A stretch of DNA of 64,000 nt from Acrocarpospora catenulata (GTDB lineage Bacteria > Actinomycetota > Actinomycetes > Streptosporangiales > Streptosporangiaceae): the NCBI RefSeq assembly GCF_018476525.1, contig NZ_JAHCST010000040.1:1-64000 (forward strand), written 5' to 3'. The notes beneath the pieces were generated by a model that saw only the letters and a program-made list of their open reading frames with translations, made no database searches and was not told the DNA's origin. Each line of letters starts with the position of its first letter. Position 1 is the first letter of the stretch. The position numbers and the translations under genes are program-made. This document shows, piece by piece, positions 1 through 64,000 of this stretch.

Positions 1-30
1 ACACGGTAATGGAGGGGGCGGGTGGGTGGG

Positions 31-225
31 AGGACCAGGGCGAACCGAATGCCACGCATCGACGTGGAAGTCGGCCACTGCGGCGGAGCCGGGTCAGGCT
101 GGAGGTCAGTAATGGGCCGGGGGTGGGGGGACCACGGTGAACCGAATGCCACGCATCGACGCGGTAGGTGGCTGCTTCGGCGGAGCCGGGCTGACCGGAG
201 GTGGCGAAGTAGGGGCTGACCGGAG
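31..225. repeat. Degenerate ~97-bp tandem duplication
   Basis: A 23-nt block at 42-64 recurs identically at 139-161, and flanking G-rich text (GGACCA before it, CGGCGGAGCCGGG after it) is also repeated in order. The unit is about 97 bp and diverged outside the core. A shorter phrase, GGGGCTGACCGGAGGTGG-like, recurs again near 190-230. I see no convincing gene in 1-287; the short reading frames here are G-rich and lack ribosome sites. Confidence 0.6.
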
Positions 226-287
226 GTGGGAGTGTGGCGGCCATCGTTGGGGTCGGGGCTGTTGGGAGGGTGGGTTGTGGGGGCTGC

Positions 288-446
288 TCAAGTTGTGGGA
301 TGACCAGGTTGTTTGTGGAAGGCAGGGCTGACGGTGGATGTTTCTGCCTGGCGGTTGGGGGGTGTGCCGTCGTCGCAGCTGACCGTGATGAGGGCGGCCA
401 GGGCGGTGATCGCCCAGAGGGCCGCTTTGGTCGCTGTCCTGGTCAT
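288..446 (-). CDS. Small putative lipoprotein
   Basis: This is a 52-residue frame starting ATG at 446. It has a basic N-terminus (MTRTATK), a hydrophobic stretch (about residues 8-22) and a lipobox-like TVSC with Cys24, followed by a polar Asp/Pro/Thr-rich tail. That layout is typical of a short exported lipoprotein. It lies 17 bp downstream of the cupin gene on the same strand, so it could be the last gene of that operon. No good Shine-Dalgarno is visible, and -3 of the lipobox is Thr rather than Leu, so it may be a chance frame. Confidence 0.35.
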   Translation of the reverse strand: MTRTATKAALWAITALAALITVSCDDGTPPNRQAETSTVSPAFHKQPGHPTT

Positions 447-462
447 GGGGATTGGCTACCCG

Positions 463-1101
463 TTAGCGGGAGGGATAGGCCTGGAGATTTCCGCACATGC
501 CGGGTTTGGGTTCTGGGGTGAGGCGGGTGACGGCTGCCTCGCGTAGATGGGTGGGGTCGCCGGAGCGGAGGGCGGTGAGGTGGGCGCCGGTGGTTAGGGC
601 GGACTTTAGGGGGCCTTCGCGCCAGCGGTGTTCGAAGGTGTCGAGGCGGGGGGTGATGATCCGGGTGGCGCGGGTGAGGAAGTCGTCGAAGCCGCCCTCT
701 TTTAAGGTGATAAATCCGGAGATGGCTAGGTCGCGGCGGGCGCGGACGTCGCCGGAGGCCGCCTCGGCGTACCGGACGGGGTCGTCCAGGACGGACGGTG
801 GGAAGGTGAAGACGGCGTCGCCGGCCTCGGGCAGGCCGCTGTTCTGCATGAGAACGATGATCCGCAGGTCACCACCGTTGATCAGCCGGTGCACGGTGCC
901 GGGAGTGAACCACACGACCACCCCGGGTTCCAGCGGAGTCTCCTGGAAGCCCGACCAGGTCAGGGTCTGCACACTGCCGGAACCGCCGATGACGACGTAC
1001 GTCTCGGCACAGAGCGTGTGCATATGAGGCGAACCCCCACAAAGCCCATCCGCCGTAGGCCAGTCATAAACCGATAAATCCGAAATGCCTACACCGAACA
1101 C
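463..1101 (-). CDS. Cupin-domain protein
   Basis: The 212-residue protein has a single cupin-like barrel in its N-terminal half: HMHTLCAETYVV (His/Glu metal-site pattern) about residues 26-37, and a second motif around FTPGTVHRL about residues 66-74. The C-terminal half is helical and not recognised. Sugar-isomerase or sensory roles are common for cupins beside glycoside-utilisation genes, but the substrate is unknown. The GTG start at 1101 has a good GAAGGA ribosome site six bases upstream. Both lie inside a 35-bp tandem repeat (1079-1183). It follows the DUF6807 gene by 57 bp and is probably co-transcribed with it. Confidence 0.75.
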   Translation of the reverse strand: MFGVGISDLSVYDWPTADGLCGGSPHMHTLCAETYVVIGGSGSVQTLTWSGFQETPLEPGVVVWFTPGTVHRLINGGDLRIIVLMQNSGLPEAGDAVFTFPPSVLDDPVRYAEAASGDVRARRDLAISGFITLKEGGFDDFLTRATRIITPRLDTFEHRWREGPLKSALTTGAHLTALRSGDPTHLREAAVTRLTPEPKPGMCGNLQAYPSR

Positions 1102-1183
1102 AGATAGTCCTTCTCCGAAGTGCCTACACCGAATACGGATGGTCCTTCTCCGAAGTGCCTACATGGGACACGGATGCTCCTTC
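1079..1183. repeat. Three 35-bp tandem repeats carrying a translation start
   Basis: Three units start at 1079, 1114 and 1149, each beginning TCCGAA(A/G)TGCCTACA and ending TCCTTC. Read on the minus strand, each begins GAAGGA (a ribosome site) followed six bases later by GTG, GTA or GTG. The unit at 1149 contains the last codons and stop of the DUF6807 gene. The unit at 1079 supplies the ribosome site and GTG start of the cupin gene. The middle unit has GTA where the start codon would be. Confidence 0.9.
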
Positions 1184-2127
1184 GCGTACGCCTCCAGCCG
1201 CGCCCGATCCCAAGCCCCGCACCCCACCACCACGCGATAACGCAACGAGAGCGTCCCCCCAGCCGGCAGCACCAACTCCTCGTCGAACGCGATCGACGGA
1301 TTGACCGCCGCGAACGGCGTGTTCCGGACGAACCACAGCGTGGGTTGCGCGCTCATGAACAGCAGCGTGGACGACCGGTCCACCTCGTCATGGGCTCCCA
1401 CATAGGCCAGCCAGTCCGACGGCCGCCCCATCATCGACGGCCCGTCGCCGTGCGAGGCGATCACCGTCCCGTGCTCGAAGGACCGCGGCCCGCGCCAGAA
1501 CAGCCCGCAGTAGCCCGCCAGCGGCCGCCCGTTGGTGGTCGGGCTGCCGAAGACCAGATCGTCCCCGCGCACGTTGGTGAGGGCGGTGGCGAACTCCAGC
1601 GCCCAGGAGTCCTCCTCGACGTCCACCACGGCGAAGGACCGTGCCTCGTCCACCCAGTGCTCCCCGGATTGGGTGTGCCAGCTCAGCGCCTCACCCACCC
1701 GCCGCCCGCCGGACGAAGTCCGCTGCCCGGAGGTGACCAGCCCACGTCGCGACTCGTCCACCCGAAGCTCGCCGGTGTCGGTCCGCCCGGCCGGCGACTC
1801 GCCCACCCCGTGGTCCCCGGCCTCGGACTCCCGGTCGTCGTCGAAACTTTCATGCCGCATCGTGCCGTTGTTGGGGAGATCCACATAGCCCCCCTCGGCC
1901 CGCACATAACTCCCCCCACCCCAGAAGTTCTCCCCAGACAAATCCGACACGGTCATCGCCAAACCCTTGTGCCAACGATGATCGTGCGGCCGATAAGCGC
2001 TGACCACATCCCCAGCAAGCGTCCGAATCGGATGAAAATACGGCTTAGGCGACTCAAAAACCGGCATATCCGGCTGATACGCGTAGCGCAGGATCTCCAC
2101 CCCGCGCTCTTCAAAGATCAGTTCCAT
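1159..2127 (-). CDS. DUF6807 (PmoA-like) family protein
   Basis: The 322-residue protein matches the DUF6807/'PmoA family' by its overall pattern: an N-terminal strand-rich block, the phrase YRPHDHRWHKGL about residues 45-56, and a late YCGLFWRGPRSF segment followed by a sandwich-like end. The family is usually found beside Gfo/Idh/MocA oxidoreductases in sugar-degradation loci, as here, and is not a real methane monooxygenase subunit. The biochemical role is unknown; a carbohydrate-binding or epimerase-like fold is plausible. It overlaps the end of the Gfo/Idh gene by 17 bp, so translation is probably coupled. It is cytoplasmic, with no signal peptide. Confidence 0.8.
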   Translation of the reverse strand: MELIFEERGVEILRYAYQPDMPVFESPKPYFHPIRTLAGDVVSAYRPHDHRWHKGLAMTVSDLSGENFWGGGSYVRAEGGYVDLPNNGTMRHESFDDDRESEAGDHGVGESPAGRTDTGELRVDESRRGLVTSGQRTSSGGRRVGEALSWHTQSGEHWVDEARSFAVVDVEEDSWALEFATALTNVRGDDLVFGSPTTNGRPLAGYCGLFWRGPRSFEHGTVIASHGDGPSMMGRPSDWLAYVGAHDEVDRSSTLLFMSAQPTLWFVRNTPFAAVNPSIAFDEELVLPAGGTLSLRYRVVVGCGAWDRARLEAYAKEHPCPM

Positions 2128-3151
2128 GGCCCCCGTCCAGCCGATGATAAAAGGGATGATCGACGGTCAACTCACTCCGCGCCACCGGCCGCCCACTCAC
2201 CGCCGCCGCGTACAACCCGGTGATCAGCTCCAGCGCCCTGCGCCCCTCCCGCCCGCTCATCGGCGGCGCCTCCCCGCGCTCGAACGCGTCCAGCACCTCC
2301 GCCAACTGCGCCTCATGCGAGGAGGGCACATCCTCAGAAGGCGGATCCCAGAGCGGCGAGGTGGAACTCCAGTCCGTGTTGCGGTAGCCATACAGATGAC
2401 GTAACTCCACCGTCCCCCCGGTGAAGTCGAATCGCAGGTAACTCTCCTCCCGAGGCGAGAGCACGCTGTTGACCACCGAGACCATCGCCCCCGACTCGAA
2501 GCGCACCACCGCCATGGACACGTCCTCGGTCTCCACCCGCCGGTCCAGCGTCCCGGTCATCGCCCGGATCTCCGCCCAGTCCCCGAGCACCGAGAGCATC
2601 AGGTCCATCTGGTGAATGCCGTGCCCCATGGTCGGCCCACCCCCCTCGGTCGCCCACCGCCCCCGCCAGGGCACCTCGTAGTAGGCGTGGTCCCGGTACC
2701 AGGCCGTCACACAGAGCCCCACCAGCGGCCGCCCCAGCGAGGGCGCGAGGTCCCGCAGATGCCGCGCCCCCGACCCGAACCGATGCTGGGACACCACCGA
2801 GGCGTAGGCGTCCAGTTCGGCGGCGGCGATCAGGTCGTACTCGGCCAGACTCAGGCAGGCCGGTTTCTCGATCCACACCCAGGCCCCCGCCCGCAGGCAC
2901 TCCACGGCCTGCGCCGCGTGCAGGTGCGGGGGCGTGCACAGATGCACCAGATTGGGCCGCTCCCCATCCAGCATGGCCGCCAGCGAGGTGTACGCCGCGG
3001 GGATGCCGTGCTCGGCGCAGAACGCTTTCACGCGCGCCTCGTCCACGTCCACCGCGGCCACAACCGAAGCCCGGTGCGCCTGCGCGCGGAGCGCGGGGAC
3101 GTGGCACACGCCCGCGATGCCACCCGTCCCGACGATCGCCACCCGGATCAT
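2111..3151 (-). CDS. Gfo/Idh/MocA family sugar oxidoreductase
   Basis: The 346-residue protein begins MIRVAIVGTGGIAG, a Rossmann GxGxxG nucleotide site. It has the family's EKPACLSL motif (catalytic Lys of the EKP triad) near residue 95 and a C-terminal GFO_IDH_MocA domain with GHGIHQMDL about residue 175. These enzymes oxidise or reduce sugars and inositols using NAD(P). Position next to GH30 and the DUF6807 protein suggests a xylan-side-chain or pentose substrate; this is inference. I chose the ATG at 3151 because the reading frame upstream runs through the GH30 terminator hairpin and has no ribosome site. Confidence 0.88.
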   Translation of the reverse strand: MIRVAIVGTGGIAGVCHVPALRAQAHRASVVAAVDVDEARVKAFCAEHGIPAAYTSLAAMLDGERPNLVHLCTPPHLHAAQAVECLRAGAWVWIEKPACLSLAEYDLIAAAELDAYASVVSQHRFGSGARHLRDLAPSLGRPLVGLCVTAWYRDHAYYEVPWRGRWATEGGGPTMGHGIHQMDLMLSVLGDWAEIRAMTGTLDRRVETEDVSMAVVRFESGAMVSVVNSVLSPREESYLRFDFTGGTVELRHLYGYRNTDWSSTSPLWDPPSEDVPSSHEAQLAEVLDAFERGEAPPMSGREGRRALELITGLYAAAVSGRPVARSELTVDHPFYHRLDGGHGTDL

Positions 3152-3175
3152 GAGAGTTACCCCCGAAAGGTGTAA

Positions 3176-3213
3176 CCGGGAGGACGCCCACGCTCCCAGG
3201 GGCGCCCTCCCGG
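3176..3213 (-). terminator. Hairpin terminator after GH30
   Basis: Arms 3176-3189 and 3200-3213 pair over 14 positions with one non-Watson-Crick pair, which is a G-U wobble in minus-strand RNA. The loop is 10 nt. It starts 9 bp after the GH30 stop. No clear U-run follows, which is common in actinomycetes. It probably limits read-through from GH30 into the dehydrogenase operon. Confidence 0.7.
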
Positions 3214-3222
3214 GGTCAACTG

Positions 3223-4620
3223 TTATTTCACGAGGACGGTGGTGAGGGAACGTGGCTGAAGGGTCAGGGATCGGTGCGGCCCGAAGCCGGGCAGTGCGGA
3301 CGGCGCCAGCGAGTTTCCACCATCGGTCAGGTAGAGGGTGGCCTTGCCGGGCTTGGTCTTGAGCGTCGTGTTCACCGCCGTCGTCGCGGTGTTGAGGATC
3401 TCCACGACCTCCGAGCCGTCCTTGTTCCTGAACGCCGACACCTTCAGCGCCGGGTCGCTCGCCGAGATGCCCAGGCGCGCCGCCTCCGGCCGGATGAACC
3501 GGCTGTAGGCGGCCAGCGCCCACAGGCGCTTGGACACCGAGTAGGTCTGGTTGGGCACGTCCACCTGGAGCAGCGCCCTGGTCGCCCCGCGCGAGGCGCC
3601 GAACCAGTAGACGTAGGCGTTGGCGTTGCCCAGGACCAGCGCGTCGTGCACGGCCGAGGCGATGGTGAAGCCGTCCCAGCCGCTGCCGTCGTCCCAGTTG
3701 ACGTTCCAGGTGTCGCCGTTGGGGTTCCACTCCGACATCCACACCGAGCGCCTGGTGGGCTGCGGCCCGTCCACGGGGCTGGCGTAGGTGTGGCCGGCGT
3801 ACACGTCCACGTACCTGCGGGCCACCGGGTCGGCCTCCACTGCCGCCGTGTACGCCTTCTGCTCGGTCCAGCCGAAGGAGTCACAGCAGACCAGGTTGAG
3901 CCCGGCCTTCCTGGCGTACGGGCCCATCACCCTGACCATCTCGGCGGCCTGCGCGGGGGTGAACCGCATGGAGGCGTAGGTGGCCGTCCAGTCGGGCTCG
4001 TTGGTGAACCCGATGTCGGTGATCTTGATGCCCTCCTGCTTGTAGAACTTGGCGTACTGCACCAGGTACCGGGCGTAGGCCGCCCGCCAGTCCTGGCCGT
4101 CCGCGCAGGTCACGCCGGTCAGGCCGCAGAGGCTGCCGCCGTTGTTCTCCGACTCGTTGTCCTTCATGTAGTAGGGCGCGCTCCAGGCGTCGGCGTAGAA
4201 CCGCTGCACGCCGTACCGCTTGGCCTCCTTGGCCAGCCAGACCTGGCTGCCGTCGTCGCCGTCCCAGCGGTAGTTCGGGGGCGCGTCGGGGCCGCCCGGG
4301 TCCTGCGGCTGGATGGACCACATCAGGTCGTACGGGCTGTCTGTGGCCGAGGAGCCGATGCCCAGGCGCAGGATGCTCAGCCCCGCGCCCTTCTCCTTGC
4401 TGAGCCAGAGATCGAGGATCTCCCGCTGCTGCTGCGGGGAGAGCTGGCGGATCAGCTCGTTCCGCCGGAACGCCTGCGAGAAGCCGAATCCGTCGATCTT
4501 CTGATGAATGTTTCGGTGTTCCACCTCAATCCGGGAAGCGCTTTCCGCCTGTGCCGGAACGAGCCCGGCCAAGGGAAAGGCCAACACCGGAACGAGTAGT
4601 GCCTTGTGACGTCGCGACAT
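3223..4620 (-). CDS. Secreted GH30 family glycoside hydrolase (probable xylanase)
   Basis: This 465-residue exported enzyme has a signal peptide at about residues 1-26, with cleavage after AQA. The GH30 (beta/alpha)8 domain with its side beta-domain starts at QKIDGFGFSQAFRR. The likely acid/base is Glu208 in GFTNEPDW and the nucleophile is Glu297 in WMSEWNP. The C-terminus (about 385-465) is the beta-sandwich typical of GH30. The setting among GH10, GH43 and a xylose-type regulator favours action on xylan (endo- or exo-beta-xylanase, or glucuronoxylanase). Two copies of the CGAAA-type operator lie 17-48 bp upstream of its start, so it should be repressed by the local LacI protein. There are no carbohydrate-binding modules. 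Confidence 0.88.
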   Translation of the reverse strand: MSRRHKALLVPVLAFPLAGLVPAQAESASRIEVEHRNIHQKIDGFGFSQAFRRNELIRQLSPQQQREILDLWLSKEKGAGLSILRLGIGSSATDSPYDLMWSIQPQDPGGPDAPPNYRWDGDDGSQVWLAKEAKRYGVQRFYADAWSAPYYMKDNESENNGGSLCGLTGVTCADGQDWRAAYARYLVQYAKFYKQEGIKITDIGFTNEPDWTATYASMRFTPAQAAEMVRVMGPYARKAGLNLVCCDSFGWTEQKAYTAAVEADPVARRYVDVYAGHTYASPVDGPQPTRRSVWMSEWNPNGDTWNVNWDDGSGWDGFTIASAVHDALVLGNANAYVYWFGASRGATRALLQVDVPNQTYSVSKRLWALAAYSRFIRPEAARLGISASDPALKVSAFRNKDGSEVVEILNTATTAVNTTLKTKPGKATLYLTDGGNSLAPSALPGFGPHRSLTLQPRSLTTVLVK

Positions 4621-4636
4621 GCGGAAACCCGCTTTC

Positions 4637-4646
4637 CGAAAGTTTC
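4637..4646. promoter_or_regulatory. LacI-type operator upstream of GH30
   Basis: CGAAAGTTTC, a GAAA-G-TTTC inverted repeat, lies 17 bp upstream of the GH30 start. The identical decamer occurs before the ABC transporter, and a complement-centred version precedes GH5. Confidence 0.7.
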
Positions 4647-4656
4647 ACAAGATTAC

Positions 4657-4668
4657 CGAGACTTTTCG
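4657..4668. promoter_or_regulatory. Second, weaker operator upstream of GH30
   Basis: CGAGACTTTTCG is an imperfect version of the same motif, 10 bp further from the gene. Its spacing from the first site (20 bp centre to centre) would put both on nearly the same DNA face. Confidence 0.4.
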
Positions 4669-4734
4669 TGTCACGTAACGTAGATGTTGCCCCGGAACGG
4701 CGTCAACCCATGGGTCCGCTCAAAGCACCCAGGC

Positions 4735-6468
4735 TCAAAGCACCCAGGCGTAGAGCCAGGTGACGAAGATGATGCCCAGACCGGCGGGCACGATGGAGAC
4801 GGCCGGCGCCCGCAGCCGGAACGCGGCCACCACCGACAACGCCGCCGAGGCGACGGCGAGCAGGCCGTACCAGACCAGGGCCGGCGGCAGGCCGAAGGCC
4901 AGCGGCAGCGGATTGCCCGACATGCCGGACAGGCTCAGCGCGGCCAGTCCGCCGAACGCCAGCCCGGTCAGGCCCGCCAGCGCGGTCACCCAGCCCCCGC
5001 GCCGCACCGTCAGCACCCCGCCGGCCAACTGGAGCACCGAGGCGAGCAGGAACAGCCCCAGCGGCGCCAGCAGCCAGGGCGCGGCCTGGAGCGTGTACCC
5101 GGCGGTGGTCGGGTGCAGCGCCCCCGGCGCCATGATCGGGTACGGCGCACGCCCCGGATCGCAGGGCGCGGGCGCCTGAGGATCGTCCAGGAACGCCGTC
5201 ACCGTACGGCGCCCGCAGTCGCTCCCCAGGAACACGCCGTGGCTCACCCCCGCGAACTCGGTGAAACGGGCGTTGGGCAGCGTTCCGGCGGCCTCCGCGG
5301 CGCTCTCCGGCGGGGTGGTGGGGTCGTACTGGCCGCCGAGCACCAGCACCGGCGCCTCGGTGGCCGAGTTGTCCGGACCGGCCGCGGACAGCTGCCACCG
5401 GTCGCAGACGGTGGCGTCCGTCGCCACGGTCAGCAGGCTGCGGTCGGCGAAGGTGTTGCGCGGCGCCTCGTCCTGGCACTGCACCGCGTAGTACTGCCCC
5501 AGCTCGTGGCTGACCAGCGCGGCGCCCGCCTCGTCCAGCAGCGGCTGGATCAGCGAGTAGTCGCCGTCCGCGATGCCGTCCACCACCACCGGCACCACGG
5601 GCAGCAGCGCGGTCTCGCGCATCGCCTCGCCGAGCAGGGTGATCACGTCGTTGCCGTCCAGGGTGACGGTCACCCGCCGCCCGGTGACCGGGTCGTGGGT
5701 CTCCAGCACGGCGGGCCGCCTGTTCAGGCGCTCGGTCATGGCGCGGAACCGGTCGCCGATGCCGAGCTTGTCCACCGCGCCGCGCAGCGCGGGCGCGGCC
5801 TGGTCGTACCAGGCGGCCTGTTCCGGGAGGTAGGAGTCGAGCACCACGGTCCGGGTGCCCGCCGGGTCCAGGGTGGCGGCCAGCAGCATGGAGCGGCTGG
5901 AGTAGCTGACCCCGAACAGGTTCCACTGCGGGTAGCCGAGCGCCCTGCGCAGGTCGCCCACGTCGGCGGCGATCTCGCGGGTCCGGTAGCCCTTCAGGTC
6001 GGCGGTGAGCCGGGCCCGGCAGACGTCGGCCGCCGCGGTGATGCCCTCGTCGCCCGGCCGGGTCAGCCCGGCCACGATGCCGGTGGCGATCTCCGGGCAG
6101 TGCAGCCGCGGCTCTGAGTAGCGCCCGCCGCGCTGCTCGATCACCACCACGTCCCGGCCCGGCGCCAGGTCGGCCAGAGCTCCGATCAATGGCAGCGAGG
6201 CAGAGCCGGGCCCGCCGCTGCTGTAGACCACCGGATCGGCCCGGGTCCCGTCGCCCTTGTGCACGGCGAAGGCGACCTTGATGGTGGAGGTGCCGAACAC
6301 GTCCCTGCGCTCGGGCACGATCAGGAAGCCACAGGTGGTGCCCGCCGGTACGAGGGCGGGGCAGTCACGGCGCTCGACGGCGGCTTCGGTGGCGTGCGCC
6401 GGCGCCGCCAGGCCGAGTGACCCGAGTACCGACAGGGTCACGGTCAAGAGCGTCATCCACCCGCGCAC
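4735..6468 (-). CDS. Secreted alpha/beta-hydrolase (tripeptidyl-aminopeptidase-like) with four C-terminal TM segments
   Basis: The 577-residue protein has a signal peptide (about 1-27), the PVVYSSGGPGSAS oxyanion motif, a GVSYSSR nucleophile elbow (Ser near residue 188), Asp in GGQYDPTTPP and His in GVSHGVF. This is the layout of the SlpD/E and TAP-like peptidases of actinomycetes. After the catalytic domain come four hydrophobic helices (about residues 455-577), ending in TWLYAWVL. The usual family member stops at about 450-500 residues, so this one is membrane-anchored, with the catalytic domain outside. The divergently transcribed transporter starts 267 bp away. The substrate could be peptides or esters. 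Confidence 0.82.
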   Translation of the reverse strand: MRGWMTLLTVTLSVLGSLGLAAPAHATEAAVERRDCPALVPAGTTCGFLIVPERRDVFGTSTIKVAFAVHKGDGTRADPVVYSSGGPGSASLPLIGALADLAPGRDVVVIEQRGGRYSEPRLHCPEIATGIVAGLTRPGDEGITAAADVCRARLTADLKGYRTREIAADVGDLRRALGYPQWNLFGVSYSSRSMLLAATLDPAGTRTVVLDSYLPEQAAWYDQAAPALRGAVDKLGIGDRFRAMTERLNRRPAVLETHDPVTGRRVTVTLDGNDVITLLGEAMRETALLPVVPVVVDGIADGDYSLIQPLLDEAGAALVSHELGQYYAVQCQDEAPRNTFADRSLLTVATDATVCDRWQLSAAGPDNSATEAPVLVLGGQYDPTTPPESAAEAAGTLPNARFTEFAGVSHGVFLGSDCGRRTVTAFLDDPQAPAPCDPGRAPYPIMAPGALHPTTAGYTLQAAPWLLAPLGLFLLASVLQLAGGVLTVRRGGWVTALAGLTGLAFGGLAALSLSGMSGNPLPLAFGLPPALVWYGLLAVASAALSVVAAFRLRAPAVSIVPAGLGIIFVTWLYAWVL

Positions 6469-6650
6469 TGCTCCGCCTCACTGCCCAATCCGTACTGATC
6501 GGAGATCTCCGGTCGACTCGGAGAATTCCGACGATCACCAGGCAGCCACCCTAGCGTTCCCGGCCGAGTAACAGCTCCACAACGACCGTTGATCCGGTCG
6601 TAAAGCCGATGTAACCTCCGTGCCATCGCTAGAAACTATCGGCTGAATAT

Positions 6651-6660
6651 CGAAAGTTTC
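6651..6660. promoter_or_regulatory. LacI-type operator upstream of the ABC transporter
   Basis: CGAAAGTTTC is identical to the GH30 operator and lies 75 bp upstream of the chosen ATG of the binding-protein gene. A weaker partial copy (AGAAACTATCGG) lies at about 6630-6641. Confidence 0.7.
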
Positions 6661-6735
6661 AAAGACCGACCCCGTGTGGCGTGGGTAGCCCCCCGCTGTC
6701 CCGCTGTCGCGATGAGACGGAAGGGATCCACAAAT

Positions 6736-8031
6736 ATGTCGTTCTCTCGACGCGGCGTGCTGTCAGTCGCAGCCGCCGCGCTCTTCCTTGCCGGTTGTGG
6801 CTCATCTGGGAGCGAGACGCCCCAGGGTGGCGGTGGAAGCGGCGCGGCGCAAGAGAAGGTCACCATCGAGTGGTGGCACATCCAGAACATCGAGCCGATG
6901 AAGCCGGTCTGGGACCAGCTGGCCAAGGACTACATGGCCGCGCACCCGAACGTCACGATCAACATCACGGCCCTGGAGAATGAAGCTTTCAAGGCCAAGA
7001 TGACCACGGTCGCCCAGTCCGGCGAGTCGCCCGACATCTACCAGACCTGGGGCGGCGGCGTGCTCAAGCAGCAGGCCGACGCGGGCATCGCCAAGGACAT
7101 CACCGCCGACGTCGCCTCCTGGATCGACACCATCACCCCCGCCGCGTCCGCCGCCTACAAGCTGGACGGCAAGGTCTACGGCATTCCGTACGACATCGGC
7201 ATGGTCGGCTTCTGGTACAACAAGGCGCTGTTCGCCAAGGCCGGGATCGAGGGGACGCCGGCCACCTGGGGCGAGTTCATCGACGACGTCAAGAAGCTCA
7301 AGGCGGCGGGCATCACCCCGCTGTCGCTGGCCGGCAAGGCCAAGTGGCCCGGCCACTACTACTGGGCCTACCTGGCGATGCGGATCGGCGGCCTGCCCGC
7401 GCTGAAGGAGGCCTCGGTCTCCAAGTCCTTCGAGAACCCCGACTTCATCGCGGCCGGCCAGAAGCTCAAGGAGCTCTCCGACCTCCAGCCGTTCCAGAAG
7501 GGCTTCCTCGGCGCCCCGTACGACACCCCTGAGGGCCAGGCCGCGACCATGGGCAACGCCAAGGCCGCCATGGAGCTGATGGGCCAGTGGGCGCCCAACG
7601 TGCAGCGGGACACCTCCAAGGACCTCGGTGACGACCTCGGCTTCTTCCCGTTCCCCTCGGTCGAGGGCGGTAAGGGCGCCGGCACCGACGCGTTCGGCGG
7701 CGGCGGCGGCTTCGCGGTCGGCGGCGACGCGCCGCCGGAGGCGGTGGACTTCCTGAAGTTCATCACCTCCGCGGACAGCGTCCGCAAGACGGTCGGCACC
7801 GGCGTCATCCTCCCGGTCGTCAAGGGCGTCGAGGACGCGGTCACCGACCCGCGCGGCAAGATGGTGGCCGACTCGCTGGCCCAGGCGACCGACTTCCAGC
7901 TCTACCTCGACCAGGCCTACCCGCCGGCGGTCGGGGCGCAGGTCAACGACAGCGTGGCCGAGCTCATCGCGGGGACCAAGTCTCCGGAAGAGGTCGTGAA
8001 GGCCATCACCGAAGTGGCGCAGTCGGAGTAA
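6736..8031 (+). CDS. ABC transporter sugar-binding lipoprotein
   Basis: The 431-residue family-1 extracellular solute-binding protein has an N-terminus with two arginines (SRRG), a hydrophobic core and a lipobox LFLAGC with Cys21. It is followed by a Gly/Ser-rich linker and the bilobed domain starting at VTIEWWHIQ. I chose ATG 6736, which has GGAAGG about 12 bp upstream and places the lipobox at the expected distance; an earlier frame start at 6676 would add 20 unlikely residues. It anchors outside the membrane and delivers an oligosaccharide to the two permeases that follow. The locus suggests xylobiose or another xylo-oligosaccharide, as for the BxlE type. Confidence 0.88.
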   Translation: MSFSRRGVLSVAAAALFLAGCGSSGSETPQGGGGSGAAQEKVTIEWWHIQNIEPMKPVWDQLAKDYMAAHPNVTINITALENEAFKAKMTTVAQSGESPDIYQTWGGGVLKQQADAGIAKDITADVASWIDTITPAASAAYKLDGKVYGIPYDIGMVGFWYNKALFAKAGIEGTPATWGEFIDDVKKLKAAGITPLSLAGKAKWPGHYYWAYLAMRIGGLPALKEASVSKSFENPDFIAAGQKLKELSDLQPFQKGFLGAPYDTPEGQAATMGNAKAAMELMGQWAPNVQRDTSKDLGDDLGFFPFPSVEGGKGAGTDAFGGGGGFAVGGDAPPEAVDFLKFITSADSVRKTVGTGVILPVVKGVEDAVTDPRGKMVADSLAQATDFQLYLDQAYPPAVGAQVNDSVAELIAGTKSPEEVVKAITEVAQSE

Positions 8032-8038
8032 CGGCAGA

Positions 8039-9064
8039 GTGGCTACGACGAGAGGACCGGAGGGGATGACCTCCCCTCCGGCTCCGCCCCGAGTGCGGTC
8101 GCGTCACGCGACCGCGTCGTCGCCACGCGACCCGGCGGCGGCGGGCGAATCGCCCGCCGCTCGCCGGCGTCGCAACTGGGTGACGATCATCCTGTTCCTG
8201 CTACCCGCTATCGTGCTGTTCGGCCTGCTGGTTCTGGCGCCCATCGCGCTGGCCATGTACTCCAGTTTCTTCAAGTGGAACGGCTTCGGTCTCGTCCCGA
8301 CGAACTTCATCGGGTTCGAGAACTTCACCCGGATGCTGAATGACAAGATCGTCATCGGCGACCTGTGGCGCGGCCTGAGCCTGATCGGGTTCTCCCTGCT
8401 CATCCAGCTGCCGCTGTCGCTGGCGATCGCGCTCCTGCTCAACCAGAAGATGCGCGGCCGCGCGGTCTACCGGCTGATCTTCTTCGCGCCGTACGTGCTG
8501 TCCGAAGTCATCACGGCCGTGCTGTTCACCATGATCCTCTCGCCGGGCCGCGGCCTGGCCAACGAACTGCTCGGGCTGATCGGAATCTCGGAGTCCACCT
8601 TCCTGTCCGAGCCCGACACGGTGATGTACGCGCTGTTCATCGTGATGACCTGGAAGTACTTCGGGTTCCACATGATCTTGTACTTGGCCGGCCGACAGTC
8701 CATCCCCAACGAACTGATCGAGGCGGCCCAGATCGACGGCGCGGGCGCATGGAAGACCTTCCGCCATGTCACGCTGCCGCTGCTCGGCCCCACCATCCGG
8801 ATCACCATCTTCCTGTCGGTGATCTACACCGTCCAGCTGTTCGACCTGGTCTACGTGCTCACCGGCGGCGGCCCCGTGCACGCCTCGGAAACGCTGGGCG
8901 TGACCATGTACGAGTTCGGCTTCAGACGCTTCCAGGTGGGCTACGCCAGCGCCATCAGCGTGGTGATGTTCCTGCTCAGCCTCATCTTCGCGCTCGGCTA
9001 CCAGCGATTCGTCATGCGCAGGGACACCGAGGGCGCCATCACCAACATGCGAGCCGCCCGATGA
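8039..9064 (+). CDS. ABC sugar permease, first subunit (MalF type)
   Basis: The 341-residue inner-membrane permease has about six TM helices (first at WVTIILFLLPAIVLFGLL) and the EAA loop EAAQIDGAGAWKTFRHVTLPLL, where the ATPase docks. The GTG at 8039 has GGAG ten bases upstream, overlapping the end of the previous gene. An ATG at 8066 is in frame but its ribosome site would abut it. The N-terminal 45 residues are Pro/Arg-rich and cytoplasmic. No ATP-binding subunit is encoded nearby; a shared MsiK-type ATPase elsewhere would be expected for this family. Confidence 0.87.
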   Translation: MATTRGPEGMTSPPAPPRVRSRHATASSPRDPAAAGESPAARRRRNWVTIILFLLPAIVLFGLLVLAPIALAMYSSFFKWNGFGLVPTNFIGFENFTRMLNDKIVIGDLWRGLSLIGFSLLIQLPLSLAIALLLNQKMRGRAVYRLIFFAPYVLSEVITAVLFTMILSPGRGLANELLGLIGISESTFLSEPDTVMYALFIVMTWKYFGFHMILYLAGRQSIPNELIEAAQIDGAGAWKTFRHVTLPLLGPTIRITIFLSVIYTVQLFDLVYVLTGGGPVHASETLGVTMYEFGFRRFQVGYASAISVVMFLLSLIFALGYQRFVMRRDTEGAITNMRAAR

Positions 9065-9912
9065 GCATGCACGCGCGGGACAAGCCCGCGGTTCAGGTCG
9101 CCAAGCCGATCGCCCTGCACACCGTGACCATCGTGATCGGCGCGTTCGTCCTGATCCCGATCCTGTACGGCGTGCTGGGCGGCTTCAAGACCAACCAGCA
9201 GCTGTCCACCAACCCGATTGGTCTGCCCGACCCCTGGGTGCCGTCCAACTACACCGACGTGCTGGCCTCGGGCAGCTTCTGGCTCCAGCTCTGGAACAGC
9301 GTGTTCATCGCGGTCGCCACGACCGTCATCACGGTCGGTGTCGCGGCGCTGGCGGCGTTCGTGTTCGCCAGGTTCGCCTTCCGCGGCCGGGAGCTGGTGT
9401 TCACGATCTTCGCGTCGGGCCTGATGTTCCCGTTCGCCGTGGCGATCCTCCCGCTCTTCATCCTGCTGCGCTTCTTCGGGCTGCTGAACAACCCGCTCGG
9501 GGTGATCCTGCCGCAGGCCGCGTTCGGCCTGGCGCTGACGATCATCATCCTGCGGCAGTTCTTCCGGTCCATCCCGGGGGAGATCGAGGAGGCGGCGATC
9601 CTGGACGGCTGCACCCCGTTCGGGTTCTTCTGGCGGATCCTGCTGCCGATGGCCCGGCCGGCCCTGGCCACCGTCTCGGTGCTGGCCATGGTCAGCAGCT
9701 GGAACAACTTCATGCTCCCGCTGGTGGTGTTCAACGACCCGGGTCTGTGGACCCTGCCGGTCGGCGTGCAGCAGTTCCAGGGGCAGTTCTCCGCCGACAC
9801 GGCCAGGATCCTCGCCTACGTGGTACTCGCGATGGTGCCGGCGCTCGCCTTCTACTCGATCGCCGAGCGCCAGCTCATCGGCGGTCTCACAGCGGGTGCG
9901 ACGAAAGGATAG
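9061..9912 (+). CDS. ABC sugar permease, second subunit (MalG type)
   Basis: The 283-residue permease has six predicted TM helices and the EAA motif EEAAILDGCTPFGFFWRILLP. It starts at ATG 9061, overlapping the previous stop by 4 bp (ATGA), so translation is coupled. A much longer open frame begins upstream at 8365, but its first 230 residues are out-of-frame translation of the MalF-type gene. Together with the MalF-type subunit it forms the transmembrane channel for the local sugar importer. The 3' end overlaps the convergent LacI gene by 26 bp. Confidence 0.88.
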   Translation: MSMHARDKPAVQVAKPIALHTVTIVIGAFVLIPILYGVLGGFKTNQQLSTNPIGLPDPWVPSNYTDVLASGSFWLQLWNSVFIAVATTVITVGVAALAAFVFARFAFRGRELVFTIFASGLMFPFAVAILPLFILLRFFGLLNNPLGVILPQAAFGLALTIIILRQFFRSIPGEIEEAAILDGCTPFGFFWRILLPMARPALATVSVLAMVSSWNNFMLPLVVFNDPGLWTLPVGVQQFQGQFSADTARILAYVVLAMVPALAFYSIAERQLIGGLTAGATKG

Positions 9913-10933
9913 GCGAGGGCGATGCCGTGCTTTCGCGGACCACCAGGTCGGTCGCCAGCTCCACCCGCCGGGCCTCGGTGGTCTCGCCGCGGCCCATCGC
10001 CAGCACCATCCGGGTGGCCAGGTCGGCCATCTCCTGGAGCGGCTGCCGCACGGTGGTGAGCGGGGGCCAGGCCGACCGGGCCAGCGGCAGGTCGTCGAAG
10101 CCGACCACGCTCAGGTCCTCGGGCACCTTCAGGCCGCGCTGGCGCGCGGCCTCGAAGACCCCGAAGGCCTGCATGTCGCTCCCGGCGAAGATCGCGGTGG
10201 GCGGGTCGGGCAGCGAGAGCAGCGCGTGACCCTGGTCGTGGCCGGAGTCCACCAGGAAGTCGCCGTGCCGGATCAGCTCCGGCGCGACCGGCACCCCGGC
10301 GGTCTCCAGGGCCGCCCGGTAGCCGTCGATGCGGGCCCGGCTGCAGAGCATGTCGCTGGGCCCGCCGATCATCCCGATCCGGCGGTGGCCGAGCTCCAGC
10401 AGGTGACGGGTGGCCGACAGGCCGCCGTGCCAGTTGGTGGCCCCCACCGAGGCGACACCGTGCGCCGGCTCGCCCTCCGGGTCGACCACCACGAACGGCA
10501 TGGATCGGGCGCTCAGCTGGCCCTGCAGCCCGGCCGACAACCGCGAGGCGACGATGACGACGCCGTCGGTGCGCCGGGCGGCGATGCGCTCCAGCCAGTC
10601 CCGCCCTGGACCGGCATGGGTGTGCAGCACCGAGATGACCACACTGGCCTCGGCCTCGCGGGCGGCGGTCTCGGCGCCGCGCACGATCTCCATGGCCCAG
10701 GGGCTCTCGATCTCCGCGAACACCAGGTCGATCAGCCCCACCGGGCCGTCTCCCGGGCTGACCCGGCGCTGATATCCGTGCTTGTGGAGGAGACGCTCCA
10801 CCCTCTGGCGGGTCTCCGGGGCGACTTCGGGACGGCCGTTGATGACCTTGGAGACGGTGGGGACGGAGACCCCGGCCTCCTCGGCGATCACGGCGATCGT
10901 CACTCGCCTTTTCGATGGCATGGAACGGATCAT
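9887..10933 (-). CDS. LacI-family transcriptional repressor (xylan-regulon type)
   Basis: The 348-residue regulator has an N-terminal HTH VTIAVIAEEAGVSVPTVSKV (about residues 11-30), the hinge helix, and a periplasmic-binding-protein-like effector domain ending with FDDLPLARSAWPPLTTVRQP. It sits between the sugar importer and GH5 and has an operator-like palindrome (10936-10949) touching its own start, so autoregulation is likely. The start may be ATG 10933 or ATG 10921; neither has a clear ribosome site, so a leaderless message is possible. The role as repressor of the CGAAA-N-TTTC sites is inferred from the shared motif and resembles XylR/BxlR proteins of other actinomycetes. Confidence 0.87.
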   Translation of the reverse strand: MIRSMPSKRRVTIAVIAEEAGVSVPTVSKVINGRPEVAPETRQRVERLLHKHGYQRRVSPGDGPVGLIDLVFAEIESPWAMEIVRGAETAAREAEASVVISVLHTHAGPGRDWLERIAARRTDGVVIVASRLSAGLQGQLSARSMPFVVVDPEGEPAHGVASVGATNWHGGLSATRHLLELGHRRIGMIGGPSDMLCSRARIDGYRAALETAGVPVAPELIRHGDFLVDSGHDQGHALLSLPDPPTAIFAGSDMQAFGVFEAARQRGLKVPEDLSVVGFDDLPLARSAWPPLTTVRQPLQEMADLATRMVLAMGRGETTEARRVELATDLVVRESTASPSPILSSHPL

Positions 10934-10935
10934 AG

Positions 10936-10949
10936 CCGAAAACTTTCGG
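10936..10949. promoter_or_regulatory. Operator at the repressor's own start
   Basis: CCGAAAACTTTCGG is a perfect 6+6 inverted repeat with a 2-nt centre. The other sites in this locus have a 1-nt centre. It begins 3 bp upstream of the repressor's ATG at 10933 and would block its own transcription. Confidence 0.65.
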
Positions 10950-11056
10950 CCTCGCTTCCCCAGGTCGGATCGGGGTCTGGAACCGCTCCCATCTGCTGTT
11001 GACGTGTTACCTGCTGGCTATCTATTCTGCCATTTGCGAAATATTCGGTTAATGTC

Positions 11057-11066
11057 CGAAACTTTC
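11057..11066. promoter_or_regulatory. LacI-type operator upstream of GH5
   Basis: CGAAACTTTC (GAAA-C-TTTC) lies 28 bp upstream of the GH5 ATG at 11094. With the site at 10936 it forms a divergent control region between the repressor and the GH5-GH10 genes. Confidence 0.68.
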
Positions 11067-11093
11067 ATAGACTTTTTCACCCCAGGAGCCTCG

Positions 11094-12473
11094 ATGCCCG
11101 CGTTGCGCGTGACCGGATCCCACCTCACCGACCCGGCTGGACAGCCGGTACGACTCCGCGGCGTCGGCCTCGGCGGTTGGCTCAACATGGAAAATTTCAT
11201 TACCGGCTACTCGGCCAACGAGTCCGCGATGCGTACCGCGGTCCGGGACGTGCTGGGCGATGAGCGGTATGAGGTGTTCTTCGACCGGCTGCTCACCTCG
11301 TTCTTCGACGCGGCCGACGCCGACCTGCTGCGCGACATGGGCACCAACTGCGTCCGCGTTCCGGTGAACTACCACCACTTCGAGTCCGACGAGCGGCCCT
11401 TCGAGATCATCGAGCAGGGCTTCCGGCACCTGGACCGGGTGATCGGGCTGCTGGCCGAGCGCGGCATCTACAGCGTGATCGACCTGCACGCGCTGCCCGG
11501 CGCGCAGAACCAGCACTGGCACTCCGACAACCCCACCCACGTGGCCGACTTCTGGCAGCACCGGCACTTCCAGGACCGCGCGGTGCACCTGTGGGAGGCG
11601 ATGGCCGACCGGTACAAGGACAATCCCTGGGTGGCCGGCTACAACCCCATCAACGAGCCCGGCGACGTGCGCGGCCAGGTGATCGGCCCGTTCTACGACC
11701 GGCTGGTCAAGGCGATCCGCGCGGTCGACCCCGGCCACGTGCTCTTCCTGGACGGCAACACCTACTCCACCGACTTCTCCATCTTCCGCGAGGTGTACGA
11801 GAACACCGTCTTCGTCTGCCACGACTACGCCCTGGCCGGGTTCGCGCACGGGGGCCCCTACCCCGGCTACACCAGGGGCGAGTGGGTGGACCGGAGCACC
11901 CTGGAGGAGGCCTTCGAGCGGCGCACCGCGTTCCAGCGGGAGACCGGCACCCCGATCTGGGTGGGCGAGTTCGGGCCGGTCTACACGGGCAACCCGGAGA
12001 TCGACGCGCAGCGCTACCAGGTGCTCAGGGACCAGCTGGAGATCTTCGAGGCCCACGCGGCCGGGTGGTCCATCTGGACGTACAAGGACGTCGGGCTCCA
12101 GGGGCTGGTGTCGGCGGGCGGGCCGTACATGGAGCGGTTCGGGGACTTCATCGCCAAGAAGAAGCGGCTGGGCGCGGACCGGTGGGGCTCCACCATGGAG
12201 GAGTCGGCCGACGACCTGGCGCCGCTGCACCGGCTGATGGACACCGAGTTCCCGTCCTGGGACCCCTACCCGTGGGGCGCCCGCTACCAGATCGACGATC
12301 TGCTCCGGCACATCCTGATCGCCCAGGCCCTGGTCCCCGAGTACGCCGAGCTGTTCCGCGGCTGCTCGGAAGAGGAACTTGTGGCGCTGGCCGACTCCTT
12401 CGCGCTGGCCAACTGCGGGCGGCGGCAGCCCCTGATCGACCTGCTCACCGAGAGCATCGCCGCCAATCCCTGA
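11094..12473 (+). CDS. Intracellular GH5 family glycoside hydrolase
   Basis: The 459-residue protein begins MPALRVTGSHLTDPAGQPVRL, a typical GH5 entry strand, followed by LRGVGLGGWLNMENF. Catalytic residues appear as Glu in YNPINEPGD (acid/base) and Glu in WVGEFGPV (nucleophile). There is no signal peptide, so it should act inside the cell on imported oligosaccharides or glycosides. It resembles the exo-1,3-glucanase/beta-glycosidase branch of GH5 more than secreted cellulases. The start was chosen for AGGAG six bases ahead of ATG 11094; the open frame extends 104 codons further upstream across the operator and repressor start, which cannot be coding. The exact substrate is not deducible. Confidence 0.85.
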   Translation: MPALRVTGSHLTDPAGQPVRLRGVGLGGWLNMENFITGYSANESAMRTAVRDVLGDERYEVFFDRLLTSFFDAADADLLRDMGTNCVRVPVNYHHFESDERPFEIIEQGFRHLDRVIGLLAERGIYSVIDLHALPGAQNQHWHSDNPTHVADFWQHRHFQDRAVHLWEAMADRYKDNPWVAGYNPINEPGDVRGQVIGPFYDRLVKAIRAVDPGHVLFLDGNTYSTDFSIFREVYENTVFVCHDYALAGFAHGGPYPGYTRGEWVDRSTLEEAFERRTAFQRETGTPIWVGEFGPVYTGNPEIDAQRYQVLRDQLEIFEAHAAGWSIWTYKDVGLQGLVSAGGPYMERFGDFIAKKKRLGADRWGSTMEESADDLAPLHRLMDTEFPSWDPYPWGARYQIDDLLRHILIAQALVPEYAELFRGCSEEELVALADSFALANCGRRQPLIDLLTESIAANP

Positions 12474-12503
12474 TATCCCAACCTGACCTCTGGGAGCTCC
12501 CCC

Positions 12504-15452
12504 ATGCGCACCCCCCGACCCTGGGTGTTCACTGCCTTCTTGGGCTTGATGGCACTGTTAGCCGGGCTGCTCACGCCGCCCGCGCTGGCGGCGCCCACCA
12601 CCATCGCCACTTACACCTTCGAGAGCGGCACCCAGGGCTGGGCGCCGCGCGGTGGCGGGGTCTTGGTGGTCACCACCACCGACGCCTTCCACTCCGGGGC
12701 GCAGGCCCTCCAGGTCAGCGGCCGGTCGGCCAACTGGCAGGGCACCTCGATCACCCCGCCGTTCGAGAAGGGCATCACCTACAACGTCACCGCCTGGGCC
12801 AGGGCGCTGCCCGGCCAGCCGTCCTCCACGGTGGCGCTGACCATGGAGCGCACCCCGTCCGGGGGCAGCACCACCTACGAGCGCGTCGCCGCGGCCACGG
12901 TGACCGACGCCGGCTGGGTGGAGCTCACCGGGGCGTACTCCTACTCGGTGGACTCCACGCTCAACCTGTACTTCGAGAGCTCCGGGGACACCGTCGCGTT
13001 CTACCTGGACGACGTGGTGATCACGTCCGACTCCGACCCGGCCACCTCCGGCCTGGTCACCGACTTCGAGACCGGCACCGCCCAGGGCTGGGCGGCGCGC
13101 GGCTCCGCCACCCTCGCCGCCGCCACCGACGCGGCCCACACCGGCTCGTACGGCCTGTCGGCCACCAACCGGTCGGCCTCCTGGGACGGCCCGGCCCGCA
13201 ACATCCTCGGCAAGATGGCCAAGGGCAACAAGTACGCCCTGGAGGTCTGGGTGCGCTCGGCCGCCGCGCAGAACCTGGGCCTGTCCATCGAGCGGCGGAT
13301 CGGCGGCACCCCCAGCTACGAGCGCGTGGTCGCCCCGGTGGCGGTCACCCCCGGCGTGTGGACCAAGCTGTCGGGGACGTACACGCTCGCCCACGACCAC
13401 GACTTCCTCAGCGTGTACGTCGAGTCCGACAGCGGCACCCTGCCCTTCGAACTGGACGACTTCTCGCTCACCTACATCCAGCCCAAGCCCATCCAGACCG
13501 ACATCCCGTCGCTGAAGGACACCGTGCCGTTCGCCCTCGGCGCGGCCTTCTACCGGGGCGCCACGCTGGGCGAGCACGCCAAGCTGATCAAGAAGCACTA
13601 CGGCAGCGTCACCCCGGGCAACGCGCTCAAGTGGGACGCCACCGAGCCCACCGAGGGCGACTTCACCTTCGCCGAAGGCGACGCCCTGGTGGACTTCGCC
13701 ACCTCCAACGGCCTGGCGTTCCGCGGCCACACCCTGGTCTGGCACAGCCAGACCCCCGACTGGGTGTTCGCCGGGGCGACCAAGGAGATCCTGCTCCAGC
13801 GCATCGAGAACCACATCCGCGCCGTGATGGGCCGCTACAAGGGCCGGATCGGCACCTGGGACGTGGTCAACGAGGTCATCGACGAGAACCAGCCGGACGG
13901 CCTGCGCCGCTCGCCCTGGTTCAACATCGCCGGCCTGGACTACATCAGGACCGCCTTCCGGGTCGCCCGTGAGGTGGACCCGGACGCGACGCTGGTCTTC
14001 AACGACTACAACACCGAGTTCCCGCGCAAGCGCGAGGCCATGTTCAAGGTGGTCAAGCAGCTGCGGGCGGAGGGCGTGCCGATCGACGCGGTCGGCCACC
14101 AGCTGCACGTCAACATCGAGCAGGCGCCGGCCTCCTGGATCGAGGAGAGCATCCAGCGCTTCGCCCAGCTGGGCGTCAAGCAGCAGGTCACCGAGCTGGA
14201 CGTGAGCGTCTACACCGACTTCGTGTCCAGCTACGCCACCGTCCCGGCCGAAGTGCTGGCCGAGCAGGGACACCGGTACAAGGAGATCTTCGACGTCTTC
14301 CGTCGGCAGGCGGCCAAGCTGGACTCGGTGACGATCTGGGGCGTGGCCGACGACGCCACCTGGCTCTCCTCGTTCCCGATCACCCGGCTCAACCCGCCCC
14401 TGCCGTTCGACGACGAGCTCCAGGCCAAGCCGGCCTTCTGGGGCATCGCCGACCCGGCCAAGCTGCCGCCGCTGACCCGCCGCCTGAACGCGCCCGCCGC
14501 GAACATCGAGGTGGACGGCAAGCGCGAGGTGGAGTGGGACTACCTGCCGGACGCCCCGATCGCCCGGTCCGGCAACCTGTCGGCCGGCGTCCAGGCCCGC
14601 AGCACCTCCGGCGGCCTGTACGTGCTGGCCGAGGTGACCGACCCGACCAACAACAGCGCCGACGCGGTCACCTTCACGGCGGGCGGCAAGTCGTACAAGG
14701 TCCAGCGGAACGGCTCGCACGCCTCGGGCTTCAAGGCGGACGCCAAGAAGACCGACACCGGCTACCGGGTGGAAGCCAAGCTCCCGTCCGGCTCGGCCAC
14801 CGGCCTGACCGTCGCGGTGAAGGACGCGGGCGGGCCGGAGATCACCTGGAACGGCGTGGTCGCCGTGCTGCCCGCGATCAAGTCGACCTGCGCGCCGAAG
14901 GGCGTCCCCGTGATCGACGGGGTGGTCGACTCGGCCTGGAACAAGGCCGGCGAGATCACCACGGGCACCTGGGTGCAGAGCACCTCGGGGGCCACCGCCA
15001 AGGTGAAGGCGATGTGGAACAACGGCACCCTGTACGTCCTGGCCCGGGTCACCGATCCGGTGCTCAGCGAGGAGTCGCCCAACGCGTACGAGCAGGACTC
15101 GGTGGAGATCTTCGTGGACCCGGAGAACAACAAGACCAAGGGCTACGACGATGACGACGGCCAGTACCGGATCAGCTTCACCGGACGGCAGACCATCGGC
15201 GGCACCTTCGACGCCTTCGGGATCCGGGACAACCTGACCAGCGCCGTGAAGCGCACCGCCACCGGCTACGTCGTGGAGGCCGCGATCAAGCTGCCCACGG
15301 TCACCCTGGCCAAGGACAAGCTGCTCGGCTTCGACGTCCAGGTCAACGACGCCACGGGCGCCAGCCGTACGGCGGCCGTGACCTGGAACGACCCGACCGG
15401 GCAAAGTTACTTCAACACCTCTCGCTGGGGTGTTCTCCAATTAGCCAAGTAA
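12504..15452 (+). CDS. Large secreted GH10 xylanase with N-terminal CBM4_9/22-like and C-terminal CBM9 modules
   Basis: This is a 982-residue multidomain enzyme. Order: signal peptide (about 1-30), two similar beta-sandwich modules of CBM4_9/CBM22 type (about 33-173 and 184-326, each ending LDD before a short linker), GH10 catalytic barrel (about 335-650), a sandwich-like module (about 665-800) and a CBM9-type module (about 805-980, starting GVPVIDGVVDSAWNKA). The GH10 acid/base is Glu457 in TWDVVNEV and the nucleophile Glu564 in VTELDVSVY. It should cleave internal beta-1,4-xylosidic bonds of insoluble xylan outside the cell. It follows GH5 by 30 bp with GGGAG upstream. Two TTA codons (12558-12560 and 15441-15443) are rare in such GC-rich genomes. 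Confidence 0.92.
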   Translation: MRTPRPWVFTAFLGLMALLAGLLTPPALAAPTTIATYTFESGTQGWAPRGGGVLVVTTTDAFHSGAQALQVSGRSANWQGTSITPPFEKGITYNVTAWARALPGQPSSTVALTMERTPSGGSTTYERVAAATVTDAGWVELTGAYSYSVDSTLNLYFESSGDTVAFYLDDVVITSDSDPATSGLVTDFETGTAQGWAARGSATLAAATDAAHTGSYGLSATNRSASWDGPARNILGKMAKGNKYALEVWVRSAAAQNLGLSIERRIGGTPSYERVVAPVAVTPGVWTKLSGTYTLAHDHDFLSVYVESDSGTLPFELDDFSLTYIQPKPIQTDIPSLKDTVPFALGAAFYRGATLGEHAKLIKKHYGSVTPGNALKWDATEPTEGDFTFAEGDALVDFATSNGLAFRGHTLVWHSQTPDWVFAGATKEILLQRIENHIRAVMGRYKGRIGTWDVVNEVIDENQPDGLRRSPWFNIAGLDYIRTAFRVAREVDPDATLVFNDYNTEFPRKREAMFKVVKQLRAEGVPIDAVGHQLHVNIEQAPASWIEESIQRFAQLGVKQQVTELDVSVYTDFVSSYATVPAEVLAEQGHRYKEIFDVFRRQAAKLDSVTIWGVADDATWLSSFPITRLNPPLPFDDELQAKPAFWGIADPAKLPPLTRRLNAPAANIEVDGKREVEWDYLPDAPIARSGNLSAGVQARSTSGGLYVLAEVTDPTNNSADAVTFTAGGKSYKVQRNGSHASGFKADAKKTDTGYRVEAKLPSGSATGLTVAVKDAGGPEITWNGVVAVLPAIKSTCAPKGVPVIDGVVDSAWNKAGEITTGTWVQSTSGATAKVKAMWNNGTLYVLARVTDPVLSEESPNAYEQDSVEIFVDPENNKTKGYDDDDGQYRISFTGRQTIGGTFDAFGIRDNLTSAVKRTATGYVVEAAIKLPTVTLAKDKLLGFDVQVNDATGASRTAAVTWNDPTGQSYFNTSRWGVLQLAK

Positions 15453-15472
15453 AAGTGTTCAAATAAATACAG

Positions 15473-15515
15473 TTACCGGGCTCCGCCCCTTCCGCAGCGT
15501 CGCGGAGCCCGGTAA
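15473..15515 (+). terminator. Strong hairpin terminator after GH10
   Basis: A perfect 14-bp stem (15473-15486 with 15502-15515) with a 15-nt loop starts 20 bp after the GH10 stop. No U-run follows. It should separate GH10 from the GH43 gene that begins 16 bp later. Confidence 0.8.
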
Positions 15516-15530
15516 TACGGGCGGAGGGTC

Positions 15531-17081
15531 GTGTTCCGTAATCCAGTGTTGCCGGGGTTCCATCCGGACCCGTCGGTCTGCCGGGTGGGGGAGGACTACT
15601 ACCTGGTCACCTCCTCCTTCGAGTGGTTTCCCGGCGTGCCGATCTTCCACAGCACGGACCTGGTCAACTGGCGGCAGCTGGGGCACGTCCTCGACCGTCC
15701 CGGCCAGCTCGACCTGGACGGGGTACGTCCCTCCGCCGGCATCTTCGCGCCCACCATCCGCCACCACGACGGGGTGTTCTACATGATCACCACGTTGATG
15801 GAGGAGGCGGGCAACTTCCTGGTCACCGCCACCGACCCGGCCGGGCCGTGGAGCGACCCGGTCTGGTTCCCGGAGACCCGCGGCTTCGACCCGTCGCTCT
15901 TCTTCGACGACGACGGCCGGGCCTGGATGTGCGGCACCCGGGAGAAAGACGGCAAGCGCTACGACGGCGACACCGAGATCTGGCTCCGCGAACTCGACCT
16001 GGCCACCCTCAAGCTGGTCGGCGAGGAGCACGTGATCTGGGAGCCCGTGCAGCGCATGGGCATCTGGGCGGAGGGCCCGCACATCTACCTGGTGGACGGG
16101 CGCTACTACCTGCTCGCCTCGGAGGGCGGCACGGCCGAGGACCACGCCGTCATGGTGGCCAGGGCCGACCAGATCACCGGCCCTTACCTGCCGAACCCGC
16201 GCAATCCAATCCTCACGCACCGGCACCTGGGGTTGCGTTACCCCATCACAAGCACCGGGCATCCCGACCTGGTCCAGACACAGGATGGCGAGTGGTGGTC
16301 GGTGCTACTCGCCACCCGCCCGTACGGCGGCTCCGCCCATGGCCCTGCCACCATGGCGGCGGTACGCGCCGAGAGCGGGTACAACCTGGGCCGGGAGACC
16401 TTCCTCACCAGCGTGCGCTGGGAGGACGGCTGGCCTGTCTACGACATGGTCGGATTCGAGATGCCCGGCCCAGCCCTACCCGCCGTGCCCTGGCCGGCCG
16501 ACCCGTCCTGCGACCACTTCGACGCCGCCGCGCTCGGTCCCGTCTGGAACCACCTGCGGACCCCGCGTGAGCCGTACTGGAGCCTGTCCGAGCAGGGCCT
16601 GACCCTGGCCCTGCGTCCCGAGTCGCCGACGGAGTGGGCCAACCCCAGCCTGGTCGCGCGGCGGCAGCAGCACCAGGACTTCGTGGCGTACACGGTGCTC
16701 CGCTTCGACCCGGCAGGGGCGGAGCAGGCCGGTCTCGCGCTGATCCAGAACGATCAGTTCCAGATCAGGCTCTTCCGGTCGGTCCGCGGCCTGGAACTGG
16801 TCCGCCGGGCCGGCGGCGAGGACACCGTGGTGGCCACCGCCGGGGTCGCGGGGGAGCGGGTCTTCCTCGGCGTGCAGGCCACCGGGCAGGACTACGCGTT
16901 CCGCTACGCGGTCGAGCCGGGGGAGTGGCGGGAGCTGGGCGAGCCGCTGGACGGGCGCATCCTCAGCTCCACCACCGCCGGCGGGTTCATCGGCGCCATG
17001 ATCGCCCTGTACGCCACCTCCAACGGCACGCCGAGCGGGAACACGGCTACCTTCGGCTGGTTCGACTACCGGGGGCTCTGA
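15531..17081 (+). CDS. GH43 family beta-xylosidase (GH43_11-like)
   Basis: The 516-residue cytoplasmic enzyme lacks a signal peptide. The five-bladed propeller begins RNPVLPGFHPDPS with the general base Asp13; the pKa-modulating Asp is likely Asp120 (GFDPSLFF) and the general acid Glu181 (IWAEGPHIY). The C-terminal third is the beta-sandwich usual for two-domain GH43 xylosidases. It would convert imported xylobiose and xylo-oligosaccharides to xylose, completing the pathway begun by the GH10 and GH30 enzymes. The GTG start has GGAGGG just upstream (short spacing). No operator copy is seen between the terminator and the start, so it may depend on read-through. Its end overlaps the convergent peptidase gene by 16 bp. 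Confidence 0.9.
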   Translation: MFRNPVLPGFHPDPSVCRVGEDYYLVTSSFEWFPGVPIFHSTDLVNWRQLGHVLDRPGQLDLDGVRPSAGIFAPTIRHHDGVFYMITTLMEEAGNFLVTATDPAGPWSDPVWFPETRGFDPSLFFDDDGRAWMCGTREKDGKRYDGDTEIWLRELDLATLKLVGEEHVIWEPVQRMGIWAEGPHIYLVDGRYYLLASEGGTAEDHAVMVARADQITGPYLPNPRNPILTHRHLGLRYPITSTGHPDLVQTQDGEWWSVLLATRPYGGSAHGPATMAAVRAESGYNLGRETFLTSVRWEDGWPVYDMVGFEMPGPALPAVPWPADPSCDHFDAAALGPVWNHLRTPREPYWSLSEQGLTLALRPESPTEWANPSLVARRQQHQDFVAYTVLRFDPAGAEQAGLALIQNDQFQIRLFRSVRGLELVRRAGGEDTVVATAGVAGERVFLGVQATGQDYAFRYAVEPGEWRELGEPLDGRILSSTTAGGFIGAMIALYATSNGTPSGNTATFGWFDYRGL

Positions 17082-18901
17082 CCCAGGTAGCGCCGGAACC
17101 AGTCGATCATCCGCTCGCTCCGGTCGATGCGGCGGTCCAGCCTGGCGGTGTCGGTGAGCGAGTGGCTGGAGTCCGGGTAGAGCACGTACTCGACGGTACG
17201 GCCCTGCCGGCGCAGCGCCACGAACATCTGCTCGGCGTCCGAGGGTGGGCAGCGCAGATCCTGCTCGCCCTGGAGCAGCAACAAAGGTGTCCTGATATTT
17301 CCGACGTGTCGTAGCGGGGAGATCTGCCAGAGGCGGGCCACGCCCTCCGGCGTCCAGACCTCGCCCAGCCCGGAGTCCACGTCGTAGACGGCCCCCAGGT
17401 CGCAGGCCCCGAAGTCGGAGACCTGGTTGGTGACCCCGTTCTGGCTGACCGCCGCCGCGAACCGGCCGGAGGTGCCGATCAGCCAGTTGGTCAGGAAACC
17501 GCCGTAGGAGTTGCCGTAGCAGCCGAGCCGGGCGGGGTCGGCCCAGCCCCGGGCGATCAGGTCGTCCAGCACCGCGTGGCAGTCCGCCGCGTCCGGCTCA
17601 CCCCAGTTCGCGCCGAGTGCCGCGCCGAAGGCGTACCCGCGGTGGAAGGAGCCCCGGATGTTCGGGCGTACCACCAGGAACCCGGCGGCGGCCAGCAGCA
17701 GCGCGTCGGTGTCCGGCGCCACCGGCCAGGCCCAGGCGGGCCCGCCGTGCAACTGGAGTACGGCCGGGAGCGGCTCCTCCGCCCACCCCGGCGGGGCCAC
17801 CAGGAAGACCTGCACGTCGCCGATCTCCAGCTCCCGCTGTACCGGAGGCTTGAAGCCCGCCAACCAGGTTCCACCGGACCGCAGCAGCAGCTCACGTTCC
17901 GGGGCGAGCCGGTACAGATCCGGCCGCGCCGCCCCGCCGAAACTCGCGATCGCGCAGACCGTGCCGCCTCCGGCGGCCAGCGCGTGCACCACCGGATCCA
18001 GCGCCGGCGGGGTCAGCTCGGTCAGCTGCTCGCCGACCCGGTAGGCGATCTCCCGGCCGTTGTCGCAGACCACCGTGAACCGTTCATCGGAGGTGGGCGC
18101 CTGACCGGCGAACCGGTCCAGGTGGCCGGTGAGCGAGATCGCGGGCTGCCCCGGCCGGGTCAGCCAGAGCTGCTCGTTCTCGAAGTCGTCCGGCCGCCGG
18201 GAGGGCGGGGCGACACAGACCACGCCGCCGTCCGGGTCGTAGGAGAACCGCGACACGGGACCGTCCACCCAACTGGCCCTGGCGACCGGACCGCCCGCCA
18301 GCGGCACCTCGTAGACCTGCGGGTGGGGATCCAGGTCCGCATTTTCCCGGGGGTCGGCGATAAATCCCACTTTCGTGCCACAAGGGGCGGCGCGGAGGCA
18401 GGAGGCCCACCAGTCGCCCTCGGTCAGCCGGACCGGGGACGAACCCGGCCGGACCAGGTGCACGTGCGTCGGGTACAGGCGCAGTCCGTGCCCGTCCTCC
18501 CGCCAGTCCAGGCGGCGGATCACGCGGGCGGTGCCGTCGCCGTCCAGCACCGGAGAGCCCTCGTCCGCGGCGAGCACGGCGAACCCGCCGTCCAGCCAGG
18601 CGAACTCGGTGACCCCGCGCGGAAACGCGGTGACCCTGGTGGCCGGGCCGCCGGTGACGGGCCGGGTGTGCACCTGGTCCCGGTACAGGTACGCCAGCGT
18701 GGCCCCGTCCGGGGAGAACCGCGGGCTGGACGCCTCGGCGGCGATCATCCGGGCCCGTCCCCCGGCCGTCGGCACGGTCAGCAGCCGGTGCCGTTCCCGC
18801 CCCCGCACCACCCGCCGCTCCACCACGGCCGCCAGCGACCCGTCGGGCGCGACGTCCAACTCGGTCAGCAGCCGGTCACCGGCCAGGTCGCGCGGGCGCA
18901 T
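17066..18901 (-). CDS. S9 family (prolyl oligopeptidase-like) serine peptidase
   Basis: The 611-residue protein has an N-terminal seven-bladed propeller-like half (about 1-360, repeated FSPDG-type blades) and a C-terminal alpha/beta-hydrolase half. The nucleophile elbow is GNSYGG, the Asp is in LLLQGEQDLRCP and the His in YPDSSHSLTD, the standard S9 triad. There is no signal peptide, so it likely degrades peptides (or acyl-peptides) in the cytoplasm. It is transcribed away from the amidohydrolase gene, with a 77-bp intergenic region between their starts. The family is broad (dipeptidyl, acylaminoacyl); I cannot say which. Peptide-related genes recur in the following 20 kb. Confidence 0.88.
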   Translation of the reverse strand: MRPRDLAGDRLLTELDVAPDGSLAAVVERRVVRGRERHRLLTVPTAGGRARMIAAEASSPRFSPDGATLAYLYRDQVHTRPVTGGPATRVTAFPRGVTEFAWLDGGFAVLAADEGSPVLDGDGTARVIRRLDWREDGHGLRLYPTHVHLVRPGSSPVRLTEGDWWASCLRAAPCGTKVGFIADPRENADLDPHPQVYEVPLAGGPVARASWVDGPVSRFSYDPDGGVVCVAPPSRRPDDFENEQLWLTRPGQPAISLTGHLDRFAGQAPTSDERFTVVCDNGREIAYRVGEQLTELTPPALDPVVHALAAGGGTVCAIASFGGAARPDLYRLAPERELLLRSGGTWLAGFKPPVQRELEIGDVQVFLVAPPGWAEEPLPAVLQLHGGPAWAWPVAPDTDALLLAAAGFLVVRPNIRGSFHRGYAFGAALGANWGEPDAADCHAVLDDLIARGWADPARLGCYGNSYGGFLTNWLIGTSGRFAAAVSQNGVTNQVSDFGACDLGAVYDVDSGLGEVWTPEGVARLWQISPLRHVGNIRTPLLLLQGEQDLRCPPSDAEQMFVALRRQGRTVEYVLYPDSSHSLTDTARLDRRIDRSERMIDWFRRYLGQSPR

Positions 18902-18978
18902 GGTGGCAGGCTATTCAATCTCTATTGTCAAGGTAAAGAGCGGTGTGTTTGAGTTGCGGCTCAGGAAAGGGAGGTGCC

Positions 18979-20196
18979 ATGGAAGCGGTGCGCTGTGCCC
19001 GGCTGGTGGACGTGGTGGCCGGGGAGGTGCGCCAGGACCAGGTGGTCCTGATCGATGGCGAACGGGTGGCCGAGGTGCGGCCCGCCGCCGCCTACCACGG
19101 CCCCGTGCTGGACCTCGGGGACGTCACCGTGACGCCGGGTCTGATCGACCTGCACACCCACCTGGTCGGGGTGGCGGCCTGCGGCGACTACGCCCAGGAG
19201 CTCAAGTACAGCGCCGCCCAGCAGGTCCTGGCGGGGGTCCCCAACGCCAGGGACACCCTCCTGGCCGGGTTCACCACCGTACGGGACCTGGGCACCTTCC
19301 GGGCCTTCCTGGACGTGGCCCTGCGGGACGCCGTCGACGCCGGGCACATCCTCGGGCCCCGGATGGCGGTCGCGGGGGCGTACGTCACCGTCAAGGGCGG
19401 CGGCGGCATGGTCACCGGCCTGGCCCCCGACATCGAGCTGCCCCGCGAGTTCCGGTTCGGCCAGACCTCCGGCGTGGACGACATCAGGGAACGGGTCCGC
19501 GAGATCGTCTTCCACGGCGCCGACCTGATCAAGGTGATCGCCACCGGCGCCGTACTGGCCAACGGCACCGTGCCCGGCGCCCCCGAGCTCACCGAGGCCC
19601 AACTCCGCGCCGCCGTCGAGGAGGCCGCCTGGTACGGCCGGCATGTGGCCGCCCACGCGCACGGCGCCGAGGGCATCAAACGGGCCATCCTGGCCGGCGT
19701 GCGCTCCATCGAGCACGCCTGCTTCCTCGACGACGAGGGCATCCAGCTCATGCTGGACCACGGCACCTACCTCTCCGCCGACATCTGGTGGGCCGACTGG
19801 ATCACCGAGGTCGGCCCCTCCCAGGGGTACGACGCCGAACAACTCCGCAAGAACGACGAGACCGCCGAAGCTCAGCGCATCGCCTTCGCCAAGGCCGTCC
19901 AGGCGGGGGTCCTCATCGGCTTCGGCACCGACGCCGGAGGCTTCCCCCACGGTCTCCAGGCCCGCCAGCTCGCCACCATGGTCGAGTACGGCATGACCCC
20001 CCTCGACGCCATCCGCGCCGCCACCCTGACCAGCGCGGAGTGCATGGGCTGGGAGGACAGAGTGGGCTCCCTCACCCCAGGCCGCTACGCCGACCTCATC
20101 GCCATCCCCGGCCCCCTAGACATCCTGAAATTTCAGGACGTGTGCTTCGTAATGAAGGGCGGAACCGTGGTCAAGCACCTCCCGGCCCGTCCGTGA
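18979..20196 (+). CDS. Metal-dependent amidohydrolase (Xaa-Pro dipeptidase/imidazolonepropionase-like)
   Basis: The 405-residue amidohydrolase-superfamily enzyme has GLIDLHTHLVG (HxH metal site) about residues 55-65, a catalytic Lys candidate in DLIKVIATG, His in VAAHAHG, His in SIEHACFL and the final metal Asp in IGFGTDAGGF. This matches the prolidase-like group of amidohydrolases that hydrolyse Xaa-Pro/Xaa-Arg dipeptides or cyclic amides. The start ATG 18979 was preferred over 18943 because GGGAGG sits five bases upstream. It is divergent from the S9 peptidase and followed 76 bp later by an EamA exporter, so a peptide or amino-acid turnover role is plausible. Confidence 0.86.
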   Translation: MEAVRCARLVDVVAGEVRQDQVVLIDGERVAEVRPAAAYHGPVLDLGDVTVTPGLIDLHTHLVGVAACGDYAQELKYSAAQQVLAGVPNARDTLLAGFTTVRDLGTFRAFLDVALRDAVDAGHILGPRMAVAGAYVTVKGGGGMVTGLAPDIELPREFRFGQTSGVDDIRERVREIVFHGADLIKVIATGAVLANGTVPGAPELTEAQLRAAVEEAAWYGRHVAAHAHGAEGIKRAILAGVRSIEHACFLDDEGIQLMLDHGTYLSADIWWADWITEVGPSQGYDAEQLRKNDETAEAQRIAFAKAVQAGVLIGFGTDAGGFPHGLQARQLATMVEYGMTPLDAIRAATLTSAECMGWEDRVGSLTPGRYADLIAIPGPLDILKFQDVCFVMKGGTVVKHLPARP

Positions 20197-20272
20197 CCGC
20201 CTTCATAGGTGCGTCCGTGAGTGCGTTCGTGATCTCGCCCGTAACCTCTGACCCCGCCCGTGAGCTCTCCCC

Positions 20273-21202
20273 ATGAGCCGTAGCTACCTGGCGGGCATCG
20301 CCGCCCTGGTCGGCGTCACCGCCATCTGGGGTTCCACGTTCCCGCTGACCAAGGACCTCCTGCTCCGCCTCCCGGTCGCCGACCTGTTCGCCGTACGGTT
20401 CGCGCTGGCGGCGGCCACCCTGCTCGCCCTCCGCCCCCGCGCCCTGCGCGGCCTGCCCCGGCGCACCTGGCTGACCGGGGTGGCCCTCGGCCTGGTCTAC
20501 GGGGCCGCCCTGCTGGTGCAGACCTTCGCCCTGATCGAGCTGCCCTCATCGGTCTCGGGATTCGTGACCGGCTCGTACCTGGTGATGACACCGCTGCTGG
20601 CCCTGCTCTGGACCCGGGTGGCCCCCTCCCGCCGCACCTGGTCCGCGGTGGCCCTGGCCACCGCCGGAATGGCGGCTTTCACCCTGCTCAGCGGCCCAGG
20701 CGGCGCAGGCGCGATCGCGGCGGGCCCGGTGCTGCTCACGCTGTTCTCCGCACTCCTGTACGCGCTGCACATCGTGGCCCTCGGCCGCTGGTCCATCCCG
20801 GCCGAGGCGTACCCCCTGTCAGTGATCCAGATCCTCACCCTGACCGCCATCACCGGCCTGTCCGCCACCCCCGGCGGCATCGCCCTGCCCACCTCGCCCG
20901 GCGACTGGGCCGGGGTGCTCTACCTGGCCACCATCGCCGGAGCGCTCACCTTCCTGGCCCAGACCTGGGCCCAGGCCCACGTTCCCCCCACCGCCGCCGC
21001 CGTCCTCATCTCCGCCGAACCCCTCTGGGCCACCGCCTTCGCCGCGACCCTGTACGCCGAGCCCGTCACCTGGCCGGTCCTGATCGGCGGCGCCTGCGTC
21101 ATCACCGCCATGATCCTGGTCGCCTGGCCGGGCCGGGAGACCCCCGGCCGACCCCCCGAGGAGCCCGCGTCGACCGGCGCCGGAACCCGCACTCGCTCTT
21201 GA
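20273..21202 (+). CDS. EamA/DMT family membrane transporter
   Basis: The 309-residue protein has about ten TM helices arranged as two EamA repeats (first from SYLAGIAALVGVTAIWGSTF, second from about residue 150), the hallmark of drug/metabolite exporters related to RhaT/YdcZ/amino-acid exporters. It lies in the inner membrane. The substrate is not predictable; an amino acid or metabolite is likely from its neighbours. The C-terminal tail after residue 290 is Pro/Thr-rich and cytoplasmic. No clear ribosome site distinguishes the ATG at 20273 from other starts, but it opens directly into TM1. Confidence 0.87.
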   Translation: MSRSYLAGIAALVGVTAIWGSTFPLTKDLLLRLPVADLFAVRFALAAATLLALRPRALRGLPRRTWLTGVALGLVYGAALLVQTFALIELPSSVSGFVTGSYLVMTPLLALLWTRVAPSRRTWSAVALATAGMAAFTLLSGPGGAGAIAAGPVLLTLFSALLYALHIVALGRWSIPAEAYPLSVIQILTLTAITGLSATPGGIALPTSPGDWAGVLYLATIAGALTFLAQTWAQAHVPPTAAAVLISAEPLWATAFAATLYAEPVTWPVLIGGACVITAMILVAWPGRETPGRPPEEPASTGAGTRTRS

Positions 21203-21351
21203 TCTACTCGAGACCCCGGGGAGGTGATGAAGTGGCCGCTGAGGGCGCTGTTTCGCGGTAATGTCTGGCCGCGTGGCGCGTCCATGCGGCCCTGTTTTCC
21301 GCTGTGTACCTGGAAGCGGGCTGCGCTTAGTCTGAACTCATCCGGCAATGC

Positions 21352-22557
21352 ATGGAGTCTCCAGTGCCCGAGATTTTCGATGTCGCCGTCGTCGGCGGTG
21401 GGGTGATCGGCAGCGCGGTCGCCTACGACCTCAGCGCCGCAGGGCAGAGTGTGATCCTGTTCGACGCGGCCGAGGACCTCGGTCTTGCCGCCTCGGACGC
21501 GGCCATGGGCGGCATCCTCACCCAGACCGAGATGGCCTGCCTCGGCCCGCTGAGCACCGTCATCCGCCGCAGCCGCGACATCTACGAGCCGTGGCTCGAC
21601 AGGCTCCAGCACGCCACCGGCCAGGAGGTGCACGTCCTGGAGGGCGGCGACATCCAGGTCGCCCTGGACCGCCAGGAGATGGACCGGCTGCACACCGAGA
21701 TGGCGCCGAAGTGGCTGCAGGCGCCCTTCGAGGTGCGCGAGCTCACCGCCGCCGAGGCCAGGGAGCTGGAGCCGCTGCTCAGCGACCAGGTGGTGGGCGG
21801 CTTCCTGCTCCGTGAGGAACTGGCACTGGACCCGCGCGAGCTGATGGTCGCGCTCCGCGGCGCGCTGGCCCGCTCCACCGCCGAGGTCCGGGTCGCCACC
21901 CGGGTCGCCCACGTCCGGTCCGGCCCCGGACACGCCGAAGTCGAACTGAGCGACGGCTCCGTCATCGAGGCCGGGACCGTGGTGGTCGCCGCGGGACACC
22001 AGAGCGGCAGGCTGCTGCCCGCGCTGGCCGATCTGATCTTCCCCATCAAGGGCGAGGCGTTCGACCTGCGCCCGCCGGGCTACACCACCTACCCGCTCAA
22101 CCACCACGTGTTCGCCGAGATCACCTATGGCGACGAGCGGGGGTATCCGTACCTGGTGCCGCGCCACGACGGCCGCGTGGCGGCCGGGGTGACCTACGAG
22201 GAGCACGTCCACGACGACGCGCCCACCCCGAAGGGCCGGGACTCGATCCGCGCCTGGACGAGCACGCTCATGCCGGCCACGGCCGACTGGCCGTTGGAGC
22301 GGCACTGGGCGGGCCTGCGTCCCGCCTCCCCCGACCACATCCCGGTCATCGGTTACCTGGACGAGCACCGGCGGCTGCTGGCCGCCACCGGCCACTCCGG
22401 CCTCGGGGTGACGCTGGCACCGGTCACCGCCGAGATGGTCGCCGGCCTGGTGCTCGGGAGCACCGGGGCGGAGAGGCTGGAGGAGCGGCTGTACATCTGC
22501 CGCCCCGGCCGCACGTTCAACTCGGCGGAGCTGACGCCAGCGCCCACAGTTCGTTGA
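21352..22557 (+). CDS. FAD-dependent amino-acid oxidase/dehydrogenase-like protein (DAO family)
   Basis: The 401-residue flavoenzyme has an N-terminal dinucleotide site VAVVGGGVIGSAVAYDL (about residues 11-27) and the DAO fold with the late motif GLRPASPDHIPVIGYL, followed by ATGHSGLGVTLAP. It resembles glycine oxidase (ThiO), D-amino acid dehydrogenases and sarcosine oxidases. The substrate is unknown, but a D-amino acid or imino acid is the usual case. The ATG at 21352 or GTG at 21364 could be the start. Its 3' end overlaps the convergent two-TM gene by 41 bp. No thiamine genes are present, so ThiO is less likely. Confidence 0.82.
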   Translation: MESPVPEIFDVAVVGGGVIGSAVAYDLSAAGQSVILFDAAEDLGLAASDAAMGGILTQTEMACLGPLSTVIRRSRDIYEPWLDRLQHATGQEVHVLEGGDIQVALDRQEMDRLHTEMAPKWLQAPFEVRELTAAEARELEPLLSDQVVGGFLLREELALDPRELMVALRGALARSTAEVRVATRVAHVRSGPGHAEVELSDGSVIEAGTVVVAAGHQSGRLLPALADLIFPIKGEAFDLRPPGYTTYPLNHHVFAEITYGDERGYPYLVPRHDGRVAAGVTYEEHVHDDAPTPKGRDSIRAWTSTLMPATADWPLERHWAGLRPASPDHIPVIGYLDEHRRLLAATGHSGLGVTLAPVTAEMVAGLVLGSTGAERLEERLYICRPGRTFNSAELTPAPTVR

Positions 22558-23479
22558 ACCGGTCGCTGCGCCGGCGTACCCGCGGCTGCTCCAGGATCAG
22601 CAGGGTACGGACGAACGTGTGGGTGATCAGCTCGCCCACCGCCTGGGTGCTGGACGGCATGATCTCGTAGCTGACCACGCCGTCGAAGACGATGAAGTCG
22701 TCCACGCCCAGGGCCGTGCTGAGCCGGTCCGCGGTGAGCACCCGGACGTGCACGCCCGCCTCGCTGTGCATCCGGATGATCTCCCGGAACGTATCCGACT
22801 TCAGCCGTTTCGGGTCATCCACGTAGAAGATACGGCGGATGGCCACCCCGGCTCTGACCCGCTCCCGCTGGATCTCCAGGTACCGCTGGCCCGCATCGGT
22901 GGTCCAGAATCCGCCGGTGAACTCGCCGGGACCCTGGTCCACCACCGCCAGGCTGAGCGCGTCGATGCTGCTCTCCGCGTTCCTGGCCAGCCCGAGCAGC
23001 CAGTCCCGGTCCTCGCCCTCGTAGGTGACGTCGCCCTCGCCCAGCTCGCGCAGGAGAATCGAGATCCGTTCGACCTCGCTCTGCGCGAACTTCTGCACCA
23101 GGGTGGGCATGTCCCCGTCCACCCTGGTGGCGTTCCGCACCAGCTGGGTCACCAGGTCGATCTGCACCGCGGACTGCTCGACCAGGGCGAACAGCTCGGA
23201 TGCCTCGTCGATCCGGGCCAGCCCGTCGCGCAGCTCGCGCCGGATGGCGTCATTCTGCTTCTCCAGCGCGATCAGATGCTGCACCACGAACGCCACCGAG
23301 GCGGTGAACAGGGAGATGAGGATGCTGAACGCCTTCTGATCTTCCAGGCTGTCGCTCTGGAACAACTCCGCCAGCCCCCATGCCGCGAGGCCGAAGAAGA
23401 AGCTGATCAGGATCTTTATCAGCGAGGGGTTGAGGATGTCGACGTCGAACCTGGGCTTCTGCGGCTTCTGCTCGGGCAT
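22517..23479 (-). CDS. Two-TM membrane protein with soluble C-terminal domain (last gene of SCO252x-like operon)
   Basis: This 320-residue protein is not recognised as a named family. TM1 (about 19-39) and TM2 (about 49-67) form a hairpin after a short basic N-terminus. A helical linker follows (about 70-150), then a mixed alpha/beta domain (about 160-305) containing GVAIRRIFYVDDPKR, GVHVRVLTADRL, DDFIVFDGVVSYE and a terminal LWALAS helix. The order of strands is reminiscent of phospholipase-D-like folds, but no HKD motif is present. It lies 16 bp after the preceding gene and is surely in the same operon. It could tether the cytosolic partners to the membrane or act as an effector; this is inference. 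Confidence 0.7.
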   Translation of the reverse strand: MPEQKPQKPRFDVDILNPSLIKILISFFFGLAAWGLAELFQSDSLEDQKAFSILISLFTASVAFVVQHLIALEKQNDAIRRELRDGLARIDEASELFALVEQSAVQIDLVTQLVRNATRVDGDMPTLVQKFAQSEVERISILLRELGEGDVTYEGEDRDWLLGLARNAESSIDALSLAVVDQGPGEFTGGFWTTDAGQRYLEIQRERVRAGVAIRRIFYVDDPKRLKSDTFREIIRMHSEAGVHVRVLTADRLSTALGVDDFIVFDGVVSYEIMPSSTQAVGELITHTFVRTLLILEQPRVRRRSDRFNELWALASAPPS

Positions 23480-23495
23480 GAGTCATCCATCCGTC

Positions 23496-24419
23496 TCAAA
23501 CGGGATTTGTCTCGCGCAGGAGTAAGGCCAGCGTGTTGACCGCGAACTGGTCGCGGACCCGCTCGACCAGGGACTGCCACTGCCGGGTGAAGCCGGGAGC
23601 CAGCTCCAGGCTCTCCCACAGCGGGGCAAGCGACGGGTGGATCCGCGCGCCGGGCATCCACAGGTGCAACAGTGCGTCCACGGCGGGAGCGAGCCGGGCC
23701 GACACCTCGGCCCTGGGGGCCGCGCCGATGCGCGCCCGCTCCACGATGACCAGCAGCGTGGTCAGCAGCCAGTCGTGCAGCGCCAGATCCTCACACAGGT
23801 CCAGGACGGCGGTGCTGAACTCGCCCTCATAGGTGATCCGGACCCGCCGCTCCACGCCCTCGCCGAGCACGAAGCGCACCCCCGGCTCGCCGGAGGCGGC
23901 GACCCAGCGCAGCCGGGTCTGCGTGCTGCGGAACGGCGAGGCGCGGTCCAGCGACTCGGCGGCCTGGACCGTGTCCATCAGCCGGTCGCTGATGGAACCG
24001 ACGTCCAGGTGCTCTCCGGGGAGGCCGAACGCCAGGAACCCGTCGGCCAGATCCGCCGCCGCGGCCTTGCCCAGCACCTCGATCACGCCCGGTCTGGCCA
24101 GGTAGTGCGACCACGGCAGCCGGTGGCCGGTCTCGGCCTTGGTCACCCGTACGTACGAGGAGCTCTGCACCACCCGGCCGCCGGTGATCGAGCACCGGGA
24201 GACCACCGTGCCGACGCCGCGGATCTTGGCCTGGGCGGCCGACGGGAGCAGGCAGTCCACGCCGGTGAGCAGGTCGGGGGAGAGGGCATGCAGGATCGGC
24301 CGCCGGGAGATCCGCACCCGCTCGCCGGCCAGCAGCCCGAGCACCGACGACAGGTCGCTCTCCGGGACCTCGGCCGAGTTCTGCAGCAGACCCGTCCGGA
24401 CTTCCCCCATGATCAGCAT
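23496..24419 (-). CDS. SCO2521-like family protein
   Basis: The 307-residue cytosolic protein matches, from memory, the actinobacterial family named after Streptomyces coelicolor SCO2521: the start GEVRTGLLQNSAEVP and the block SSVLGLLAGERVRISRRPI are characteristic. There is no catalytic motif that I can recognise, no TM segment and no signal peptide. It appears alpha-helical in its last 120 residues. Members of this family occur with the other three proteins encoded just upstream. It starts 31 bp after the SCO2522-like stop. The function is unknown; an obligate partner in a multi-protein complex is the best guess. The start could also be the ATG at 24410. Confidence 0.72.
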   Translation of the reverse strand: MLIMGEVRTGLLQNSAEVPESDLSSVLGLLAGERVRISRRPILHALSPDLLTGVDCLLPSAAQAKIRGVGTVVSRCSITGGRVVQSSSYVRVTKAETGHRLPWSHYLARPGVIEVLGKAAAADLADGFLAFGLPGEHLDVGSISDRLMDTVQAAESLDRASPFRSTQTRLRWVAASGEPGVRFVLGEGVERRVRITYEGEFSTAVLDLCEDLALHDWLLTTLLVIVERARIGAAPRAEVSARLAPAVDALLHLWMPGARIHPSLAPLWESLELAPGFTRQWQSLVERVRDQFAVNTLALLLRETNPV

Positions 24420-24450
24420 GTCGCCTCCGGGCGTCCGCGGCTCAGAGCAA

Positions 24451-25395
24451 TCAGAGAAAGACGTAGGAGACGCGGTCGACGAGCTGCTCCGCCAGTCGCA
24501 ACCTTTCGTCGGCGCTGCGCTCCTGGACCTGGCCGAGCACCTCCGGATCCACCGACACCTGGCTGAGAATGGTCCGCACCGCCAGCTCCACCTGGAGGAA
24601 CCGGGTGGAGAGGACCGACATGGTGGTGTAGGCGCTGAACGGCGTGGCCGCCGGATTCAGCCGCACCACGGGCGGCAGCTCGTCCCAGTCCGCCGGAAAG
24701 GCGTCTCCGGCGGACACCGGCTGGACCGGCAGTTCCCCCTCGTTGCGCAGCAGCCCGAGCCGGAGCAGCTGCCACACCGACGCCAGGAACGGGCACGACC
24801 AGACCCGGCCGTCCGGCCCGTCCTTCCACAGCTCGACGTCCACGAAGATGGAGTGCCCGCGCTTGGCGTTCTGGCTCGGCGGCTCCCAGCGCAGCGGGCC
24901 GCGCATCGCCTGCCCCGATCTGGGCATGGGGGACCGGACGCCGTTGGCCAGCCACCCGGTCTCGCTGGTGGAACGCCGCCAGCCCCGGGTGTCCGGCGGC
25001 GGGTCGGGAACCAGCCGGTCCGCCACCAGCTTGGCCAGCGGAACCCCGTCGGCCGACACACAGGCCGACTCTCTGGCCAGGTAGTCGATGGTCAGGCCGT
25101 TGTCGTCGGCGGCCTTCCTGATCATCGGCACCACCTCGGCCGGGGTGCTGAACCGGCCGAAGCAGTCGTCGATCAGGAAACAGGTGCTGACCCTGGCCCG
25201 GCCGCCGGGCACCCGGGCCCGCCAGTCCCGCCTGACCGTCTCCAGCCAGGGGGTGACCAGGGCGAACTGCTCACGGAGCCGGTCCGCCCCGAGTTGGTAA
25301 TCCTCCAGGTACAGGTGTCCGACCTCGACCGAGACGTGGGACAGCGGCGCTGACTTGATCTGGCGTTCCGCCGTCACCTCGCTGAAGGTCGTCAC
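24451..25395 (-). CDS. SCO2522-like family protein
   Basis: The 314-residue cytosolic protein is recognised from memory as the SCO2522 family by the early block LSHVSVEVGHLYLEDYQ, the internal VSTCFLIDDCFGRFSTP and the late VRLNPAATPFSAYTTMSVLS. Conserved acidic residues (IDD, EVGH, E-D) could bind metal or nucleotide, but I see no named motif. It overlaps the P-loop gene by 4 bp, indicating translational coupling and perhaps physical interaction. No TM helices. Family function is undescribed to my knowledge. Confidence 0.74.
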   Translation of the reverse strand: MTTFSEVTAERQIKSAPLSHVSVEVGHLYLEDYQLGADRLREQFALVTPWLETVRRDWRARVPGGRARVSTCFLIDDCFGRFSTPAEVVPMIRKAADDNGLTIDYLARESACVSADGVPLAKLVADRLVPDPPPDTRGWRRSTSETGWLANGVRSPMPRSGQAMRGPLRWEPPSQNAKRGHSIFVDVELWKDGPDGRVWSCPFLASVWQLLRLGLLRNEGELPVQPVSAGDAFPADWDELPPVVRLNPAATPFSAYTTMSVLSTRFLQVELAVRTILSQVSVDPEVLGQVQERSADERLRLAEQLVDRVSYVFL

Positions 25396-26306
25396 AAGCC
25401 CTCCCAGGCGGCGTCATCGACGATCTTCTTGGCCAGCTCGTCGAAGGCCACCACGGTCTCCACGTTGGCGATCATGGTGCCCTGCACGTCCTCGTCGGTG
25501 ATCAGTTGCTCCCGCCACTGGAGCACCGGGTCCAGCGGAACCTTGCCCAGCATCGAGGTGCGCCCGACGCCGTGCCGGGAGGCCAGTTCGCGCAGCTCCC
25601 GGTCGAACTCGCTCAGCCAGGTCTTCTGGGTGTCCCGCAGGCCGTCCAGTTCGGCCGCGCCCGGGTCCAGCACGGCGGTGCGGACGAACCGGATGCGGTC
25701 CGCCAGCAAGGCCCGGTGGTGGCCGTGCGCCTCGCCCGCGTCCAGCAGGCCGTGGGTGCCGGTGACCAGGCCGTCGGCGGCGAGGATGTGCTGCCTGGTC
25801 CAGCGGTGGAAGACCAGCCAGCGACAGGGGATCTTGGGCAGCCGCGCGGTGGCGGCCAGCGCCAGCAGCGCCGCGTGCGAACGCCCGGCGCTCAGGTCGA
25901 CCATGACCAGGTCGAACTGCTCCTGCAGCTTGGCGAACAGGCGGACGCAGCGTTCCACCATCTCGCCCTCGAAGGTGGGGAACTCAGCGCCGCCCTCGTC
26001 GCCGGGGAAGAGCACCATCTGCCCGGCTCCAGGCGGCTTGCTGCGCAGCGCGTCCCGGTCCGACTCGACCCACACGTCGATCCGGGTGGGCTCGGCGATC
26101 TCGCCTTCCAGGTAGCGGTGCAGGCCGCCCTTGAGGGTCCCGCGCGCGGCGCCGGACACCCGGAAGATGGCGCCGACCGTGGGCGAGCCGAAGTCGAAGT
26201 CCAGATAGCAGACGTCCTGGCCCTGCAGCGCCCGCCGGTAGACGATGTTGCTGCTGGTCACCGAGCGCCCGGTGCCACCCTTGTCGGAGATGGCGAACAC
26301 CAGCAT
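25392..26306 (-). CDS. SCO2523-like variant P-loop (ParA/MinD-type) ATPase
   Basis: The 304-residue protein begins MLVFAISDKGGTGRSVTSSN, a deviant Walker A of the MinD/ParA kind (KGGTGRS, with Arg where a second Lys/Thr is usual). It continues with CYLDFDFGSPT (Walker A' region) and LVMVDLSAGRSHAALL (Walker B/switch). It therefore belongs to the SIMIBI class that positions or switches protein complexes, here on the family name SCO2523 variant P-loop protein. It lies 2 bp after the SCO2524-like stop and overlaps the SCO2522-like gene by 4 bp. No ParB-like partner is adjacent, so a chromosome-partition role is unlikely. Confidence 0.82.
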   Translation of the reverse strand: MLVFAISDKGGTGRSVTSSNIVYRRALQGQDVCYLDFDFGSPTVGAIFRVSGAARGTLKGGLHRYLEGEIAEPTRIDVWVESDRDALRSKPPGAGQMVLFPGDEGGAEFPTFEGEMVERCVRLFAKLQEQFDLVMVDLSAGRSHAALLALAATARLPKIPCRWLVFHRWTRQHILAADGLVTGTHGLLDAGEAHGHHRALLADRIRFVRTAVLDPGAAELDGLRDTQKTWLSEFDRELRELASRHGVGRTSMLGKVPLDPVLQWREQLITDEDVQGTMIANVETVVAFDELAKKIVDDAAWEGL

Positions 26307-26308
26307 CG

Positions 26309-28153
26309 TTACATCGCCTCCGAGGCGTTCTCGCGGGCCGCCGCGAGCCGGTCGAGTTCCAGCAGCGCCTCGTTGATCAGCGCCAGCGCGCTGGCCGGGC
26401 GCTCACTCATGATCGCTCGGGCCCGGGTGAGCCCGGCCGCCACCGTGGTGATGCTGGACTGCGCCCGCTGGCCGGGCTGGCGGGGCCGGATCACCTGCTC
26501 GCGGTTGAGCAGGTGCTCGGCCTCGGCGAGCAGCTCGCCGGTCAGGTCCACCAGCTGCTGGCTGCGCAGCGGCGACTCGCGCGAGGTCAGGGCGATGGTG
26601 ACCAGGAACTCCACGACGCGCTCGGTGAAGTACCAGGAGACCTCGGACTGGGACTCGCTCACCTCGGCGTAGACGTTGGAGGCGTCGTCCCAGAGGCCCT
26701 TCAGCGGCAGCCGGAAGAAACGGCGCTCCTCGATGTGGTCCCAGATCTGGTCGGCCAGGCTGTGCAGGCGCTCCCTGGTCCGGGTGCTCTGGGCGATCGA
26801 GGCCACCCAGATGGTCCGCTTCAGCAACGTGATCGCGAAGTCGGACACCTGCCAGACCAGCTGGGGCCCGAGCTCCTCGCTGCCGACCAGAGTGACCTTG
26901 ACCCCGGGATGGTGCAGCGCGACCGCACTGCGGTCGGTCGCCACCGGGCGGCGGGTGATCCGGGCGCTCTTGGCCAGCTCCTCCAGCACCCCGGCCACCC
27001 GCCCGAGGTCCACGTCGCCGGCCCGGGAGCGGACCAGGTACTGCACCACCATGGCGGTGACGCCCAGGCTGTAGTAGTCGGACTCCTTGCCGTCCGTGGT
27101 CCGCCAGGGGATGTCCTCCAGCGGCCAGCGACCCTTGCCGAAGGTGGCGATGGTCCGCCAGTAGTTCTGGGTGATGTCCCAGCGGCGCTGCAGCGCGTTG
27201 GCCAGCTGCTGCTGATCGTCGTTGAGCAGACCGAGCACGCGGGTTCGTTCCGACCACAGGTCCACCAGGCCGACCAGCGCGTTCACGGTGAAGTAGAGGA
27301 AGGGATTCTCGGGGGCGACGCCCTTGGGCTGGATGCCCACCTGCAGGTCGGTCACCACCTCCGGCGCGTTCTGCACGATGCCCCAGGCCCAGCCGCACTC
27401 GAAGAGCAGGTTGGGGTTGTCCAGCTCCACCTGGGCGCCGGAGCCGATGGTCAGGTCGCGCAGGCCCGCCCGGACCTCCGAGAGGCTCTTCTGGAGTTCT
27501 TCCTGGATGCGGCGCTCATGCACCTTGGTCTGGTTGGCGGTCCTGAGCAGGGCCTTGCCCTGCGAGGAGCCCGGTTCGAACACGTTGACGGTGAAGCTGC
27601 GGAGCAGGCCGACCATGGCGGCCGACAGCCGGTTGCTGGCCCGGACCTCCAGGTCGCTGATCTTCTGGTGCAGCTCCTCCCGCCTGACGCTGGACCGGAA
27701 CACCTTGAGGAAACCGAGTGTGCCGAGCATCAGCGTGATGCTCATCGAGTAGGAGTCGACCACGTCGAGGGCGCGCTGCTGTGGCGTGATCTCCTCGCCG
27801 GACTCCAGCGACAGGAAGTAGCTGCCGCCGGCGAAGATCGGGCGGCCGTCGGTGTCGGTGTAGGAGACCAGGTACTGGTCGATCAGGGCGAGCAGCCGTT
27901 TGGGGATCTCCACGCTGTCGCCCAGCTGGGTCAGCGAGTCCAGCACGTCGTCGGAGGTGGCGTCCGGGGTGTCCAGCCGGAACTCGGGGAGCTCGGAGGC
28001 CGGGTACATGAAGCAGAGCAACTGCTCGGCGTCGGAGATGGAGTTGGAGCCGTGCCGGCCGCCCCAGTGCCAGTCCTTGTTCTTGTCCCGCAGCGAGGCC
28101 CGGACGGCGGCACTCCAGATCTCCAGGAGTTGCTGGCGTGGTTGCAGTTTCAC
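26309..28153 (-). CDS. SCO2524-like family protein
   Basis: The 614-residue protein starts MKLQPRQQLLEIW and matches, from memory, the SCO2524 family that accompanies SCO2521-SCO2523. It is mostly alpha-helical, with a possible two-helix hydrophobic patch around SYSMSITLMLGTLGFLKVF (about residue 165) and a long helical region to the end. No enzyme motif is evident. The GTG at 28153 was chosen because AAGGGGG lies five bases upstream; the open frame extends 65 codons further but that part has no family character. It is the first gene of the five-gene operon and likely its structural or scaffold member. Confidence 0.74.
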   Translation of the reverse strand: MKLQPRQQLLEIWSAAVRASLRDKNKDWHWGGRHGSNSISDAEQLLCFMYPASELPEFRLDTPDATSDDVLDSLTQLGDSVEIPKRLLALIDQYLVSYTDTDGRPIFAGGSYFLSLESGEEITPQQRALDVVDSYSMSITLMLGTLGFLKVFRSSVRREELHQKISDLEVRASNRLSAAMVGLLRSFTVNVFEPGSSQGKALLRTANQTKVHERRIQEELQKSLSEVRAGLRDLTIGSGAQVELDNPNLLFECGWAWGIVQNAPEVVTDLQVGIQPKGVAPENPFLYFTVNALVGLVDLWSERTRVLGLLNDDQQQLANALQRRWDITQNYWRTIATFGKGRWPLEDIPWRTTDGKESDYYSLGVTAMVVQYLVRSRAGDVDLGRVAGVLEELAKSARITRRPVATDRSAVALHHPGVKVTLVGSEELGPQLVWQVSDFAITLLKRTIWVASIAQSTRTRERLHSLADQIWDHIEERRFFRLPLKGLWDDASNVYAEVSESQSEVSWYFTERVVEFLVTIALTSRESPLRSQQLVDLTGELLAEAEHLLNREQVIRPRQPGQRAQSSITTVAAGLTRARAIMSERPASALALINEALLELDRLAAARENASEAM

Positions 28154-28426
28154 GCGGCCCCCTTGTACGAAGGCGCCGAAGCCTCCGGCGACAGTTTTCA
28201 CATTTTGTCGATATGGGTGCGGCATTGCCCCGCAATCAATGCGCACCAACAACGAGCTTAGCCCTATATCGCGGATTGTGGGGGGAGCGGTAAATAGGTG
28301 ATGGGACGCGCCCGGCGTAGTCCGCCGACCAGCCACAGCTCGGTACACTCGGTTCCGGGCGTATCCTTATGCCGGAGTCGGCGGCAGCCCAGCCTAAAAC
28401 CGACATAGTTCTCGCGAAAGTACATT

Positions 28427-29392
28427 ATGGGTGAAACGGGGAAGATTCTTGTGACCGGCACAGGAATCGACCAGACCCTGCTCCGTCCTCTGGTGGCGGC
28501 CGGAAACAACGTCGTCGTCCGGCCGGAACTGCTCACGCCCGCCGAACTGCAGAACGAGCTCCGCGACGCGGTGGCGTACCTGCACGGAGGCGAGGAGTAC
28601 GCCGGTGGCGAGGCGCTGAGCACGGCGACCCGGCTGAAGGTGGTCGCCTTCATGGGGATCGGCTACGAGAGCTTCGTGGACGTGGACGCGGCCAAGGAGC
28701 TGGGCCTGCGGGTCACCTGGATCCCCGACCGCAGCCCCGACTCGGTCGCCGTCTTCACGCTCGGTCAGATCATCAACGCCGCCCTGCGCATCCGCTCCTG
28801 GCTGGATCTGCCCCAGCCGCCGAGGTGGTCGGAGGCCGAGCCGATGCCCAGCGAGCTGCGCGCGCGCCGGATCGGCATCGTCGGGCTCGGCTCGATCGGC
28901 ACCCGGGTGGCCGAACTGCTCTACCCCGTGGGTTGTGAGATCTCCTATTTCAGCCGAAACCGCAAGGTGGCCGAGGGCAAACTCGGGCTGACCTATCGGA
29001 CGTTGCCCGACCTGGCGGCCTGGTGCGACATTCTCGTCATCACGCTCCCGGAGAACCGGGACACGGTGAATATGATCGATTCCTCGGTTTTCGCGCTGAT
29101 GCGAAAGGGCTCCGTTCTCGTCAATACCGCCAGGGCCGCGGTGGTCGAACCCGTCGCGCTGGAGAACGCGCTCCGGGACGGCACCATCAGCGTGGCCGTC
29201 ATTGACGGTCACTACCGTGACGAATCCGTTAACGAGCGGCTCCGGTGCGGTTTCGCCGACCAGCTGCTCTGGACGCCGCACATCGCGGCGCACACCCGGC
29301 AGTCGATGGCGGCGATGGTGAATCAGGCGGTGCGCTCGGTGGTCCGGGCCCTGGAGGGCACGCCGGATGAGAATATAGCGGTCGGACAATAG
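28427..29392 (+). CDS. D-isomer-specific 2-hydroxyacid dehydrogenase family protein
   Basis: The 321-residue enzyme has an NAD site IVGLGSIGTRVAELL (about residues 148-162), the catalytic Arg in VNTARAAVV and the His in TPHIAAHT. The usual DVFxxEP acidic segment is replaced by IDGHYRDESVNERL, so the catalytic Glu position is atypical. These enzymes interconvert 2-oxo acids and D-2-hydroxy acids. It is divergent from the SCO2524-like operon with 273 bp between starts, and is followed by a ThDP-dependent 2-oxoacid decarboxylase on the same strand, suggesting shared 2-oxoacid chemistry. Phosphoglycerate dehydrogenase is unlikely because the ACT domain is absent. Confidence 0.85.
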   Translation: MGETGKILVTGTGIDQTLLRPLVAAGNNVVVRPELLTPAELQNELRDAVAYLHGGEEYAGGEALSTATRLKVVAFMGIGYESFVDVDAAKELGLRVTWIPDRSPDSVAVFTLGQIINAALRIRSWLDLPQPPRWSEAEPMPSELRARRIGIVGLGSIGTRVAELLYPVGCEISYFSRNRKVAEGKLGLTYRTLPDLAAWCDILVITLPENRDTVNMIDSSVFALMRKGSVLVNTARAAVVEPVALENALRDGTISVAVIDGHYRDESVNERLRCGFADQLLWTPHIAAHTRQSMAAMVNQAVRSVVRALEGTPDENIAVGQ

Positions 29393-29496
29393 CTGTAATT
29401 TCGGTTTACCAAAACTGAAATGACCCTGTCACGCCACGGTTGACAAAATATACGATGTCCGGGAGCGAGCCACATTATTTCCTGAGCGCTATCCGG

Positions 29497-31083
29497 ATGG
29501 GGGTGGACGTGACGGCGACGGGGGCGAGTGTGCTCGTCGAGGCCCTGGCCCGCCACGGGGTGGATCTCGTCTTCGGCATACCGGGCACCCACAACGTGCC
29601 CATCTACCAGGAGCTCGCCGCCCGCGGCGTGCGGCTGATCACCCCCCGCCACGAGCAGGGCGCGGGATACGCCGCCGACGGGTACGCGCGAAGCACCGGC
29701 CGCCCCGGCGTGGTGCTGACCACCACCGGCCCCGGCGCGGTGAACGCGGCCACCGCGCTGGCCCAGGCCTACTCCAACTCCATCCCGATGCTGCTGATCT
29801 CGCCCGGCCTGCCCACCGACCATCCCCGGCAGGGGCGCGGCTACCTGCACGAGAGCAAGGACCAGTCGGCCGCGCTGCACGCGCTCTGCGCCTGGAGTCA
29901 CCGGGTCGGCTCCACCCGGGAGATCCCGGCCGCCGTGGCCAGGGCGTTCGGCTCGTTCGCCGAGGGGCGGCCCAGGCCCGTGCACATCGAGATCCCCTAC
30001 GACCTGCTGGACGCCCCGGCGGAGGTCCGGGTGATGGAGCCGTACCGGATCGTCTCCCGGCCGGCGGATCCGGGTGCGCTGGACGCGGCGGCGCGGTTGC
30101 TGGCCGGGGCGCGGCGGCCCGGATTCGTGCTGGGCGGCGGCGTGCAGCGCCCGCCGGGGCAGCCGGTGGGGGCGCTGGCGGTCACCCTGGCGGAGCGGCT
30201 GGGGGCGCGGATCGTGACCACCGTGAACGGCAAGGGCGCGGTGCCGGAGAGCCATCCGCTCGTGCTCGGCGCGATGCTGCACCTGGCCGGTGCCCGGGAC
30301 TGGCTGGCCGGATGCGACGTGGTGCTCGCGGTGGGCACCGAACTCGGCTCCGCCGAGCTGTGGGTGGACGACTTCGCGCTCGGCGGGCGGCTGATCCGGG
30401 TGGACGTGGACCCCGGCCAGATGTACGGCGACCACGTGGCCGACGTGCCCGTGGTGGCCGACGCCGAGCTCGCGCTGCGCGGCCTGCTGGACCGAGTGAC
30501 CCCCCGCGCGGCCCCTCCCGCCCCGGCCCCCGACCTGGCCGGGGAACTGAGGGACCTGACCCGGCGCTGGGAGGGCACCCTGGAGGCGCTGGGCCGGGCA
30601 TTGCCCCCGGACGCCGTGGTGGTGGGCGACAACTCGATGGTGGTCTACCACGGCGCGCTGCTCGGCCTGCCGTTCGACCCGCCCGCCCGTTTCCTCTTCC
30701 CCTCCGGATTCGGCACGCTCGGATACGCGCTGCCCGCCGCCATCGGCGCCAAGCTGGCCGCGCCCGGCAGCCCCACCGTGGTGCTGACCGGTGACGGCGC
30801 CCTCCAGTTCTGCCTCCAGGATCTGGCCACGGCGGTCGAGCTGGAGCTCACCCTGCCCATCGTGGTCTCCGACAACGGCGGTTTCGGAGAGATCCGGGAT
30901 GAGATGTCCCGCCGTCCGATGGCACCCGTCGCCGTCGAGCTGCCCGGCCCCGACCTGCTGGCCCTGGCCGCCGCGTACGGCGCGGGCGGCTGCCGTGCCG
31001 ACACCCCGGAGGAGCTCTTCAAGGCCCTGGTCGCCGCCCTGAACAGCCCGCTGCCGACGCTGATCGTGGTCGCCGAGCGCTGA
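29497..31083 (+). CDS. Thiamine-diphosphate 2-oxoacid decarboxylase, AruI-like (5-guanidino-2-oxopentanoate decarboxylase type)
   Basis: The roughly 528-residue enzyme of the acetolactate synthase/pyruvate decarboxylase superfamily has the N-terminal Pyr domain with the catalytic Glu in PRHEQGAGYAADGYAR, a middle DHS-like domain, and a C-terminal PP domain with GDGALQFCLQDLATA then DNGGFGEIRDE (ThDP-Mg motif). The order and wording best match AruI, which decarboxylates 2-ketoarginine in arginine transamination catabolism. Acetolactate synthase is less likely since no regulatory subunit is present. Start uncertain: ATG 29497, GTG 29509 (with GGGGG ahead) or ATG 29455. It is 104 bp after the dehydrogenase gene. 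Confidence 0.8.
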   Translation: MGVDVTATGASVLVEALARHGVDLVFGIPGTHNVPIYQELAARGVRLITPRHEQGAGYAADGYARSTGRPGVVLTTTGPGAVNAATALAQAYSNSIPMLLISPGLPTDHPRQGRGYLHESKDQSAALHALCAWSHRVGSTREIPAAVARAFGSFAEGRPRPVHIEIPYDLLDAPAEVRVMEPYRIVSRPADPGALDAAARLLAGARRPGFVLGGGVQRPPGQPVGALAVTLAERLGARIVTTVNGKGAVPESHPLVLGAMLHLAGARDWLAGCDVVLAVGTELGSAELWVDDFALGGRLIRVDVDPGQMYGDHVADVPVVADAELALRGLLDRVTPRAAPPAPAPDLAGELRDLTRRWEGTLEALGRALPPDAVVVGDNSMVVYHGALLGLPFDPPARFLFPSGFGTLGYALPAAIGAKLAAPGSPTVVLTGDGALQFCLQDLATAVELELTLPIVVSDNGGFGEIRDEMSRRPMAPVAVELPGPDLLALAAAYGAGGCRADTPEELFKALVAALNSPLPTLIVVAER

Positions 31084-31091
31084 CCAGGGCC

Positions 31092-31673
31092 TCAGAGCAG
31101 CTGGTCGGGTTCCAGGCCGAGTTCGGTGGCGGCCGCCGTGCGTACCAACTCGAACAACCGGGCCCGGGTGAGCATGCGCCGGTGCACGGTCACCTGTACG
31201 GTCAACCCGTCGATCAGGGACATCAGCCGCCAGGCCGCGCCCTCCGGATCCGGGCATTTGAACACGCCCTCCTGTGCGCCCGCGCGCAGGATCGCGCCGA
31301 GGGCGTCCTTCCAGCGCAGGTCGAGGCGGCGGGAGACCTCCTCCATGGCCTGGTTGCGCATGGATTCCGCCCAGGCGTCGATCCAGAGCGCCCAGGACTT
31401 GGACTTCCCGGCCACCGAGTACAGCTTGAGCATGGCCCGCAGCTTCTCCAGCGGGCCGCCGGCCGACTCCAGCAGGCTGGTCAGGTTGTCCAGGTCCCGC
31501 TCCGCCGCGTACGCGAAGGCCTGGGCGAACAGGTTCTCCTTGGTGTCGAAGTGGTAGAAGAGCAGCGCCTGGCTGACCCCGGCGGCCTGGGCGATGTCCA
31601 CCGTGCGGGTGTGGCCGAACCCCTGTGCCGCGATCACCTCGCAGGCCACGCGGAGCAGGTCCTCCCGGCGCAT
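31092..31673 (-). CDS. TetR/AcrR family transcriptional regulator
   Basis: The 193-residue regulator has an N-terminal HTH at about residues 20-45 (TVDIAQAAGVSQALLFYHFDTKENLF), followed by a helical effector domain. The ATG at 31673 has GGGGA about ten bases upstream; the much longer open frame through it runs out of register inside the histidine kinase gene. It is convergent with the decarboxylase and 32 bp downstream of the kinase, in the same direction. The target and ligand are not deducible. Confidence 0.86.
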   Translation of the reverse strand: MRREDLLRVACEVIAAQGFGHTRTVDIAQAAGVSQALLFYHFDTKENLFAQAFAYAAERDLDNLTSLLESAGGPLEKLRAMLKLYSVAGKSKSWALWIDAWAESMRNQAMEEVSRRLDLRWKDALGAILRAGAQEGVFKCPDPEGAAWRLMSLIDGLTVQVTVHRRMLTRARLFELVRTAAATELGLEPDQLL

Positions 31674-31705
31674 GCGGCTAATTCCCCGTCCCACATCGGA
31701 AAACC

Positions 31706-33112
31706 CTAGCGCGCGGCCGGGATTCGCAACACGAATCGGGCGCCGGCGGCGCTCACCGCGGGGTCGCTGTCCTCGATGGTGAGGGTGCCGTCGTGGGTCT
31801 CCGCGATCTGGCGGGCGATGGCCAGGCCCAGGCCGGTGCCGCCGGAGTCGCGGTTGCGGGCCGCGTCCAGCCGGGTGAAACGCTGGAACACCAGCTCCCG
31901 TTTGTCGGGCGGGACCCCGGAGCCGTCGTCCAGCACCTCCAGCACCGCGGTGTCGCTCTCGCGGGCGACCCGGACCACGATCCGCGAGACCGCGTGCCGC
32001 TCGGCGTTGTCCACCAGGTTGGTGAGCACGCGGGCCAGCCGCAGCCGATCGCCGTGCACCACCACGCCGTTCGCCAGCTCCTGCACCACCTCCACCCGGC
32101 GGCGCCGCCGCCCCAGCTCGGTGGCGGCCAGCCGCCCCAGGTCGATCGGGTCGGTGCGGCCGGCCGCCCCCGCGTCCAGCCTGGCGATCTGCAGCAGGTC
32201 GGTGACCAGGGCCTGCAGGCGGTCCAGGCTGACCAGCAGGGCCGCCCCCGTGGTGGGCCAGTCGGCGTCCTGCGGGTGCAGCATCGCGCCCTCCACCTCG
32301 GCCCGCATCGCGGTCAGCGGGCTGCGCAGGTCGTGCGAGGCGTCGGAGGCGAACCGGCGCTGCTGCTCGACCGCCTCCTCCAGCCGGTCCAGGGTCTGGT
32401 TGGCGGTCTCGGCCATGCGCCGGATCTCGTCGTGGAACTTGGGCACCGGAACCCGGTGCCCAAGATCGGTGGCGGTGATGGCGCTCAGCTCGGCGCTGAT
32501 CGCGTCGACCGGGGCGAGCGTGCGGCTCACCGTCAGGTACGTGCCGACCGCGGTGACACCCAGCACCAGGGCGGTGCCGGTGAGCAGTATGCCGACCAGG
32601 ATGGAGTTGACGTACCAGGGGACATCGCCGTCGGCGGCGTAGATGATGTAGTCGCCGTCCGGCTGGTAGACCCGGAAGGCCACGATGAGCATGCAGGCGT
32701 CGAAGACGGGACTGTCGCAGACCACCTTGTCGGCGCGCACGCTGTCGCTGGCGGGCTGGAAGGTGGTCATGGGCGGGGCGCCCGCCAGGTTCGGGGTGGA
32801 CGCCCCCACGGTCCTGTCGGGTTTGATCACCTGGATGCCGGCGATGGTCTGGTAGGGCAGCTTGGCCGTGAGGTCGTTCCTTTTCAGCACGTGCAGGGTT
32901 TTGAGCGCGGCCCGGACCACTTGTTCGGTGTTGTAGTGATAGGCGAGGTCGCGCACGCCGATCAGCGCGGTCACGCAGACGGCGATGCACATCAGCGCCA
33001 TCACGGCGGTGGCGATCAGCGTCAGACGAGCCCGCACCGACCAGGTGTGCCAAGCGCTCAACCTCTCCCCCCGACCCAACCAGGTGATCACAATTGGTGG
33101 CAGGTCGGCCAC
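31706..33112 (-). CDS. Sensor histidine kinase without adjacent response regulator
   Basis: The 468-residue membrane kinase has TM1 at about 27-50, an extracytoplasmic sensor (about 51-165) with two cysteines (VCDSPVFDACM) that could form a disulfide, TM2 at about 168-192, HAMP, then HisKA with the phospho-His in ASDASHDLRSPLTAMRAEVE, and HATPase with N-box LTNLVDNAERHA and G-boxes DDGSGVPP and GGTGLGLAIA. All kinase motifs are intact. The usual OmpR-type regulator gene is not beside it; the upstream neighbour is the racemase gene (50-bp gap) and the downstream one TetR. The start may be GTG 33112 or a TTG closer to TM1. Confidence 0.86.
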   Translation of the reverse strand: MADLPPIVITWLGRGERLSAWHTWSVRARLTLIATAVMALMCIAVCVTALIGVRDLAYHYNTEQVVRAALKTLHVLKRNDLTAKLPYQTIAGIQVIKPDRTVGASTPNLAGAPPMTTFQPASDSVRADKVVCDSPVFDACMLIVAFRVYQPDGDYIIYAADGDVPWYVNSILVGILLTGTALVLGVTAVGTYLTVSRTLAPVDAISAELSAITATDLGHRVPVPKFHDEIRRMAETANQTLDRLEEAVEQQRRFASDASHDLRSPLTAMRAEVEGAMLHPQDADWPTTGAALLVSLDRLQALVTDLLQIARLDAGAAGRTDPIDLGRLAATELGRRRRRVEVVQELANGVVVHGDRLRLARVLTNLVDNAERHAVSRIVVRVARESDTAVLEVLDDGSGVPPDKRELVFQRFTRLDAARNRDSGGTGLGLAIARQIAETHDGTLTIEDSDPAVSAAGARFVLRIPAAR

Positions 33113-33162
33113 TACGGGGAGTCAAGAATCGGCAAACGTCCCGATCTGCGGGAAGAAGCGCG

Positions 33163-34266
33163 CTAGCTGGGCAGCCACTCCACCGAAGTGGTGATCGCGT
33201 CCAGCACGTCGCCGATGGGCTCCACCCCGATGCCGGGGCCGGTGGGCACGTCCAGATGGCCGTCCCGCAGCTCGAACGGCGGGGTGATGTCGGTGGCGTA
33301 GTACCGCCGGGACGCCGAGGTGTCGCCCGGCAGCGTGAAGCCGGGCAGCGCCGCCAGCGCCACGTTGGCCGCCCGGCCGATGCCGGTCTCCAGCATGCCG
33401 CCGCACCAGACCGCGATGCCGTGGGCCCGGCACACGTCGTGGATGCGCCGCGCCTCCAGGTAACCGCCCACCCGGCCCGGCTTGATGTTCACGATCGAGC
33501 AGGCGCCCAGCGAGATTGCGGCGGCGGCGTGCGCGGCGGACTCGATCGACTCGTCCAGGCAGATGGGGGTCTTCAGCCGCCGGGCCAGCGTGGCGTGCTG
33601 CACCAGGTCGTCGTCGGCCAGCGGCTGCTCGATCAGCAGCAGGCCGAACGCGTCCAGCCTGGCCAGCTGCTGGGCGTCGGACAGCCGGTAGGCGGCGTTG
33701 GCGTCCACCTGGAGCAGGATGTCGCCGAAGCGCTCCCGCACCGCGCGCACCGGCTCCACGTCCCAGCCGGGCTCGATCTTGAGCTTGATCCGCTGGTAGC
33801 CCTCGGCCAGGTAGCCGTCCACCGCGCCGAGCAGCTCAGGGATGGAATCCATGATCCCCACCGAGACGCCGCACGGCACCCGGTCGGCGGCCGCCCCCAG
33901 GAACGCCGCCAGCGACTCACCGGCCGCCTTGAGCTGGGCGTCCAGCACGGCCGTCTCCAGCGCGGCCTTGGCCATCCGGTGGCCCTTGAAGGGTTCCAGG
34001 ACCCGGCCCACCGCGTAGCCGTCCACGTGCGGGCGGGCGGTCAGGGCGGGCACCATGAACCTGCGCATCACGTCCGCGGCGCCGTCGGCGTACTCGGAGG
34101 AGTAGAGCGGCTCGGCCATCGCCACGCACTCGGCCCAGCCCTCCGCCTCCGGCGTCACCACCCGGACCAGCAGCACCTCCCGGGCGTGCTCGGTCCCGAA
34201 CGAGGTACGGAACGGAGCCACCAGCGGCATCGCGATGCGCCGCAGCTCCACCCCCGTGATCTTCAT
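33163..34266 (-). CDS. Enolase-superfamily N-acylamino acid racemase / o-succinylbenzoate synthase-like
   Basis: The 367-residue protein has the MLE-subgroup layout: N-terminal capping domain (MKITGVELRRIAMPLVAPFRTSFG) and barrel with KLKIEPGW (KxK catalytic pair), metal ligands in DANAAY, EQPLADDD and DESIES, and the second catalytic Lys in NIKPGRVGG. These are the marks of OSBS/NSAR enzymes. With a GNAT acyltransferase and an M20 deacylase in the same coupled operon and no menaquinone genes, racemisation of N-succinyl or N-acyl amino acids is more likely than menaquinone synthesis. It overlaps the upstream gene's stop by 4 bp (ATGA). Confidence 0.88.
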   Translation of the reverse strand: MKITGVELRRIAMPLVAPFRTSFGTEHAREVLLVRVVTPEAEGWAECVAMAEPLYSSEYADGAADVMRRFMVPALTARPHVDGYAVGRVLEPFKGHRMAKAALETAVLDAQLKAAGESLAAFLGAAADRVPCGVSVGIMDSIPELLGAVDGYLAEGYQRIKLKIEPGWDVEPVRAVRERFGDILLQVDANAAYRLSDAQQLARLDAFGLLLIEQPLADDDLVQHATLARRLKTPICLDESIESAAHAAAAISLGACSIVNIKPGRVGGYLEARRIHDVCRAHGIAVWCGGMLETGIGRAANVALAALPGFTLPGDTSASRRYYATDITPPFELRDGHLDVPTGPGIGVEPIGDVLDAITTSVEWLPS

Positions 34267-35084
34267 AATCGCTCCACCACGTAGCCCCCGCGCGCGAACC
34301 CGGTCACGGTCGCGCCTTCCTCGAGCAGGCCCCCCAGCACCTCCCGTACGGCCATGCGCCAGGCCTTGGCCGTGCCGGGATCGGAGCGGCGGAGCCCTTC
34401 GATGTCCTCTGGCAATTCCACCAGAACCACCCGTCCCGTGGTGACCGCGGGCACCGGTTTGCCGGCCACCGCCGACAGGGCCCGGGCCGTGCCCGGGGGG
34501 ATCGCCGGCTCCGGCCGTACCCCTGAGGCGGCCGCCGCCACCTGCGGCGCGGTCAGGCGCCAGACGGCGAGCACCCGGTCCGACTCGTCGCCGGCGTTCA
34601 CCTCGTCGGCCATCGGGCCGTAGAACTCGGGCAGGTACTCCTCCGGCCGGGCGCCCAGCTTGGCCAGGTTGAAGTAGGCGTTGCGGCGGACCAGCGGGTC
34701 GAAGGTCCAGGCCACCCGGTCCAGGCCACGGTCGAGCGCCCAGGCGCGCTGGTGCAGCTTGAGGGCGAACCCCGCCCCCCTGCGGACCGCGCCGGTGACG
34801 TGCGAGTGCAGCGCCTGGCCGGCCGGGGCGGCCAGGAACGCCACCGAGGCGCCGACCAGCCGCTCCCCGTCGTACGCCCCGGCCACGTAGTTGCCGGAGT
34901 GGGACAGCGCGCACATCATCTCCACGCTGACGGGGGTGTCCGCCGGCTCGAAGTGCCAGATGTCGTCGAAGAGCTGGAGCACTCGGTGAAAGTCCGCGAC
35001 CTCGGTCAGCTCGCGCAACTCGATCCCGCACGTCTGGGCCGCCCGCTCCGCCTGCTCCTGCGGTTGCGCCGTGGCCTGGCTCAT
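34263..35084 (-). CDS. GNAT N-acyltransferase of the racemase operon
   Basis: The 273-residue protein has a GNAT core with a pyrophosphate-loop-like segment SHVTGAVRRGAGFALKLHQRAWA (about residues 90-115) followed by VRRNAYFNLAKLGARPEEYLPEFYG. The first 20 residues are a Gln/Ala-rich leader. Similar GNATs sit next to N-succinylamino acid racemases and transfer succinyl from succinyl-CoA to D-amino acids. Here it is coupled by 4-bp overlaps to both neighbours (M20 upstream, racemase downstream). The acyl donor is inferred from context. Confidence 0.82.
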   Translation of the reverse strand: MSQATAQPQEQAERAAQTCGIELRELTEVADFHRVLQLFDDIWHFEPADTPVSVEMMCALSHSGNYVAGAYDGERLVGASVAFLAAPAGQALHSHVTGAVRRGAGFALKLHQRAWALDRGLDRVAWTFDPLVRRNAYFNLAKLGARPEEYLPEFYGPMADEVNAGDESDRVLAVWRLTAPQVAAAASGVRPEPAIPPGTARALSAVAGKPVPAVTTGRVVLVELPEDIEGLRRSDPGTAKAWRMAVREVLGGLLEEGATVTGFARGGYVVERL

Positions 35085-36211
35085 GACCGCCTCCCTGGGA
35101 CTCCGGACTCCGCCAGGACCGAGCTGATCAACGCGGCCAGCAGCCGCGCCCGCTCCGGCATCCAGTCCACCAGAACATGTTCGTCCGCGGCGTGCGCGCC
35201 TCCCCCCACCGCCCCCAGGCCGTCCAGGGTCGGGCAGCCCACCCCGGCGGTGAAGTTGCCGTCCGAGCCGCCTCCTACGGCCACCCCGGTCAGCGGCGTC
35301 AGGCCCAGCTCGGCGGCCAGCCGTACCGCCCGGTCGAACAGGTCGGCCGAGGCGGCGGCGTCGAACGGGGGCCGGTTGGGGCCGCCGAGCAGTTCCAGGG
35401 TCACTCCGGCCGCCCGCGGGGTCAGCGAGCGCATCAGCTCGTCCACCCGCAGCTGCGCCGCCAGGTCGGGCACCCGCACGTCCACCGCCACCCGCCCCTC
35501 CGCCGGCACCGTGTTGGTGCTGGTCCCGGCCGCGGCCAGGGTGGGCGTGACGGAGAGCAGCCCGGCCCGGGAGGAGGAGTCCACCCGGCTGGCGATCTCG
35601 GCGATGGCCAGGATCTGGTGGGCCAGCTCGACGCCCGCGTTGACGCCCTTCTCCGGTTCCAGGCCGGCATGCGCGGCCCGGCCGTGCACCAGCAGCTCGT
35701 ACCGCGAAACGCCTTTCCTGGCGAGCTTGAGCGCGCCGCCCGGGGCGGCGGCCTCCATCACGAAGGTGGCGGCCAGGCCGCGCGCGGTCTGCTCGATCAG
35801 CGGCTGCGAGGTGGGCGAGCCGAGCTCCTCGTCGCCCACCACCAGCACCGTCACCCCGTCGAAGGAGGGCAGCGCGGCCAGCGCGTGGAAGGTCTGCACC
35901 AGCCCGGCCTTCATGTCGAACACGCCCGGCCCCCTGGCCACCCCGTCCCGGAGCGACCAGGGGATCTCGCGGAGCGTGCCGACCGGCCAGACCGTGTCGT
36001 GGTGGCCGAGCAGCAGCACCCGCGGCGTGCCGAAGGACCACCGCAGGTGCGGCACCCCGCCGATCTCCAGCAGCTCCGGTTCGGCCCCCAGCCGCCGCCG
36101 CCCGACCGCCGCCACCACCTTGGCGCTGCGGTCCAGCGCCTCGCGGTCGCTGGAGAAGGACTCGCAGCAGACCAGTTCCTCCAGGTCCGCCAGCATCTCG
36201 GCCAGGTTCAC
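35081..36211 (-). CDS. M20 family N-acyl-amino-acid deacylase (probable desuccinylase)
   Basis: The 376-residue metallo-amidohydrolase has GHHDTVWP (His/Asp metal site) about residues 63-70, FDMKAGLVQ, DEELGSP (catalytic Glu and metal Glu), VMEAAAP, the dimerisation domain from about residue 170 and the C-terminal metal His in VGGGAHAADEHV. It belongs with ArgE/DapE/carboxypeptidase G2. In this operon it would remove the acyl group from the L-isomer made by the racemase. The GTG start at 36211 overlaps the dipeptidase stop (GTGA), and its own stop overlaps the GNAT start (ATGA). Confidence 0.86.
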   Translation of the reverse strand: MNLAEMLADLEELVCCESFSSDREALDRSAKVVAAVGRRRLGAEPELLEIGGVPHLRWSFGTPRVLLLGHHDTVWPVGTLREIPWSLRDGVARGPGVFDMKAGLVQTFHALAALPSFDGVTVLVVGDEELGSPTSQPLIEQTARGLAATFVMEAAAPGGALKLARKGVSRYELLVHGRAAHAGLEPEKGVNAGVELAHQILAIAEIASRVDSSSRAGLLSVTPTLAAAGTSTNTVPAEGRVAVDVRVPDLAAQLRVDELMRSLTPRAAGVTLELLGGPNRPPFDAAASADLFDRAVRLAAELGLTPLTGVAVGGGSDGNFTAGVGCPTLDGLGAVGGGAHAADEHVLVDWMPERARLLAALISSVLAESGVPGRRS

Positions 36212-37245
36212 CGGGCCACCCCCAGTTCGGACCGCAGCAGCCGGAGCAGGTTGCCGCCCATGATCTTCTTGATCTCGTCCTCGGCGAAACCGTGCTTGAG
36301 CAGCGCCTCGGTGACCAGCGGCAGGCCGCGCGGGCCGTCCAGGCCGGGGATGGCGGCCATCGTGTCCAGGCCGCTGTAGGAGACCTCCTCGCAGCACGGC
36401 GGGGTCAGGTCCCGCATGACCTCCCGGATGAAGTCGGGGCCCAGGCCCACGTGGTCGATGCCGGCCACGCCCGCCACGTGCTCGATGTGGTCCACCAGGT
36501 GGTCGATGGTGACGTCCTGCGCGGACTCGGTGAGGAAGGCGGCCAGGAAGTTCACGCAGACCACGCCGCCGGTGGCGGCGATACCCCGGAGCTGGTCGTC
36601 GGTGAGGTTGCGGTGGTGGTCGCGGAGGGCGCGGGCCGAGGAGTGGGTGGCCAGCACCGGGCGGGTGGCCAGCTCCAGCACGTGCCCCACGCCGGCGGCG
36701 CCGAGGTGGGAGACGTCGAACAGCATGCCGAGCGACTCCATGACGCCCAGCGCCGCCACGCCGTGGCCGGTCAGCCGGGAACCGGTGGCGTCCTCGCCGC
36801 TGCCGTCGGCCAGCGCGGTCCGGCCCCAGTGCGCGATCGAGGCGATCCGCACGCCCAGCCGGAACAGGGTGGGGATCAGCTCCACGCTCGCGTCCAGGCC
36901 GGGCATGCTCTCCAGGGCCAGGACCAGGGCGATCCGGTCCTCGGCCAGGGCCTGGTCGATCGCGGGGCCGTCGGCGCAGAGCCGTACCGCGTCCTGGTTG
37001 CCCTCGGCCAGCACGTGGGCGCACTCGATCATGCGCAGCGTCTGGCGGAGCGCGCCCTCGGGGCGGTACTGATCGTCCACGAAGACCGGAAGCACCTGGA
37101 GGCGCACGCCGCCCTCGGTCAGCTGGGGCAGCCACCGTTCCCGGAAGAAGGAGGCCCAGGCTTGTGGCGGGCGCGCGGACACGGCCATCAGCAGGTCGTT
37201 GTGCGCGTCCGCGACGACCGTCTCGCGATGCAGGTCAGCGGGCAT
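36208..37245 (-). CDS. M19 (renal/membrane-type) dipeptidase
   Basis: The 345-residue zinc dipeptidase carries DAHNDLLMA (metal His and Asp) about residues 13-21, LESMPGLD (bridging Glu), FDVSHLG and VLATHSSARAL (His ligands), and HVGLGPDFI with Asp. No signal peptide or anchor is seen, so it is cytoplasmic despite the family name. M19 enzymes characteristically accept dipeptides with a C-terminal D-residue. As first gene of a coupled operon with an M20 deacylase, GNAT and racemase it may supply the D-amino acids that those enzymes convert to L. Confidence 0.88.
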   Translation of the reverse strand: MPADLHRETVVADAHNDLLMAVSARPPQAWASFFRERWLPQLTEGGVRLQVLPVFVDDQYRPEGALRQTLRMIECAHVLAEGNQDAVRLCADGPAIDQALAEDRIALVLALESMPGLDASVELIPTLFRLGVRIASIAHWGRTALADGSGEDATGSRLTGHGVAALGVMESLGMLFDVSHLGAAGVGHVLELATRPVLATHSSARALRDHHRNLTDDQLRGIAATGGVVCVNFLAAFLTESAQDVTIDHLVDHIEHVAGVAGIDHVGLGPDFIREVMRDLTPPCCEEVSYSGLDTMAAIPGLDGPRGLPLVTEALLKHGFAEDEIKKIMGGNLLRLLRSELGVAR

Positions 37246-37358
37246 CGGAACTCCTTCACGGGGATCGTCTACCGGACGTTACTCCGCCGGACCCGCGCCC
37301 GGCGACGGCGGACGCCGTGCGGCGCCGGTAGGCCCGCATTCCCGGTACCCTCCCATCC

Positions 37359-38195
37359 GTGACGGAGACCACACTCGCGACGGTGATCGAGACGCTGGAG
37401 CGTGCCTACGACCCGGCCCATGCCGAACCCTGGGACGCGGTCGGCCTGGTCTGCGGGGATCCGGAGCAGCCCGTGACCCGCGTGCTGTTCGCGGTCGACC
37501 CGGTGGCGGCGGTCGTGGACGAGGCACTGGACTGGGGGGCCGACCTGATCGTCACCCACCACCCGCTCTACCTGAAGGGCACCACCACGGTCGCGGCGCA
37601 CACCACCAAAGGCCGGGTGATCCACCGCCTGATCAAGGGCGACTGCGCCCTCTACACCGCGCACACCAACGCCGACGTGGCCGACCCCGGGGTCTCCGAC
37701 GCGCTGGCCCGCGCCGTCGGCCTCACCTCCCCGCTCCGCCCGCTGGCGCCGCTGCCCGCCGCCCCCCGGCTCGGCCTCGGCCGCATCGGCACCCTGCCGG
37801 TCTCCATGAGCCTGGCCAAGTTCGCCGCCCTGGCCGCCCAGGGCCTGCCCCGCACGGCCGGCGGCCTGCGCGTGGCCGGCGACCTGGACCGCCTGGTCAA
37901 GACCGTCGCGGTCAGCGGCGGCGCCGGCGACTCCCTGCTCGGTACGGCCAGGGCCGCCGGCGTGGACGTCTTCCTCACCGCCGACCTGCGCCACCACCCG
38001 GCCAGCGAGTACGTGGAGAGCGGCGGCCCCGCACTGATCGACGCGGCGCACTGGGCGACCGAGTGGCCCTGGCTGGCCGAGGCGGCCGAGCGACTGACGT
38101 CCGCCCTGGCGGCGAAGGGTATAACTGTTGAAGTGCGTGTCTCGGACACGGTCACGGACGCTTGGACCACAACAGCACAGCGAGGACTGGGATGA
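37359..38195 (+). CDS. NIF3-like dinuclear metal protein (GTP cyclohydrolase-I type 2 family)
   Basis: The 278-residue protein has the NIF3 signature DPAHAEPWDAVGLVCG, VTHHPLYLKG (paired His metal ligands) and LYTAHTNADVADPGVSDALA. The last metal site is in FLTADLRHHPASEY and the C-terminus carries DAAHWATEWPWL. The family is universal; its cellular role is unsettled. In actinomycetes it commonly precedes the CT398-like zinc-ribbon gene and the RNase H fusion gene, the order seen here. Its stop overlaps the next start by 4 bp (ATGA). Confidence 0.9.
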   Translation: MTETTLATVIETLERAYDPAHAEPWDAVGLVCGDPEQPVTRVLFAVDPVAAVVDEALDWGADLIVTHHPLYLKGTTTVAAHTTKGRVIHRLIKGDCALYTAHTNADVADPGVSDALARAVGLTSPLRPLAPLPAAPRLGLGRIGTLPVSMSLAKFAALAAQGLPRTAGGLRVAGDLDRLVKTVAVSGGAGDSLLGTARAAGVDVFLTADLRHHPASEYVESGGPALIDAAHWATEWPWLAEAAERLTSALAAKGITVEVRVSDTVTDAWTTTAQRGLG

Positions 38196-38932
38196 AGGCT
38201 GCACCGGAAGCACAGAAGCGTCTCCTCGACCTGGCTGAGCAGGACGCGGCCCTCGACCGGCTGAAGCACCGCCGCCGCACCCTGCCGGAGCTGGCCGGGA
38301 TCGAGGAGCAGTCCAAGAAGCTCGCCCAGGTCGCCACTCAGATCATCACCGCCGAGACCGAGGCCGCCGACCTGGGCAGGGACCAGGCCAAGGCCGAATC
38401 CGACGTGGACGCGGTGCGCCTGCGCGCCGAACGCGACCGCAAGCGCCTGGACTCCGGGCAGGTCTCCTCGCCCAAGGACCTGGCCAGCCTGCAGTCCGAG
38501 ATCGCCTCCCTGCAGCGCCGCCAGGGTGACCTGGAGGAGGTCGTCCTGGAGATCATGGAGCGCCGGGAGGCGGCCGACACCAAGGTCGCCGACCTGCGGG
38601 CCGAGCGGGAGGAGTTGACCGCCGCGCTCGCGGTGGCCGAGACCCGCCGCGACGAGGCCTTCACCGAGATCGACAAGGAGAGCGCCGAGGTCGCCGACCG
38701 CCGCACCGCTCTCGCCGCCGAACTTCCCGCCGACCTGTTCGCCCTCTACGGGAAACTCCGCGAGTCCTCCGGCGTCGGGGCCGCCATGCTGCAGGGCGGG
38801 CGCTGCCTGGGCTGCCGGACCACGCTTTCCATCGCCGACCTTAACCAGATCAGGGCCGCCGCGCCCGACGAGGTCGTCCGCTGCGAGGAGTGCCGCCGCA
38901 TCCTCGTCCGCACCGCCGAGTCGGGGCTGTGA
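38192..38932 (+). CDS. CT398-like coiled-coil zinc-ribbon protein
   Basis: The 246-residue protein has a long antiparallel coiled coil (about residues 10-185, rich in Glu/Arg/Ala heptads) and a C-terminal four-Cys zinc ribbon, GRCLGCR and VRCEECRR. This matches the CT398/DUF164 family, thought to bind nucleic acid or act as an adaptor. The ATG at 38192 overlaps the NIF3 stop and has GAGG seven bases upstream. Its stop overlaps the GTG of the RNase H gene (GTGA), so the three are one translationally coupled operon. Confidence 0.9.
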   Translation: MKAAPEAQKRLLDLAEQDAALDRLKHRRRTLPELAGIEEQSKKLAQVATQIITAETEAADLGRDQAKAESDVDAVRLRAERDRKRLDSGQVSSPKDLASLQSEIASLQRRQGDLEEVVLEIMERREAADTKVADLRAEREELTAALAVAETRRDEAFTEIDKESAEVADRRTALAAELPADLFALYGKLRESSGVGAAMLQGGRCLGCRTTLSIADLNQIRAAAPDEVVRCEECRRILVRTAESGL

Positions 38933-40368
38933 GCGGCTCCTACGTCATCGAGGCCGACGGCGGCTCCCGGGGCAACCCCGGGCCCGCCGGATACGGCGCG
39001 GTGGTCAGAACGCCGTCCGGGGAGGTGCTCGCCGAGGCGGCCGAGTCGATCGGTGTGGCGACCAACAACGTCGCCGAGTACCGGGGGTTGATCGCGGGCC
39101 TGCGGGCCGTGCTCGACCTCGGGGGTGAGGGCAGCGCCGTCGAGGCGCGGATGGACTCCAAGCTGGTCATCGAGCAGATGGCCGGTCGCTGGAAGGTCAA
39201 GAACGAGGGGCTGCGGCCGCTCGCTCTGGAGGCGGGGGCGCTGGCCCGCCGCCTGCGCGTCACCTGGAAGTGGATCCCCCGCGAACGCAACACCCACGCC
39301 GACCGCCTCGCCAACGAGGCCATGGACGCCGCCGCCCGCGGCGAAACCTGGCATTCCACCAGCTTCTCCACCTCGGGTTCACACGTGACCACGGCGTTCA
39401 CGACCTCCACCACCAGCAGCGCGTCATCCGCCGAATCGGCCACTCGTGAGCCGTTCACCGACTCGGGCGCGTCCGCCACTCCGAGCGGTTCGGGCGCGTC
39501 CGCCACTCCGAGCGGTTCGGGCGCGTCCGCCACTCCGAGCGGTTCGGGCGCGTCCGCCACTCCGAGCGGTTCGGCGGCGGGGGACACCACGGCCTTCGGC
39601 GACCTGGGATCAGTCGGCTCGGAGCCGGCCGGGACAGCCACGGCCGAGCGCCCGGCCGCCACTGAGCGTGCTGCCGCCACTGAGCGTCCTTCCGCCACCG
39701 AGGGCCCGGCCGTCGCCGGACGGGGTGGGCTTGGCTGGGGCCGGGCCACCCGGGTCGCCACCTCACTGCTGCTCCTCCGCCACGGGCAGACGGCCTTCTC
39801 CATCGAACGGCGTTTCTCCGGGGTGGGCGATCCGCCGCTGACCCCGGCCGGGGAGGCCCAGGCCGAGGCGGTGGCGGTACGCCTGGCGCGTGAGCCGTAC
39901 CGGATCGACGCGATCGTCAGTTCACCGCTCACCCGCGCCCGCCAGACCGCGGACGCCGTAGCCGCCCGCGCCGGCCTCCCCGTCGAAATCGACAAGGAAC
40001 TCCGCGAAACCGACTTCGGAGCCTGGGAAGGGCTCACCTTCGCCGAGATCCAGCAGCGCTGGCCGGACGAACTGGCCGCCTGGCTGGCCGACCCCGCCAT
40101 CGCCCCACCCGGCGGCGAAAGCTTCGCCGTCACCGGCCGCCGCGTTGCGCACGCCCGCGACCGCATCCTCGCCACCCACCCAGGCCAGACCATCCTGGTC
40201 GTCTCCCACGTAACCCCCATCAAGCTCCTGATCCGGTACGTGCTGAACGCGCCCCCCGAGGCCCTCTACCGCATGCACCTGGACCTGGCCTGCCTGTCCA
40301 CGATCGACTACTACGCCGACGGCCCGGCCGTCATGCGCACCTTCAACGACACCGCCCACCTACGCTGA
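38929..40368 (+). CDS. Bifunctional RNase HI / histidine phosphatase
   Basis: The 479-residue fusion resembles SCO2299-type proteins. The N-terminal RNase HI domain (about 1-140) has its acidic residues in EADGGSRGNPG, NNVAEYRGL, MDSKLV and THADRLANE. A low-complexity Ser/Thr/Ala linker follows (about 145-275), including four perfect 9-residue repeats (SGASATPSG). The C-terminal phosphoglycerate-mutase-like domain has the phospho-His motif LLRHGQTAF and the second His in VVSHVTPIK. It should cut RNA in RNA-DNA hybrids and hydrolyse phosphomonoesters (perhaps alpha-ribazole phosphate). The GTG at 38929 is set by the GTGA overlap. The expanded linker is unusually long. Confidence 0.92.
   Translation: MSGSYVIEADGGSRGNPGPAGYGAVVRTPSGEVLAEAAESIGVATNNVAEYRGLIAGLRAVLDLGGEGSAVEARMDSKLVIEQMAGRWKVKNEGLRPLALEAGALARRLRVTWKWIPRERNTHADRLANEAMDAAARGETWHSTSFSTSGSHVTTAFTTSTTSSASSAESATREPFTDSGASATPSGSGASATPSGSGASATPSGSGASATPSGSAAGDTTAFGDLGSVGSEPAGTATAERPAATERAAATERPSATEGPAVAGRGGLGWGRATRVATSLLLLRHGQTAFSIERRFSGVGDPPLTPAGEAQAEAVAVRLAREPYRIDAIVSSPLTRARQTADAVAARAGLPVEIDKELRETDFGAWEGLTFAEIQQRWPDELAAWLADPAIAPPGGESFAVTGRRVAHARDRILATHPGQTILVVSHVTPIKLLIRYVLNAPPEALYRMHLDLACLSTIDYYADGPAVMRTFNDTAHLR
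39463..39570. repeat. Four perfect 27-bp tandem repeats in the RNase H/phosphatase linker
   Basis: The units begin TCGGGCGCGTCCGCCACT and run 27 bp each with no visible substitution, encoding SGASATPSG four times in frame. Less regular 18-24-bp repeats encoding ATER(P/A)-like units follow at about 39640-39710. Confidence 0.95.
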
Positions 40369-40538
40369 CCAGGCCTCCTCCTCGGACAGGGTCCATGGCG
40401 TCCACCCGATACGCCGCCCCTGGGGGTCTACGCTTGCCCATCACCAATTTCCCGTCAGCCACCGTCCGTGAAATTCGACCGGAACCCCCTTGGCGGCGTG
40501 CCTGGCGATCACTCAGCACCCACTACGCTGGGATACAC

Positions 40539-40937
40539 GGCGGACGAGCCGGCCGGACGGCCGCGTCGGAGCCCCTCACCGGGCTCCGCCGAGGAAGGTC
40601 CGGGCTCCACAGGGCAGGGTGGTCGGTAACACCGACCCGGGGCGACCCGCGGGACAGTGCCACAGAAAACAAACCGCCCCCCTAACCAGGGGGTAAGGGT
40701 GAAACGGTGGTGTAAGAGACCACCAGCGCCCACGGTGACGTGGGCGGCTAGGTAAACCCCACCCGGAGCAAGGTCAAGAAGGATTGCCCCCGGGCATTCC
40801 GCGCGCGACATTCGAGGGCGGCCCGCCCGACGCCGCGCGGGTAGACCGCTTGAGACCACGAGCAATCGTGGCCCTAGATGGATGGCCGTCAGGTCCAACG
40901 ACCTACAAAACCCGGCCTACAGGCCGACTCGTCCGCC
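40539..40937 (+). ncRNA. rnpB: RNase P RNA (type A)
   Basis: About 399 nt. The ends pair (GGCGGAC at 40539-40545 with GTCCGCC at 40931-40937, helix P1). Universal elements are present in order: GAGGAAGGTCCGGGCTCC (P3/P4 region), ACAGAAAAC, GGGTGAAACGGTGG followed by TAAGAGACCACC, and CCTAGATGGATGGCCGTC (3' strand of P4, CR-V). This is the catalytic RNA that matures tRNA 5' ends. It is downstream of the RNase H/phosphatase gene, as in other actinomycetes. An antisense reading frame across it is not a gene. Confidence 0.93.
40909..40937. repeat. rnpB 3'-end repeat, copy 1 (putative attachment site)
   Basis: These are the last 29 nt of the intact rnpB, ending GACTCGTCCGCC. The same segment recurs at 42495-42523 (identical), 48212-48240 and 49394-49423 (diverged), all in the same orientation. 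Confidence 0.7.
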
Positions 40938-41198
40938 CTTGATGCTTCCGAGCTGGCTGTTTGAGCTTTCATGACTTCATACGTAAGCGCCAGGCCAGCA
41001 CGGCGTGGATCGCGAGGCGTCTCGCCTCGGCTTGAAGGTGCGGCGCTCACGGTGGCCCTACATCTGCTCGGCTGTCTGATCGTGGCTTTCCTTCAGTCCT
41101 GCTCCTTGGCTTGGGATTCCGTCCTGATCGCCTCTTCGGGCGTGGAATCGAGCGTAAGTTCGGTTTGTGGACCGTGCAGGCCGTTCCCTGCAGGTGAG

Positions 41199-41210
41199 GT
41201 ACCTAGGTAC
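41199..41210. promoter_or_regulatory. Palindromic operator of the ribbon-helix-helix operon
   Basis: GTACCTAGGTAC is a perfect 12-bp palindrome 21 bp before the ATG of the ribbon-helix-helix gene, overlapping a possible -10 (TACTAT, 41207-41212). The position suits autorepression by the encoded protein. The stretch 40938-41198 shows no other convincing gene. Confidence 0.6.
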
Positions 41211-41230
41211 TATGACCTCAGGAGGAAGCT

Positions 41231-41515
41231 ATGACGATGCCCCACCCGGCCAAGCGGCAATCACCACTGAAAGTCGACCCGGCAACCGATGAGCTGATCT
41301 CCCAGGGAGCCCACTTCCTCGGGATGACCAAGAAAGACCTGGTCGCAACCGCTGTCCGTGTTTACCTGGATCAGCAGCGCGAACAGATTCGTCGCGGGAT
41401 GCTCGAGTCGATGAAGGTCCTGGACGGCTCACTGTCCTCCAGTGTCTCCCTGCTAACCGGCCTCTCACCCGAGCGCATCAATGAACTCGGCGGCACTGGC
41501 GAATGGGAGGATTGA
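41231..41515 (+). CDS. Ribbon-helix-helix-like DNA-binding protein
   Basis: This is a 94-residue protein with a short basic strand (KRQSPLKVDPATDELI) then two helices (SQGAHFLGMTKKDLVATAVRVYLDQQREQIRRG), the arrangement of MetJ/Arc-type antitoxins and plasmid copy or transfer regulators. A textbook AGGAGGAAGCT ribosome site precedes ATG 41231. It heads a three-gene set with unknown 120- and 135-residue proteins and probably binds the palindrome at 41199. It sits just downstream of rnpB inside the island. Confidence 0.75.
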   Translation: MTMPHPAKRQSPLKVDPATDELISQGAHFLGMTKKDLVATAVRVYLDQQREQIRRGMLESMKVLDGSLSSSVSLLTGLSPERINELGGTGEWED

Positions 41516-41522
41516 CAACCCC

Positions 41523-41885
41523 GTGCACCGCGTCCGTCCTACACTGCGCGTCCTCCGCGATGATCTGAAGCTGTCCTTCCCGTCAGCACAGATCCCTTTG
41601 GACACGATGAGTCACCCTCTTCTGGACAAGGCTTCTGACCAGTTCACCGACCCTGGTGCCGCGCAGGAGCGCATTCGCGTCATCGATGATGTGGTGCTGT
41701 TCAAGGTAAAGGTGCAGCGCTGGCGGGGAGCCGTGTGGATCGATGACCCCGAGGCCGAGGTCTCTACATGGTTGGTCGCCGCAGGCACCCGCGAGGACGG
41801 CTCCAGCGATGACTTCTACGCCGCTCTGGGAACCGCCGGCGAAACGGCCCGTGCCCGTTACAACACCGAGCACAACCAAGCCTGA
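41523..41885 (+). CDS. Hypothetical protein of the rnpB island (second gene of RHH operon)
   Basis: The 120-residue protein starts GTG 41523 (GGAGG about 11 bp upstream), MHRVRPTLRVLRDDLKLSFP. The middle reads VLFKVKVQRWRGAVWIDD, a small beta-rich patch, and the end is helical. Not recognised. It could be a toxin partner of the ribbon-helix-helix protein, given gene order and size; this is a guess. An alternative ATG at 41481 would overlap the preceding gene by 35 bp. Its TGA is shared with the first codon of the next frame. Confidence 0.6.
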   Translation: MHRVRPTLRVLRDDLKLSFPSAQIPLDTMSHPLLDKASDQFTDPGAAQERIRVIDDVVLFKVKVQRWRGAVWIDDPEAEVSTWLVAAGTREDGSSDDFYAALGTAGETARARYNTEHNQA

Positions 41886-42289
41886 CCACCAGCACCTACA
41901 GCGGCCACCTTCTGCCCACCCGCGACGACCATGACCGCTACCAGCTCGAAGCGGTCACCAGATTCGCTCTGCGTCTGAACTCCACCATTCGTGATCTCGC
42001 GCGTGGTTCCCTCCGCGACGGCCACGAACATGCCACTGACTTCCCCGGTTTCCGACTCGGCATCCTGATCCGCGCTGACAGCGGGAATGAAACCTACGCG
42101 GCGATCCGTATCACCGGCTCGGTTCCGGCCAACCTGACCGCAATGATCCTTGGTCGGGTTCCAGGTTGCGAGGCGGACGGCTGGTTCCCCGAGTACGCGC
42201 TACCGGAGCGCGATCTCTTGCCCGCCGAACAGGTTTGGTCCAACATCATGGATCCCAAGGGCGCCGCCGAACTCCTCGAAGAACCCTGA
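41882..42289 (+). CDS. Hypothetical protein, possible CTG start
   Basis: An open 135-codon frame with normal GC-rich codon use runs from CTG 41882 to TGA 42289. There is no ATG/GTG/TTG near its beginning, but CTG overlaps the previous stop as CTGA, mimicking the usual ATGA coupling. The product would read TTSTYSGHLLPTRDDHD at its N-terminus and contains IRADSGNETYAAIRITGS followed by LTAMILGRVPG. A broken copy of this last part lies at 47951-48066, which shows that the frame is real coding sequence. Function unknown. It may instead be a gene that lost its start codon. Confidence 0.55.
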   Translation: MTTSTYSGHLLPTRDDHDRYQLEAVTRFALRLNSTIRDLARGSLRDGHEHATDFPGFRLGILIRADSGNETYAAIRITGSVPANLTAMILGRVPGCEADGWFPEYALPERDLLPAEQVWSNIMDPKGAAELLEEP

Positions 42290-42363
42290 CCGCCCAGGTA
42301 CGGCGAGCCCTACAGCTCAGGCCGCACCTCCTGAGGCCGTGGACACACTGGCGAGTCAGATCA

Positions 42364-42523
42364 GGGCTCCGCAGGGCAGGGTGGTCGGTAATACCGACCC
42401 GGGGCGACCCGCGGGACAGTGCCACAGAAAACAAATTGAGACCGCGAGCAATCGTGGCCCTAGATGGATGGCCGTCAGGTCCAACGACCTACAAAACCCG
42501 GCCTACAGGCCGACTCGTCCGCC
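42364..42523 (+). pseudogene. Internally deleted duplicate of rnpB (includes 3'-end repeat copy 2)
   Basis: Bases 42364-42435 match rnpB 40602-40673 and 42436-42523 match rnpB 40850-40937, ungapped, with about three substitutions in 160 nt. The intervening 176 nt of rnpB are missing, as is everything 5' of 40602. It cannot fold into a working RNase P RNA. The identical 3' end suggests recent acquisition or gene conversion. Confidence 0.9.
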
Positions 42524-42548
42524 TTCCAAGTCTCTGAACTGCATAGAT

Positions 42549-42586
42549 GTGCCCTCCTGGCAAGATACAACAGCCGGGAGGGCACA
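42549..42586. other. Long inverted repeat followed by a GGGCACA direct repeat
   Basis: Arms 42549-42562 and 42573-42586 pair over 14 bp with one mismatch (10-nt loop). AGGGCACA recurs 10 bp further (about 42590-42597). A related GAGGGCACATTGAGGGCA stands at 49270-49287. It could be a terminator or recombinase-binding arm. Nothing else supported is seen in 42524-42805. Confidence 0.55.
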
Positions 42587-42805
42587 ATCAGGGCACATCC
42601 TTAGTGACGCAGAGTGGCGGCGAACGCCGTGTCCGGTGCGTTCCGTGCTCGCTCGGTAGCGGTACGTTGCGGATCGAGGTCCTCGTCTTGGGCGTCGCCA
42701 GCGTGGGATGCCGGTCGATCGGCACGACTTGTTGGTTTATGGGTCATGCGGTCTGGATACGGGACTCGTTCACAGCGACCTGCACCGGGTCTTAAGCGCG
42801 GCTGG

Positions 42806-43288
42806 TTACGCGGCCCCCGCTGATGTCATCTCGGGCCAGAACTCCCGGTAGCGGCCGGAGTGGAAGACGAGCGGCTCCCCCTCGGCCCGCTGGTAGCTCT
42901 CCACCGCCCCGATGAAGATGTGGTGGTCGCCGCCGTTGTGGACGCGCTCCGTACGGCAGACGAAACTGGCCAGCGTCCCGGCGAGTATCGGCAGGGGAGT
43001 GCCGAGCAGTTCCACCCCGGCGAACTTGTCGGTCGAGGGCGTGGCGAAGCGCCTGGACAGGTGGTCCTGGTCGGCGGCCAGGACGTTGACGGCGAACCGC
43101 CCGGCCCGCAGGAAGAGCGGCGCGCTGGGCGCCCGGTTTGACAGGCACCAGAGCACCAGCGGCGGATCGAGCGAGACCGAAGTGAAGGAGTTGACGGTCA
43201 CGCCGGCCCGCTCCCCGTCGTCGGTCACCGTCGTGATCACCGCCACCCCGGTCGCGAACTGCCCGAAGGCCTCACGGAGCAATCTCAT
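42806..43288 (-). CDS. Flavin reductase (StyB/HpaC-like)
   Basis: The 160-residue split-barrel flavin reductase begins LREAFGQFATGVAVITTV, the signature of the HpaC/StyB family, and has NSFTSVSLDPPLVLWCL for flavin binding and GDHHIFIGAVE near the end. It makes reduced FAD with NAD(P)H for the adjacent StyA-like oxygenase. ATG 43288 overlaps the StyA-like stop by 4 bp. Confidence 0.87.
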   Translation of the reverse strand: MRLLREAFGQFATGVAVITTVTDDGERAGVTVNSFTSVSLDPPLVLWCLSNRAPSAPLFLRAGRFAVNVLAADQDHLSRRFATPSTDKFAGVELLGTPLPILAGTLASFVCRTERVHNGGDHHIFIGAVESYQRAEGEPLVFHSGRYREFWPEMTSAGAA

Positions 43289-44508
43289 GCCGCGACCCTG
43301 CCCAGGTAGGCCTCGGCTCGGCCGGCGTCCATGAACCAGTCGGCGTAGTCGGCCGGGTCGTCGAAGCCGTTGACGAATCGGGAGGCGATCTCCGGATGTT
43401 GTCCGGCGGCGCCCAGGAGCGCCAGGTGGTGGGGTTCGGCCGGCGCCAGCAGGGCGTTGGTCCAGTTCGTGACGTGCTGGGCCTGCGTCCAGAAGAGGTC
43501 GAAGGTCCGCCGCATCCAGTCCGCGTCGAACGGCTGCGCGCCCCGCTCCACGATGGCCCGCAGGTAGGTGGCGGCGCACTTGGCGGCGTTGTTGCTGCCC
43601 TGCCCGGTGATCGGGTCGTTGAGTACCACGACGTCGGCGACGCCGAGCACCGGTGCGCCGGAGGGCAGAACGGCGACAGGACGGCGAACCGTGGGGGCGA
43701 AGCGGCCGGTCAGGACCGCGTTGGCGTCGGTGAGCTCGATCCCGGCGCAGCGCTCGGCCTCCCACGGGAAGAAGGTTTCCAGGATCTGGCGGCTGCGCGC
43801 CAGATGCTCGGCGGGGCCGCGCACGTCGCCCCAGCAGTCCATGGGACCGCCTGGCACGCCCTCGAACACCATGATCTCGCAGGGGCCGGTGTGCGTGAGC
43901 GCGGGGAAGACGAAGTACTCGCCCACACCGGGGAGCAGATTGAAGCAGACCGCCGAGTGATCGGGGCGGGGGGCGAGACCGTTGACGTAGGTGACCGCCA
44001 GCGCGCGCTGCGGAGCGGCGTACGGGGAGCGTGCGGGGTCCCGCTCGAAGAGCGAGGCGATCTCGCCCTTCCCCGCGGCGACGAGGACCAGGTCGTACCG
44101 GGCGGCATAGCTCTCCAGGTCCTCCGGGGTGACGTCGTGCAGGACGAGCTTGCCGCCGAGCCGTTCGAACTCGCCCAGCCAGGCCGGCATCTTCAGCCGC
44201 TGGTCGACCGAGCGGGCCGGGACGTCCAGCCGCGCCGCCCAGTCGAGTGCTTTGCCGCCCTCCGGGCTCGGAACCGTGAGCGCGATGCCCTCGATGGGCG
44301 GGCAGAGGTCGGCCCACCAGTCCAGGCCGAGCTCACGCTCATGGGCCTGCGCGGTGCCGAACATGGCCTGGCCGGACATCACCCGGCCGTCGCGGATCGC
44401 CTCGGGGGTGCGGTTGGAGACCACGGTGACGTCGTAGCCGTGCTGGAGCAGGCCGATGGCCAGGTGGAGGCCGGCCTGGCCGGCGCCGACGATGAGGATG
44501 TCGCGCAT
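43285..44508 (-). CDS. Styrene/indole monooxygenase-like FAD oxygenase (StyA family)
   Basis: The 407-residue single-component oxygenase has the N-terminal FAD site ILIVGAGQAGLHLAIGL, the StyA-type block VMSGQAMFGTAQAHERELGLDWW, and LNDPITGQGSNNAAKCAATYL late in the protein. The family epoxidises styrene or indole using reduced FAD from a partner reductase, here encoded immediately downstream. No downstream styrene oxide isomerase is present, so indole or another aryl alkene may be the real substrate. It is preceded by an AraC gene in the same direction (102-bp gap). Confidence 0.87.
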   Translation of the reverse strand: MRDILIVGAGQAGLHLAIGLLQHGYDVTVVSNRTPEAIRDGRVMSGQAMFGTAQAHERELGLDWWADLCPPIEGIALTVPSPEGGKALDWAARLDVPARSVDQRLKMPAWLGEFERLGGKLVLHDVTPEDLESYAARYDLVLVAAGKGEIASLFERDPARSPYAAPQRALAVTYVNGLAPRPDHSAVCFNLLPGVGEYFVFPALTHTGPCEIMVFEGVPGGPMDCWGDVRGPAEHLARSRQILETFFPWEAERCAGIELTDANAVLTGRFAPTVRRPVAVLPSGAPVLGVADVVVLNDPITGQGSNNAAKCAATYLRAIVERGAQPFDADWMRRTFDLFWTQAQHVTNWTNALLAPAEPHHLALLGAAGQHPEIASRFVNGFDDPADYADWFMDAGRAEAYLGRVAA

Positions 44509-44610
44509 GGTGGTGTGTTCCTTCGGTGTCAGGAGTGGAGGTTGCTTTCGGCGCCTGACAAGAAAGGTACGGCCGGCGCGTCCGCCCGAGCCATCCGCTG
44601 AGCGCGGATC

Positions 44611-45630
44611 TCATCCACCTGACGCCGAACCCCTGCGCAACGTCTCCGACGGCGGCAGCCCGTACCTCTCGCGGTACTGGGCGGCGAAACGTCCCTGGTG
44701 CAGGAAGCCCCATCGGGCGGCCACCGTGGTCACCGTGGCCCTGGCGGGATCGGCCATCCTGAGCTCGTCGTGCACCCGCGCCAGCCGTACCTGCCTGAGG
44801 TAGGCCATCGGGGTCAGGCCGAGATGCGCGCGGAAACCCTCCTGGAGAGAGCGGCTGCTGACCGCGACGGCGCCGGCGATGTCGGAGGTGGTGAGCGGGA
44901 GATGCGCGTGCCCTTCGGTGAACTCCATCGCCCGGCGCACGACCTTCGGCAGCGCGGCCGGCCTGGGCGCCGTCAGCCGCTCCAGGTAGTTGGAGGGCTG
45001 CATGGTCAGCAGCAGGGTGATCAGGGCGTTCTCCAGGTGCGCGATGGCCAGCGGATGGCCGGTCAGCCCGTCGTCGCGTTCGGCCTCTCTGACGAGCAGG
45101 TCGGCCATGTCCCGCCAGGACCGGGTCCAGCCCGTCGTCAGGTCCACGCCGAGGTCGAAGACGACCGGACCGTTGAGCTGTTCGCCGAGCATCTGCTCCA
45201 GTGAGCGCTCGATAGCGGTGCGCTCGAACTTGATCAACAACTGGGGGCAGCCGGCGGCCCAGCGCATGTCGAGGTGGCGGGTCGGCGAGGGCAGCGCGGC
45301 CAGCGACGGGGTGGAGACGATCTCCTTGTCGCCGGCGCGGATCAAGCTGCGGCCGGTGAGCGGGATCATGACCAGGAAGAATGTGTCGAGGTCGCCTGGT
45401 TCGATGTGCACGTCGGCCCCGTAGTCGAGGTAACTGACGCGGACCGAGCCGAGCTGGACGGAGTTGAACCGGGCTGACAGCAGATCCGCATCCCCGGCCA
45501 GGTCCAGCCGATGTGGGCAGAACACCTTGGCAACCTCGCCACGGACCTCGTCGAGGTCGGAGCTGGCGAAGACGGCACGATTGCTGAGGAGCACACCAGA
45601 TGATCGCTGTTCTCGACCCCGGTGTTCCAT
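44611..45630 (-). CDS. AraC family regulator of the StyA-like operon
   Basis: The 339-residue regulator has an N-terminal AraC-binding-like domain and a C-terminal double HTH (LTTSDIAGAVAVSSRSLQEGF and VTTVAARWGFLHQGRFAAQYRERYG). I chose ATG 45630; the frame extends 12 codons upstream without a ribosome site. It is similar in architecture to the AraC protein at 58247, and each sits by an oxygenase set. It likely activates the StyA-like genes in response to an aromatic ligand. Confidence 0.85.
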   Translation of the reverse strand: MEHRGREQRSSGVLLSNRAVFASSDLDEVRGEVAKVFCPHRLDLAGDADLLSARFNSVQLGSVRVSYLDYGADVHIEPGDLDTFFLVMIPLTGRSLIRAGDKEIVSTPSLAALPSPTRHLDMRWAAGCPQLLIKFERTAIERSLEQMLGEQLNGPVVFDLGVDLTTGWTRSWRDMADLLVREAERDDGLTGHPLAIAHLENALITLLLTMQPSNYLERLTAPRPAALPKVVRRAMEFTEGHAHLPLTTSDIAGAVAVSSRSLQEGFRAHLGLTPMAYLRQVRLARVHDELRMADPARATVTTVAARWGFLHQGRFAAQYRERYGLPPSETLRRGSASGG

Positions 45631-45709
45631 GCAAAAGGACGCACAAGAGACCCTGCACCGCGTCAAAACGCGGCCACGATGGCCGGCGTTCGTGGCGAGG
45701 TCTTGGCCG

Positions 45710-46348
45710 TTAGGCCGGGTGGTCCGCGAAGAGCATGGTGGAAGCGGTCTGGCGGCACCAGTCGCGCCATTGCTGGGGTGTCCATCCGTACTCGCCGACG
45801 AGGGTCTGGTAGCTGGCAGGTCCCATGAGCATGAGCAGGATGTCGGTGGCCTGCTGTCGAGTCAGTCCAGGCTGTAGTGGTGCCTTCGCGGAGAGATGGT
45901 CGATGAACTGGGTCCAGGACTCCCGGCGTAGGTGTTCGTTGTGGGCGCGGATGCGGGCGGGTTCCGGGTCGTGGGAGGCTGCCTTGACGTAGTCGTCCAG
46001 GGGGGCGGTGCGGGCCAGCACGGCTGCGACGGCGTCGATGAGGATGCGCAGCGCTTCGTCGAGTTCCGGGGCGGCCATCATGGCCGCATACCAGGGCTGG
46101 TGCTCCGGTGGTGCGTCGGCGTCGCCGATGACCGCTCGTTCGTAGACGTTCTGCAGCAGTTCGGCCTTGGTCCGGAACGTGAAGTACAGGGTTTGTACGG
46201 CGACGCCTGCCTCCGCGGCGATGTCGGCCATCGTCGTCGCCGGGTAGCCCCGCTGGGTGAACAGCCGGTAGGCGGCATCGATCATCCGCGCCCTGGTCTG
46301 CGCCACCTTTTCCTGACGTTGTTGCCGTCCGGTCTTGACCTCGCCCAT
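45710..46348 (-). CDS. TetR family regulator
   Basis: The 212-residue repressor has HTH TTMADIAAEAGVAVQTLYFTF at about residues 40-60 and a helical ligand domain ending in TMLFADHPA. It is divergent from the cupin-epimerase pair. Between the two starts lies a triple CACTAGTG operator (46375-46404). GGGAG abuts the ATG at 46348. It should repress its own gene and the cupin-epimerase operon until a ligand binds. Confidence 0.87.
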   Translation of the reverse strand: MGEVKTGRQQRQEKVAQTRARMIDAAYRLFTQRGYPATTMADIAAEAGVAVQTLYFTFRTKAELLQNVYERAVIGDADAPPEHQPWYAAMMAAPELDEALRILIDAVAAVLARTAPLDDYVKAASHDPEPARIRAHNEHLRRESWTQFIDHLSAKAPLQPGLTRQQATDILLMLMGPASYQTLVGEYGWTPQQWRDWCRQTASTMLFADHPA

Positions 46349-46374
46349 CTCCCGGCAAACAATACTGGACAACT

Positions 46375-46404
46375 CACTAGTGGCATCACTAGTGGAACCA
46401 CTAG
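46375..46404. promoter_or_regulatory. Triple CACTAG operator for the TetR regulator
   Basis: CACTAGTG occurs at 46375-46382 and 46387-46394, followed by CACTAGCG at 46399-46406, a strict 12-bp period. Two are perfect 8-bp palindromes. They lie 27-50 bp from the TetR start and 21-52 bp from the cupin start. Confidence 0.75.
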
Positions 46405-46426
46405 CGAAATATTTGGGAGGTTGACG

Positions 46427-46918
46427 ATGAGTGTTGCGGCGGTGATCTCCGCCGGCGAGGGCGACGCGGTTCCCGCGCTCGGCATGGCGATGAAGGTGCG
46501 CCAACGCCACCTCGATGGGCTGTTCGTCGTGGAGGCGGTGATCGACCCTGATGTGATGATCTTTCCGCACACTCACTCCCGGGAGGACGAGTGTTCGTAC
46601 CTGCTCTCCGGTGAACTGACGTACCTGATCGGCGACGACGTGCGGGTGGCGGTCGAGGGGTCTTACGTGGTGCGGCCGCGTGGCATGCGGCACGCCTTCT
46701 GGAACGCGACCGGAACGCCGGCGCGAATCATCGAGATGCACACGCCCGCTACCTTCGATGGCTTCTACGACCGGGTGGGCGCCATCCTCACCGGGTACGG
46801 TCTGGACACGGCCCAAGGACGAGCGGCGTTCGACGAGTTGAGCACCGAGTACGGCCTCGTCCAGCACTGGGACCTGATCCCCGAGCTGAACGACCGGTAC
46901 GGGATTGGCCGACGATGA
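46427..46918 (+). CDS. Cupin-domain protein
   Basis: The 163-residue protein has a classic cupin: PHTHSREDECSYLLSGELTYLIG (H-x-H...E, G(X)5HXH-like first motif) and RPRGMRHAFWNATGTPARIIEMHTP (second motif). ATG 46427 has GGGAGG six bases upstream. Probably a metal-dependent small-molecule enzyme or binding protein working with the epimerase that follows (ATGA overlap). Substrate unknown. Confidence 0.85.
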   Translation: MSVAAVISAGEGDAVPALGMAMKVRQRHLDGLFVVEAVIDPDVMIFPHTHSREDECSYLLSGELTYLIGDDVRVAVEGSYVVRPRGMRHAFWNATGTPARIIEMHTPATFDGFYDRVGAILTGYGLDTAQGRAAFDELSTEYGLVQHWDLIPELNDRYGIGRR

Positions 46919-47925
46919 GCACGATCTTCGTCACCGGCGGGTCCGGGTTCATCGGCGCCGCGCTGCTCCCCGCGCTGAGCGCCGCCGGCCACCGCACCAT
47001 CGCGCTGGCCCGCAGCGACCAGGCGGCCGACCGTTTCACCGCACTCGGCGCCACCCCGGTACGTGCCGACCTGTCCGGCCAGGACGCCCTGGCACACGCC
47101 CTGGCCGGCTGTGACGCGGTGATCCACGCTGCCGCGCGGATGCACGGCGGACGTCCCGCCGACTTCCACCGCGACAACGTCGCCGGCACCCGCAACCTGC
47201 TGGCCGCCGCACGATCCGCCGGGGTAAGCCGGTTCGTCCACCTTGGCGCGGCCGGCTGCCTCGTCGGCGGCCGTCATCCGATCCTCGACGCTGACGAGTC
47301 ATGGTCACTGCACCAGCCCCGCTACTCGCCGTACCTGACCACCAAGACGATCAGCGACCAGGAGGTGCGCCGCGCCAACGCCACCGGTTTCACCACATGC
47401 GTGATCCGTCCCGGCTGGGTGTGGGGCGACGGTGACCCGATGTTCGAACAGATCGCCGCCGCCGCACTCGACGGCAAAATGGTGCTCATCGACGGTGGCC
47501 GGCACCCCGTTGTCACCTCACACCGGGACAACACCATCCGCGGCGTCCTCGCCGCCCTCGACCACGGCGCCGGAGGCGAGGCCTACTACGTGTTCGACGA
47601 CGAGACCAGCACCATCGGCGAGTTCCTTACCGCGCTGCTGCGCACTCGGGAACTGCCGCCCCCGGTCCGCAGCATCCCGTACCCTCTGGCGCGGGCCGCG
47701 GCGAACGCCATGGAGTTCACCCATCGGCTTCTGCGTCGGCCCGGTGAGCCCCCGATCACCCGCCTGCTCGTCGAATTCAACGGCCGCCCCTTCGTCATCA
47801 CCGATCGCAAGGCCCGCATCGAACTCGGCTACCGTCCCCTCACCACCCGCGCCGAAGGCCTCGCCCGCATGCGCGCCGTCGAACCATCACCCCAGGTCAG
47901 GGCGGACACGCCTCATGACGTCTGA
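46915..47925 (+). CDS. NAD-dependent epimerase/dehydratase (extended SDR)
   Basis: The 336-residue Rossmann enzyme has MSTIFVTGGSGFIGAALLP (GxxGxxG). The YxxxK position appears as YSPYLTTK, and IRPGWVWGDGDPMF marks substrate-side motifs. The family acts on nucleotide sugars, 3-beta-hydroxysteroids or flavonoid-like ketones. The combination with a TetR regulator and cupin suggests detoxification or steroid-like metabolism, but this is open. It overlaps the cupin stop by 4 bp. Confidence 0.87.
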   Translation: MSTIFVTGGSGFIGAALLPALSAAGHRTIALARSDQAADRFTALGATPVRADLSGQDALAHALAGCDAVIHAAARMHGGRPADFHRDNVAGTRNLLAAARSAGVSRFVHLGAAGCLVGGRHPILDADESWSLHQPRYSPYLTTKTISDQEVRRANATGFTTCVIRPGWVWGDGDPMFEQIAAAALDGKMVLIDGGRHPVVTSHRDNTIRGVLAALDHGAGGEAYYVFDDETSTIGEFLTALLRTRELPPPVRSIPYPLARAAANAMEFTHRLLRRPGEPPITRLLVEFNGRPFVITDRKARIELGYRPLTTRAEGLARMRAVEPSPQVRADTPHDV

Positions 47926-47950
47926 CACACGGGAGGAAACGACTGCGAAG

Positions 47951-48066
47951 CGCTGGCTCGCCATTCAGATCCGCGCCGATGACGGAATCGAAACCTACGC
48001 GGAGGTCCGCATCACCGGCTAGGCTCCTGCCGACCTGACCGCGATGATCCTGGGCCGGTTCCCGCA
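47951..48066 (+). pseudogene. Broken copy of the 41882 gene
   Basis: Translation gives IRADDGIETYAEVRITG, a TAG stop, then APADLTAMILGRFP, matching IRADSGNETYAAIRITGS and LTAMILGRVPG of the gene at 41882. Nothing of its 5' part or 3' end remains. Like the parent gene it is followed by an rnpB 3'-end repeat (146 bp away). The rest of 47926-48370 holds no supported gene. Confidence 0.8.
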
Positions 48067-48211
48067 CAGAGTCAGGTCAGCCGGGGGAGCAGCGAGCCAT
48101 GCCTGATCGCGAGCCGACGATCCCGTCAACTCCGTCGCTTGTGATCAAGCTGACTGGCTGTGAACCTGCCTTCTGTTCGCAAGACCCCAGGTCATGGGCT
48201 CGTGGAATTTG

Positions 48212-48240
48212 AACCCGGCCCACGGGCTGACTCGTCCGCC
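48212..48240. repeat. rnpB 3'-end repeat, copy 3
   Basis: AACCCGGCCCACGGGCTGAC and the following CTCGTCCGCC match the rnpB end with four differences in 29. The 41 bp before it also match the region before copy 4 but not rnpB, so copies 3 and 4 share a common source. Confidence 0.7.
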
Positions 48241-48370
48241 TTTGTACCTTCTGGTCAGGGACTCCTTTGATCGCTAACTTGCTGAGTTGGCGCCCCGCTG
48301 TCTGCGCGATCACCGAGTGGAGTTGTTCAATCTCATCCCGATGGGCTGGCAGTAGCTTGCTGTCAAAGTT

Positions 48371-48382
48371 AAGGCTAGCCTT
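48371..48382. promoter_or_regulatory. Palindromic operator of the HigBA-like pair
   Basis: AAGGCTAGCCTT is a perfect 12-bp palindrome located 8-19 bp before the GGGAGGA ribosome site of the toxin gene. This fits autoregulation by the HTH antitoxin. Confidence 0.65.
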
Positions 48383-48411
48383 GAATTCGGGAGGACCTCG
48401 TGGCGTAGACG

Positions 48412-48765
48412 GTGAAGGTCACAGACGAGTACGCCGCCTGGTTCGGCACGCTCATCAAGGAGGATCTCGACTCGGCGGTTCAAGTCGCTCAAGCGGTAGC
48501 CGCGCTTCGCGAGGAGGGGCCGACGCTGGGCAGGCCGCTCGTCGACCGGCTCAAGGGCAGCTCCCTGCACCACCTCAAGGAACTGCGTCCGGGATCACGT
48601 GGGCGTTCGGAGATCAGGATCATCTTCGCCTTCGATCCCACCCGGGCGGCGCTGCTGTTGCTTGGTGGTGACAAGGCGGGGAACTGGGAACGGTGGTACA
48701 AGGAAAACATCCCCCTGGCCATCCAGCTCTACATTGACTACACCAGCGACGAAGAAGCGGAGTGA
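48412..48765 (+). CDS. RelE/HigB-type toxin, start region damaged
   Basis: The 117-residue protein has the phage-derived Gp49/HigB-like pattern: LKGSSLHHLKELRPGSRGRSEIRIIFAFDPTRAALLLLGGDKAG then WERWYKENIPLA, a RelE-fold mRNase. The well-spaced ribosome site GGGAGGA serves a GTG at 48400, but that frame reads GTG GCG TAG before GTG at 48412. A single TGG-to-TAG change would explain this. Translation must now restart at 48412 at poor spacing, so the toxin may be weak or silent. It is followed directly by its HTH partner. Confidence 0.8.
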   Translation: MKVTDEYAAWFGTLIKEDLDSAVQVAQAVAALREEGPTLGRPLVDRLKGSSLHHLKELRPGSRGRSEIRIIFAFDPTRAALLLLGGDKAGNWERWYKENIPLAIQLYIDYTSDEEAE

Positions 48766-48767
48766 AC

Positions 48768-49115
48768 ATGCCGAAGAGGACGCCGAGGGACTGGGCCGAC
48801 CTTGAGCGGGAGCTACACGAGGCCGGTGTCTCCCCTTCCGTGATCGAGGAAGGCGCAAGGAGGCTTCTCGCCGAAGCACGCGGTCATCAGCTTGCCGAGG
48901 CACGCAAGCACCTTGGGCTGGGACAAAAGGACGTCGCGACCATCATGGGTGTGAGCGTTTCCCGTGTCTCCCAGATCGAGCACGGTGAGGTCGCGTCTCT
49001 TGAGGTCATCGCCCGCTACGTGGAGGCGCTCGGAGCCCGCCTGGAGCTGGTCGTTGACTTCGGCGACCGAACGGTGCGCTTGCCGGTCAGCGAGAAGTCG
49101 CTGGATGCCGCCTGA
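48768..49115 (+). CDS. XRE-family HTH antitoxin (HigA-like)
   Basis: The 115-residue protein has an HTH at LGQKDVATIMGVSVSRVSQIEHGEV (about residues 51-75) and a short C-terminal VVDFGDRTVRLPV strand. ATG 48768 has GGAG five bases upstream; GTG 48762 (overlapping the toxin stop) is an alternative. Toxin-first order is that of HigBA. Its 3' half is repeated, decayed, at 62768-62961. Confidence 0.83.
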   Translation: MPKRTPRDWADLERELHEAGVSPSVIEEGARRLLAEARGHQLAEARKHLGLGQKDVATIMGVSVSRVSQIEHGEVASLEVIARYVEALGARLELVVDFGDRTVRLPVSEKSLDAA

Positions 49116-49267
49116 GCGCTGGACGACCTGGGCAAGATCGTCGTGCAAAGCGGCTCAGAAATTTGACCAAGGCAGCTGACTTCGTCCTTGAGCCCGCCAT
49201 GTCCCCTGGGTATCTGACGCATCTCCCGAATCGAGACCGCCATCTTCGCTCCAGCTGACGAGGCGAA

Positions 49268-49290
49268 GGAGGGCACATTGAGGGCATATC
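49268..49290. repeat. GAGGGCACA-type direct repeat
   Basis: GGAGGGCACATTGAGGGCAT resembles the sequence at 42577-42597 and has the form of two AGGGCA units 11 bp apart. Both copies lie within about 125 bp of an rnpB 3'-end repeat. Confidence 0.5.
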
Positions 49291-49393
49291 GCGCTGGAAG
49301 GCGTAGGCATACGATGACCAGCAATGTTGACTTTTCCGCAGTTCAGAAGCCCTTCTTTTTGCAAGATCCCAGATCATGGGCTCGCGGACTTTG

Positions 49394-49423
49394 AACCCGG
49401 CCCTACAAGCTGACTCGTCCGCC
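49394..49423. repeat. rnpB 3'-end repeat, copy 4
   Basis: It ends GACTCGTCCGCC like rnpB and is 30 nt because of one extra C/T in the centre. The upstream 41 bp (49353-49393) match those before copy 3. The next 20 bp echo the CTTCNGAG text that follows rnpB itself. Confidence 0.7.
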
Positions 49424-49438
49424 TTCAGCGCTTCTGAG

Positions 49439-49590
49439 GTGGCCGTCTTCGAAGGCGTCAACGACATCGGCGCCGCCGACACCACTGCGGTGGCCCAGTC
49501 GTAGGTCGCGGCTGACCTGATCGCGGCGTACGAGCAGATCATCCTGCGGGCGCATGCGCAGGGCATCTGCGTCTATGGTGCGACATCGAC
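49439..49590 (+). pseudogene. Remnant of an SGNH/GDSL hydrolase gene
   Basis: The frame reads AVFEGVNDIGAADTTAVAQ, a TAG stop, then ADLIAAYEQIILRAHAQ and GICVYGAT. VNDIG is the block III (Asn oxyanion residue) of SGNH esterases and the rest is its continuation. Both the N- and C-terminal parts are missing. It starts 15 bp after rnpB repeat copy 4 and is probably debris of insertion. Nothing further is supported in 49591-49676. Confidence 0.75.
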
Positions 49591-49676
49591 CGCCAGAGGC
49601 GATAGCCGACTCCGTACCGGCCAGGTTGTTCCAGCGCAGACCCCTGCCGCCGGGCTATGGCTTCAACCAACCACCC

Positions 49677-49704
49677 GGACGCCCGCCTGGGAGGGCGGGC
49701 GTCC
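49677..49704 (-). terminator. Terminator of the minus-strand catabolic operon
   Basis: A perfect 11-bp GC stem (49677-49687 with 49694-49704) and 6-nt loop stand 11 bp after the enoyl-CoA hydratase stop. Confidence 0.8.
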
Positions 49705-49715
49705 GCTACGGCCGT

Positions 49716-50468
49716 TTATCGTCCGAACATCTCGACGAACGCTTCGGCGCCCTCCCGTAGGGCGTCGTCGATGGGCTGCCCTTTGCCTCGGTAGAACAAT
49801 CGTCGGCCCACCAGGGCAGCTGCCCCGCCGGCCATTGACAGTTGGGCGTAGTGGGTGACGCGTTCGCGCAACCGCTCGCGGGGGACGACTTCGTCGATGA
49901 TGCCGAGTTCGAGTGCTCGCGCTGCCGTGAAGGGCTGGCCCGTGAGGGCGTTTGTGATCGCTGCTTTTTCCGGGACCCGGCGGGCGGCGGCGACCTGCGC
50001 GATCATGGGCCAAGTACCGAGCGCCGCCTCTATGGTGCCGAGTCTGCTGCCTTCGACCGCGATCACGATATCGGCGGCGCACACGAGTCCGAAGCCGCCA
50101 GCGAGTGCGTCGCCGTTGACGGCGGCGAGGATCGGGGTGCGTGACCGGGGGAACTGGCCGAACAGGTCGACCGCCGCCGCCGCGAACGCCTTGGCGGTGC
50201 CGGTCTCGCGCAGTTTCGGCCCGTCTGCGCCGCCGCAGAAGTACTCGCCCTCCCCGGTGATGACGATGGCGCCGGTGCCGGCGTCCTCGTCTAACTCGAC
50301 CAGAGTGCGATACAGGCGTGCCGTGAGGTCGGCGTCAAGGAGGTTCTTGGGCGGCCTGCGCAGCGTGACCCAGGCTACGCGGCCCTCTCGCCGCAGGTCG
50401 ATCGGCATGGTTGTTCCGTTCATATGTTCCTCCGGTCTTCGGCGCTGGGTGTCGGGAGCCGTGGTCAT
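49716..50468 (-). CDS. Enoyl-CoA hydratase/isomerase family protein
   Basis: The 250-residue crotonase-fold protein has GEYFCGGADGPKL and VNGDALAGGFGLVCAADIVIA (oxyanion glycine) and AALGTWPMIAQVAAARRV. The usual catalytic Glu pair of hydratases is partly altered (EAALGTWP), so the reaction may be isomerisation or hydrolysis. I kept ATG 50468 because it overlaps the previous stop as ATGA after a rare CGA codon; ATG 50423 with a perfect GGAGGAAC site is the alternative. Last gene of the operon. Confidence 0.85.
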   Translation of the reverse strand: MTTAPDTQRRRPEEHMNGTTMPIDLRREGRVAWVTLRRPPKNLLDADLTARLYRTLVELDEDAGTGAIVITGEGEYFCGGADGPKLRETGTAKAFAAAAVDLFGQFPRSRTPILAAVNGDALAGGFGLVCAADIVIAVEGSRLGTIEAALGTWPMIAQVAAARRVPEKAAITNALTGQPFTAARALELGIIDEVVPRERLRERVTHYAQLSMAGGAAALVGRRLFYRGKGQPIDDALREGAEAFVEMFGR

Positions 50469-51361
50469 CGTGCGACCTCGGTCAGGCCGGCCCCGGCGGA
50501 TTGCAGCGCGTCCAGGGCCAGCAGGTCCGCTTCGGCGAGTCCGTGCCCGATGGTCGATGTGATCAACTGCTGAACCGCGGCGGCGAGCGGCATCGGCACC
50601 GCCAGATCACGGGCGGCGCCGAGTCCCAGGTCGAAGTCCTTGCGGAGCATCTCCATGGTGAACGTCGGCTCCCAGTCCCGGGTCGCCACCGCTTCGGCGC
50701 GGGTCCTGACCCAGGGAGAACCCAGGACCGTGCCGCCGAGGAACTCCAGGAAGGCGGCACGGTCGGTGCCGGCCTTCTCCGCCAGGGAGGTGACCTCCAG
50801 CAGCGCCTGAACCAGCACACCCAGGTAGAGGTTGTGGCACAGCTTCACCAGCCGGCTCTGCTCCCCCTCTCCGGCATGCACGACGGTCCCGGCGAGGACC
50901 GACAGCCACGGCCGGACGAACTCGTGTGTCGCGGCGGGGCCGGAGGTCACGATGCAGGCCGCGCCGGCCGCGACGACAGCCGGATTGCCGCTGACCGGCG
51001 CGGCGAGGAAGCCGCTTCCCGCCGCGCGGGCGGCCTCCCGTACGGCGCTGGAGGTCTCCACCGACACGGTCGAGCAGTCGACGAGGACGCCGGGACTCCG
51101 GGGCCCGGTGAGCACCCCTCCCGGGCCGTACGTCACGGCTACCAGGTCGGCCGGGCCGCCTACCGTGACGAACACGATGTCGCAGGCGCCGATCTCGGTC
51201 AGCGTGGCGGCCACGGCCGCCCCGCGTTCGGCCAGCGGGCCGGTGCGGGCGGCGGTGCGGTTCCATACGATCACTTCGTGGCCGGCGTCGAGGAGCCGGG
51301 CCGCGAGAGCGGTCCCCATCCGGCCGGTTCCGAGCCACCCCAGCCGCAGGCCGGTCGTCAT
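50465..51361 (-). CDS. Beta-hydroxyacid dehydrogenase (3-hydroxyisobutyrate/6-phosphogluconate type)
   Basis: The 298-residue enzyme has the NAD(P) site LGWLGTGRMGTALAARLL, substrate loop DCSTVSVETS, GSGFLAAPVSG and the catalytic Lys in SRLVKLCHNLYLG. It oxidises a beta-hydroxyacid or reduces its semialdehyde. ATGA overlaps join it to the M24 gene before it and the hydratase after it. Confidence 0.88.
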   Translation of the reverse strand: MTTGLRLGWLGTGRMGTALAARLLDAGHEVIVWNRTAARTGPLAERGAAVAATLTEIGACDIVFVTVGGPADLVAVTYGPGGVLTGPRSPGVLVDCSTVSVETSSAVREAARAAGSGFLAAPVSGNPAVVAAGAACIVTSGPAATHEFVRPWLSVLAGTVVHAGEGEQSRLVKLCHNLYLGVLVQALLEVTSLAEKAGTDRAAFLEFLGGTVLGSPWVRTRAEAVATRDWEPTFTMEMLRKDFDLGLGAARDLAVPMPLAAAVQQLITSTIGHGLAEADLLALDALQSAGAGLTEVAR

Positions 51362-52725
51362 CGGCCGGCCTCGTTCGCCGCGGTCGCGGGAAGGTCGACG
51401 CCGGCCCAGTAGCGGGTCCCCGCCACGTACAGCTGGTCGGCGGGGAAACGGGTGAGCAGGCGGCAGCCGTCCGCGGTGACCACCAGTTCCTCCTCGATCC
51501 GGGCGGCGGCGGAGCCGTCGGGAGTGGGCCAGTAGGTCTCGATCGCGAACACCATTCCCTCGACGAGCTCGATGGGGTGCTCCAGCGAGTGGTAGCGGCT
51601 CATCAGCGGCCGCTCCCACAGCCCGAGTCCGATCCCGTGGCAGTACTGCAGCCCGAAGGCTTCTTCTTCGGTGGCGAAACCGAACTCCCCGGCAGCCGGG
51701 AAGTGCCGGACGATGTCGGCGGAGCTCGCGCCCGGCCTGACTTCGGCGATGGCGTTGTCCATGTATTCGCGTGCCCGCTTGTAGGCGTCGCGCTGTGCGG
51801 GGTTGGCGCTGCCGACGTTCAGAGTGCGGTAGTAGCAGGTTCGGTAGCCGTTGTAGGAGTGGATGATGTCGAAGTACGCGGTGTCGCCGGGCCGGATGAA
51901 GCGGTCGGAGAAGACATGCGGGTGGGGGCTGCACCGCTCGCCGGAAATGGAGTTCACGGCCTCCACCTCCTCGGAGCCGTTCTCGTAGAGGAACCGGCTG
52001 ACGAGCGCGACGCAGTCGTTCTCGCGGATGCCCGGCCGCAGGGCGCGGTAGAGCTCGTCGTACGCGCCGTCGACGAGGGCCGCCGAGTGGTCGAGCAGGG
52101 CGATCTCGTCGGCGGTCTTCACCGACCGGGCGTCGAGCATCAGGCTGTTGCCGTCCTCGACCCGCAGGCCCTCGCGTTCGAGCGCCCGCAGCACCGGCAG
52201 CTCCACGACGTCCACGCCGACCGGTTCATCCGCCAGCCCGTGCTCGCGCAGCAGGTTCGCCAGCCGGCGTGCGTTACCGGCCTCGATCCCCACGTTCTCC
52301 GGGACCGCGCCGCGCCACGTCGACAGACCGGCTCGCCAGTTGTCCTTCCCGAACCAGGGCGCGAACATCTGGTGGGTCCGCGCCGCCGAACCGATGTCCC
52401 ACAGGATGGGGTCCTGTCCCCGCATGAGCAGAGCGCACCGGAAGAACTTGTCCCGGGCCCAGTTGCCGATGTGGGTCGCGGTCACGTACCGGATGTTGTT
52501 CATGTCGAACAGGATCAGCGCGCCGAGGTGGGACCTTTCGAGTTCGGCGCGGGCCTTGGCCAGCCGCTCGGCGCGCAGTCGGTCGAAGTCGACGCGTCGC
52601 TCCCAGTCGACTCCGCTGACCGCGCCCGGCGAGGCGACGGGAGCGGGTCCGTCGGTGGCCCGGTAGAAGGTGGGCAGGGTGGTGGACATGGGGGCGTCCT
52701 TCCGTTTGGATGCGGCGGGTCTCAT
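51358..52725 (-). CDS. M24 (creatinase/aminopeptidase P-like) protein with altered metal site
   Basis: The 455-residue protein has the two-domain pita-bread fold: N-terminal ALILFDMNNIRYVTATHIG, C-terminal metal domain from about residue 240. Ligands found: Asp in AYFDIIHSYNGY, His in YCHGIGLGLWERP, Glu in VFAIETYWPT, Glu in ARIEEELVV. The second Asp of the standard GYxxDxxRT motif is Cys here (GYRTCYYRT), and the HE pair in the His motif is WE. It may therefore be mononuclear and not a peptidase; M24 members include creatinase and the DMSP lyase DddP. Start 52725 overlaps the transketolase stop (ATGA); ATG 52689 also has a good ribosome site. Confidence 0.83.
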   Translation of the reverse strand: MRPAASKRKDAPMSTTLPTFYRATDGPAPVASPGAVSGVDWERRVDFDRLRAERLAKARAELERSHLGALILFDMNNIRYVTATHIGNWARDKFFRCALLMRGQDPILWDIGSAARTHQMFAPWFGKDNWRAGLSTWRGAVPENVGIEAGNARRLANLLREHGLADEPVGVDVVELPVLRALEREGLRVEDGNSLMLDARSVKTADEIALLDHSAALVDGAYDELYRALRPGIRENDCVALVSRFLYENGSEEVEAVNSISGERCSPHPHVFSDRFIRPGDTAYFDIIHSYNGYRTCYYRTLNVGSANPAQRDAYKRAREYMDNAIAEVRPGASSADIVRHFPAAGEFGFATEEEAFGLQYCHGIGLGLWERPLMSRYHSLEHPIELVEGMVFAIETYWPTPDGSAAARIEEELVVTADGCRLLTRFPADQLYVAGTRYWAGVDLPATAANEAGR

Positions 52726-53750
52726 ACCGGGGAGTACTCACCGGGCGCCGCCGGCGCCGCGGTGGCGGCAGGGGGCGGGCCGGGGCGGCCGAGCAGGGCC
52801 CAGACGGCGTCGACCACCGATCGCGTCGACAGGCCGTACTTGTCGAACAGGTAGGCGGCGTCGAGCGAGCCCTCGGCGAAGACGTCGCGGATCCCCACCC
52901 GGCGCAGCGGCCGGCCGATCCCCGCTTCGGCCAGCGTTTCGGCGACCGCCGAGCCCAGGCCGCCGACCACCGAGTGGTTCTCCACGGTCACCACGGCCCG
53001 GCACTCCGCGGTGACGGCGCGGACGGTGCGCTCGTCGAGCGGTTTGACGACCGGGACATGGACCACCGACGCGGCGACGCCGTACTCCCCGAGCACCTCC
53101 GCCGCGGCGAGCACCGGGGCGAGCATCATGCCGGAGGTCAGCAGGGCGACATCCGCGCCCTCGGCCAGCACGTAGGCCCGGTCCAGCCGGAGGCGATGGT
53201 CGCCGGGGAAGATGACGGGGATCTCGCCGCGCTTGAGCCGTACGTACACCGGACCGGGCACCTCGGCGATCGCCTCGGCGACCTGGTCCGCCTCGACGGC
53301 GTCGGCGACGTCCACCACGGTCATGCCAGGGAGCGCGCGCATCAGGGCGACGTCGTCGATGGCCTGGTGGCTAGGCCCGCCAGGGGTGGAGACCCCCGGC
53401 ATGAATCCGATGATGCGCACCGGGAGCCGCGGATAGGCGATCGCGTTGGCGATCTGGTCGTAGGGGCGTCGCGTCGCGAACACGCCGAAGGTGTGCACGA
53501 AGGGCTGGTGCCCCGACCGGGCGAGCGCTCCCGCCAAGCCCATCATGTGCGCCTCGGCCATCCCGGCGTGCACGAACCGCTCCGGCAGTCGATCACGGAA
53601 CAGGTCGATCTCGCACTGGCGGGTGAGATCGCCGCTGAGGCACAGGATGTCCGTACGGCGCTCGGCGAGGCGCAGCAGTGCCCTGCCGTACGGCTTGAGC
53701 ACCGTCGGATAGGGCGGGCGCCGGACCACCAGAGTCTCGGGTGTGGTCAT
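52722..53750 (-). CDS. Transketolase-like C-terminal subunit
   Basis: The 342-residue half-transketolase has a Pyr domain with VHAGMAEAHMMGLAGALAR (catalytic Glu), HTFGVFATRRPYDQI and GVSTPGGPSHQAIDD, and a C-terminal transketolase_C domain with TVENHSVVGGLGSAV. It pairs with the N-terminal half encoded upstream (ATGA overlap). Split transketolases serve sugar catabolism or secondary metabolism. Donor and acceptor unknown. Ends in an Ala/Pro-rich tail. Confidence 0.88.
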   Translation of the reverse strand: MTTPETLVVRRPPYPTVLKPYGRALLRLAERRTDILCLSGDLTRQCEIDLFRDRLPERFVHAGMAEAHMMGLAGALARSGHQPFVHTFGVFATRRPYDQIANAIAYPRLPVRIIGFMPGVSTPGGPSHQAIDDVALMRALPGMTVVDVADAVEADQVAEAIAEVPGPVYVRLKRGEIPVIFPGDHRLRLDRAYVLAEGADVALLTSGMMLAPVLAAAEVLGEYGVAASVVHVPVVKPLDERTVRAVTAECRAVVTVENHSVVGGLGSAVAETLAEAGIGRPLRRVGIRDVFAEGSLDAAYLFDKYGLSTRSVVDAVWALLGRPGPPPAATAAPAAPGEYSPV

Positions 53751-54547
53751 CGAAGGGACTCCAGTTCCTCGGTCAGCTCCGCCACGGCGGCTTCGGCCAG
53801 CTCCGGCGGGAGCTTGATGAAATGTCCGTCCGCGTCGGGTGGCAGGCACCGCAGGCCGTGCACGGTCGACGTCCGGCAGACCAGCACCGACGGACGCGTG
53901 GTGTCGCGGCCGGCCTGGTCCAACGCCTCGGCGACGGCCGCCACATCGTGGCCGTCAAGATCGACTGCGTGCCACCCGAACGCGCGCCACTTGTCGGCTA
54001 TCGGCTCGATGGTGGTGATCGAGTCGACCGGCCCGTCCACCTGCGAGTTGTTGGCGTCGAGCAGGACGGTGAGCCGGTCGAGGCGGTGGTGGCCGGCGAA
54101 CATGGCCGCTTCCCACACCTGCCCCTCCTGCAGTTCTCCGTCGCTCACGAGCGCGAAGACACGGCCGTCGCGGCCGCGCATCCGGTCCGACAGGGCGAAG
54201 CCGGCCGCCGCCGACAGGCCCTGGCCGAGCGAGCCGCAGGTGTAGTCGAGGACCGGCGACCGCTCGGTGCCGATGGCCTCCACCACCGCGCCGTTTCTGC
54301 CGTAGGTCGCCAGGACGTCGTCGTCGATGAGGCCGAGCTCACCGGCGGCGGCGAAGGGAGCGATCACGTAGTGCCCGGGGCTGCAGACCAGACGGTCGAC
54401 GCCGAACCGCAGGACGGTGAACACGGCCGCCACCTGCTCGGCGGCCGACAGCGCCTGGCCCAGATAGCCGAAGCCCTGGGGCGCGACCATCTGAACCGCC
54501 CGCAGCCGGATGGCCGTCGCGAGCCTTCGTGGATCCATGCTGGTCAT
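53747..54547 (-). CDS. Transketolase-like N-terminal subunit
   Basis: The 266-residue ThDP-binding half has LDYTCGSLGQGLSAAAGFAL and the ThDP-Mg motif SDGELQEGQVWEAAMFAGHH followed by DANNSQVDGP. The first metal-site region PGHYVIAPFAA replaces the usual KGHAAPALYA. It forms the enzyme with the C-terminal subunit. It follows the Dabb gene by 17 bp. Confidence 0.88.
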   Translation of the reverse strand: MTSMDPRRLATAIRLRAVQMVAPQGFGYLGQALSAAEQVAAVFTVLRFGVDRLVCSPGHYVIAPFAAAGELGLIDDDVLATYGRNGAVVEAIGTERSPVLDYTCGSLGQGLSAAAGFALSDRMRGRDGRVFALVSDGELQEGQVWEAAMFAGHHRLDRLTVLLDANNSQVDGPVDSITTIEPIADKWRAFGWHAVDLDGHDVAAVAEALDQAGRDTTRPSVLVCRTSTVHGLRCLPPDADGHFIKLPPELAEAAVAELTEELESLR

Positions 54548-54564
54548 GGGTTTCTTCCGATCGG

Positions 54565-54891
54565 TCAGGCGGCCGGACGGCCGGTGATGCGCTCGCCGAT
54601 GCCGTAGTCGATCGCGAAGCGTTTCTGGCAGAGCTCGTCCAGCCGGCTGAGCAGGCGTTGGTGCGCCGGGTGCACCCAGTAGGCCGTCAGCCCTTCGGGG
54701 CCGGTCAGCCTGGCCAGGCAGGCGTGGGTGTAGCCCTCGGCGAGTCCGGAGGCGTTGGTGTTCTCGCCCCAGGTGAACTCGATCAGCTCCGGCAGGGTTC
54801 CCCTGACTCCCTCGCCGAAGGCCTGCAACTCTTCGGCGAGGGCGGCGACGTGCTCAGGAAAGGGTTTGAAGATCACGTAGTGCTCAAGCAT
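54565..54891 (-). CDS. Dabb (stress-responsive A/B barrel) domain protein
   Basis: The 108-residue ferredoxin-like barrel begins MLEHYVIFKPFPEHVAALAE and has the late AYWVHPAHQRLLSRL helix with His. The family includes small dimeric lyases, isomerases and plant cyclases such as olivetolic acid cyclase, so an enzymatic step is possible. ATG 54891 has AAGGAACACC ahead. It is the second gene after the flavin reductase. Confidence 0.85.
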   Translation of the reverse strand: MLEHYVIFKPFPEHVAALAEELQAFGEGVRGTLPELIEFTWGENTNASGLAEGYTHACLARLTGPEGLTAYWVHPAHQRLLSRLDELCQKRFAIDYGIGERITGRPAA

Positions 54892-54904
54892 GGTGTTCCT
54901 TCCG

Positions 54905-55462
54905 TCAAGAGGCGAGAGCGCCGAACGCACCGCGGTAGAAGAGCAGCGGCCCGTCCGTTCCGCCCGCCGCGAGATCGACGACGCGGCCGAGGACGATGAA
55001 GTGGTCACCCGCCTCGTGCACCGAATGCACTTCGCACTCGACGTGTGCCAGCGCGGACTCCAGGATGGGAGCCCCCGTCCGGCCGGGCCGCCAGGGGACG
55101 CCCTCGAACTTGGGACCGCCCGATTTCGCGAACTTCAGGCTGACGGCGTGCTGGGCGGAGTTGAGAATGTTGGCGCAGAAGACACCGCCGCGGGCGATGC
55201 GGGGCCAGGAGGTCGACGTACGTTGGGGGCAGACCAGGACCAGCGGCGGCTCCAGCGAGGCGCTCACCAGGGACTGCACGGTCATACCGACCGGTTCGCC
55301 GTCGTCGATGCCGGTGATCACGGCGACGCCGGTGCAGAAGTGCCCGAGCACCGACTTCATCGTTCGCACGTCGACGGTGGGGGCGAGTTCGATTATCCCG
55401 TCCGGATGTCCGGGTCGGGGAACGCCGGAGGCCGGCCCGGGATCGGCTGTGACCATCTCCAT
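54905..55462 (-). CDS. Flavin reductase domain protein (HsaB/HpaC-like)
   Basis: The 185-residue protein has the family core MKSVLGHFCTGVAVITGI (from residue 35) and LVSASLEPPLVLVCP, ending GDHFIVLGRVVDL. It would supply reduced flavin to the acyl-CoA-dehydrogenase-like monooxygenase of the cluster. Its start overlaps the PucR gene by 70 bp; the ATG has GAGGAAG upstream, but a later start nearer residue 30 would also fit. Confidence 0.86.
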   Translation of the reverse strand: MEMVTADPGPASGVPRPGHPDGIIELAPTVDVRTMKSVLGHFCTGVAVITGIDDGEPVGMTVQSLVSASLEPPLVLVCPQRTSTSWPRIARGGVFCANILNSAQHAVSLKFAKSGGPKFEGVPWRPGRTGAPILESALAHVECEVHSVHEAGDHFIVLGRVVDLAAGGTDGPLLFYRGAFGALAS

Positions 55463-56799
55463 CTTTCTTCCTCATCGATCTGGTTGTCCAAGACGACCTC
55501 GCCGAGTACCGCGACGGTCCGCAGCGCCACCTGCAGTTCCACCCTCGGCAGGGCGGAGAGCTCCTTGCCGAGCAAGGTCTCGATCTTTTTGACCCGGTAG
55601 ACGACGGTGTTGCGGTGGGTGTGCAGGTGGCGGGCCGTCTGCGCGACGCTGCGCTGGACTTCGAGATACTCCGCGAGCGTTTCGCGCAGTTCGCTCGCCC
55701 GGGGGCTGTCCTCGGCCAGCGGGCCGAGCATGCGCTGCACGAAGGAGCGGGCCAGCTCAAGATCACCGGTGAGGAGCGCGACGAGCTCCACATCCGCGTA
55801 GTCGCACAACCAGTCCAGGCGCGGCCCGGCGAGCGCGGCGACCCGTGCCGCGAGCAGGGCGCGTCCGTGACTGCTGCGGAACCCGGCCACGCCACGCGCC
55901 CGTCCGCCGAGCGCCATCCGCGCCCGCCGCGCGGGCAGCGGCGACTCCGCCAGGGAACGCAGCCCCTTGTAGACATTGCCGCCGCGGTCGGCGTGCCAGA
56001 TGTGCACGGTGGAGGGACCGGTCCACCTCCGCAGCGAGGTGGCCCCGCCCAACCGGCGATCCAGCCGGTCGAGCGCGGCCTCGAGTTCGTCCTCGGCGCC
56101 GGCCTGGGCGTACGGCGCGTCGAGCCAGACCACCGACGCGACGTGCGCTCCGTCGAGCTGGTAGCCGAGCGCCGCCGAGACCTGGTTGGCGTCGACAACG
56201 GAACCCGAGAGGACGTTGTCGATCAGCTCGGCCCGGAGCGCCGCGGTGGAGCGGGACCAGCGCTGGGCCTCCAGGGAGTAACGCGCCACGATGTTCGCGC
56301 TGAACAGGTCGAAGCAACGGAACAGCAGTTCGTTCGCTGCCTGGGCGTCGGTGACCGGGAGGCCGCGGAGCTCGATCTCGGCGAGCACGCCACGGGTGAT
56401 GATCTCCTGGCAGAGGTGGATCCCCCGGAGGACCGAGCCGAGCGGGATGCCTCGCCGTACGTACGACGTGGTGGCGTCCGCCGGCTCCGCACCGGGCCAC
56501 AGCGCCTCGATGTCGCCGTGCAGGAACGCCCGCAGCATCGCCAGCGTCGTCGACTCGACGGCGCGACGCAGGAGTTGCTCGGCCGCGAGGTCACCGCCGA
56601 ACGCGGGCAGATTCACGATGATGTGGTCAGCGGCACGGCGAGCGGTCACCACACCCCAGGCGACCGGTCCTGGGCCCAGCTCGGTGGCCGCGAGGGTCCT
56701 GGTCGGGGCATCGCTCAGCGGCTCGACCGGCTCACCCTCCGGGGGAGTCAGCTCAAGCAGCCAACGCGTCGCCGGCGTCCGCGGAAATGTCTCACCCAC
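55393..56799 (-). CDS. PucR/CdaR-type transcriptional regulator
   Basis: The 468-residue regulator has an N-terminal sensory helical region, a GGDEF-like middle (VASVVWLDAPYAQ to GGNVYKGLRSLAESP) and the PucR C-terminal HTH with LAEYLEVQRSVAQTARHLHT then HRNTVVYRVKKIETLLG. Such proteins activate nearby catabolic operons in response to substrate. It is embedded in the operon between the monooxygenase and flavin reductase genes. Confidence 0.87.
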   Translation of the reverse strand: MGETFPRTPATRWLLELTPPEGEPVEPLSDAPTRTLAATELGPGPVAWGVVTARRAADHIIVNLPAFGGDLAAEQLLRRAVESTTLAMLRAFLHGDIEALWPGAEPADATTSYVRRGIPLGSVLRGIHLCQEIITRGVLAEIELRGLPVTDAQAANELLFRCFDLFSANIVARYSLEAQRWSRSTAALRAELIDNVLSGSVVDANQVSAALGYQLDGAHVASVVWLDAPYAQAGAEDELEAALDRLDRRLGGATSLRRWTGPSTVHIWHADRGGNVYKGLRSLAESPLPARRARMALGGRARGVAGFRSSHGRALLAARVAALAGPRLDWLCDYADVELVALLTGDLELARSFVQRMLGPLAEDSPRASELRETLAEYLEVQRSVAQTARHLHTHRNTVVYRVKKIETLLGKELSALPRVELQVALRTVAVLGEVVLDNQIDEEERWRWSQPIPGRPPAFPDPDIRTG

Positions 56800-56837
56800 G
56801 TCGATGCCTCCTTTGGCCCGAACGGTGAAAGCGGTGG

Positions 56838-58055
56838 TCAGACGGCGATCGTAAGCGCGTCGTCGGCCCCGAGCAGCAGACGCCCGTAGACCTCCTTACC
56901 GATCTCGGGCGTGGCGAAGGCGTGTCGGCCCGCGGCGTTCGCGTCCCGCCAGATCCGCCCCAGCAGCCCGTCCTGAGTGAACGCCCCCGCGCCGTTCGCC
57001 GTCATGAGGACGTCGATGGCCTCCTTGCACAGGGTGACGGCGTGGCCCGTGTCCATGCGGATCCGGCCCCGCGCGCGTTCGTCCGGGTAGCTGTCCGCCG
57101 CGGCGAAGGCGTCGATGTCGTCGGCGGCCCGGGCCAGCAGCAGATGCGCGGCGTCGATGTTGCTCGCCGCCTGGGCGACCGCGAGGTGGTGGGTCGGAGA
57201 ATTGCGGGCCTCGGTGTAGACGGTGTATCCCACCGATCGCGTCGGCAGCTTCTCCAGTGAGTAGTCGAGGGCCGCCTTGGCCAGCCCGATGGCAGGCGCC
57301 GCGAGAATCACGGTCCCCACCGGCAGGAACGAGGCGCGCGAGGCGGGCTCGGTGCGCGCGTACGGCGTGGCGTAGTTCCCCCTGGCCAGGTCATCGAAGG
57401 TCTGGATGCGGTGATCCGGAACGTAGGCGTCCTTCACGACGAGCGTGTTGCTGCCCGTGCCGCGCATGCCGAGCGTGAACCAGGTGTCCTTGACGGTCCA
57501 GTCCTTGGCCTCGACCAGACCCAGCGCCATCGTCGGCGTGCCGTCCGGGCCGTCGACCAGCATGCCGAGTGTCGCCCAGTCCGCGACGGCGTTGCCGGAG
57601 GCGTAGGGGTACTCGCCGGTGAGCAGGTAGCCACCCTCGACCTTCTCCCCAGTCCCGAGCTGGTGGCGCCGGGTCATGCCCGGGAAGAAGATGCCGCAGG
57701 CCTTGGCCTTCGGGTGGGCGCCCCAGATCTCGCGCTGGGCCTGCTCACTGTAGGTGACGGCGAACCAGGTGCATGCGTTGACCAGTGCCGCGCTCCACCC
57801 GGTCGAACCGTCCGCGCGGCCGAGCTCGATGAGCACTTCGATCATGGTTCGGGCGCTCGCGCCCGGACCGCCGAGCCGCGTGGGGACCATCAGGTTGAAC
57901 AGCCCGGCTCCGTCGACGGCGTCGGTCACCGTCTTGGTGACCTGCCGGTCCTCCTGTCCCTGCGCGGCCTCGGACCGGATCAGGTCGAACAGGGCGCTCG
58001 CTCGCTGAACCGTCTCAACGTCCGGGCGCTGCGTTGAGGATGGGGTATTGGTCAT
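56838..58055 (-). CDS. Acyl-CoA dehydrogenase-fold flavin monooxygenase (HsaA/DszC-like)
   Basis: The 405-residue protein has the ACAD layout: N-terminal helices with TRLGGPGASARTMIEVLIELGRADGSTGW, middle beta domain YASGNAVADWATLGML, and C-terminal helices ending GRHAFATPEIGKEVYGRLLLG. The lack of the ACAD catalytic Glu environment and the pairing with a flavin reductase suggest class D flavin-dependent hydroxylase action (as HsaA, HpaB-like, DszC). GGAGGACTCG precedes ATG 58055. First gene of the minus-strand operon. Confidence 0.86.
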   Translation of the reverse strand: MTNTPSSTQRPDVETVQRASALFDLIRSEAAQGQEDRQVTKTVTDAVDGAGLFNLMVPTRLGGPGASARTMIEVLIELGRADGSTGWSAALVNACTWFAVTYSEQAQREIWGAHPKAKACGIFFPGMTRRHQLGTGEKVEGGYLLTGEYPYASGNAVADWATLGMLVDGPDGTPTMALGLVEAKDWTVKDTWFTLGMRGTGSNTLVVKDAYVPDHRIQTFDDLARGNYATPYARTEPASRASFLPVGTVILAAPAIGLAKAALDYSLEKLPTRSVGYTVYTEARNSPTHHLAVAQAASNIDAAHLLLARAADDIDAFAAADSYPDERARGRIRMDTGHAVTLCKEAIDVLMTANGAGAFTQDGLLGRIWRDANAAGRHAFATPEIGKEVYGRLLLGADDALTIAV

Positions 58056-58246
58056 CGAGTCCTCCGAAGATGGGTCAGCGTCCGCTACGGGGAAGTTCAC
58101 TTTCACCAGCGGATGAAATGGATTGTGACCAGCGGCCGTTCTGCAGGTAAACGGGCTGTGATGACAGAGAACGCCACCGCTGTTGTGCCAGCCTGTTCCG
58201 GCCCCGCGGCCCCGGCGACCGGCGAGCCGCCCACCTTGACAGCGGC

Positions 58247-59305
58247 GTGACGCCGGACACACCATCACAGCCAGCCACCAACCACTGCGGGGCCACCGTG
58301 TCGATGTCGCTACAGCCGGAACGCCGTGGTGCCCGGTTGCTCGTCGTGTCGACCAGCGACCTCGACCACGCGCGTACGGTCGGCGCCCAGGCGTTCTTCC
58401 GCCACCGGCTGTCGACGACCGAGACCGACCGCCGGCCGGCGATCCGGATGCGGCTGGACGCCTGCGAGTTCGGCTCGGACATCACCGTGGGGCGGATCGG
58501 CTACGGGGCGCCGGTCCGGCTGGACTGCGGCCGGCTGGAGACCGGATACCAGATCAACATCCCGTTGTCCGGCCGCGTCCGTTCCCACTGCGGTGACCAG
58601 CAGCTCGCGGCGTCGCCGAAGGTCGCCGCCGTGTACACACCGGACCCGCGGTCCGCGATCGACCTGTGGAGCGCGGACTGCGTACAGCTCGGCGTCCGGT
58701 TCAGCCGCGCGGTGCTGGAACGCACGCTTGCCGAGCTGCTCAACCATCCCGTACGCCGGTCCGTCGCCTTCGACCACGCCTTCGACCTGGCCGACGGGTG
58801 TCGCCGGTCCTGGGCGGCACTCGCGCGGTCCGTCCTGGATCTCGGCACCGCACTGCCGGCGCCGGGGCGGGCGCAGCTCATGGAGCCCGTGATCCGCACC
58901 ATCGTGACGTCGTTCCTGCACGCCGCCTGCCATGAGTACCGGGACGAGCTCGACGCGGAGCGGCCGGTGCTCGCCAGCGGTCTCCTCCGGCGCGCCACGC
59001 GGGAGATCGAGGAGCATCTGGACGAGCCGCTCGACCTGGCCGCGCTCGCCGTCTCGTGCGGGGTGAGCGTCCGCACGCTGCAGGGTCAGTTCGCACGGCA
59101 GCTCGGTGTCACGCCCACGGCCTACCGGCGCCAGCTCGCTCTCCAGTACGCGCACCGGGACCTGGTGCTGGCGGATCCCGCGCACGACACAGTCGCCGCC
59201 ATCGCCTGCCGCTGGGGTTTCTACCATCTGGGACGGTTCGCCCGGGAGTACCGCGACCGGTTTGGCGTCACGCCGGTCGACACGTTGCGTACCGAGCCGA
59301 CCTGA
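58247..59305 (+). CDS. AraC family regulator
   Basis: The 352-residue protein has an N-terminal AraC-binding-like domain (GYQINIPLSGRVRSHCGDQQL) and a C-terminal HTH_18 (LDLAALAVSCGVSVRTLQGQF, AIACRWGFYHLGRFAREYRDRFG). It is divergent from the monooxygenase gene (191-bp gap) and 104 bp ahead of the P450 gene. It probably controls one or both directions. The GTG start is the earliest; ATG 58304 is possible. Confidence 0.85.
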   Translation: MTPDTPSQPATNHCGATVSMSLQPERRGARLLVVSTSDLDHARTVGAQAFFRHRLSTTETDRRPAIRMRLDACEFGSDITVGRIGYGAPVRLDCGRLETGYQINIPLSGRVRSHCGDQQLAASPKVAAVYTPDPRSAIDLWSADCVQLGVRFSRAVLERTLAELLNHPVRRSVAFDHAFDLADGCRRSWAALARSVLDLGTALPAPGRAQLMEPVIRTIVTSFLHAACHEYRDELDAERPVLASGLLRRATREIEEHLDEPLDLAALAVSCGVSVRTLQGQFARQLGVTPTAYRRQLALQYAHRDLVLADPAHDTVAAIACRWGFYHLGRFAREYRDRFGVTPVDTLRTEPT

Positions 59306-59409
59306 CCCGCTGCGCGTAGTGGACATCCGCTGCGCGGACCGGATAGCCCCCGCCATTCCTCGTGTCTACCTTCCCCTTCATGCCGGACAACAACACGAGG
59401 GAGTCCGTT

Positions 59410-60642
59410 GTGAGGAATTCGCAGCCGACGGAACTGACGGAGTTCAACCCGATGGTGTCCCCGCACCGTGAGAACCCCCACCAGTTCTACACGTGGTCGC
59501 GGGCCGAGCAGCCGATCTGCTACAGCCCCGCGCTGAACGCGTACATGGTGACGCGCTACGACGACATCAAGACCATTGTTGACGATCCGGCGACCTTCTC
59601 GTCCGCCAACGCCATTCCGACCATGTGGACCAACCCGCCCGAGGTACTCGAAGCGCTGGGCGGACTGCTGCCGGAAGCCTCCACCGTCGTCAACACCGAC
59701 GAGCCCGAACACGGCCCGCTGCGCCAGGTGCTCAACCACGCCTTCTCCGGCCGCCGAGTACGCCTGCAACTTCCCGCGATGAAGCAGCGCGCCAACGAGC
59801 TGATCGACGCGTTCCACCCGGGAGGCCGGGCGGACCTCGTCGGCCAGTACTCCGATCCCTACGTGCAACTCGTCGTCAGCCTGGTGTTCGGAATCCCGCG
59901 CGAGCACGTGGATCGGGTTCAGGCCTGGACCGACGACTACATGCTGTTGATGAATCCGCTCGCCCCGGTGGACGGGAAGGTGGAGGCAGCCCGCAGACTG
60001 CACGACTACCAGGCGTACGTGGCGGCGATGGCCGCGGACCGCCGCGCGAACCCGCGCGAGGACTTCATGTCCGACCTCGTCCACGGACGCGAGAACTTCC
60101 CGCCCGTGAGCCAGGGCGATCTGCACTACATGTTCCGCGGCCTCCGTTTCGCCGGCCACGACACCACCCGCGACCTGATGACCAGCGCGCTGCTCCTGAT
60201 GCTCGGCGACGGCCGGCGACTCTGGGAAACAGCACTCGCCAACCGGGCGGTCCTGCCGCGGGTCATCGAAGAGACCCTGCGCCGGGACGCGCCGCACCGC
60301 GGCCTGATGCGGATCACCACCCGCGAGGTCGTCCTCAACGGCAACGCACTCCCCAAGGGCACCGCGCTGCTGCTGCTGTTCGGATCGGCCAACCGGGACG
60401 AGAGCAGGTTCGACGACCCCGACGGCGTGGACATCGACCGTCCCAACGTCCGCGAGCACCTGGCCTTCGGCAGCGGCATCCACCAGTGCCCCGGCTCCCA
60501 GCTCGCCCGCACCGAAGTACGCGTCGCCATCGAAACCCTGCTCGACCGGCTACCGGGACTCCGGCTCGCCGAGGGCTACGAACCCACCTACATCGCCAGC
60601 TACTTTTTCCGAGGACTCGAGCGCCTTGACGTCACCTGGTGA
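59410..60642 (+). CDS. Cytochrome P450
   Basis: The 410-residue soluble bacterial P450 has I-helix FAGHDTTRDLM, K-helix ETLRRDAPHRG (ExxR) and heme loop FGSGIHQCPGSQLAR with the axial Cys. GTG 59410 has GAGGGAG six bases upstream; earlier in-frame starts (59362, 59380) lack it. Its electrons should come from the reductase encoded directly downstream. The substrate is likely an intermediate of the adjacent catabolic cluster. Confidence 0.9.
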   Translation: MRNSQPTELTEFNPMVSPHRENPHQFYTWSRAEQPICYSPALNAYMVTRYDDIKTIVDDPATFSSANAIPTMWTNPPEVLEALGGLLPEASTVVNTDEPEHGPLRQVLNHAFSGRRVRLQLPAMKQRANELIDAFHPGGRADLVGQYSDPYVQLVVSLVFGIPREHVDRVQAWTDDYMLLMNPLAPVDGKVEAARRLHDYQAYVAAMAADRRANPREDFMSDLVHGRENFPPVSQGDLHYMFRGLRFAGHDTTRDLMTSALLLMLGDGRRLWETALANRAVLPRVIEETLRRDAPHRGLMRITTREVVLNGNALPKGTALLLLFGSANRDESRFDDPDGVDIDRPNVREHLAFGSGIHQCPGSQLARTEVRVAIETLLDRLPGLRLAEGYEPTYIASYFFRGLERLDVTW

Positions 60643-61594
60643 TCGCACACCGCTGTCCGTTCGGGTCACCCAGGCACGGATGGAGGCGGCTGAAGTCCGC
60701 TCCTTCACTCTGCGCCGCACCAGCGGCGCCCCCCTGCCGGACTGGGCCGCGGGCGCCCACATCGACGTGCTGCTCCCCGACGGCCCCACCCGGCAGTACT
60801 CGCTGTGCGGTGAGCCGGGCACGACCGATCACTATCGCATCGGTGTGCTGCGAGAACGGGACGGCCGCGGTGGTTCCCGGTGGTTGCACGACGAGGTCAC
60901 GGTCGGGGACGTGCTGCGGATACGCCGGCCGCGCAACCACTTCCGCCTCGAATCCGCGCCCGGCTACCTGTTCATCGCCGGTGGCATCGGCATAACCCCG
61001 ATCCTCGCCATGATCCGCGAAGCGGAACACGCGGGCGCGGACTGGCGCCTGCGGTACGCCGGACGCTCCCTGGGCTCCATGGCGTTCGTGGACGAGCTCA
61101 CGCGGTACGGCCGCCGGGTATCCATCCAGCCCGAAGACGAGTACGGCCGTCCGGACGTGCCCGCGCTCCTGGCCGCCGTCGGCCCGGACGAGCTGGTGTA
61201 CGTCTGCGGGCCAACCGGCTTGATCGACGCCGTACGGAATGCGGCGGAGCGAGTCGGCCTCACCCGGCGGGTTCGGTACGAGCTGTTCTCGGCGCCGGTC
61301 ATCGTTGCCGACGATGAGACGGTCGAGCAGGGGTTCGACGTCGAACTCCGCAACTCGGGCTTGGTGCTTCAGGTCCCACCCGACCGGTCGGTTCTCGATG
61401 TCGTCGTCGCCGCGGGCGTCAACGTGATCAGCGATTGCCAGGACGGTATCTGCGGCAGCTGCGAGACGGAGGTCATCGCCGGGGAACCCGACCACCGTGA
61501 CCATGTCCTCACACCCGACGAGCAGCAGACCAACACCTGCATGATGATCTGCGTTTCACGCTCCCTGGGCCCGAGACTCGTCCTACGACTCTGA
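60626..61594 (+). CDS. Phthalate-dioxygenase-reductase-type electron transfer protein for the P450
   Basis: The 322-residue fused reductase has an FMN/FAD domain with RQYSLCGEP, an NAD domain with FIAGGIGITPILAMI and VYVCGPTGLID, and a C-terminal plant-type [2Fe-2S] domain with Cys in DCQDGICGSCETEV and NTCMMIC. A TTG start at 60626 overlaps the P450 by 17 bp. This PDR order (flavin-NAD-FeS) more often serves Rieske oxygenases; pairing with a free P450 is less common. Confidence 0.88.
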   Translation: MTSPGDRTPLSVRVTQARMEAAEVRSFTLRRTSGAPLPDWAAGAHIDVLLPDGPTRQYSLCGEPGTTDHYRIGVLRERDGRGGSRWLHDEVTVGDVLRIRRPRNHFRLESAPGYLFIAGGIGITPILAMIREAEHAGADWRLRYAGRSLGSMAFVDELTRYGRRVSIQPEDEYGRPDVPALLAAVGPDELVYVCGPTGLIDAVRNAAERVGLTRRVRYELFSAPVIVADDETVEQGFDVELRNSGLVLQVPPDRSVLDVVVAAGVNVISDCQDGICGSCETEVIAGEPDHRDHVLTPDEQQTNTCMMICVSRSLGPRLVLRL

Positions 61595-61620
61595 TCACCG
61601 TTGATGTCGGGGGCGGCGCT

Positions 61621-62745
61621 TCAGGAGAGTTCGTACACCAGGGCGGTTTCCTTGCCGTACGGCGGGCCGGTGGGGTCCTGGCGTCTGGTCTGGACCCAGA
61701 GTCGGGTGGTGCCCGGCACGGGGGCGATGTCCGTGATGCGACCGCCCTCCCGCAAGGTGGATCTGGTCCACCTGCCGTCGCGCAGGTTGAGTACGTAGGG
61801 CGGGCCGGAGGCGGGGGCGGCGGCGATCCACAGGCCGCCCACCGGGTCCACCCGCACGGCCGTCAAGCCCGTTCTCACCACGTCCATGTCCACCTGCTCC
61901 CATCGGGTGCGGTCCCAGTGCAGCACGACCGGGCTGCCGCCGTCCGCCCAGTGGGGACCGACCGCCCACGCGTGGCCGTCCGGCCGCACAGCCAGGGCCA
62001 GCTGCTGAAGGTAGGCCCGTCCGCGGCACGGTTGACTCGCACACGGGTAGCGGACGTCCTTCCAGGACACGCCGTTCCAGTGCTGCATCCTTACCCTCTC
62101 CCCACGGCTCAGGACCCACACGTCCTCCGGTCCCGCCGCGGCGACTTTGATCAGGTCGAAATCGGCGGGAGGCCGGTGATGATGCCACGCGTTCCCGCTC
62201 CAGCGCAGCACATCGGAGGGCGCGCCGTCGGGGTCGAATTCGGTGACGAACCAGGCGTTGTCCCGGGAGTCGACCGCGATGTCGATCACTCCGGTCCACT
62301 GCGCGTTCCGGGACAGCCGATGCGTCCAGCGTCCACCGGAGAACCGCCACAGATGCTCTGTCTGGTCGCCGTACTTGTCGGAAACGCCGACGGCCGCCCA
62401 GATCGTCTCCCCGGACGGGGAGCCGCCGACTTCGAGCCACCAGCTCTTTGCGACCTGCGCGGGCAGCCGGGCGCGTTTCCAGGAGTTTCCGTCCCAGCGC
62501 AGCATCCCCCAGCCAGGCGCCGGCCCCTTCCTGACGAACAGTGACGCCCCGCCGCCCACTGCGGGGACCAGCCACAAGGGGGCGTCCCTGTCGTAGCCGT
62601 GGCCGGTGTACCTCAGGGTCCACCGGGATGACGACTCGACGGCGTGGCTTGCCGTTCGCCCGGCACCGTCCGGGGAGGTGTCGGCGGCCAGCGCACCCGC
62701 GCTCGCGACAACCAGGGCAGCGAGTACCCACGTAGTGGTACGCAT
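61621..62745 (-). CDS. Secreted beta-propeller-like protein
   Basis: This is a 374-residue protein with a signal peptide (MRTTTWVLAALVVASAGALAA). The rest is built of repeated WxxxGxxW-type blades (for example DVLRWSGNAWHHHRPP, VLHWDRTRWEQVD, LNLRDGRWTRSTL) and looks like a six- or seven-bladed propeller. No enzyme motif. Two cysteines (CASQPC) could form a disulfide. Function unknown. Alone, convergent with the reductase gene. Confidence 0.75.
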   Translation of the reverse strand: MRTTTWVLAALVVASAGALAADTSPDGAGRTASHAVESSSRWTLRYTGHGYDRDAPLWLVPAVGGGASLFVRKGPAPGWGMLRWDGNSWKRARLPAQVAKSWWLEVGGSPSGETIWAAVGVSDKYGDQTEHLWRFSGGRWTHRLSRNAQWTGVIDIAVDSRDNAWFVTEFDPDGAPSDVLRWSGNAWHHHRPPADFDLIKVAAAGPEDVWVLSRGERVRMQHWNGVSWKDVRYPCASQPCRGRAYLQQLALAVRPDGHAWAVGPHWADGGSPVVLHWDRTRWEQVDMDVVRTGLTAVRVDPVGGLWIAAAPASGPPYVLNLRDGRWTRSTLREGGRITDIAPVPGTTRLWVQTRRQDPTGPPYGKETALVYELS

Positions 62746-62767
62746 GGTGCGAATGATCACACAAAGC

Positions 62768-62961
62768 TTCCCGTGTCTCCCAGATCGAGCACGGTGGGGT
62801 CGCCCGCTACGCGGAGGCGCTCGGAGCCCGCCTGGAGCTGGTCGTTGACTTAGGCGACCGAACGGTGCGCTTGCCGGTCAGCGAGAAGCCGCTGGATGCC
62901 GCCTGAGCGCTGGATGAACGGGGCAAGATCGTCGTGCAAGCGGCTCATAAATTTGACCAAG
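62768..62961 (+). pseudogene. Decayed duplicate of the XRE antitoxin 3' part
   Basis: It matches 48959-49171 closely, including non-coding sequence past the stop, but lacks 18 bp inside (six codons) and all upstream sequence including most of the HTH. It lies in direct orientation 13.6 kb from the parent. It begins abruptly 23 bp after the start of the propeller gene. Confidence 0.88.
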
Positions 62962-63057
62962 CCCGGCGAGGGCGAGTAGCCCACTGCGTGGCTGAACAGG
63001 CGATGCACACGAATGTGGTAGCCGTTTCCATCACTTCGCGGGCAAGTCGGCCACCGC

Positions 63058-63267
63058 CTAACCTTCCGATCTCCCTTCGAGTCTCTTGACCTCTTCGAGG
63101 AGGGCGGCATGCACCTGATGCCGCTCATAGCCGCGCATCACGACATCGAAGGCGAGTTCTCGTAGCTCATCGCTGGTGATCTCGTTTGCTTCGATTCTTG
63201 CCCAGAGTGCATCCACCTGCTGGCGGCTGTAGCCCCGAAGGACCACATCAAAGAGCTTGGCTCCCAT
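63058..63267 (-). CDS. Mini DivIVA-domain protein
   Basis: The 69-residue protein has two copies of the DivIVA-type motif FDVV(L/M)RGY: KLFDVVLRGYSRQQVDALWARIEAN and AFDVVMRGYERHQVHAALLEEV. Normal DivIVA/Wag31 proteins have one copy and a long coiled coil, absent here. It may bind curved membrane or act as a modulator. The start ATG 63267 has AAAGGGG upstream at longish spacing. Nothing is supported between 63268 and 63500. Confidence 0.7.
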   Translation of the reverse strand: MGAKLFDVVLRGYSRQQVDALWARIEANEITSDELRELAFDVVMRGYERHQVHAALLEEVKRLEGRSEG

Positions 63268-63500
63268 CAGGCGAGTAGCCCCTTTCGCTGCGACGGATAC
63301 GAGCTGATGCGCCCGTTATGCCTGTTCGACTGGTGTCCGGTGATGCTGGACAACTCCACGAGCAGCTTCATATGTGATCGCGATCCTCATCCAGGAAAGA
63401 CGCGTGGTCAACACTCTGCACACGTTCCTGGATGCGCTTGCGAGCCGCTTGAGCGGGCAGTGACGATCTCCAAGCTGGCGGGTCGCGCTACCGTGCGTCC

Positions 63501-64000
63501 ATGGAGGACGATGCGGCTCCGCCCCTGATAGCGAACCGATGGGCCGACGCTGTCGGCGAAGGTGGACACTTGGCCGAGGAAGAGATCTGCCGGTGTTTCG
63601 ATCAGTACGAGGTGCGTCCGCCGCACGTGGTGCGCTTCCATGCGCAGCGTCAGGACACTGCGTCTTCTGGCTGGCAGCACCTGCTCGACCTCGTGGAAGA
63701 AGCGGCGGCTGACGGCCGAGAGGTGTTCCGGCCTCTGGCTGAGCTCAGCCCCGCCGAACGGCGTCAAATCATCACACTGCCACCGACCATCGCCAAGCTC
63801 ACCGAGGTCAGACACCTCGTCCTCTACGGCAGCAACCTGCTGCGGATCCCGCCGGAGATCGGCGCAATGACCAACCTGCAGGAGTTCACCCCCTACACGT
63901 CGCATCGCCTGCACTGGTTCCCCTACGAGCTGACCAGGTGCCGACAACTGAAGGCCAGCACGGTCAGCACCCGTTCGCTGTACGGCAACTTCAAAGTTCG
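63501..64000 (+). CDS. Leucine-rich-repeat domain protein (partial, runs off the window)
   Basis: An open frame from ATG 63501 continues past the window end with 166 codons visible. The first 95 residues are acidic/helical; from there LRR-like repeats appear: IITLPPTIAKLTEVRHLVLYGSN, LLRIPPEIGAMTNLQEF, LHWFPYELTRCRQL. Probably a cytosolic protein-interaction protein related to other actinomycete LRR proteins. Function unknown. Confidence 0.75.
   Translation, partial: MEDDAAPPLIANRWADAVGEGGHLAEEEICRCFDQYEVRPPHVVRFHAQRQDTASSGWQHLLDLVEEAAADGREVFRPLAELSPAERRQIITLPPTIAKLTEVRHLVLYGSNLLRIPPEIGAMTNLQEFTPYTSHRLHWFPYELTRCRQLKASTVSTRSLYGNFKV

Follow-up and report, generated by a model that had tools for sequence, protein, structure and literature searches.

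What a run of twelve genes at positions 49716-61594 does, and whether it forms one unit, is the question raised by the 64,000-nucleotide stretch of Acrocarpospora catenulata DNA analysed here (the window). The reading that we prefer, at a probability of roughly 0.6, is a catabolic operon whose back end is conserved and whose oxygenase front ends can be exchanged; no description of a matching pathway was found.

All twelve genes of the original prediction were confirmed at their coordinates, with correct boundaries. Nine closely spaced minus-strand genes encode the oxygenase part of a two-component flavin monooxygenase (FMO), a PucR-type regulator, a flavin reductase (FRed), a Dabb protein, two chains of a split transketolase-like (TK) ThDP enzyme (TKN and TKC), an M24 protein, a beta-hydroxyacid dehydrogenase (HAD), and a crotonase-fold protein (ECH), with spacings of 13-38 nt or overlaps, and with TKN through ECH overlapping by 4 nt each. 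A plus-strand arm of AraC, P450, and PDR reductase genes diverges from this operon. Probable gene starts were placed at about 58055 for FMO, 53750 for TKC, and 51361 for HAD. Comparison with a genome of the same genus (G004) gave DNA homology over 49716-61597, at 90.75% over 11915 aligned columns, ending on either side with the arm's outer stop codon (49716 and 61597), which matches the predicted limits almost to the base. Since this homology is bounded at both ends, and the minus-strand gene order is kept in a locus from the Arthrobacter crystallopoietes family (L162), the block is more than a chance neighbourhood. A strong GC hairpin directly past the crotonase stop (49676..49705, minus strand; fold of 49650-49716, −37.6 kcal/mol, z −2.58) possibly marks the operon end; it lacks a T-run and is thus no textbook terminator.

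On either side of the block, at 48959-49171 and 62768-62961, lie copies of a 213-bp repeat that corresponds to the 3′ end of an antitoxin-type gene, and relatives of the toxin-antitoxin pair were found in G001, G002 (in part), and G004. Excision at these direct repeats was considered and found unsupported, since in none of the six loci compared (L173, L174, L175, L183, L184, L185) were the two flanks connected other than by the repeat, and the repeat was absent from 46 kb around the G004 block.

The FMO (56838..58055, minus strand; start set by eye) has the acyl-CoA dehydrogenase fold (Pfam Acyl-CoA_dh_2, E 4e-27). Its closest solved relative is XiaF (E 9.8e-60), which we take to be a biosynthetic indole-type oxygenase, followed by HsaA-type enzymes, with HPAH C2 also among the solved relatives, and its best NCBIfam match, HsaA, reached 239.6 bits, below the equivalog cut-off of 450. 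FRed (54905..55462, minus strand; Flavin_Reduct, E 3.5e-42) scored best against HsaB, at 199.7 bits and below the equivalog cut-off of 230. The PucR-type regulator (55393..56799, minus strand; HTH_30 and GGDEF_2) sits within the window operon, between FMO and FRed, whereas in L162 and in an A. crystallopoietes locus (L063) it is divergent and ahead of FMO, at 35-37% identity to the window protein.

In the divergent arm, the AraC-type regulator (58304..59305, plus strand; start 58247 or 58304; AraC_binding_2, E 2.1e-30, and HTH_18) lies next to FMO, and is followed by the cytochrome P450 (59362..60642, plus strand), whose nearest solved structures are of the P450 RhF kind, which we take to be CYP116B (6ldl, 6gii, 6laa, 6ro8; E 8e-58 to 6.5e-55). 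The PDR/VanB-type reductase gene (60626..61594, plus strand), coding for a C-terminal [2Fe-2S] domain, overlaps the P450 gene by 17 nt, and its product was matched in part by NCBIfam reductase and plant-type ferredoxin families, all under cut-off. Among 342 genomes of the order, P450 matches at E≤1e-110 were limited to two, each from the genus Acrocarpospora. Because the whole arm was met only in the window genome and G004, it is an add-on outside the conserved unit; of the predicted PucR and AraC control, both regulator genes are in place, the AraC gene as part of this add-on.

TKN (53747..54547, minus strand; Transketolase_N; closest solved chain, 6yak) keeps the ThDP-binding motif SDGE and the following Asn, and TKC (52722..53750, minus strand; Transket_pyr and Transketolase_C), whose nearest solved structure is the C-terminal chain of split transketolase from Carboxydothermus (E 2.5e-66), keeps the activating Glu in a GMAE motif. 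In a motif comparison of TKN over 93 loci (L060 and L068 being one sequence), Tyr replaces transketolase His30 in all 19 rows covering the position (at least 56% identity), and the GHP motif with His103 is absent, AI[GS][TS]E standing there in 20 of 20 rows (AIGTE in the window). These two residues of yeast transketolase are presumably substrate-site histidines, and, in the alignment, the subfamily as a whole is altered at both.

The M24 pita-bread protein (51358..52725, minus strand; Pfam Peptidase_M24, E 2.4e-32) has Cys for the second metal-ligand Asp in the motif GYRTCYYRT, and keeps the other four of the two Asp, one His, and two Glu ligands. The Cys is present in all 21 aligned rows, window included, and DddP has Asp in the same column, so that the entire subfamily is aberrant at its metal site. 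The predicted model (mean pLDDT 69.9) has the pita-bread fold and aligned with prolidases, Z reaching 31.1; the NCBIfam DddP profile scored 113.2 bits, below its equivalog cut-off of 600. HAD (50465..51361, minus strand; Pfam NAD_binding_2 and NAD_binding_11) matched 2-hydroxy-3-oxopropionate reductase best, at 162.1 bits, below the equivalog cut-off of 340.75. For ECH (49716..50468, minus strand; Pfam ECH_1, E 1.9e-36), all 25 NCBIfam families listed scored below their cut-offs, and of the two Glu positions of crotonases, inspection by eye found one kept (TIEAALG) and the other as Gly (GGFGL). The Dabb alpha/beta-barrel protein (54565..54891, minus strand) was assigned by Pfam Dabb (E 9.9e-14).

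The search for the same gene set in other genomes, proposed with the original prediction, recovered the whole block in G004 and the full FMO-FRed-Dabb-TKN-TKC-M24-HAD-ECH order in L162, where a sugar-type ABC uptake system follows; L063 carries FMO-FRed-Dabb-TKN-TKC up to the contig end. Gene presence at 21 TK loci (window, L052-L059, L061-L070, L158, L162) was judged by tblastn, as ORF calls were wrong-strand in places, with the ECH and HAD of L065 and the ECH of L067 as extra queries; L060 and L068 carry one sequence, counted as L068 alone, L061 holds only TKC at a contig end, and L074 (TKN 43% identical, GQGY group) served as comparison outside the counts. Among the matches listed, the family itself being larger, TKN-TKC adjoins M24 in 14 of 21 loci, with HAD (>40% identity) nearby in 14 and ECH in 8, where L063 and L064, which end shortly after TKC, were scored as misses for all three; among the same matches, Dabb occurs in 5, FMO in 4, and the P450 arm in 2. 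L065 and L069 have TK-ECH-HAD without M24, and in L070 an aldehyde dehydrogenase comes after TKC. Taken from the M24 side, 30 loci were compared out of over 100 M24 matches, with flanks of 1.5 kb or, at some contig ends, less; TKC adjoins M24 in 11 of 11 loci at ≥73% identity, window included, and in 0 of 19 at ≤64%. In place of the three joined modules first proposed, the block is better described by a single conserved back end, made up of TK-M24-HAD-ECH and in some loci Dabb, to which swappable front ends are added: FMO-FRed and, in the window genus alone, P450-PDR.

Since FMO and PucR diverge between L063 and L162 (47% and 41% identity) while their back-end proteins remain 85-96% identical (TKN 93%, TKC 96%, FRed 88%, Dabb 85%), the front end of these operons is exchanged. 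The four FMO-bearing operons cluster in the TKN tree with support of 94/93, below the tool's mark of 95/80. A search of the entire BAB-32 assembly of A. crystallopoietes gave no M24 match at E≤1e-40; M24 may be dispensable there, or the draft incomplete. M24 relatives often occur with E1-type ThDP chains in place of TK, as in six sister-type stretches (L039, L041, L042, L044, L048, L066), and on three plasmids M24 occurs with both E1 and E2, so a ThDP step tied to M24 may be general; an E1 or TK match was absent from the sister stretches L040, L043, L045, L046, L049, and L050, and the link is therefore not universal.

Along with the core, its relatives encode transporters for uptake (ABC systems of branched-chain-amino-acid type and of sugar type, and TRAP), regulators of GntR/FCD, AraC, or LacI type, and in some cases a succinate-semialdehyde-type dehydrogenase and malic enzyme, and for these reasons catabolism is favoured over biosynthesis. 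The original prediction had left open whether a plant aromatic is degraded or a small metabolite built; degradation gains from these neighbours, and nothing specific points to a plant aromatic. The substrate would be an aromatic or N-heteroaromatic compound, oxidised by the P450/PDR and FMO/FRed pairs. M24 would then cleave a C-X bond, as DddP, creatinase, and ectoine hydrolase do, rather than serve as a peptidase; the fragment may be hydrated, isomerised, or cyclised by crotonase and Dabb, the beta-hydroxyacid dehydrogenase would interconvert hydroxyacid and semialdehyde, and the two-chain ThDP enzyme would cleave or join a 2-oxo acid or ketol, and no ordinary sugar phosphate. Products could enter central metabolism through the semialdehyde dehydrogenase and malic enzyme found with the core in some relatives. 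We propose tentatively, at somewhat less than even odds, that both the Cys-site M24 and the pair of TK-like chains have new enzyme activities and together make up a lower pathway not yet described, which occurs across Actinomycetota, Pseudomonadota, and Acidobacteriota and accepts different oxygenase front ends; its ThDP enzyme would act on a 2-oxo acid or ketol derived from the ring, and not on a sugar phosphate.

Two substrate classes can be set against each other, each possible while falling short of probable. N-heterocycle catabolism (of a hydroxypyridine or pyrimidine-like compound) would be a special case of the preferred reading, in which FMO would hydroxylate the ring or open it, M24 would hydrolyse the enamide or amidine so formed, and a 2-oxo acid or semialdehyde would pass to the ThDP enzyme and dehydrogenase. 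It is consistent with an NCS1-type permease adjoining M24 in a core locus (L055), with cytosine/guanine-deaminase-like amidohydrolases in M24 sister clusters, and with Paenarthrobacter plasmid clusters that combine M24 with RidA, HAD, crotonase, and an acyl-CoA-dehydrogenase-type oxidoreductase, and in one case an amidase; in the published kpi pathway, 4-hydroxypyridine is handled by an FMO, a ring-opening enzyme of amidohydrolase fold, and a permease of NCS1 type, according to the accessible part of its description (PMC7356986). However, NCS1 was seen in one locus only (the 526-aa neighbour in L068 is a beta-propeller), the window block has no amidohydrolase, RidA, or amidase, and the words 'Xaa-Pro' and 'transketolase' are absent from the accessible text of the kpi paper (PMC7356986). 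For a benzenoid phenol or aryl ether, P450-PDR would dealkylate or hydroxylate, FMO-FRed would yield a hydroquinone or catechol, ring cleavage would be encoded elsewhere, and TK-M24-HAD-ECH would act on a side chain or ring fragment. Phenol hydroxylases within the FMO family (HsaA-type, HPAH C2), para-hydroxylation of 2-isopropylphenol by IppA1A2 of the same family (PMC12442392, as far as available), and the P450-PDR pair and 52%-identical FMO on pRHL3 of RHA1, beside an intradiol-type dioxygenase and maleylacetate reductase, all point this way, but the pRHL3 P450 is just 31% identical to that of the window, and neither the window block nor L162 has a ring-cleaving dioxygenase, so that for a benzenoid the ring opening would be either missing or unconventional.

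That the block is two unrelated adjoining units, an FMO-to-ECH operon and an AraC-P450-PDR unit with its own substrate, is unlikely: the P450 arm is indeed absent from L162 and the covered part of L063, and was found only in the window genus, but the G004 homology spans both arms up to the outer stop codon of each, and AraC, P450-PDR, and FMO-FRed are combined on pRHL3 too. Quite improbable is a biosynthetic cluster in which P450 and FMO tailor a small metabolite, which would suit XiaF as the closest solved FMO relative, given its presumed biosynthetic role, and the mostly biosynthetic NCBIfam matches of the P450, all far under cut-offs; assembly-line, ligase, and export genes are absent from the twelve, and the relatives bring semialdehyde dehydrogenase and malic enzyme along with uptake systems and regulators of catabolic type.

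Two narrower pathways were also dropped. An allantoin-type pathway had been hinted at by PucR, the tartronate-semialdehyde-reductase-like dehydrogenase, and bicupins, but the bicupins stayed unassigned: three of them (L055, L061, L044) matched no NCBIfam family at E≤1e-8, and one gave weak cupin matches in the PDB (best E 9.7e-07). Sulfonamide-ring degradation, suggested by the Paenarthrobacter plasmids with M24, was set aside because the heterocyclic amines from sulfonamides accumulate as dead-end metabolites (PMC10873849, accessible part).

Under the preferred reading of a catabolic operon, conserved yet without an assigned substrate, such loci are a source of new catabolic chemistry. TK and M24 are changed throughout their subfamilies at positions catalytically important in relatives, and substrates are therefore not transferable from a transketolase or peptidase annotation. 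L063 and L162, near-identical except for oxygenase and regulator, offer a natural experiment in which comparison of the front ends should show the substrate-fixing step, and a single set of back-end proteins would serve every front-end version.

In agreement with the original prediction of no known pathway, no paper with the window gene set was found in an open-access library, which is weak evidence as bioRxiv preprints and most subscription papers lie outside its scope. The kpi cluster of Arthrobacter sp. IN13, for 4-hydroxypyridine catabolism, has FMO first, and shares amidohydrolase_1 and NCS1-type genes with other M24-type clusters, a likeness drawn from the accessible part of the paper (PMC7356986) without sequence comparison. 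Closer in content is the pRHL3 cluster of R. jostii RHA1 (L147), which has P450, PDR (46% identical to the window reductase, PDR/VanB type, and adjoining the P450), AraC, FMO (52%), FRed (37%), and a Dabb protein as in the window, but which has a dioxygenase of intradiol type and maleylacetate reductase at its back end; neither TK nor M24 was matched in that stretch. HsaAB, HPAH C1-C2, XiaF, and IppA1A2 likewise pair an oxygenase of acyl-CoA dehydrogenase fold with a separate flavin reductase, the window FRed being HsaB/FerA-like, whereas the window pair falls under all listed NCBIfam cut-offs and is joined to TK-M24-HAD-ECH without a ring-cleavage enzyme. The self-sufficient RhF kind is closest to the window P450 domain, and in both a PDR-type reductase comes after it, in the window as two overlapping genes instead of the single-chain fusion of a self-sufficient enzyme. 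DddP (DMSP lyase), ectoine hydrolase DoeA, creatinase, and prolidase share the pita-bread fold with the window M24; DddP has the best profile score among them, while their structural scores (Z 27.7-31.1 against the model) favour none. Lastly, the split-chain transketolase of Carboxydothermus hydrogenoformans (6yak, 6yaj) is also made of two chains and is the closest solved relative of both TKN and TKC, from which the window subclass differs throughout by Tyr for the His of SGHPG, and by AIGTE or a near variant for GHP.

The block at 49716-61594 is probably a catabolic operon with unusual activities in its split transketolase-like ThDP enzyme (N-terminal chain TKN, C-terminal chain TKC) and its pita-bread protein (M24), judging from gene content and alignments. 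Open reading frames and Pfam and NCBIfam profiles confirmed every gene that the original prediction had placed there. Nine genes lie on the minus strand, in transcription order a flavin monooxygenase with an acyl-CoA dehydrogenase fold (FMO, 56838 to about 58055), a PucR regulator (55393-56799), a flavin reductase (FRed, 54905-55462), a Dabb protein (54565-54891), TKN (53747-54547), TKC (52722-53750), M24 (51358-52725), a beta-hydroxyacid dehydrogenase (HAD, 50465-51361), and a crotonase-fold protein (ECH, 49716-50468). AraC, P450, and PDR/VanB-type reductase (PDR) genes occupy the plus strand, pointing away from the minus-strand genes, with a 17-nt overlap between P450 and PDR. Gaps of 38, 13 and 17 nt separate FMO from PucR, FRed from Dabb, and Dabb from TKN, respectively; FRed and PucR overlap by 70 nt, provided the first start of FRed is taken, and each junction from TKN through ECH is a 4-nt overlap. 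A strong hairpin without a T-run lies 3′ of the ECH stop. The assembly comprises 10.29 Mb in 181 contigs, with the window on contig C117.

DNA homology to a congeneric genome (G004) extended from 49716 to 61597 (90.75%) and ended at both edges. The block is flanked by a 213-bp direct repeat (48959-49171 and 62768-62961; 87%, with a 140-nt part at 96%), corresponding to a 3′-terminal piece of an HTH antitoxin-type gene, the right copy being a truncated remnant. A Gp49-type toxin and HTH antitoxin pair lies beside the block at 48412-49115, with relatives 91-92% identical in genomes G001 and G004. A second two-component flavin monooxygenase, at about 42806-45666 and about 4-7 kb from the block, has a styrene-monooxygenase-type oxygenase (Smoa_sbd) accompanied by a flavin reductase domain and an AraC regulator, and short duplications occur upstream of the block (42056-42162/47957-48062 and 40590-40937/42352-42523).

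The order FMO-FRed-Dabb-TKN-TKC-M24-HAD-ECH was found in L162, a locus from the Arthrobacter crystallopoietes family (genome G1195), at identities to the window of 47, 58, 49, 70, 70, 81, 62, and 58%, respectively, with a divergent PucR ahead of FMO; a sugar-type ABC uptake system follows the operon. In A. crystallopoietes BAB-32 (L063), FMO (71%), FRed (58%), Dabb (51%), TKN (70%), and TKC recurred as far as the end of the contig; PucR is again divergent, and beyond it lies a frame that by eye resembles a site-specific recombinase. Since the order recurs in L162 and, as far as TKC, in L063, the unit is not confined to one genus.

Across the window and 20 related loci (21 in all), TKN-TKC adjoined M24 in 14 and had an HAD (>40% identity) nearby in 14; other companions were ECH (8/21), Dabb (5/21), FMO with FRed (4/21), and P450 with PDR (2/21). 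Accessories in other core loci included regulators (GntR/FCD, AraC, LacI), transporters (branched-chain-amino-acid-type ABC and TRAP), a bicupin, malic enzyme, and a dehydrogenase of the succinate-semialdehyde type; a single locus had an NCS1-type permease. ECH came immediately after TKC, with no intervening M24, in two Comamonadaceae loci (L065, L069) and in a Bradyrhizobiaceae bin (L067). The reading as a catabolic unit is limited by the scarcity of FMO-bearing loci, the confinement of the P450 arm to a single genus, the lack of a ring-cleavage dioxygenase in the block, the lack of M24 in a search of the whole BAB-32 assembly, and the existence of transketolase loci lacking M24 and of M24 loci lacking any ThDP gene. 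The interpretation in the original prediction is partly supported: a catabolic role is favoured over a biosynthetic one, and its three modules are better described as a shared back end that carries exchangeable front ends.

M24 relatives (E ≤ 1e-60) were found in 79/345 genomes of the order, the window's included. Among 30 loci from more than 100 M24 matches, TKC adjoined M24 in 11/11 at ≥73% identity (window's included) and in 0/19 at ≤64% (flanks ≤1.5 kb). The TKN subclass (E ≤ 1e-80) occurred in 2 of 396 genomes sampled across the phylum, window's included, and in 2 of 245 from the A. crystallopoietes family, BAB-32 included; FMO (E ≤ 1e-100) in 2/394 genomes of the class, window's included; and P450 (E ≤ 1e-110) in 2/342 of the order, namely G004 and the window's own genome. 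In a scan of named genomes, TKN relatives of at least 56% identity among the matches listed (L062-L070) came from Actinomycetota, Pseudomonadota, and Acidobacteriota. The window's genome carries a second M24 of the family (L047, G000:C2:163948-165192; 58%), with HAD adjoining and an aldehyde dehydrogenase nearby.

TKN motifs were compared across 93 loci with a match, 20 at ≥56% identity (L060 and L068 being one sequence) and 73 below, with sites placed by alignment to solved enzymes; residue numbers and roles follow yeast transketolase. At ≥56%, Tyr replaced His30 in 19/19 rows covering the site, and AI[GS][TS]E stood in place of the GHP motif (His103) in 20/20; the ThDP positions (TKN) and Glu (TKC) are retained in the window's enzyme. 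Below 56%, the first site was His in 59, Tyr in 12, and uncovered in 2; the 12 Tyr rows (36-44%, reading GQGY or similar) make up an adjacent group whose second stretch likewise lacks His. Outside the window's subclass, split transketolase-like proteins with Tyr for the His of SGHPG occur in L071, L072, L073, L074, L075, L078, L079, L081, L084, L119, L131, and L138. In L074 (Conexibacter), a GQGY-type pair (43% and 46%) adjoins an M24 that shares 71% identity with the window's, and this M24 may have switched ThDP partner. Plasmid-borne TKN relatives (40-45%) had SDR genes alongside, and TRAP or MFS transporters in 4/5 regions examined.

In M24, Cys takes the place of the second ligand Asp in 21/21 aligned rows, from the window's to the most distant at 33%, and the remaining ligands are retained; DddP, in contrast, has Asp in this column. 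An AlphaFold model (14 sequences; mean pLDDT 69.9, moderate) clearly adopts a predicted pita-bread fold, and structural comparison gave Z scores of 27.7-31.1 for prolidases, DoeA, DddP, and creatinase, too similar to choose among them.

Between L063 and L162, identity is high for TKN (93%), TKC (96%, from the 152 residues that could be compared), FRed (88%), and Dabb (85%) but low for FMO (47%) and PucR (41%), the L063 FMO being nearer to the window's (71%) than to that of L162, so the simplest reading of these sequences is that oxygenase and regulator were swapped on a conserved back end. In the TKN tree, the four FMO-bearing operons clustered with support of 94/93, just under the tool's mark, within firm 9-row and 19-row clades (100/98 each).

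Composition, order, conservation, and the front-end difference are observations; beyond them, we infer reaction steps in which P450-PDR and FMO-FRed would oxidise the substrate, M24 would cleave a C-X bond, ECH and Dabb would hydrate, isomerise, or cyclise, HAD would interconvert hydroxyacid and semialdehyde, and TKN-TKC would cleave or ligate C-C bonds. An E1-type ThDP pair adjoined M24 in sister-type stretches L039, L041, L042, L044, L048, and L066, lay some 7 kb from it in L047, and was absent from L040, L043, L045, L046, L049, and L050. Clusters that combine M24 with E1 and E2 lie on plasmids from Paenarthrobacter ureafaciens, Phaeobacter inhibens, and a Streptomyces, two of them adding flavin reductase and an acyl-CoA-dehydrogenase-type or luciferase-like monooxygenase. 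These relatives support a scheme that combines a monooxygenase, M24, and a ThDP step but point to no specific substrate. The NCS1, deaminase-like, RidA, and amidase genes beside some relatives make an N-heterocycle a fair guess, and the family membership of FMO does so for a benzenoid phenol; neither is firmly favoured.

No published description of the operon's gene set, or of a Rhodococcus jostii RHA1 pRHL3 cluster (L147), was found in the open-access literature. The latter contains P450-PDR, FMO, an intradiol-type dioxygenase, maleylacetate reductase, Dabb, and a DHBP-synthase-like gene. This cluster suggests the converse case, a similar front end on a different back end, although its P450 shares just 31% identity with the window's.
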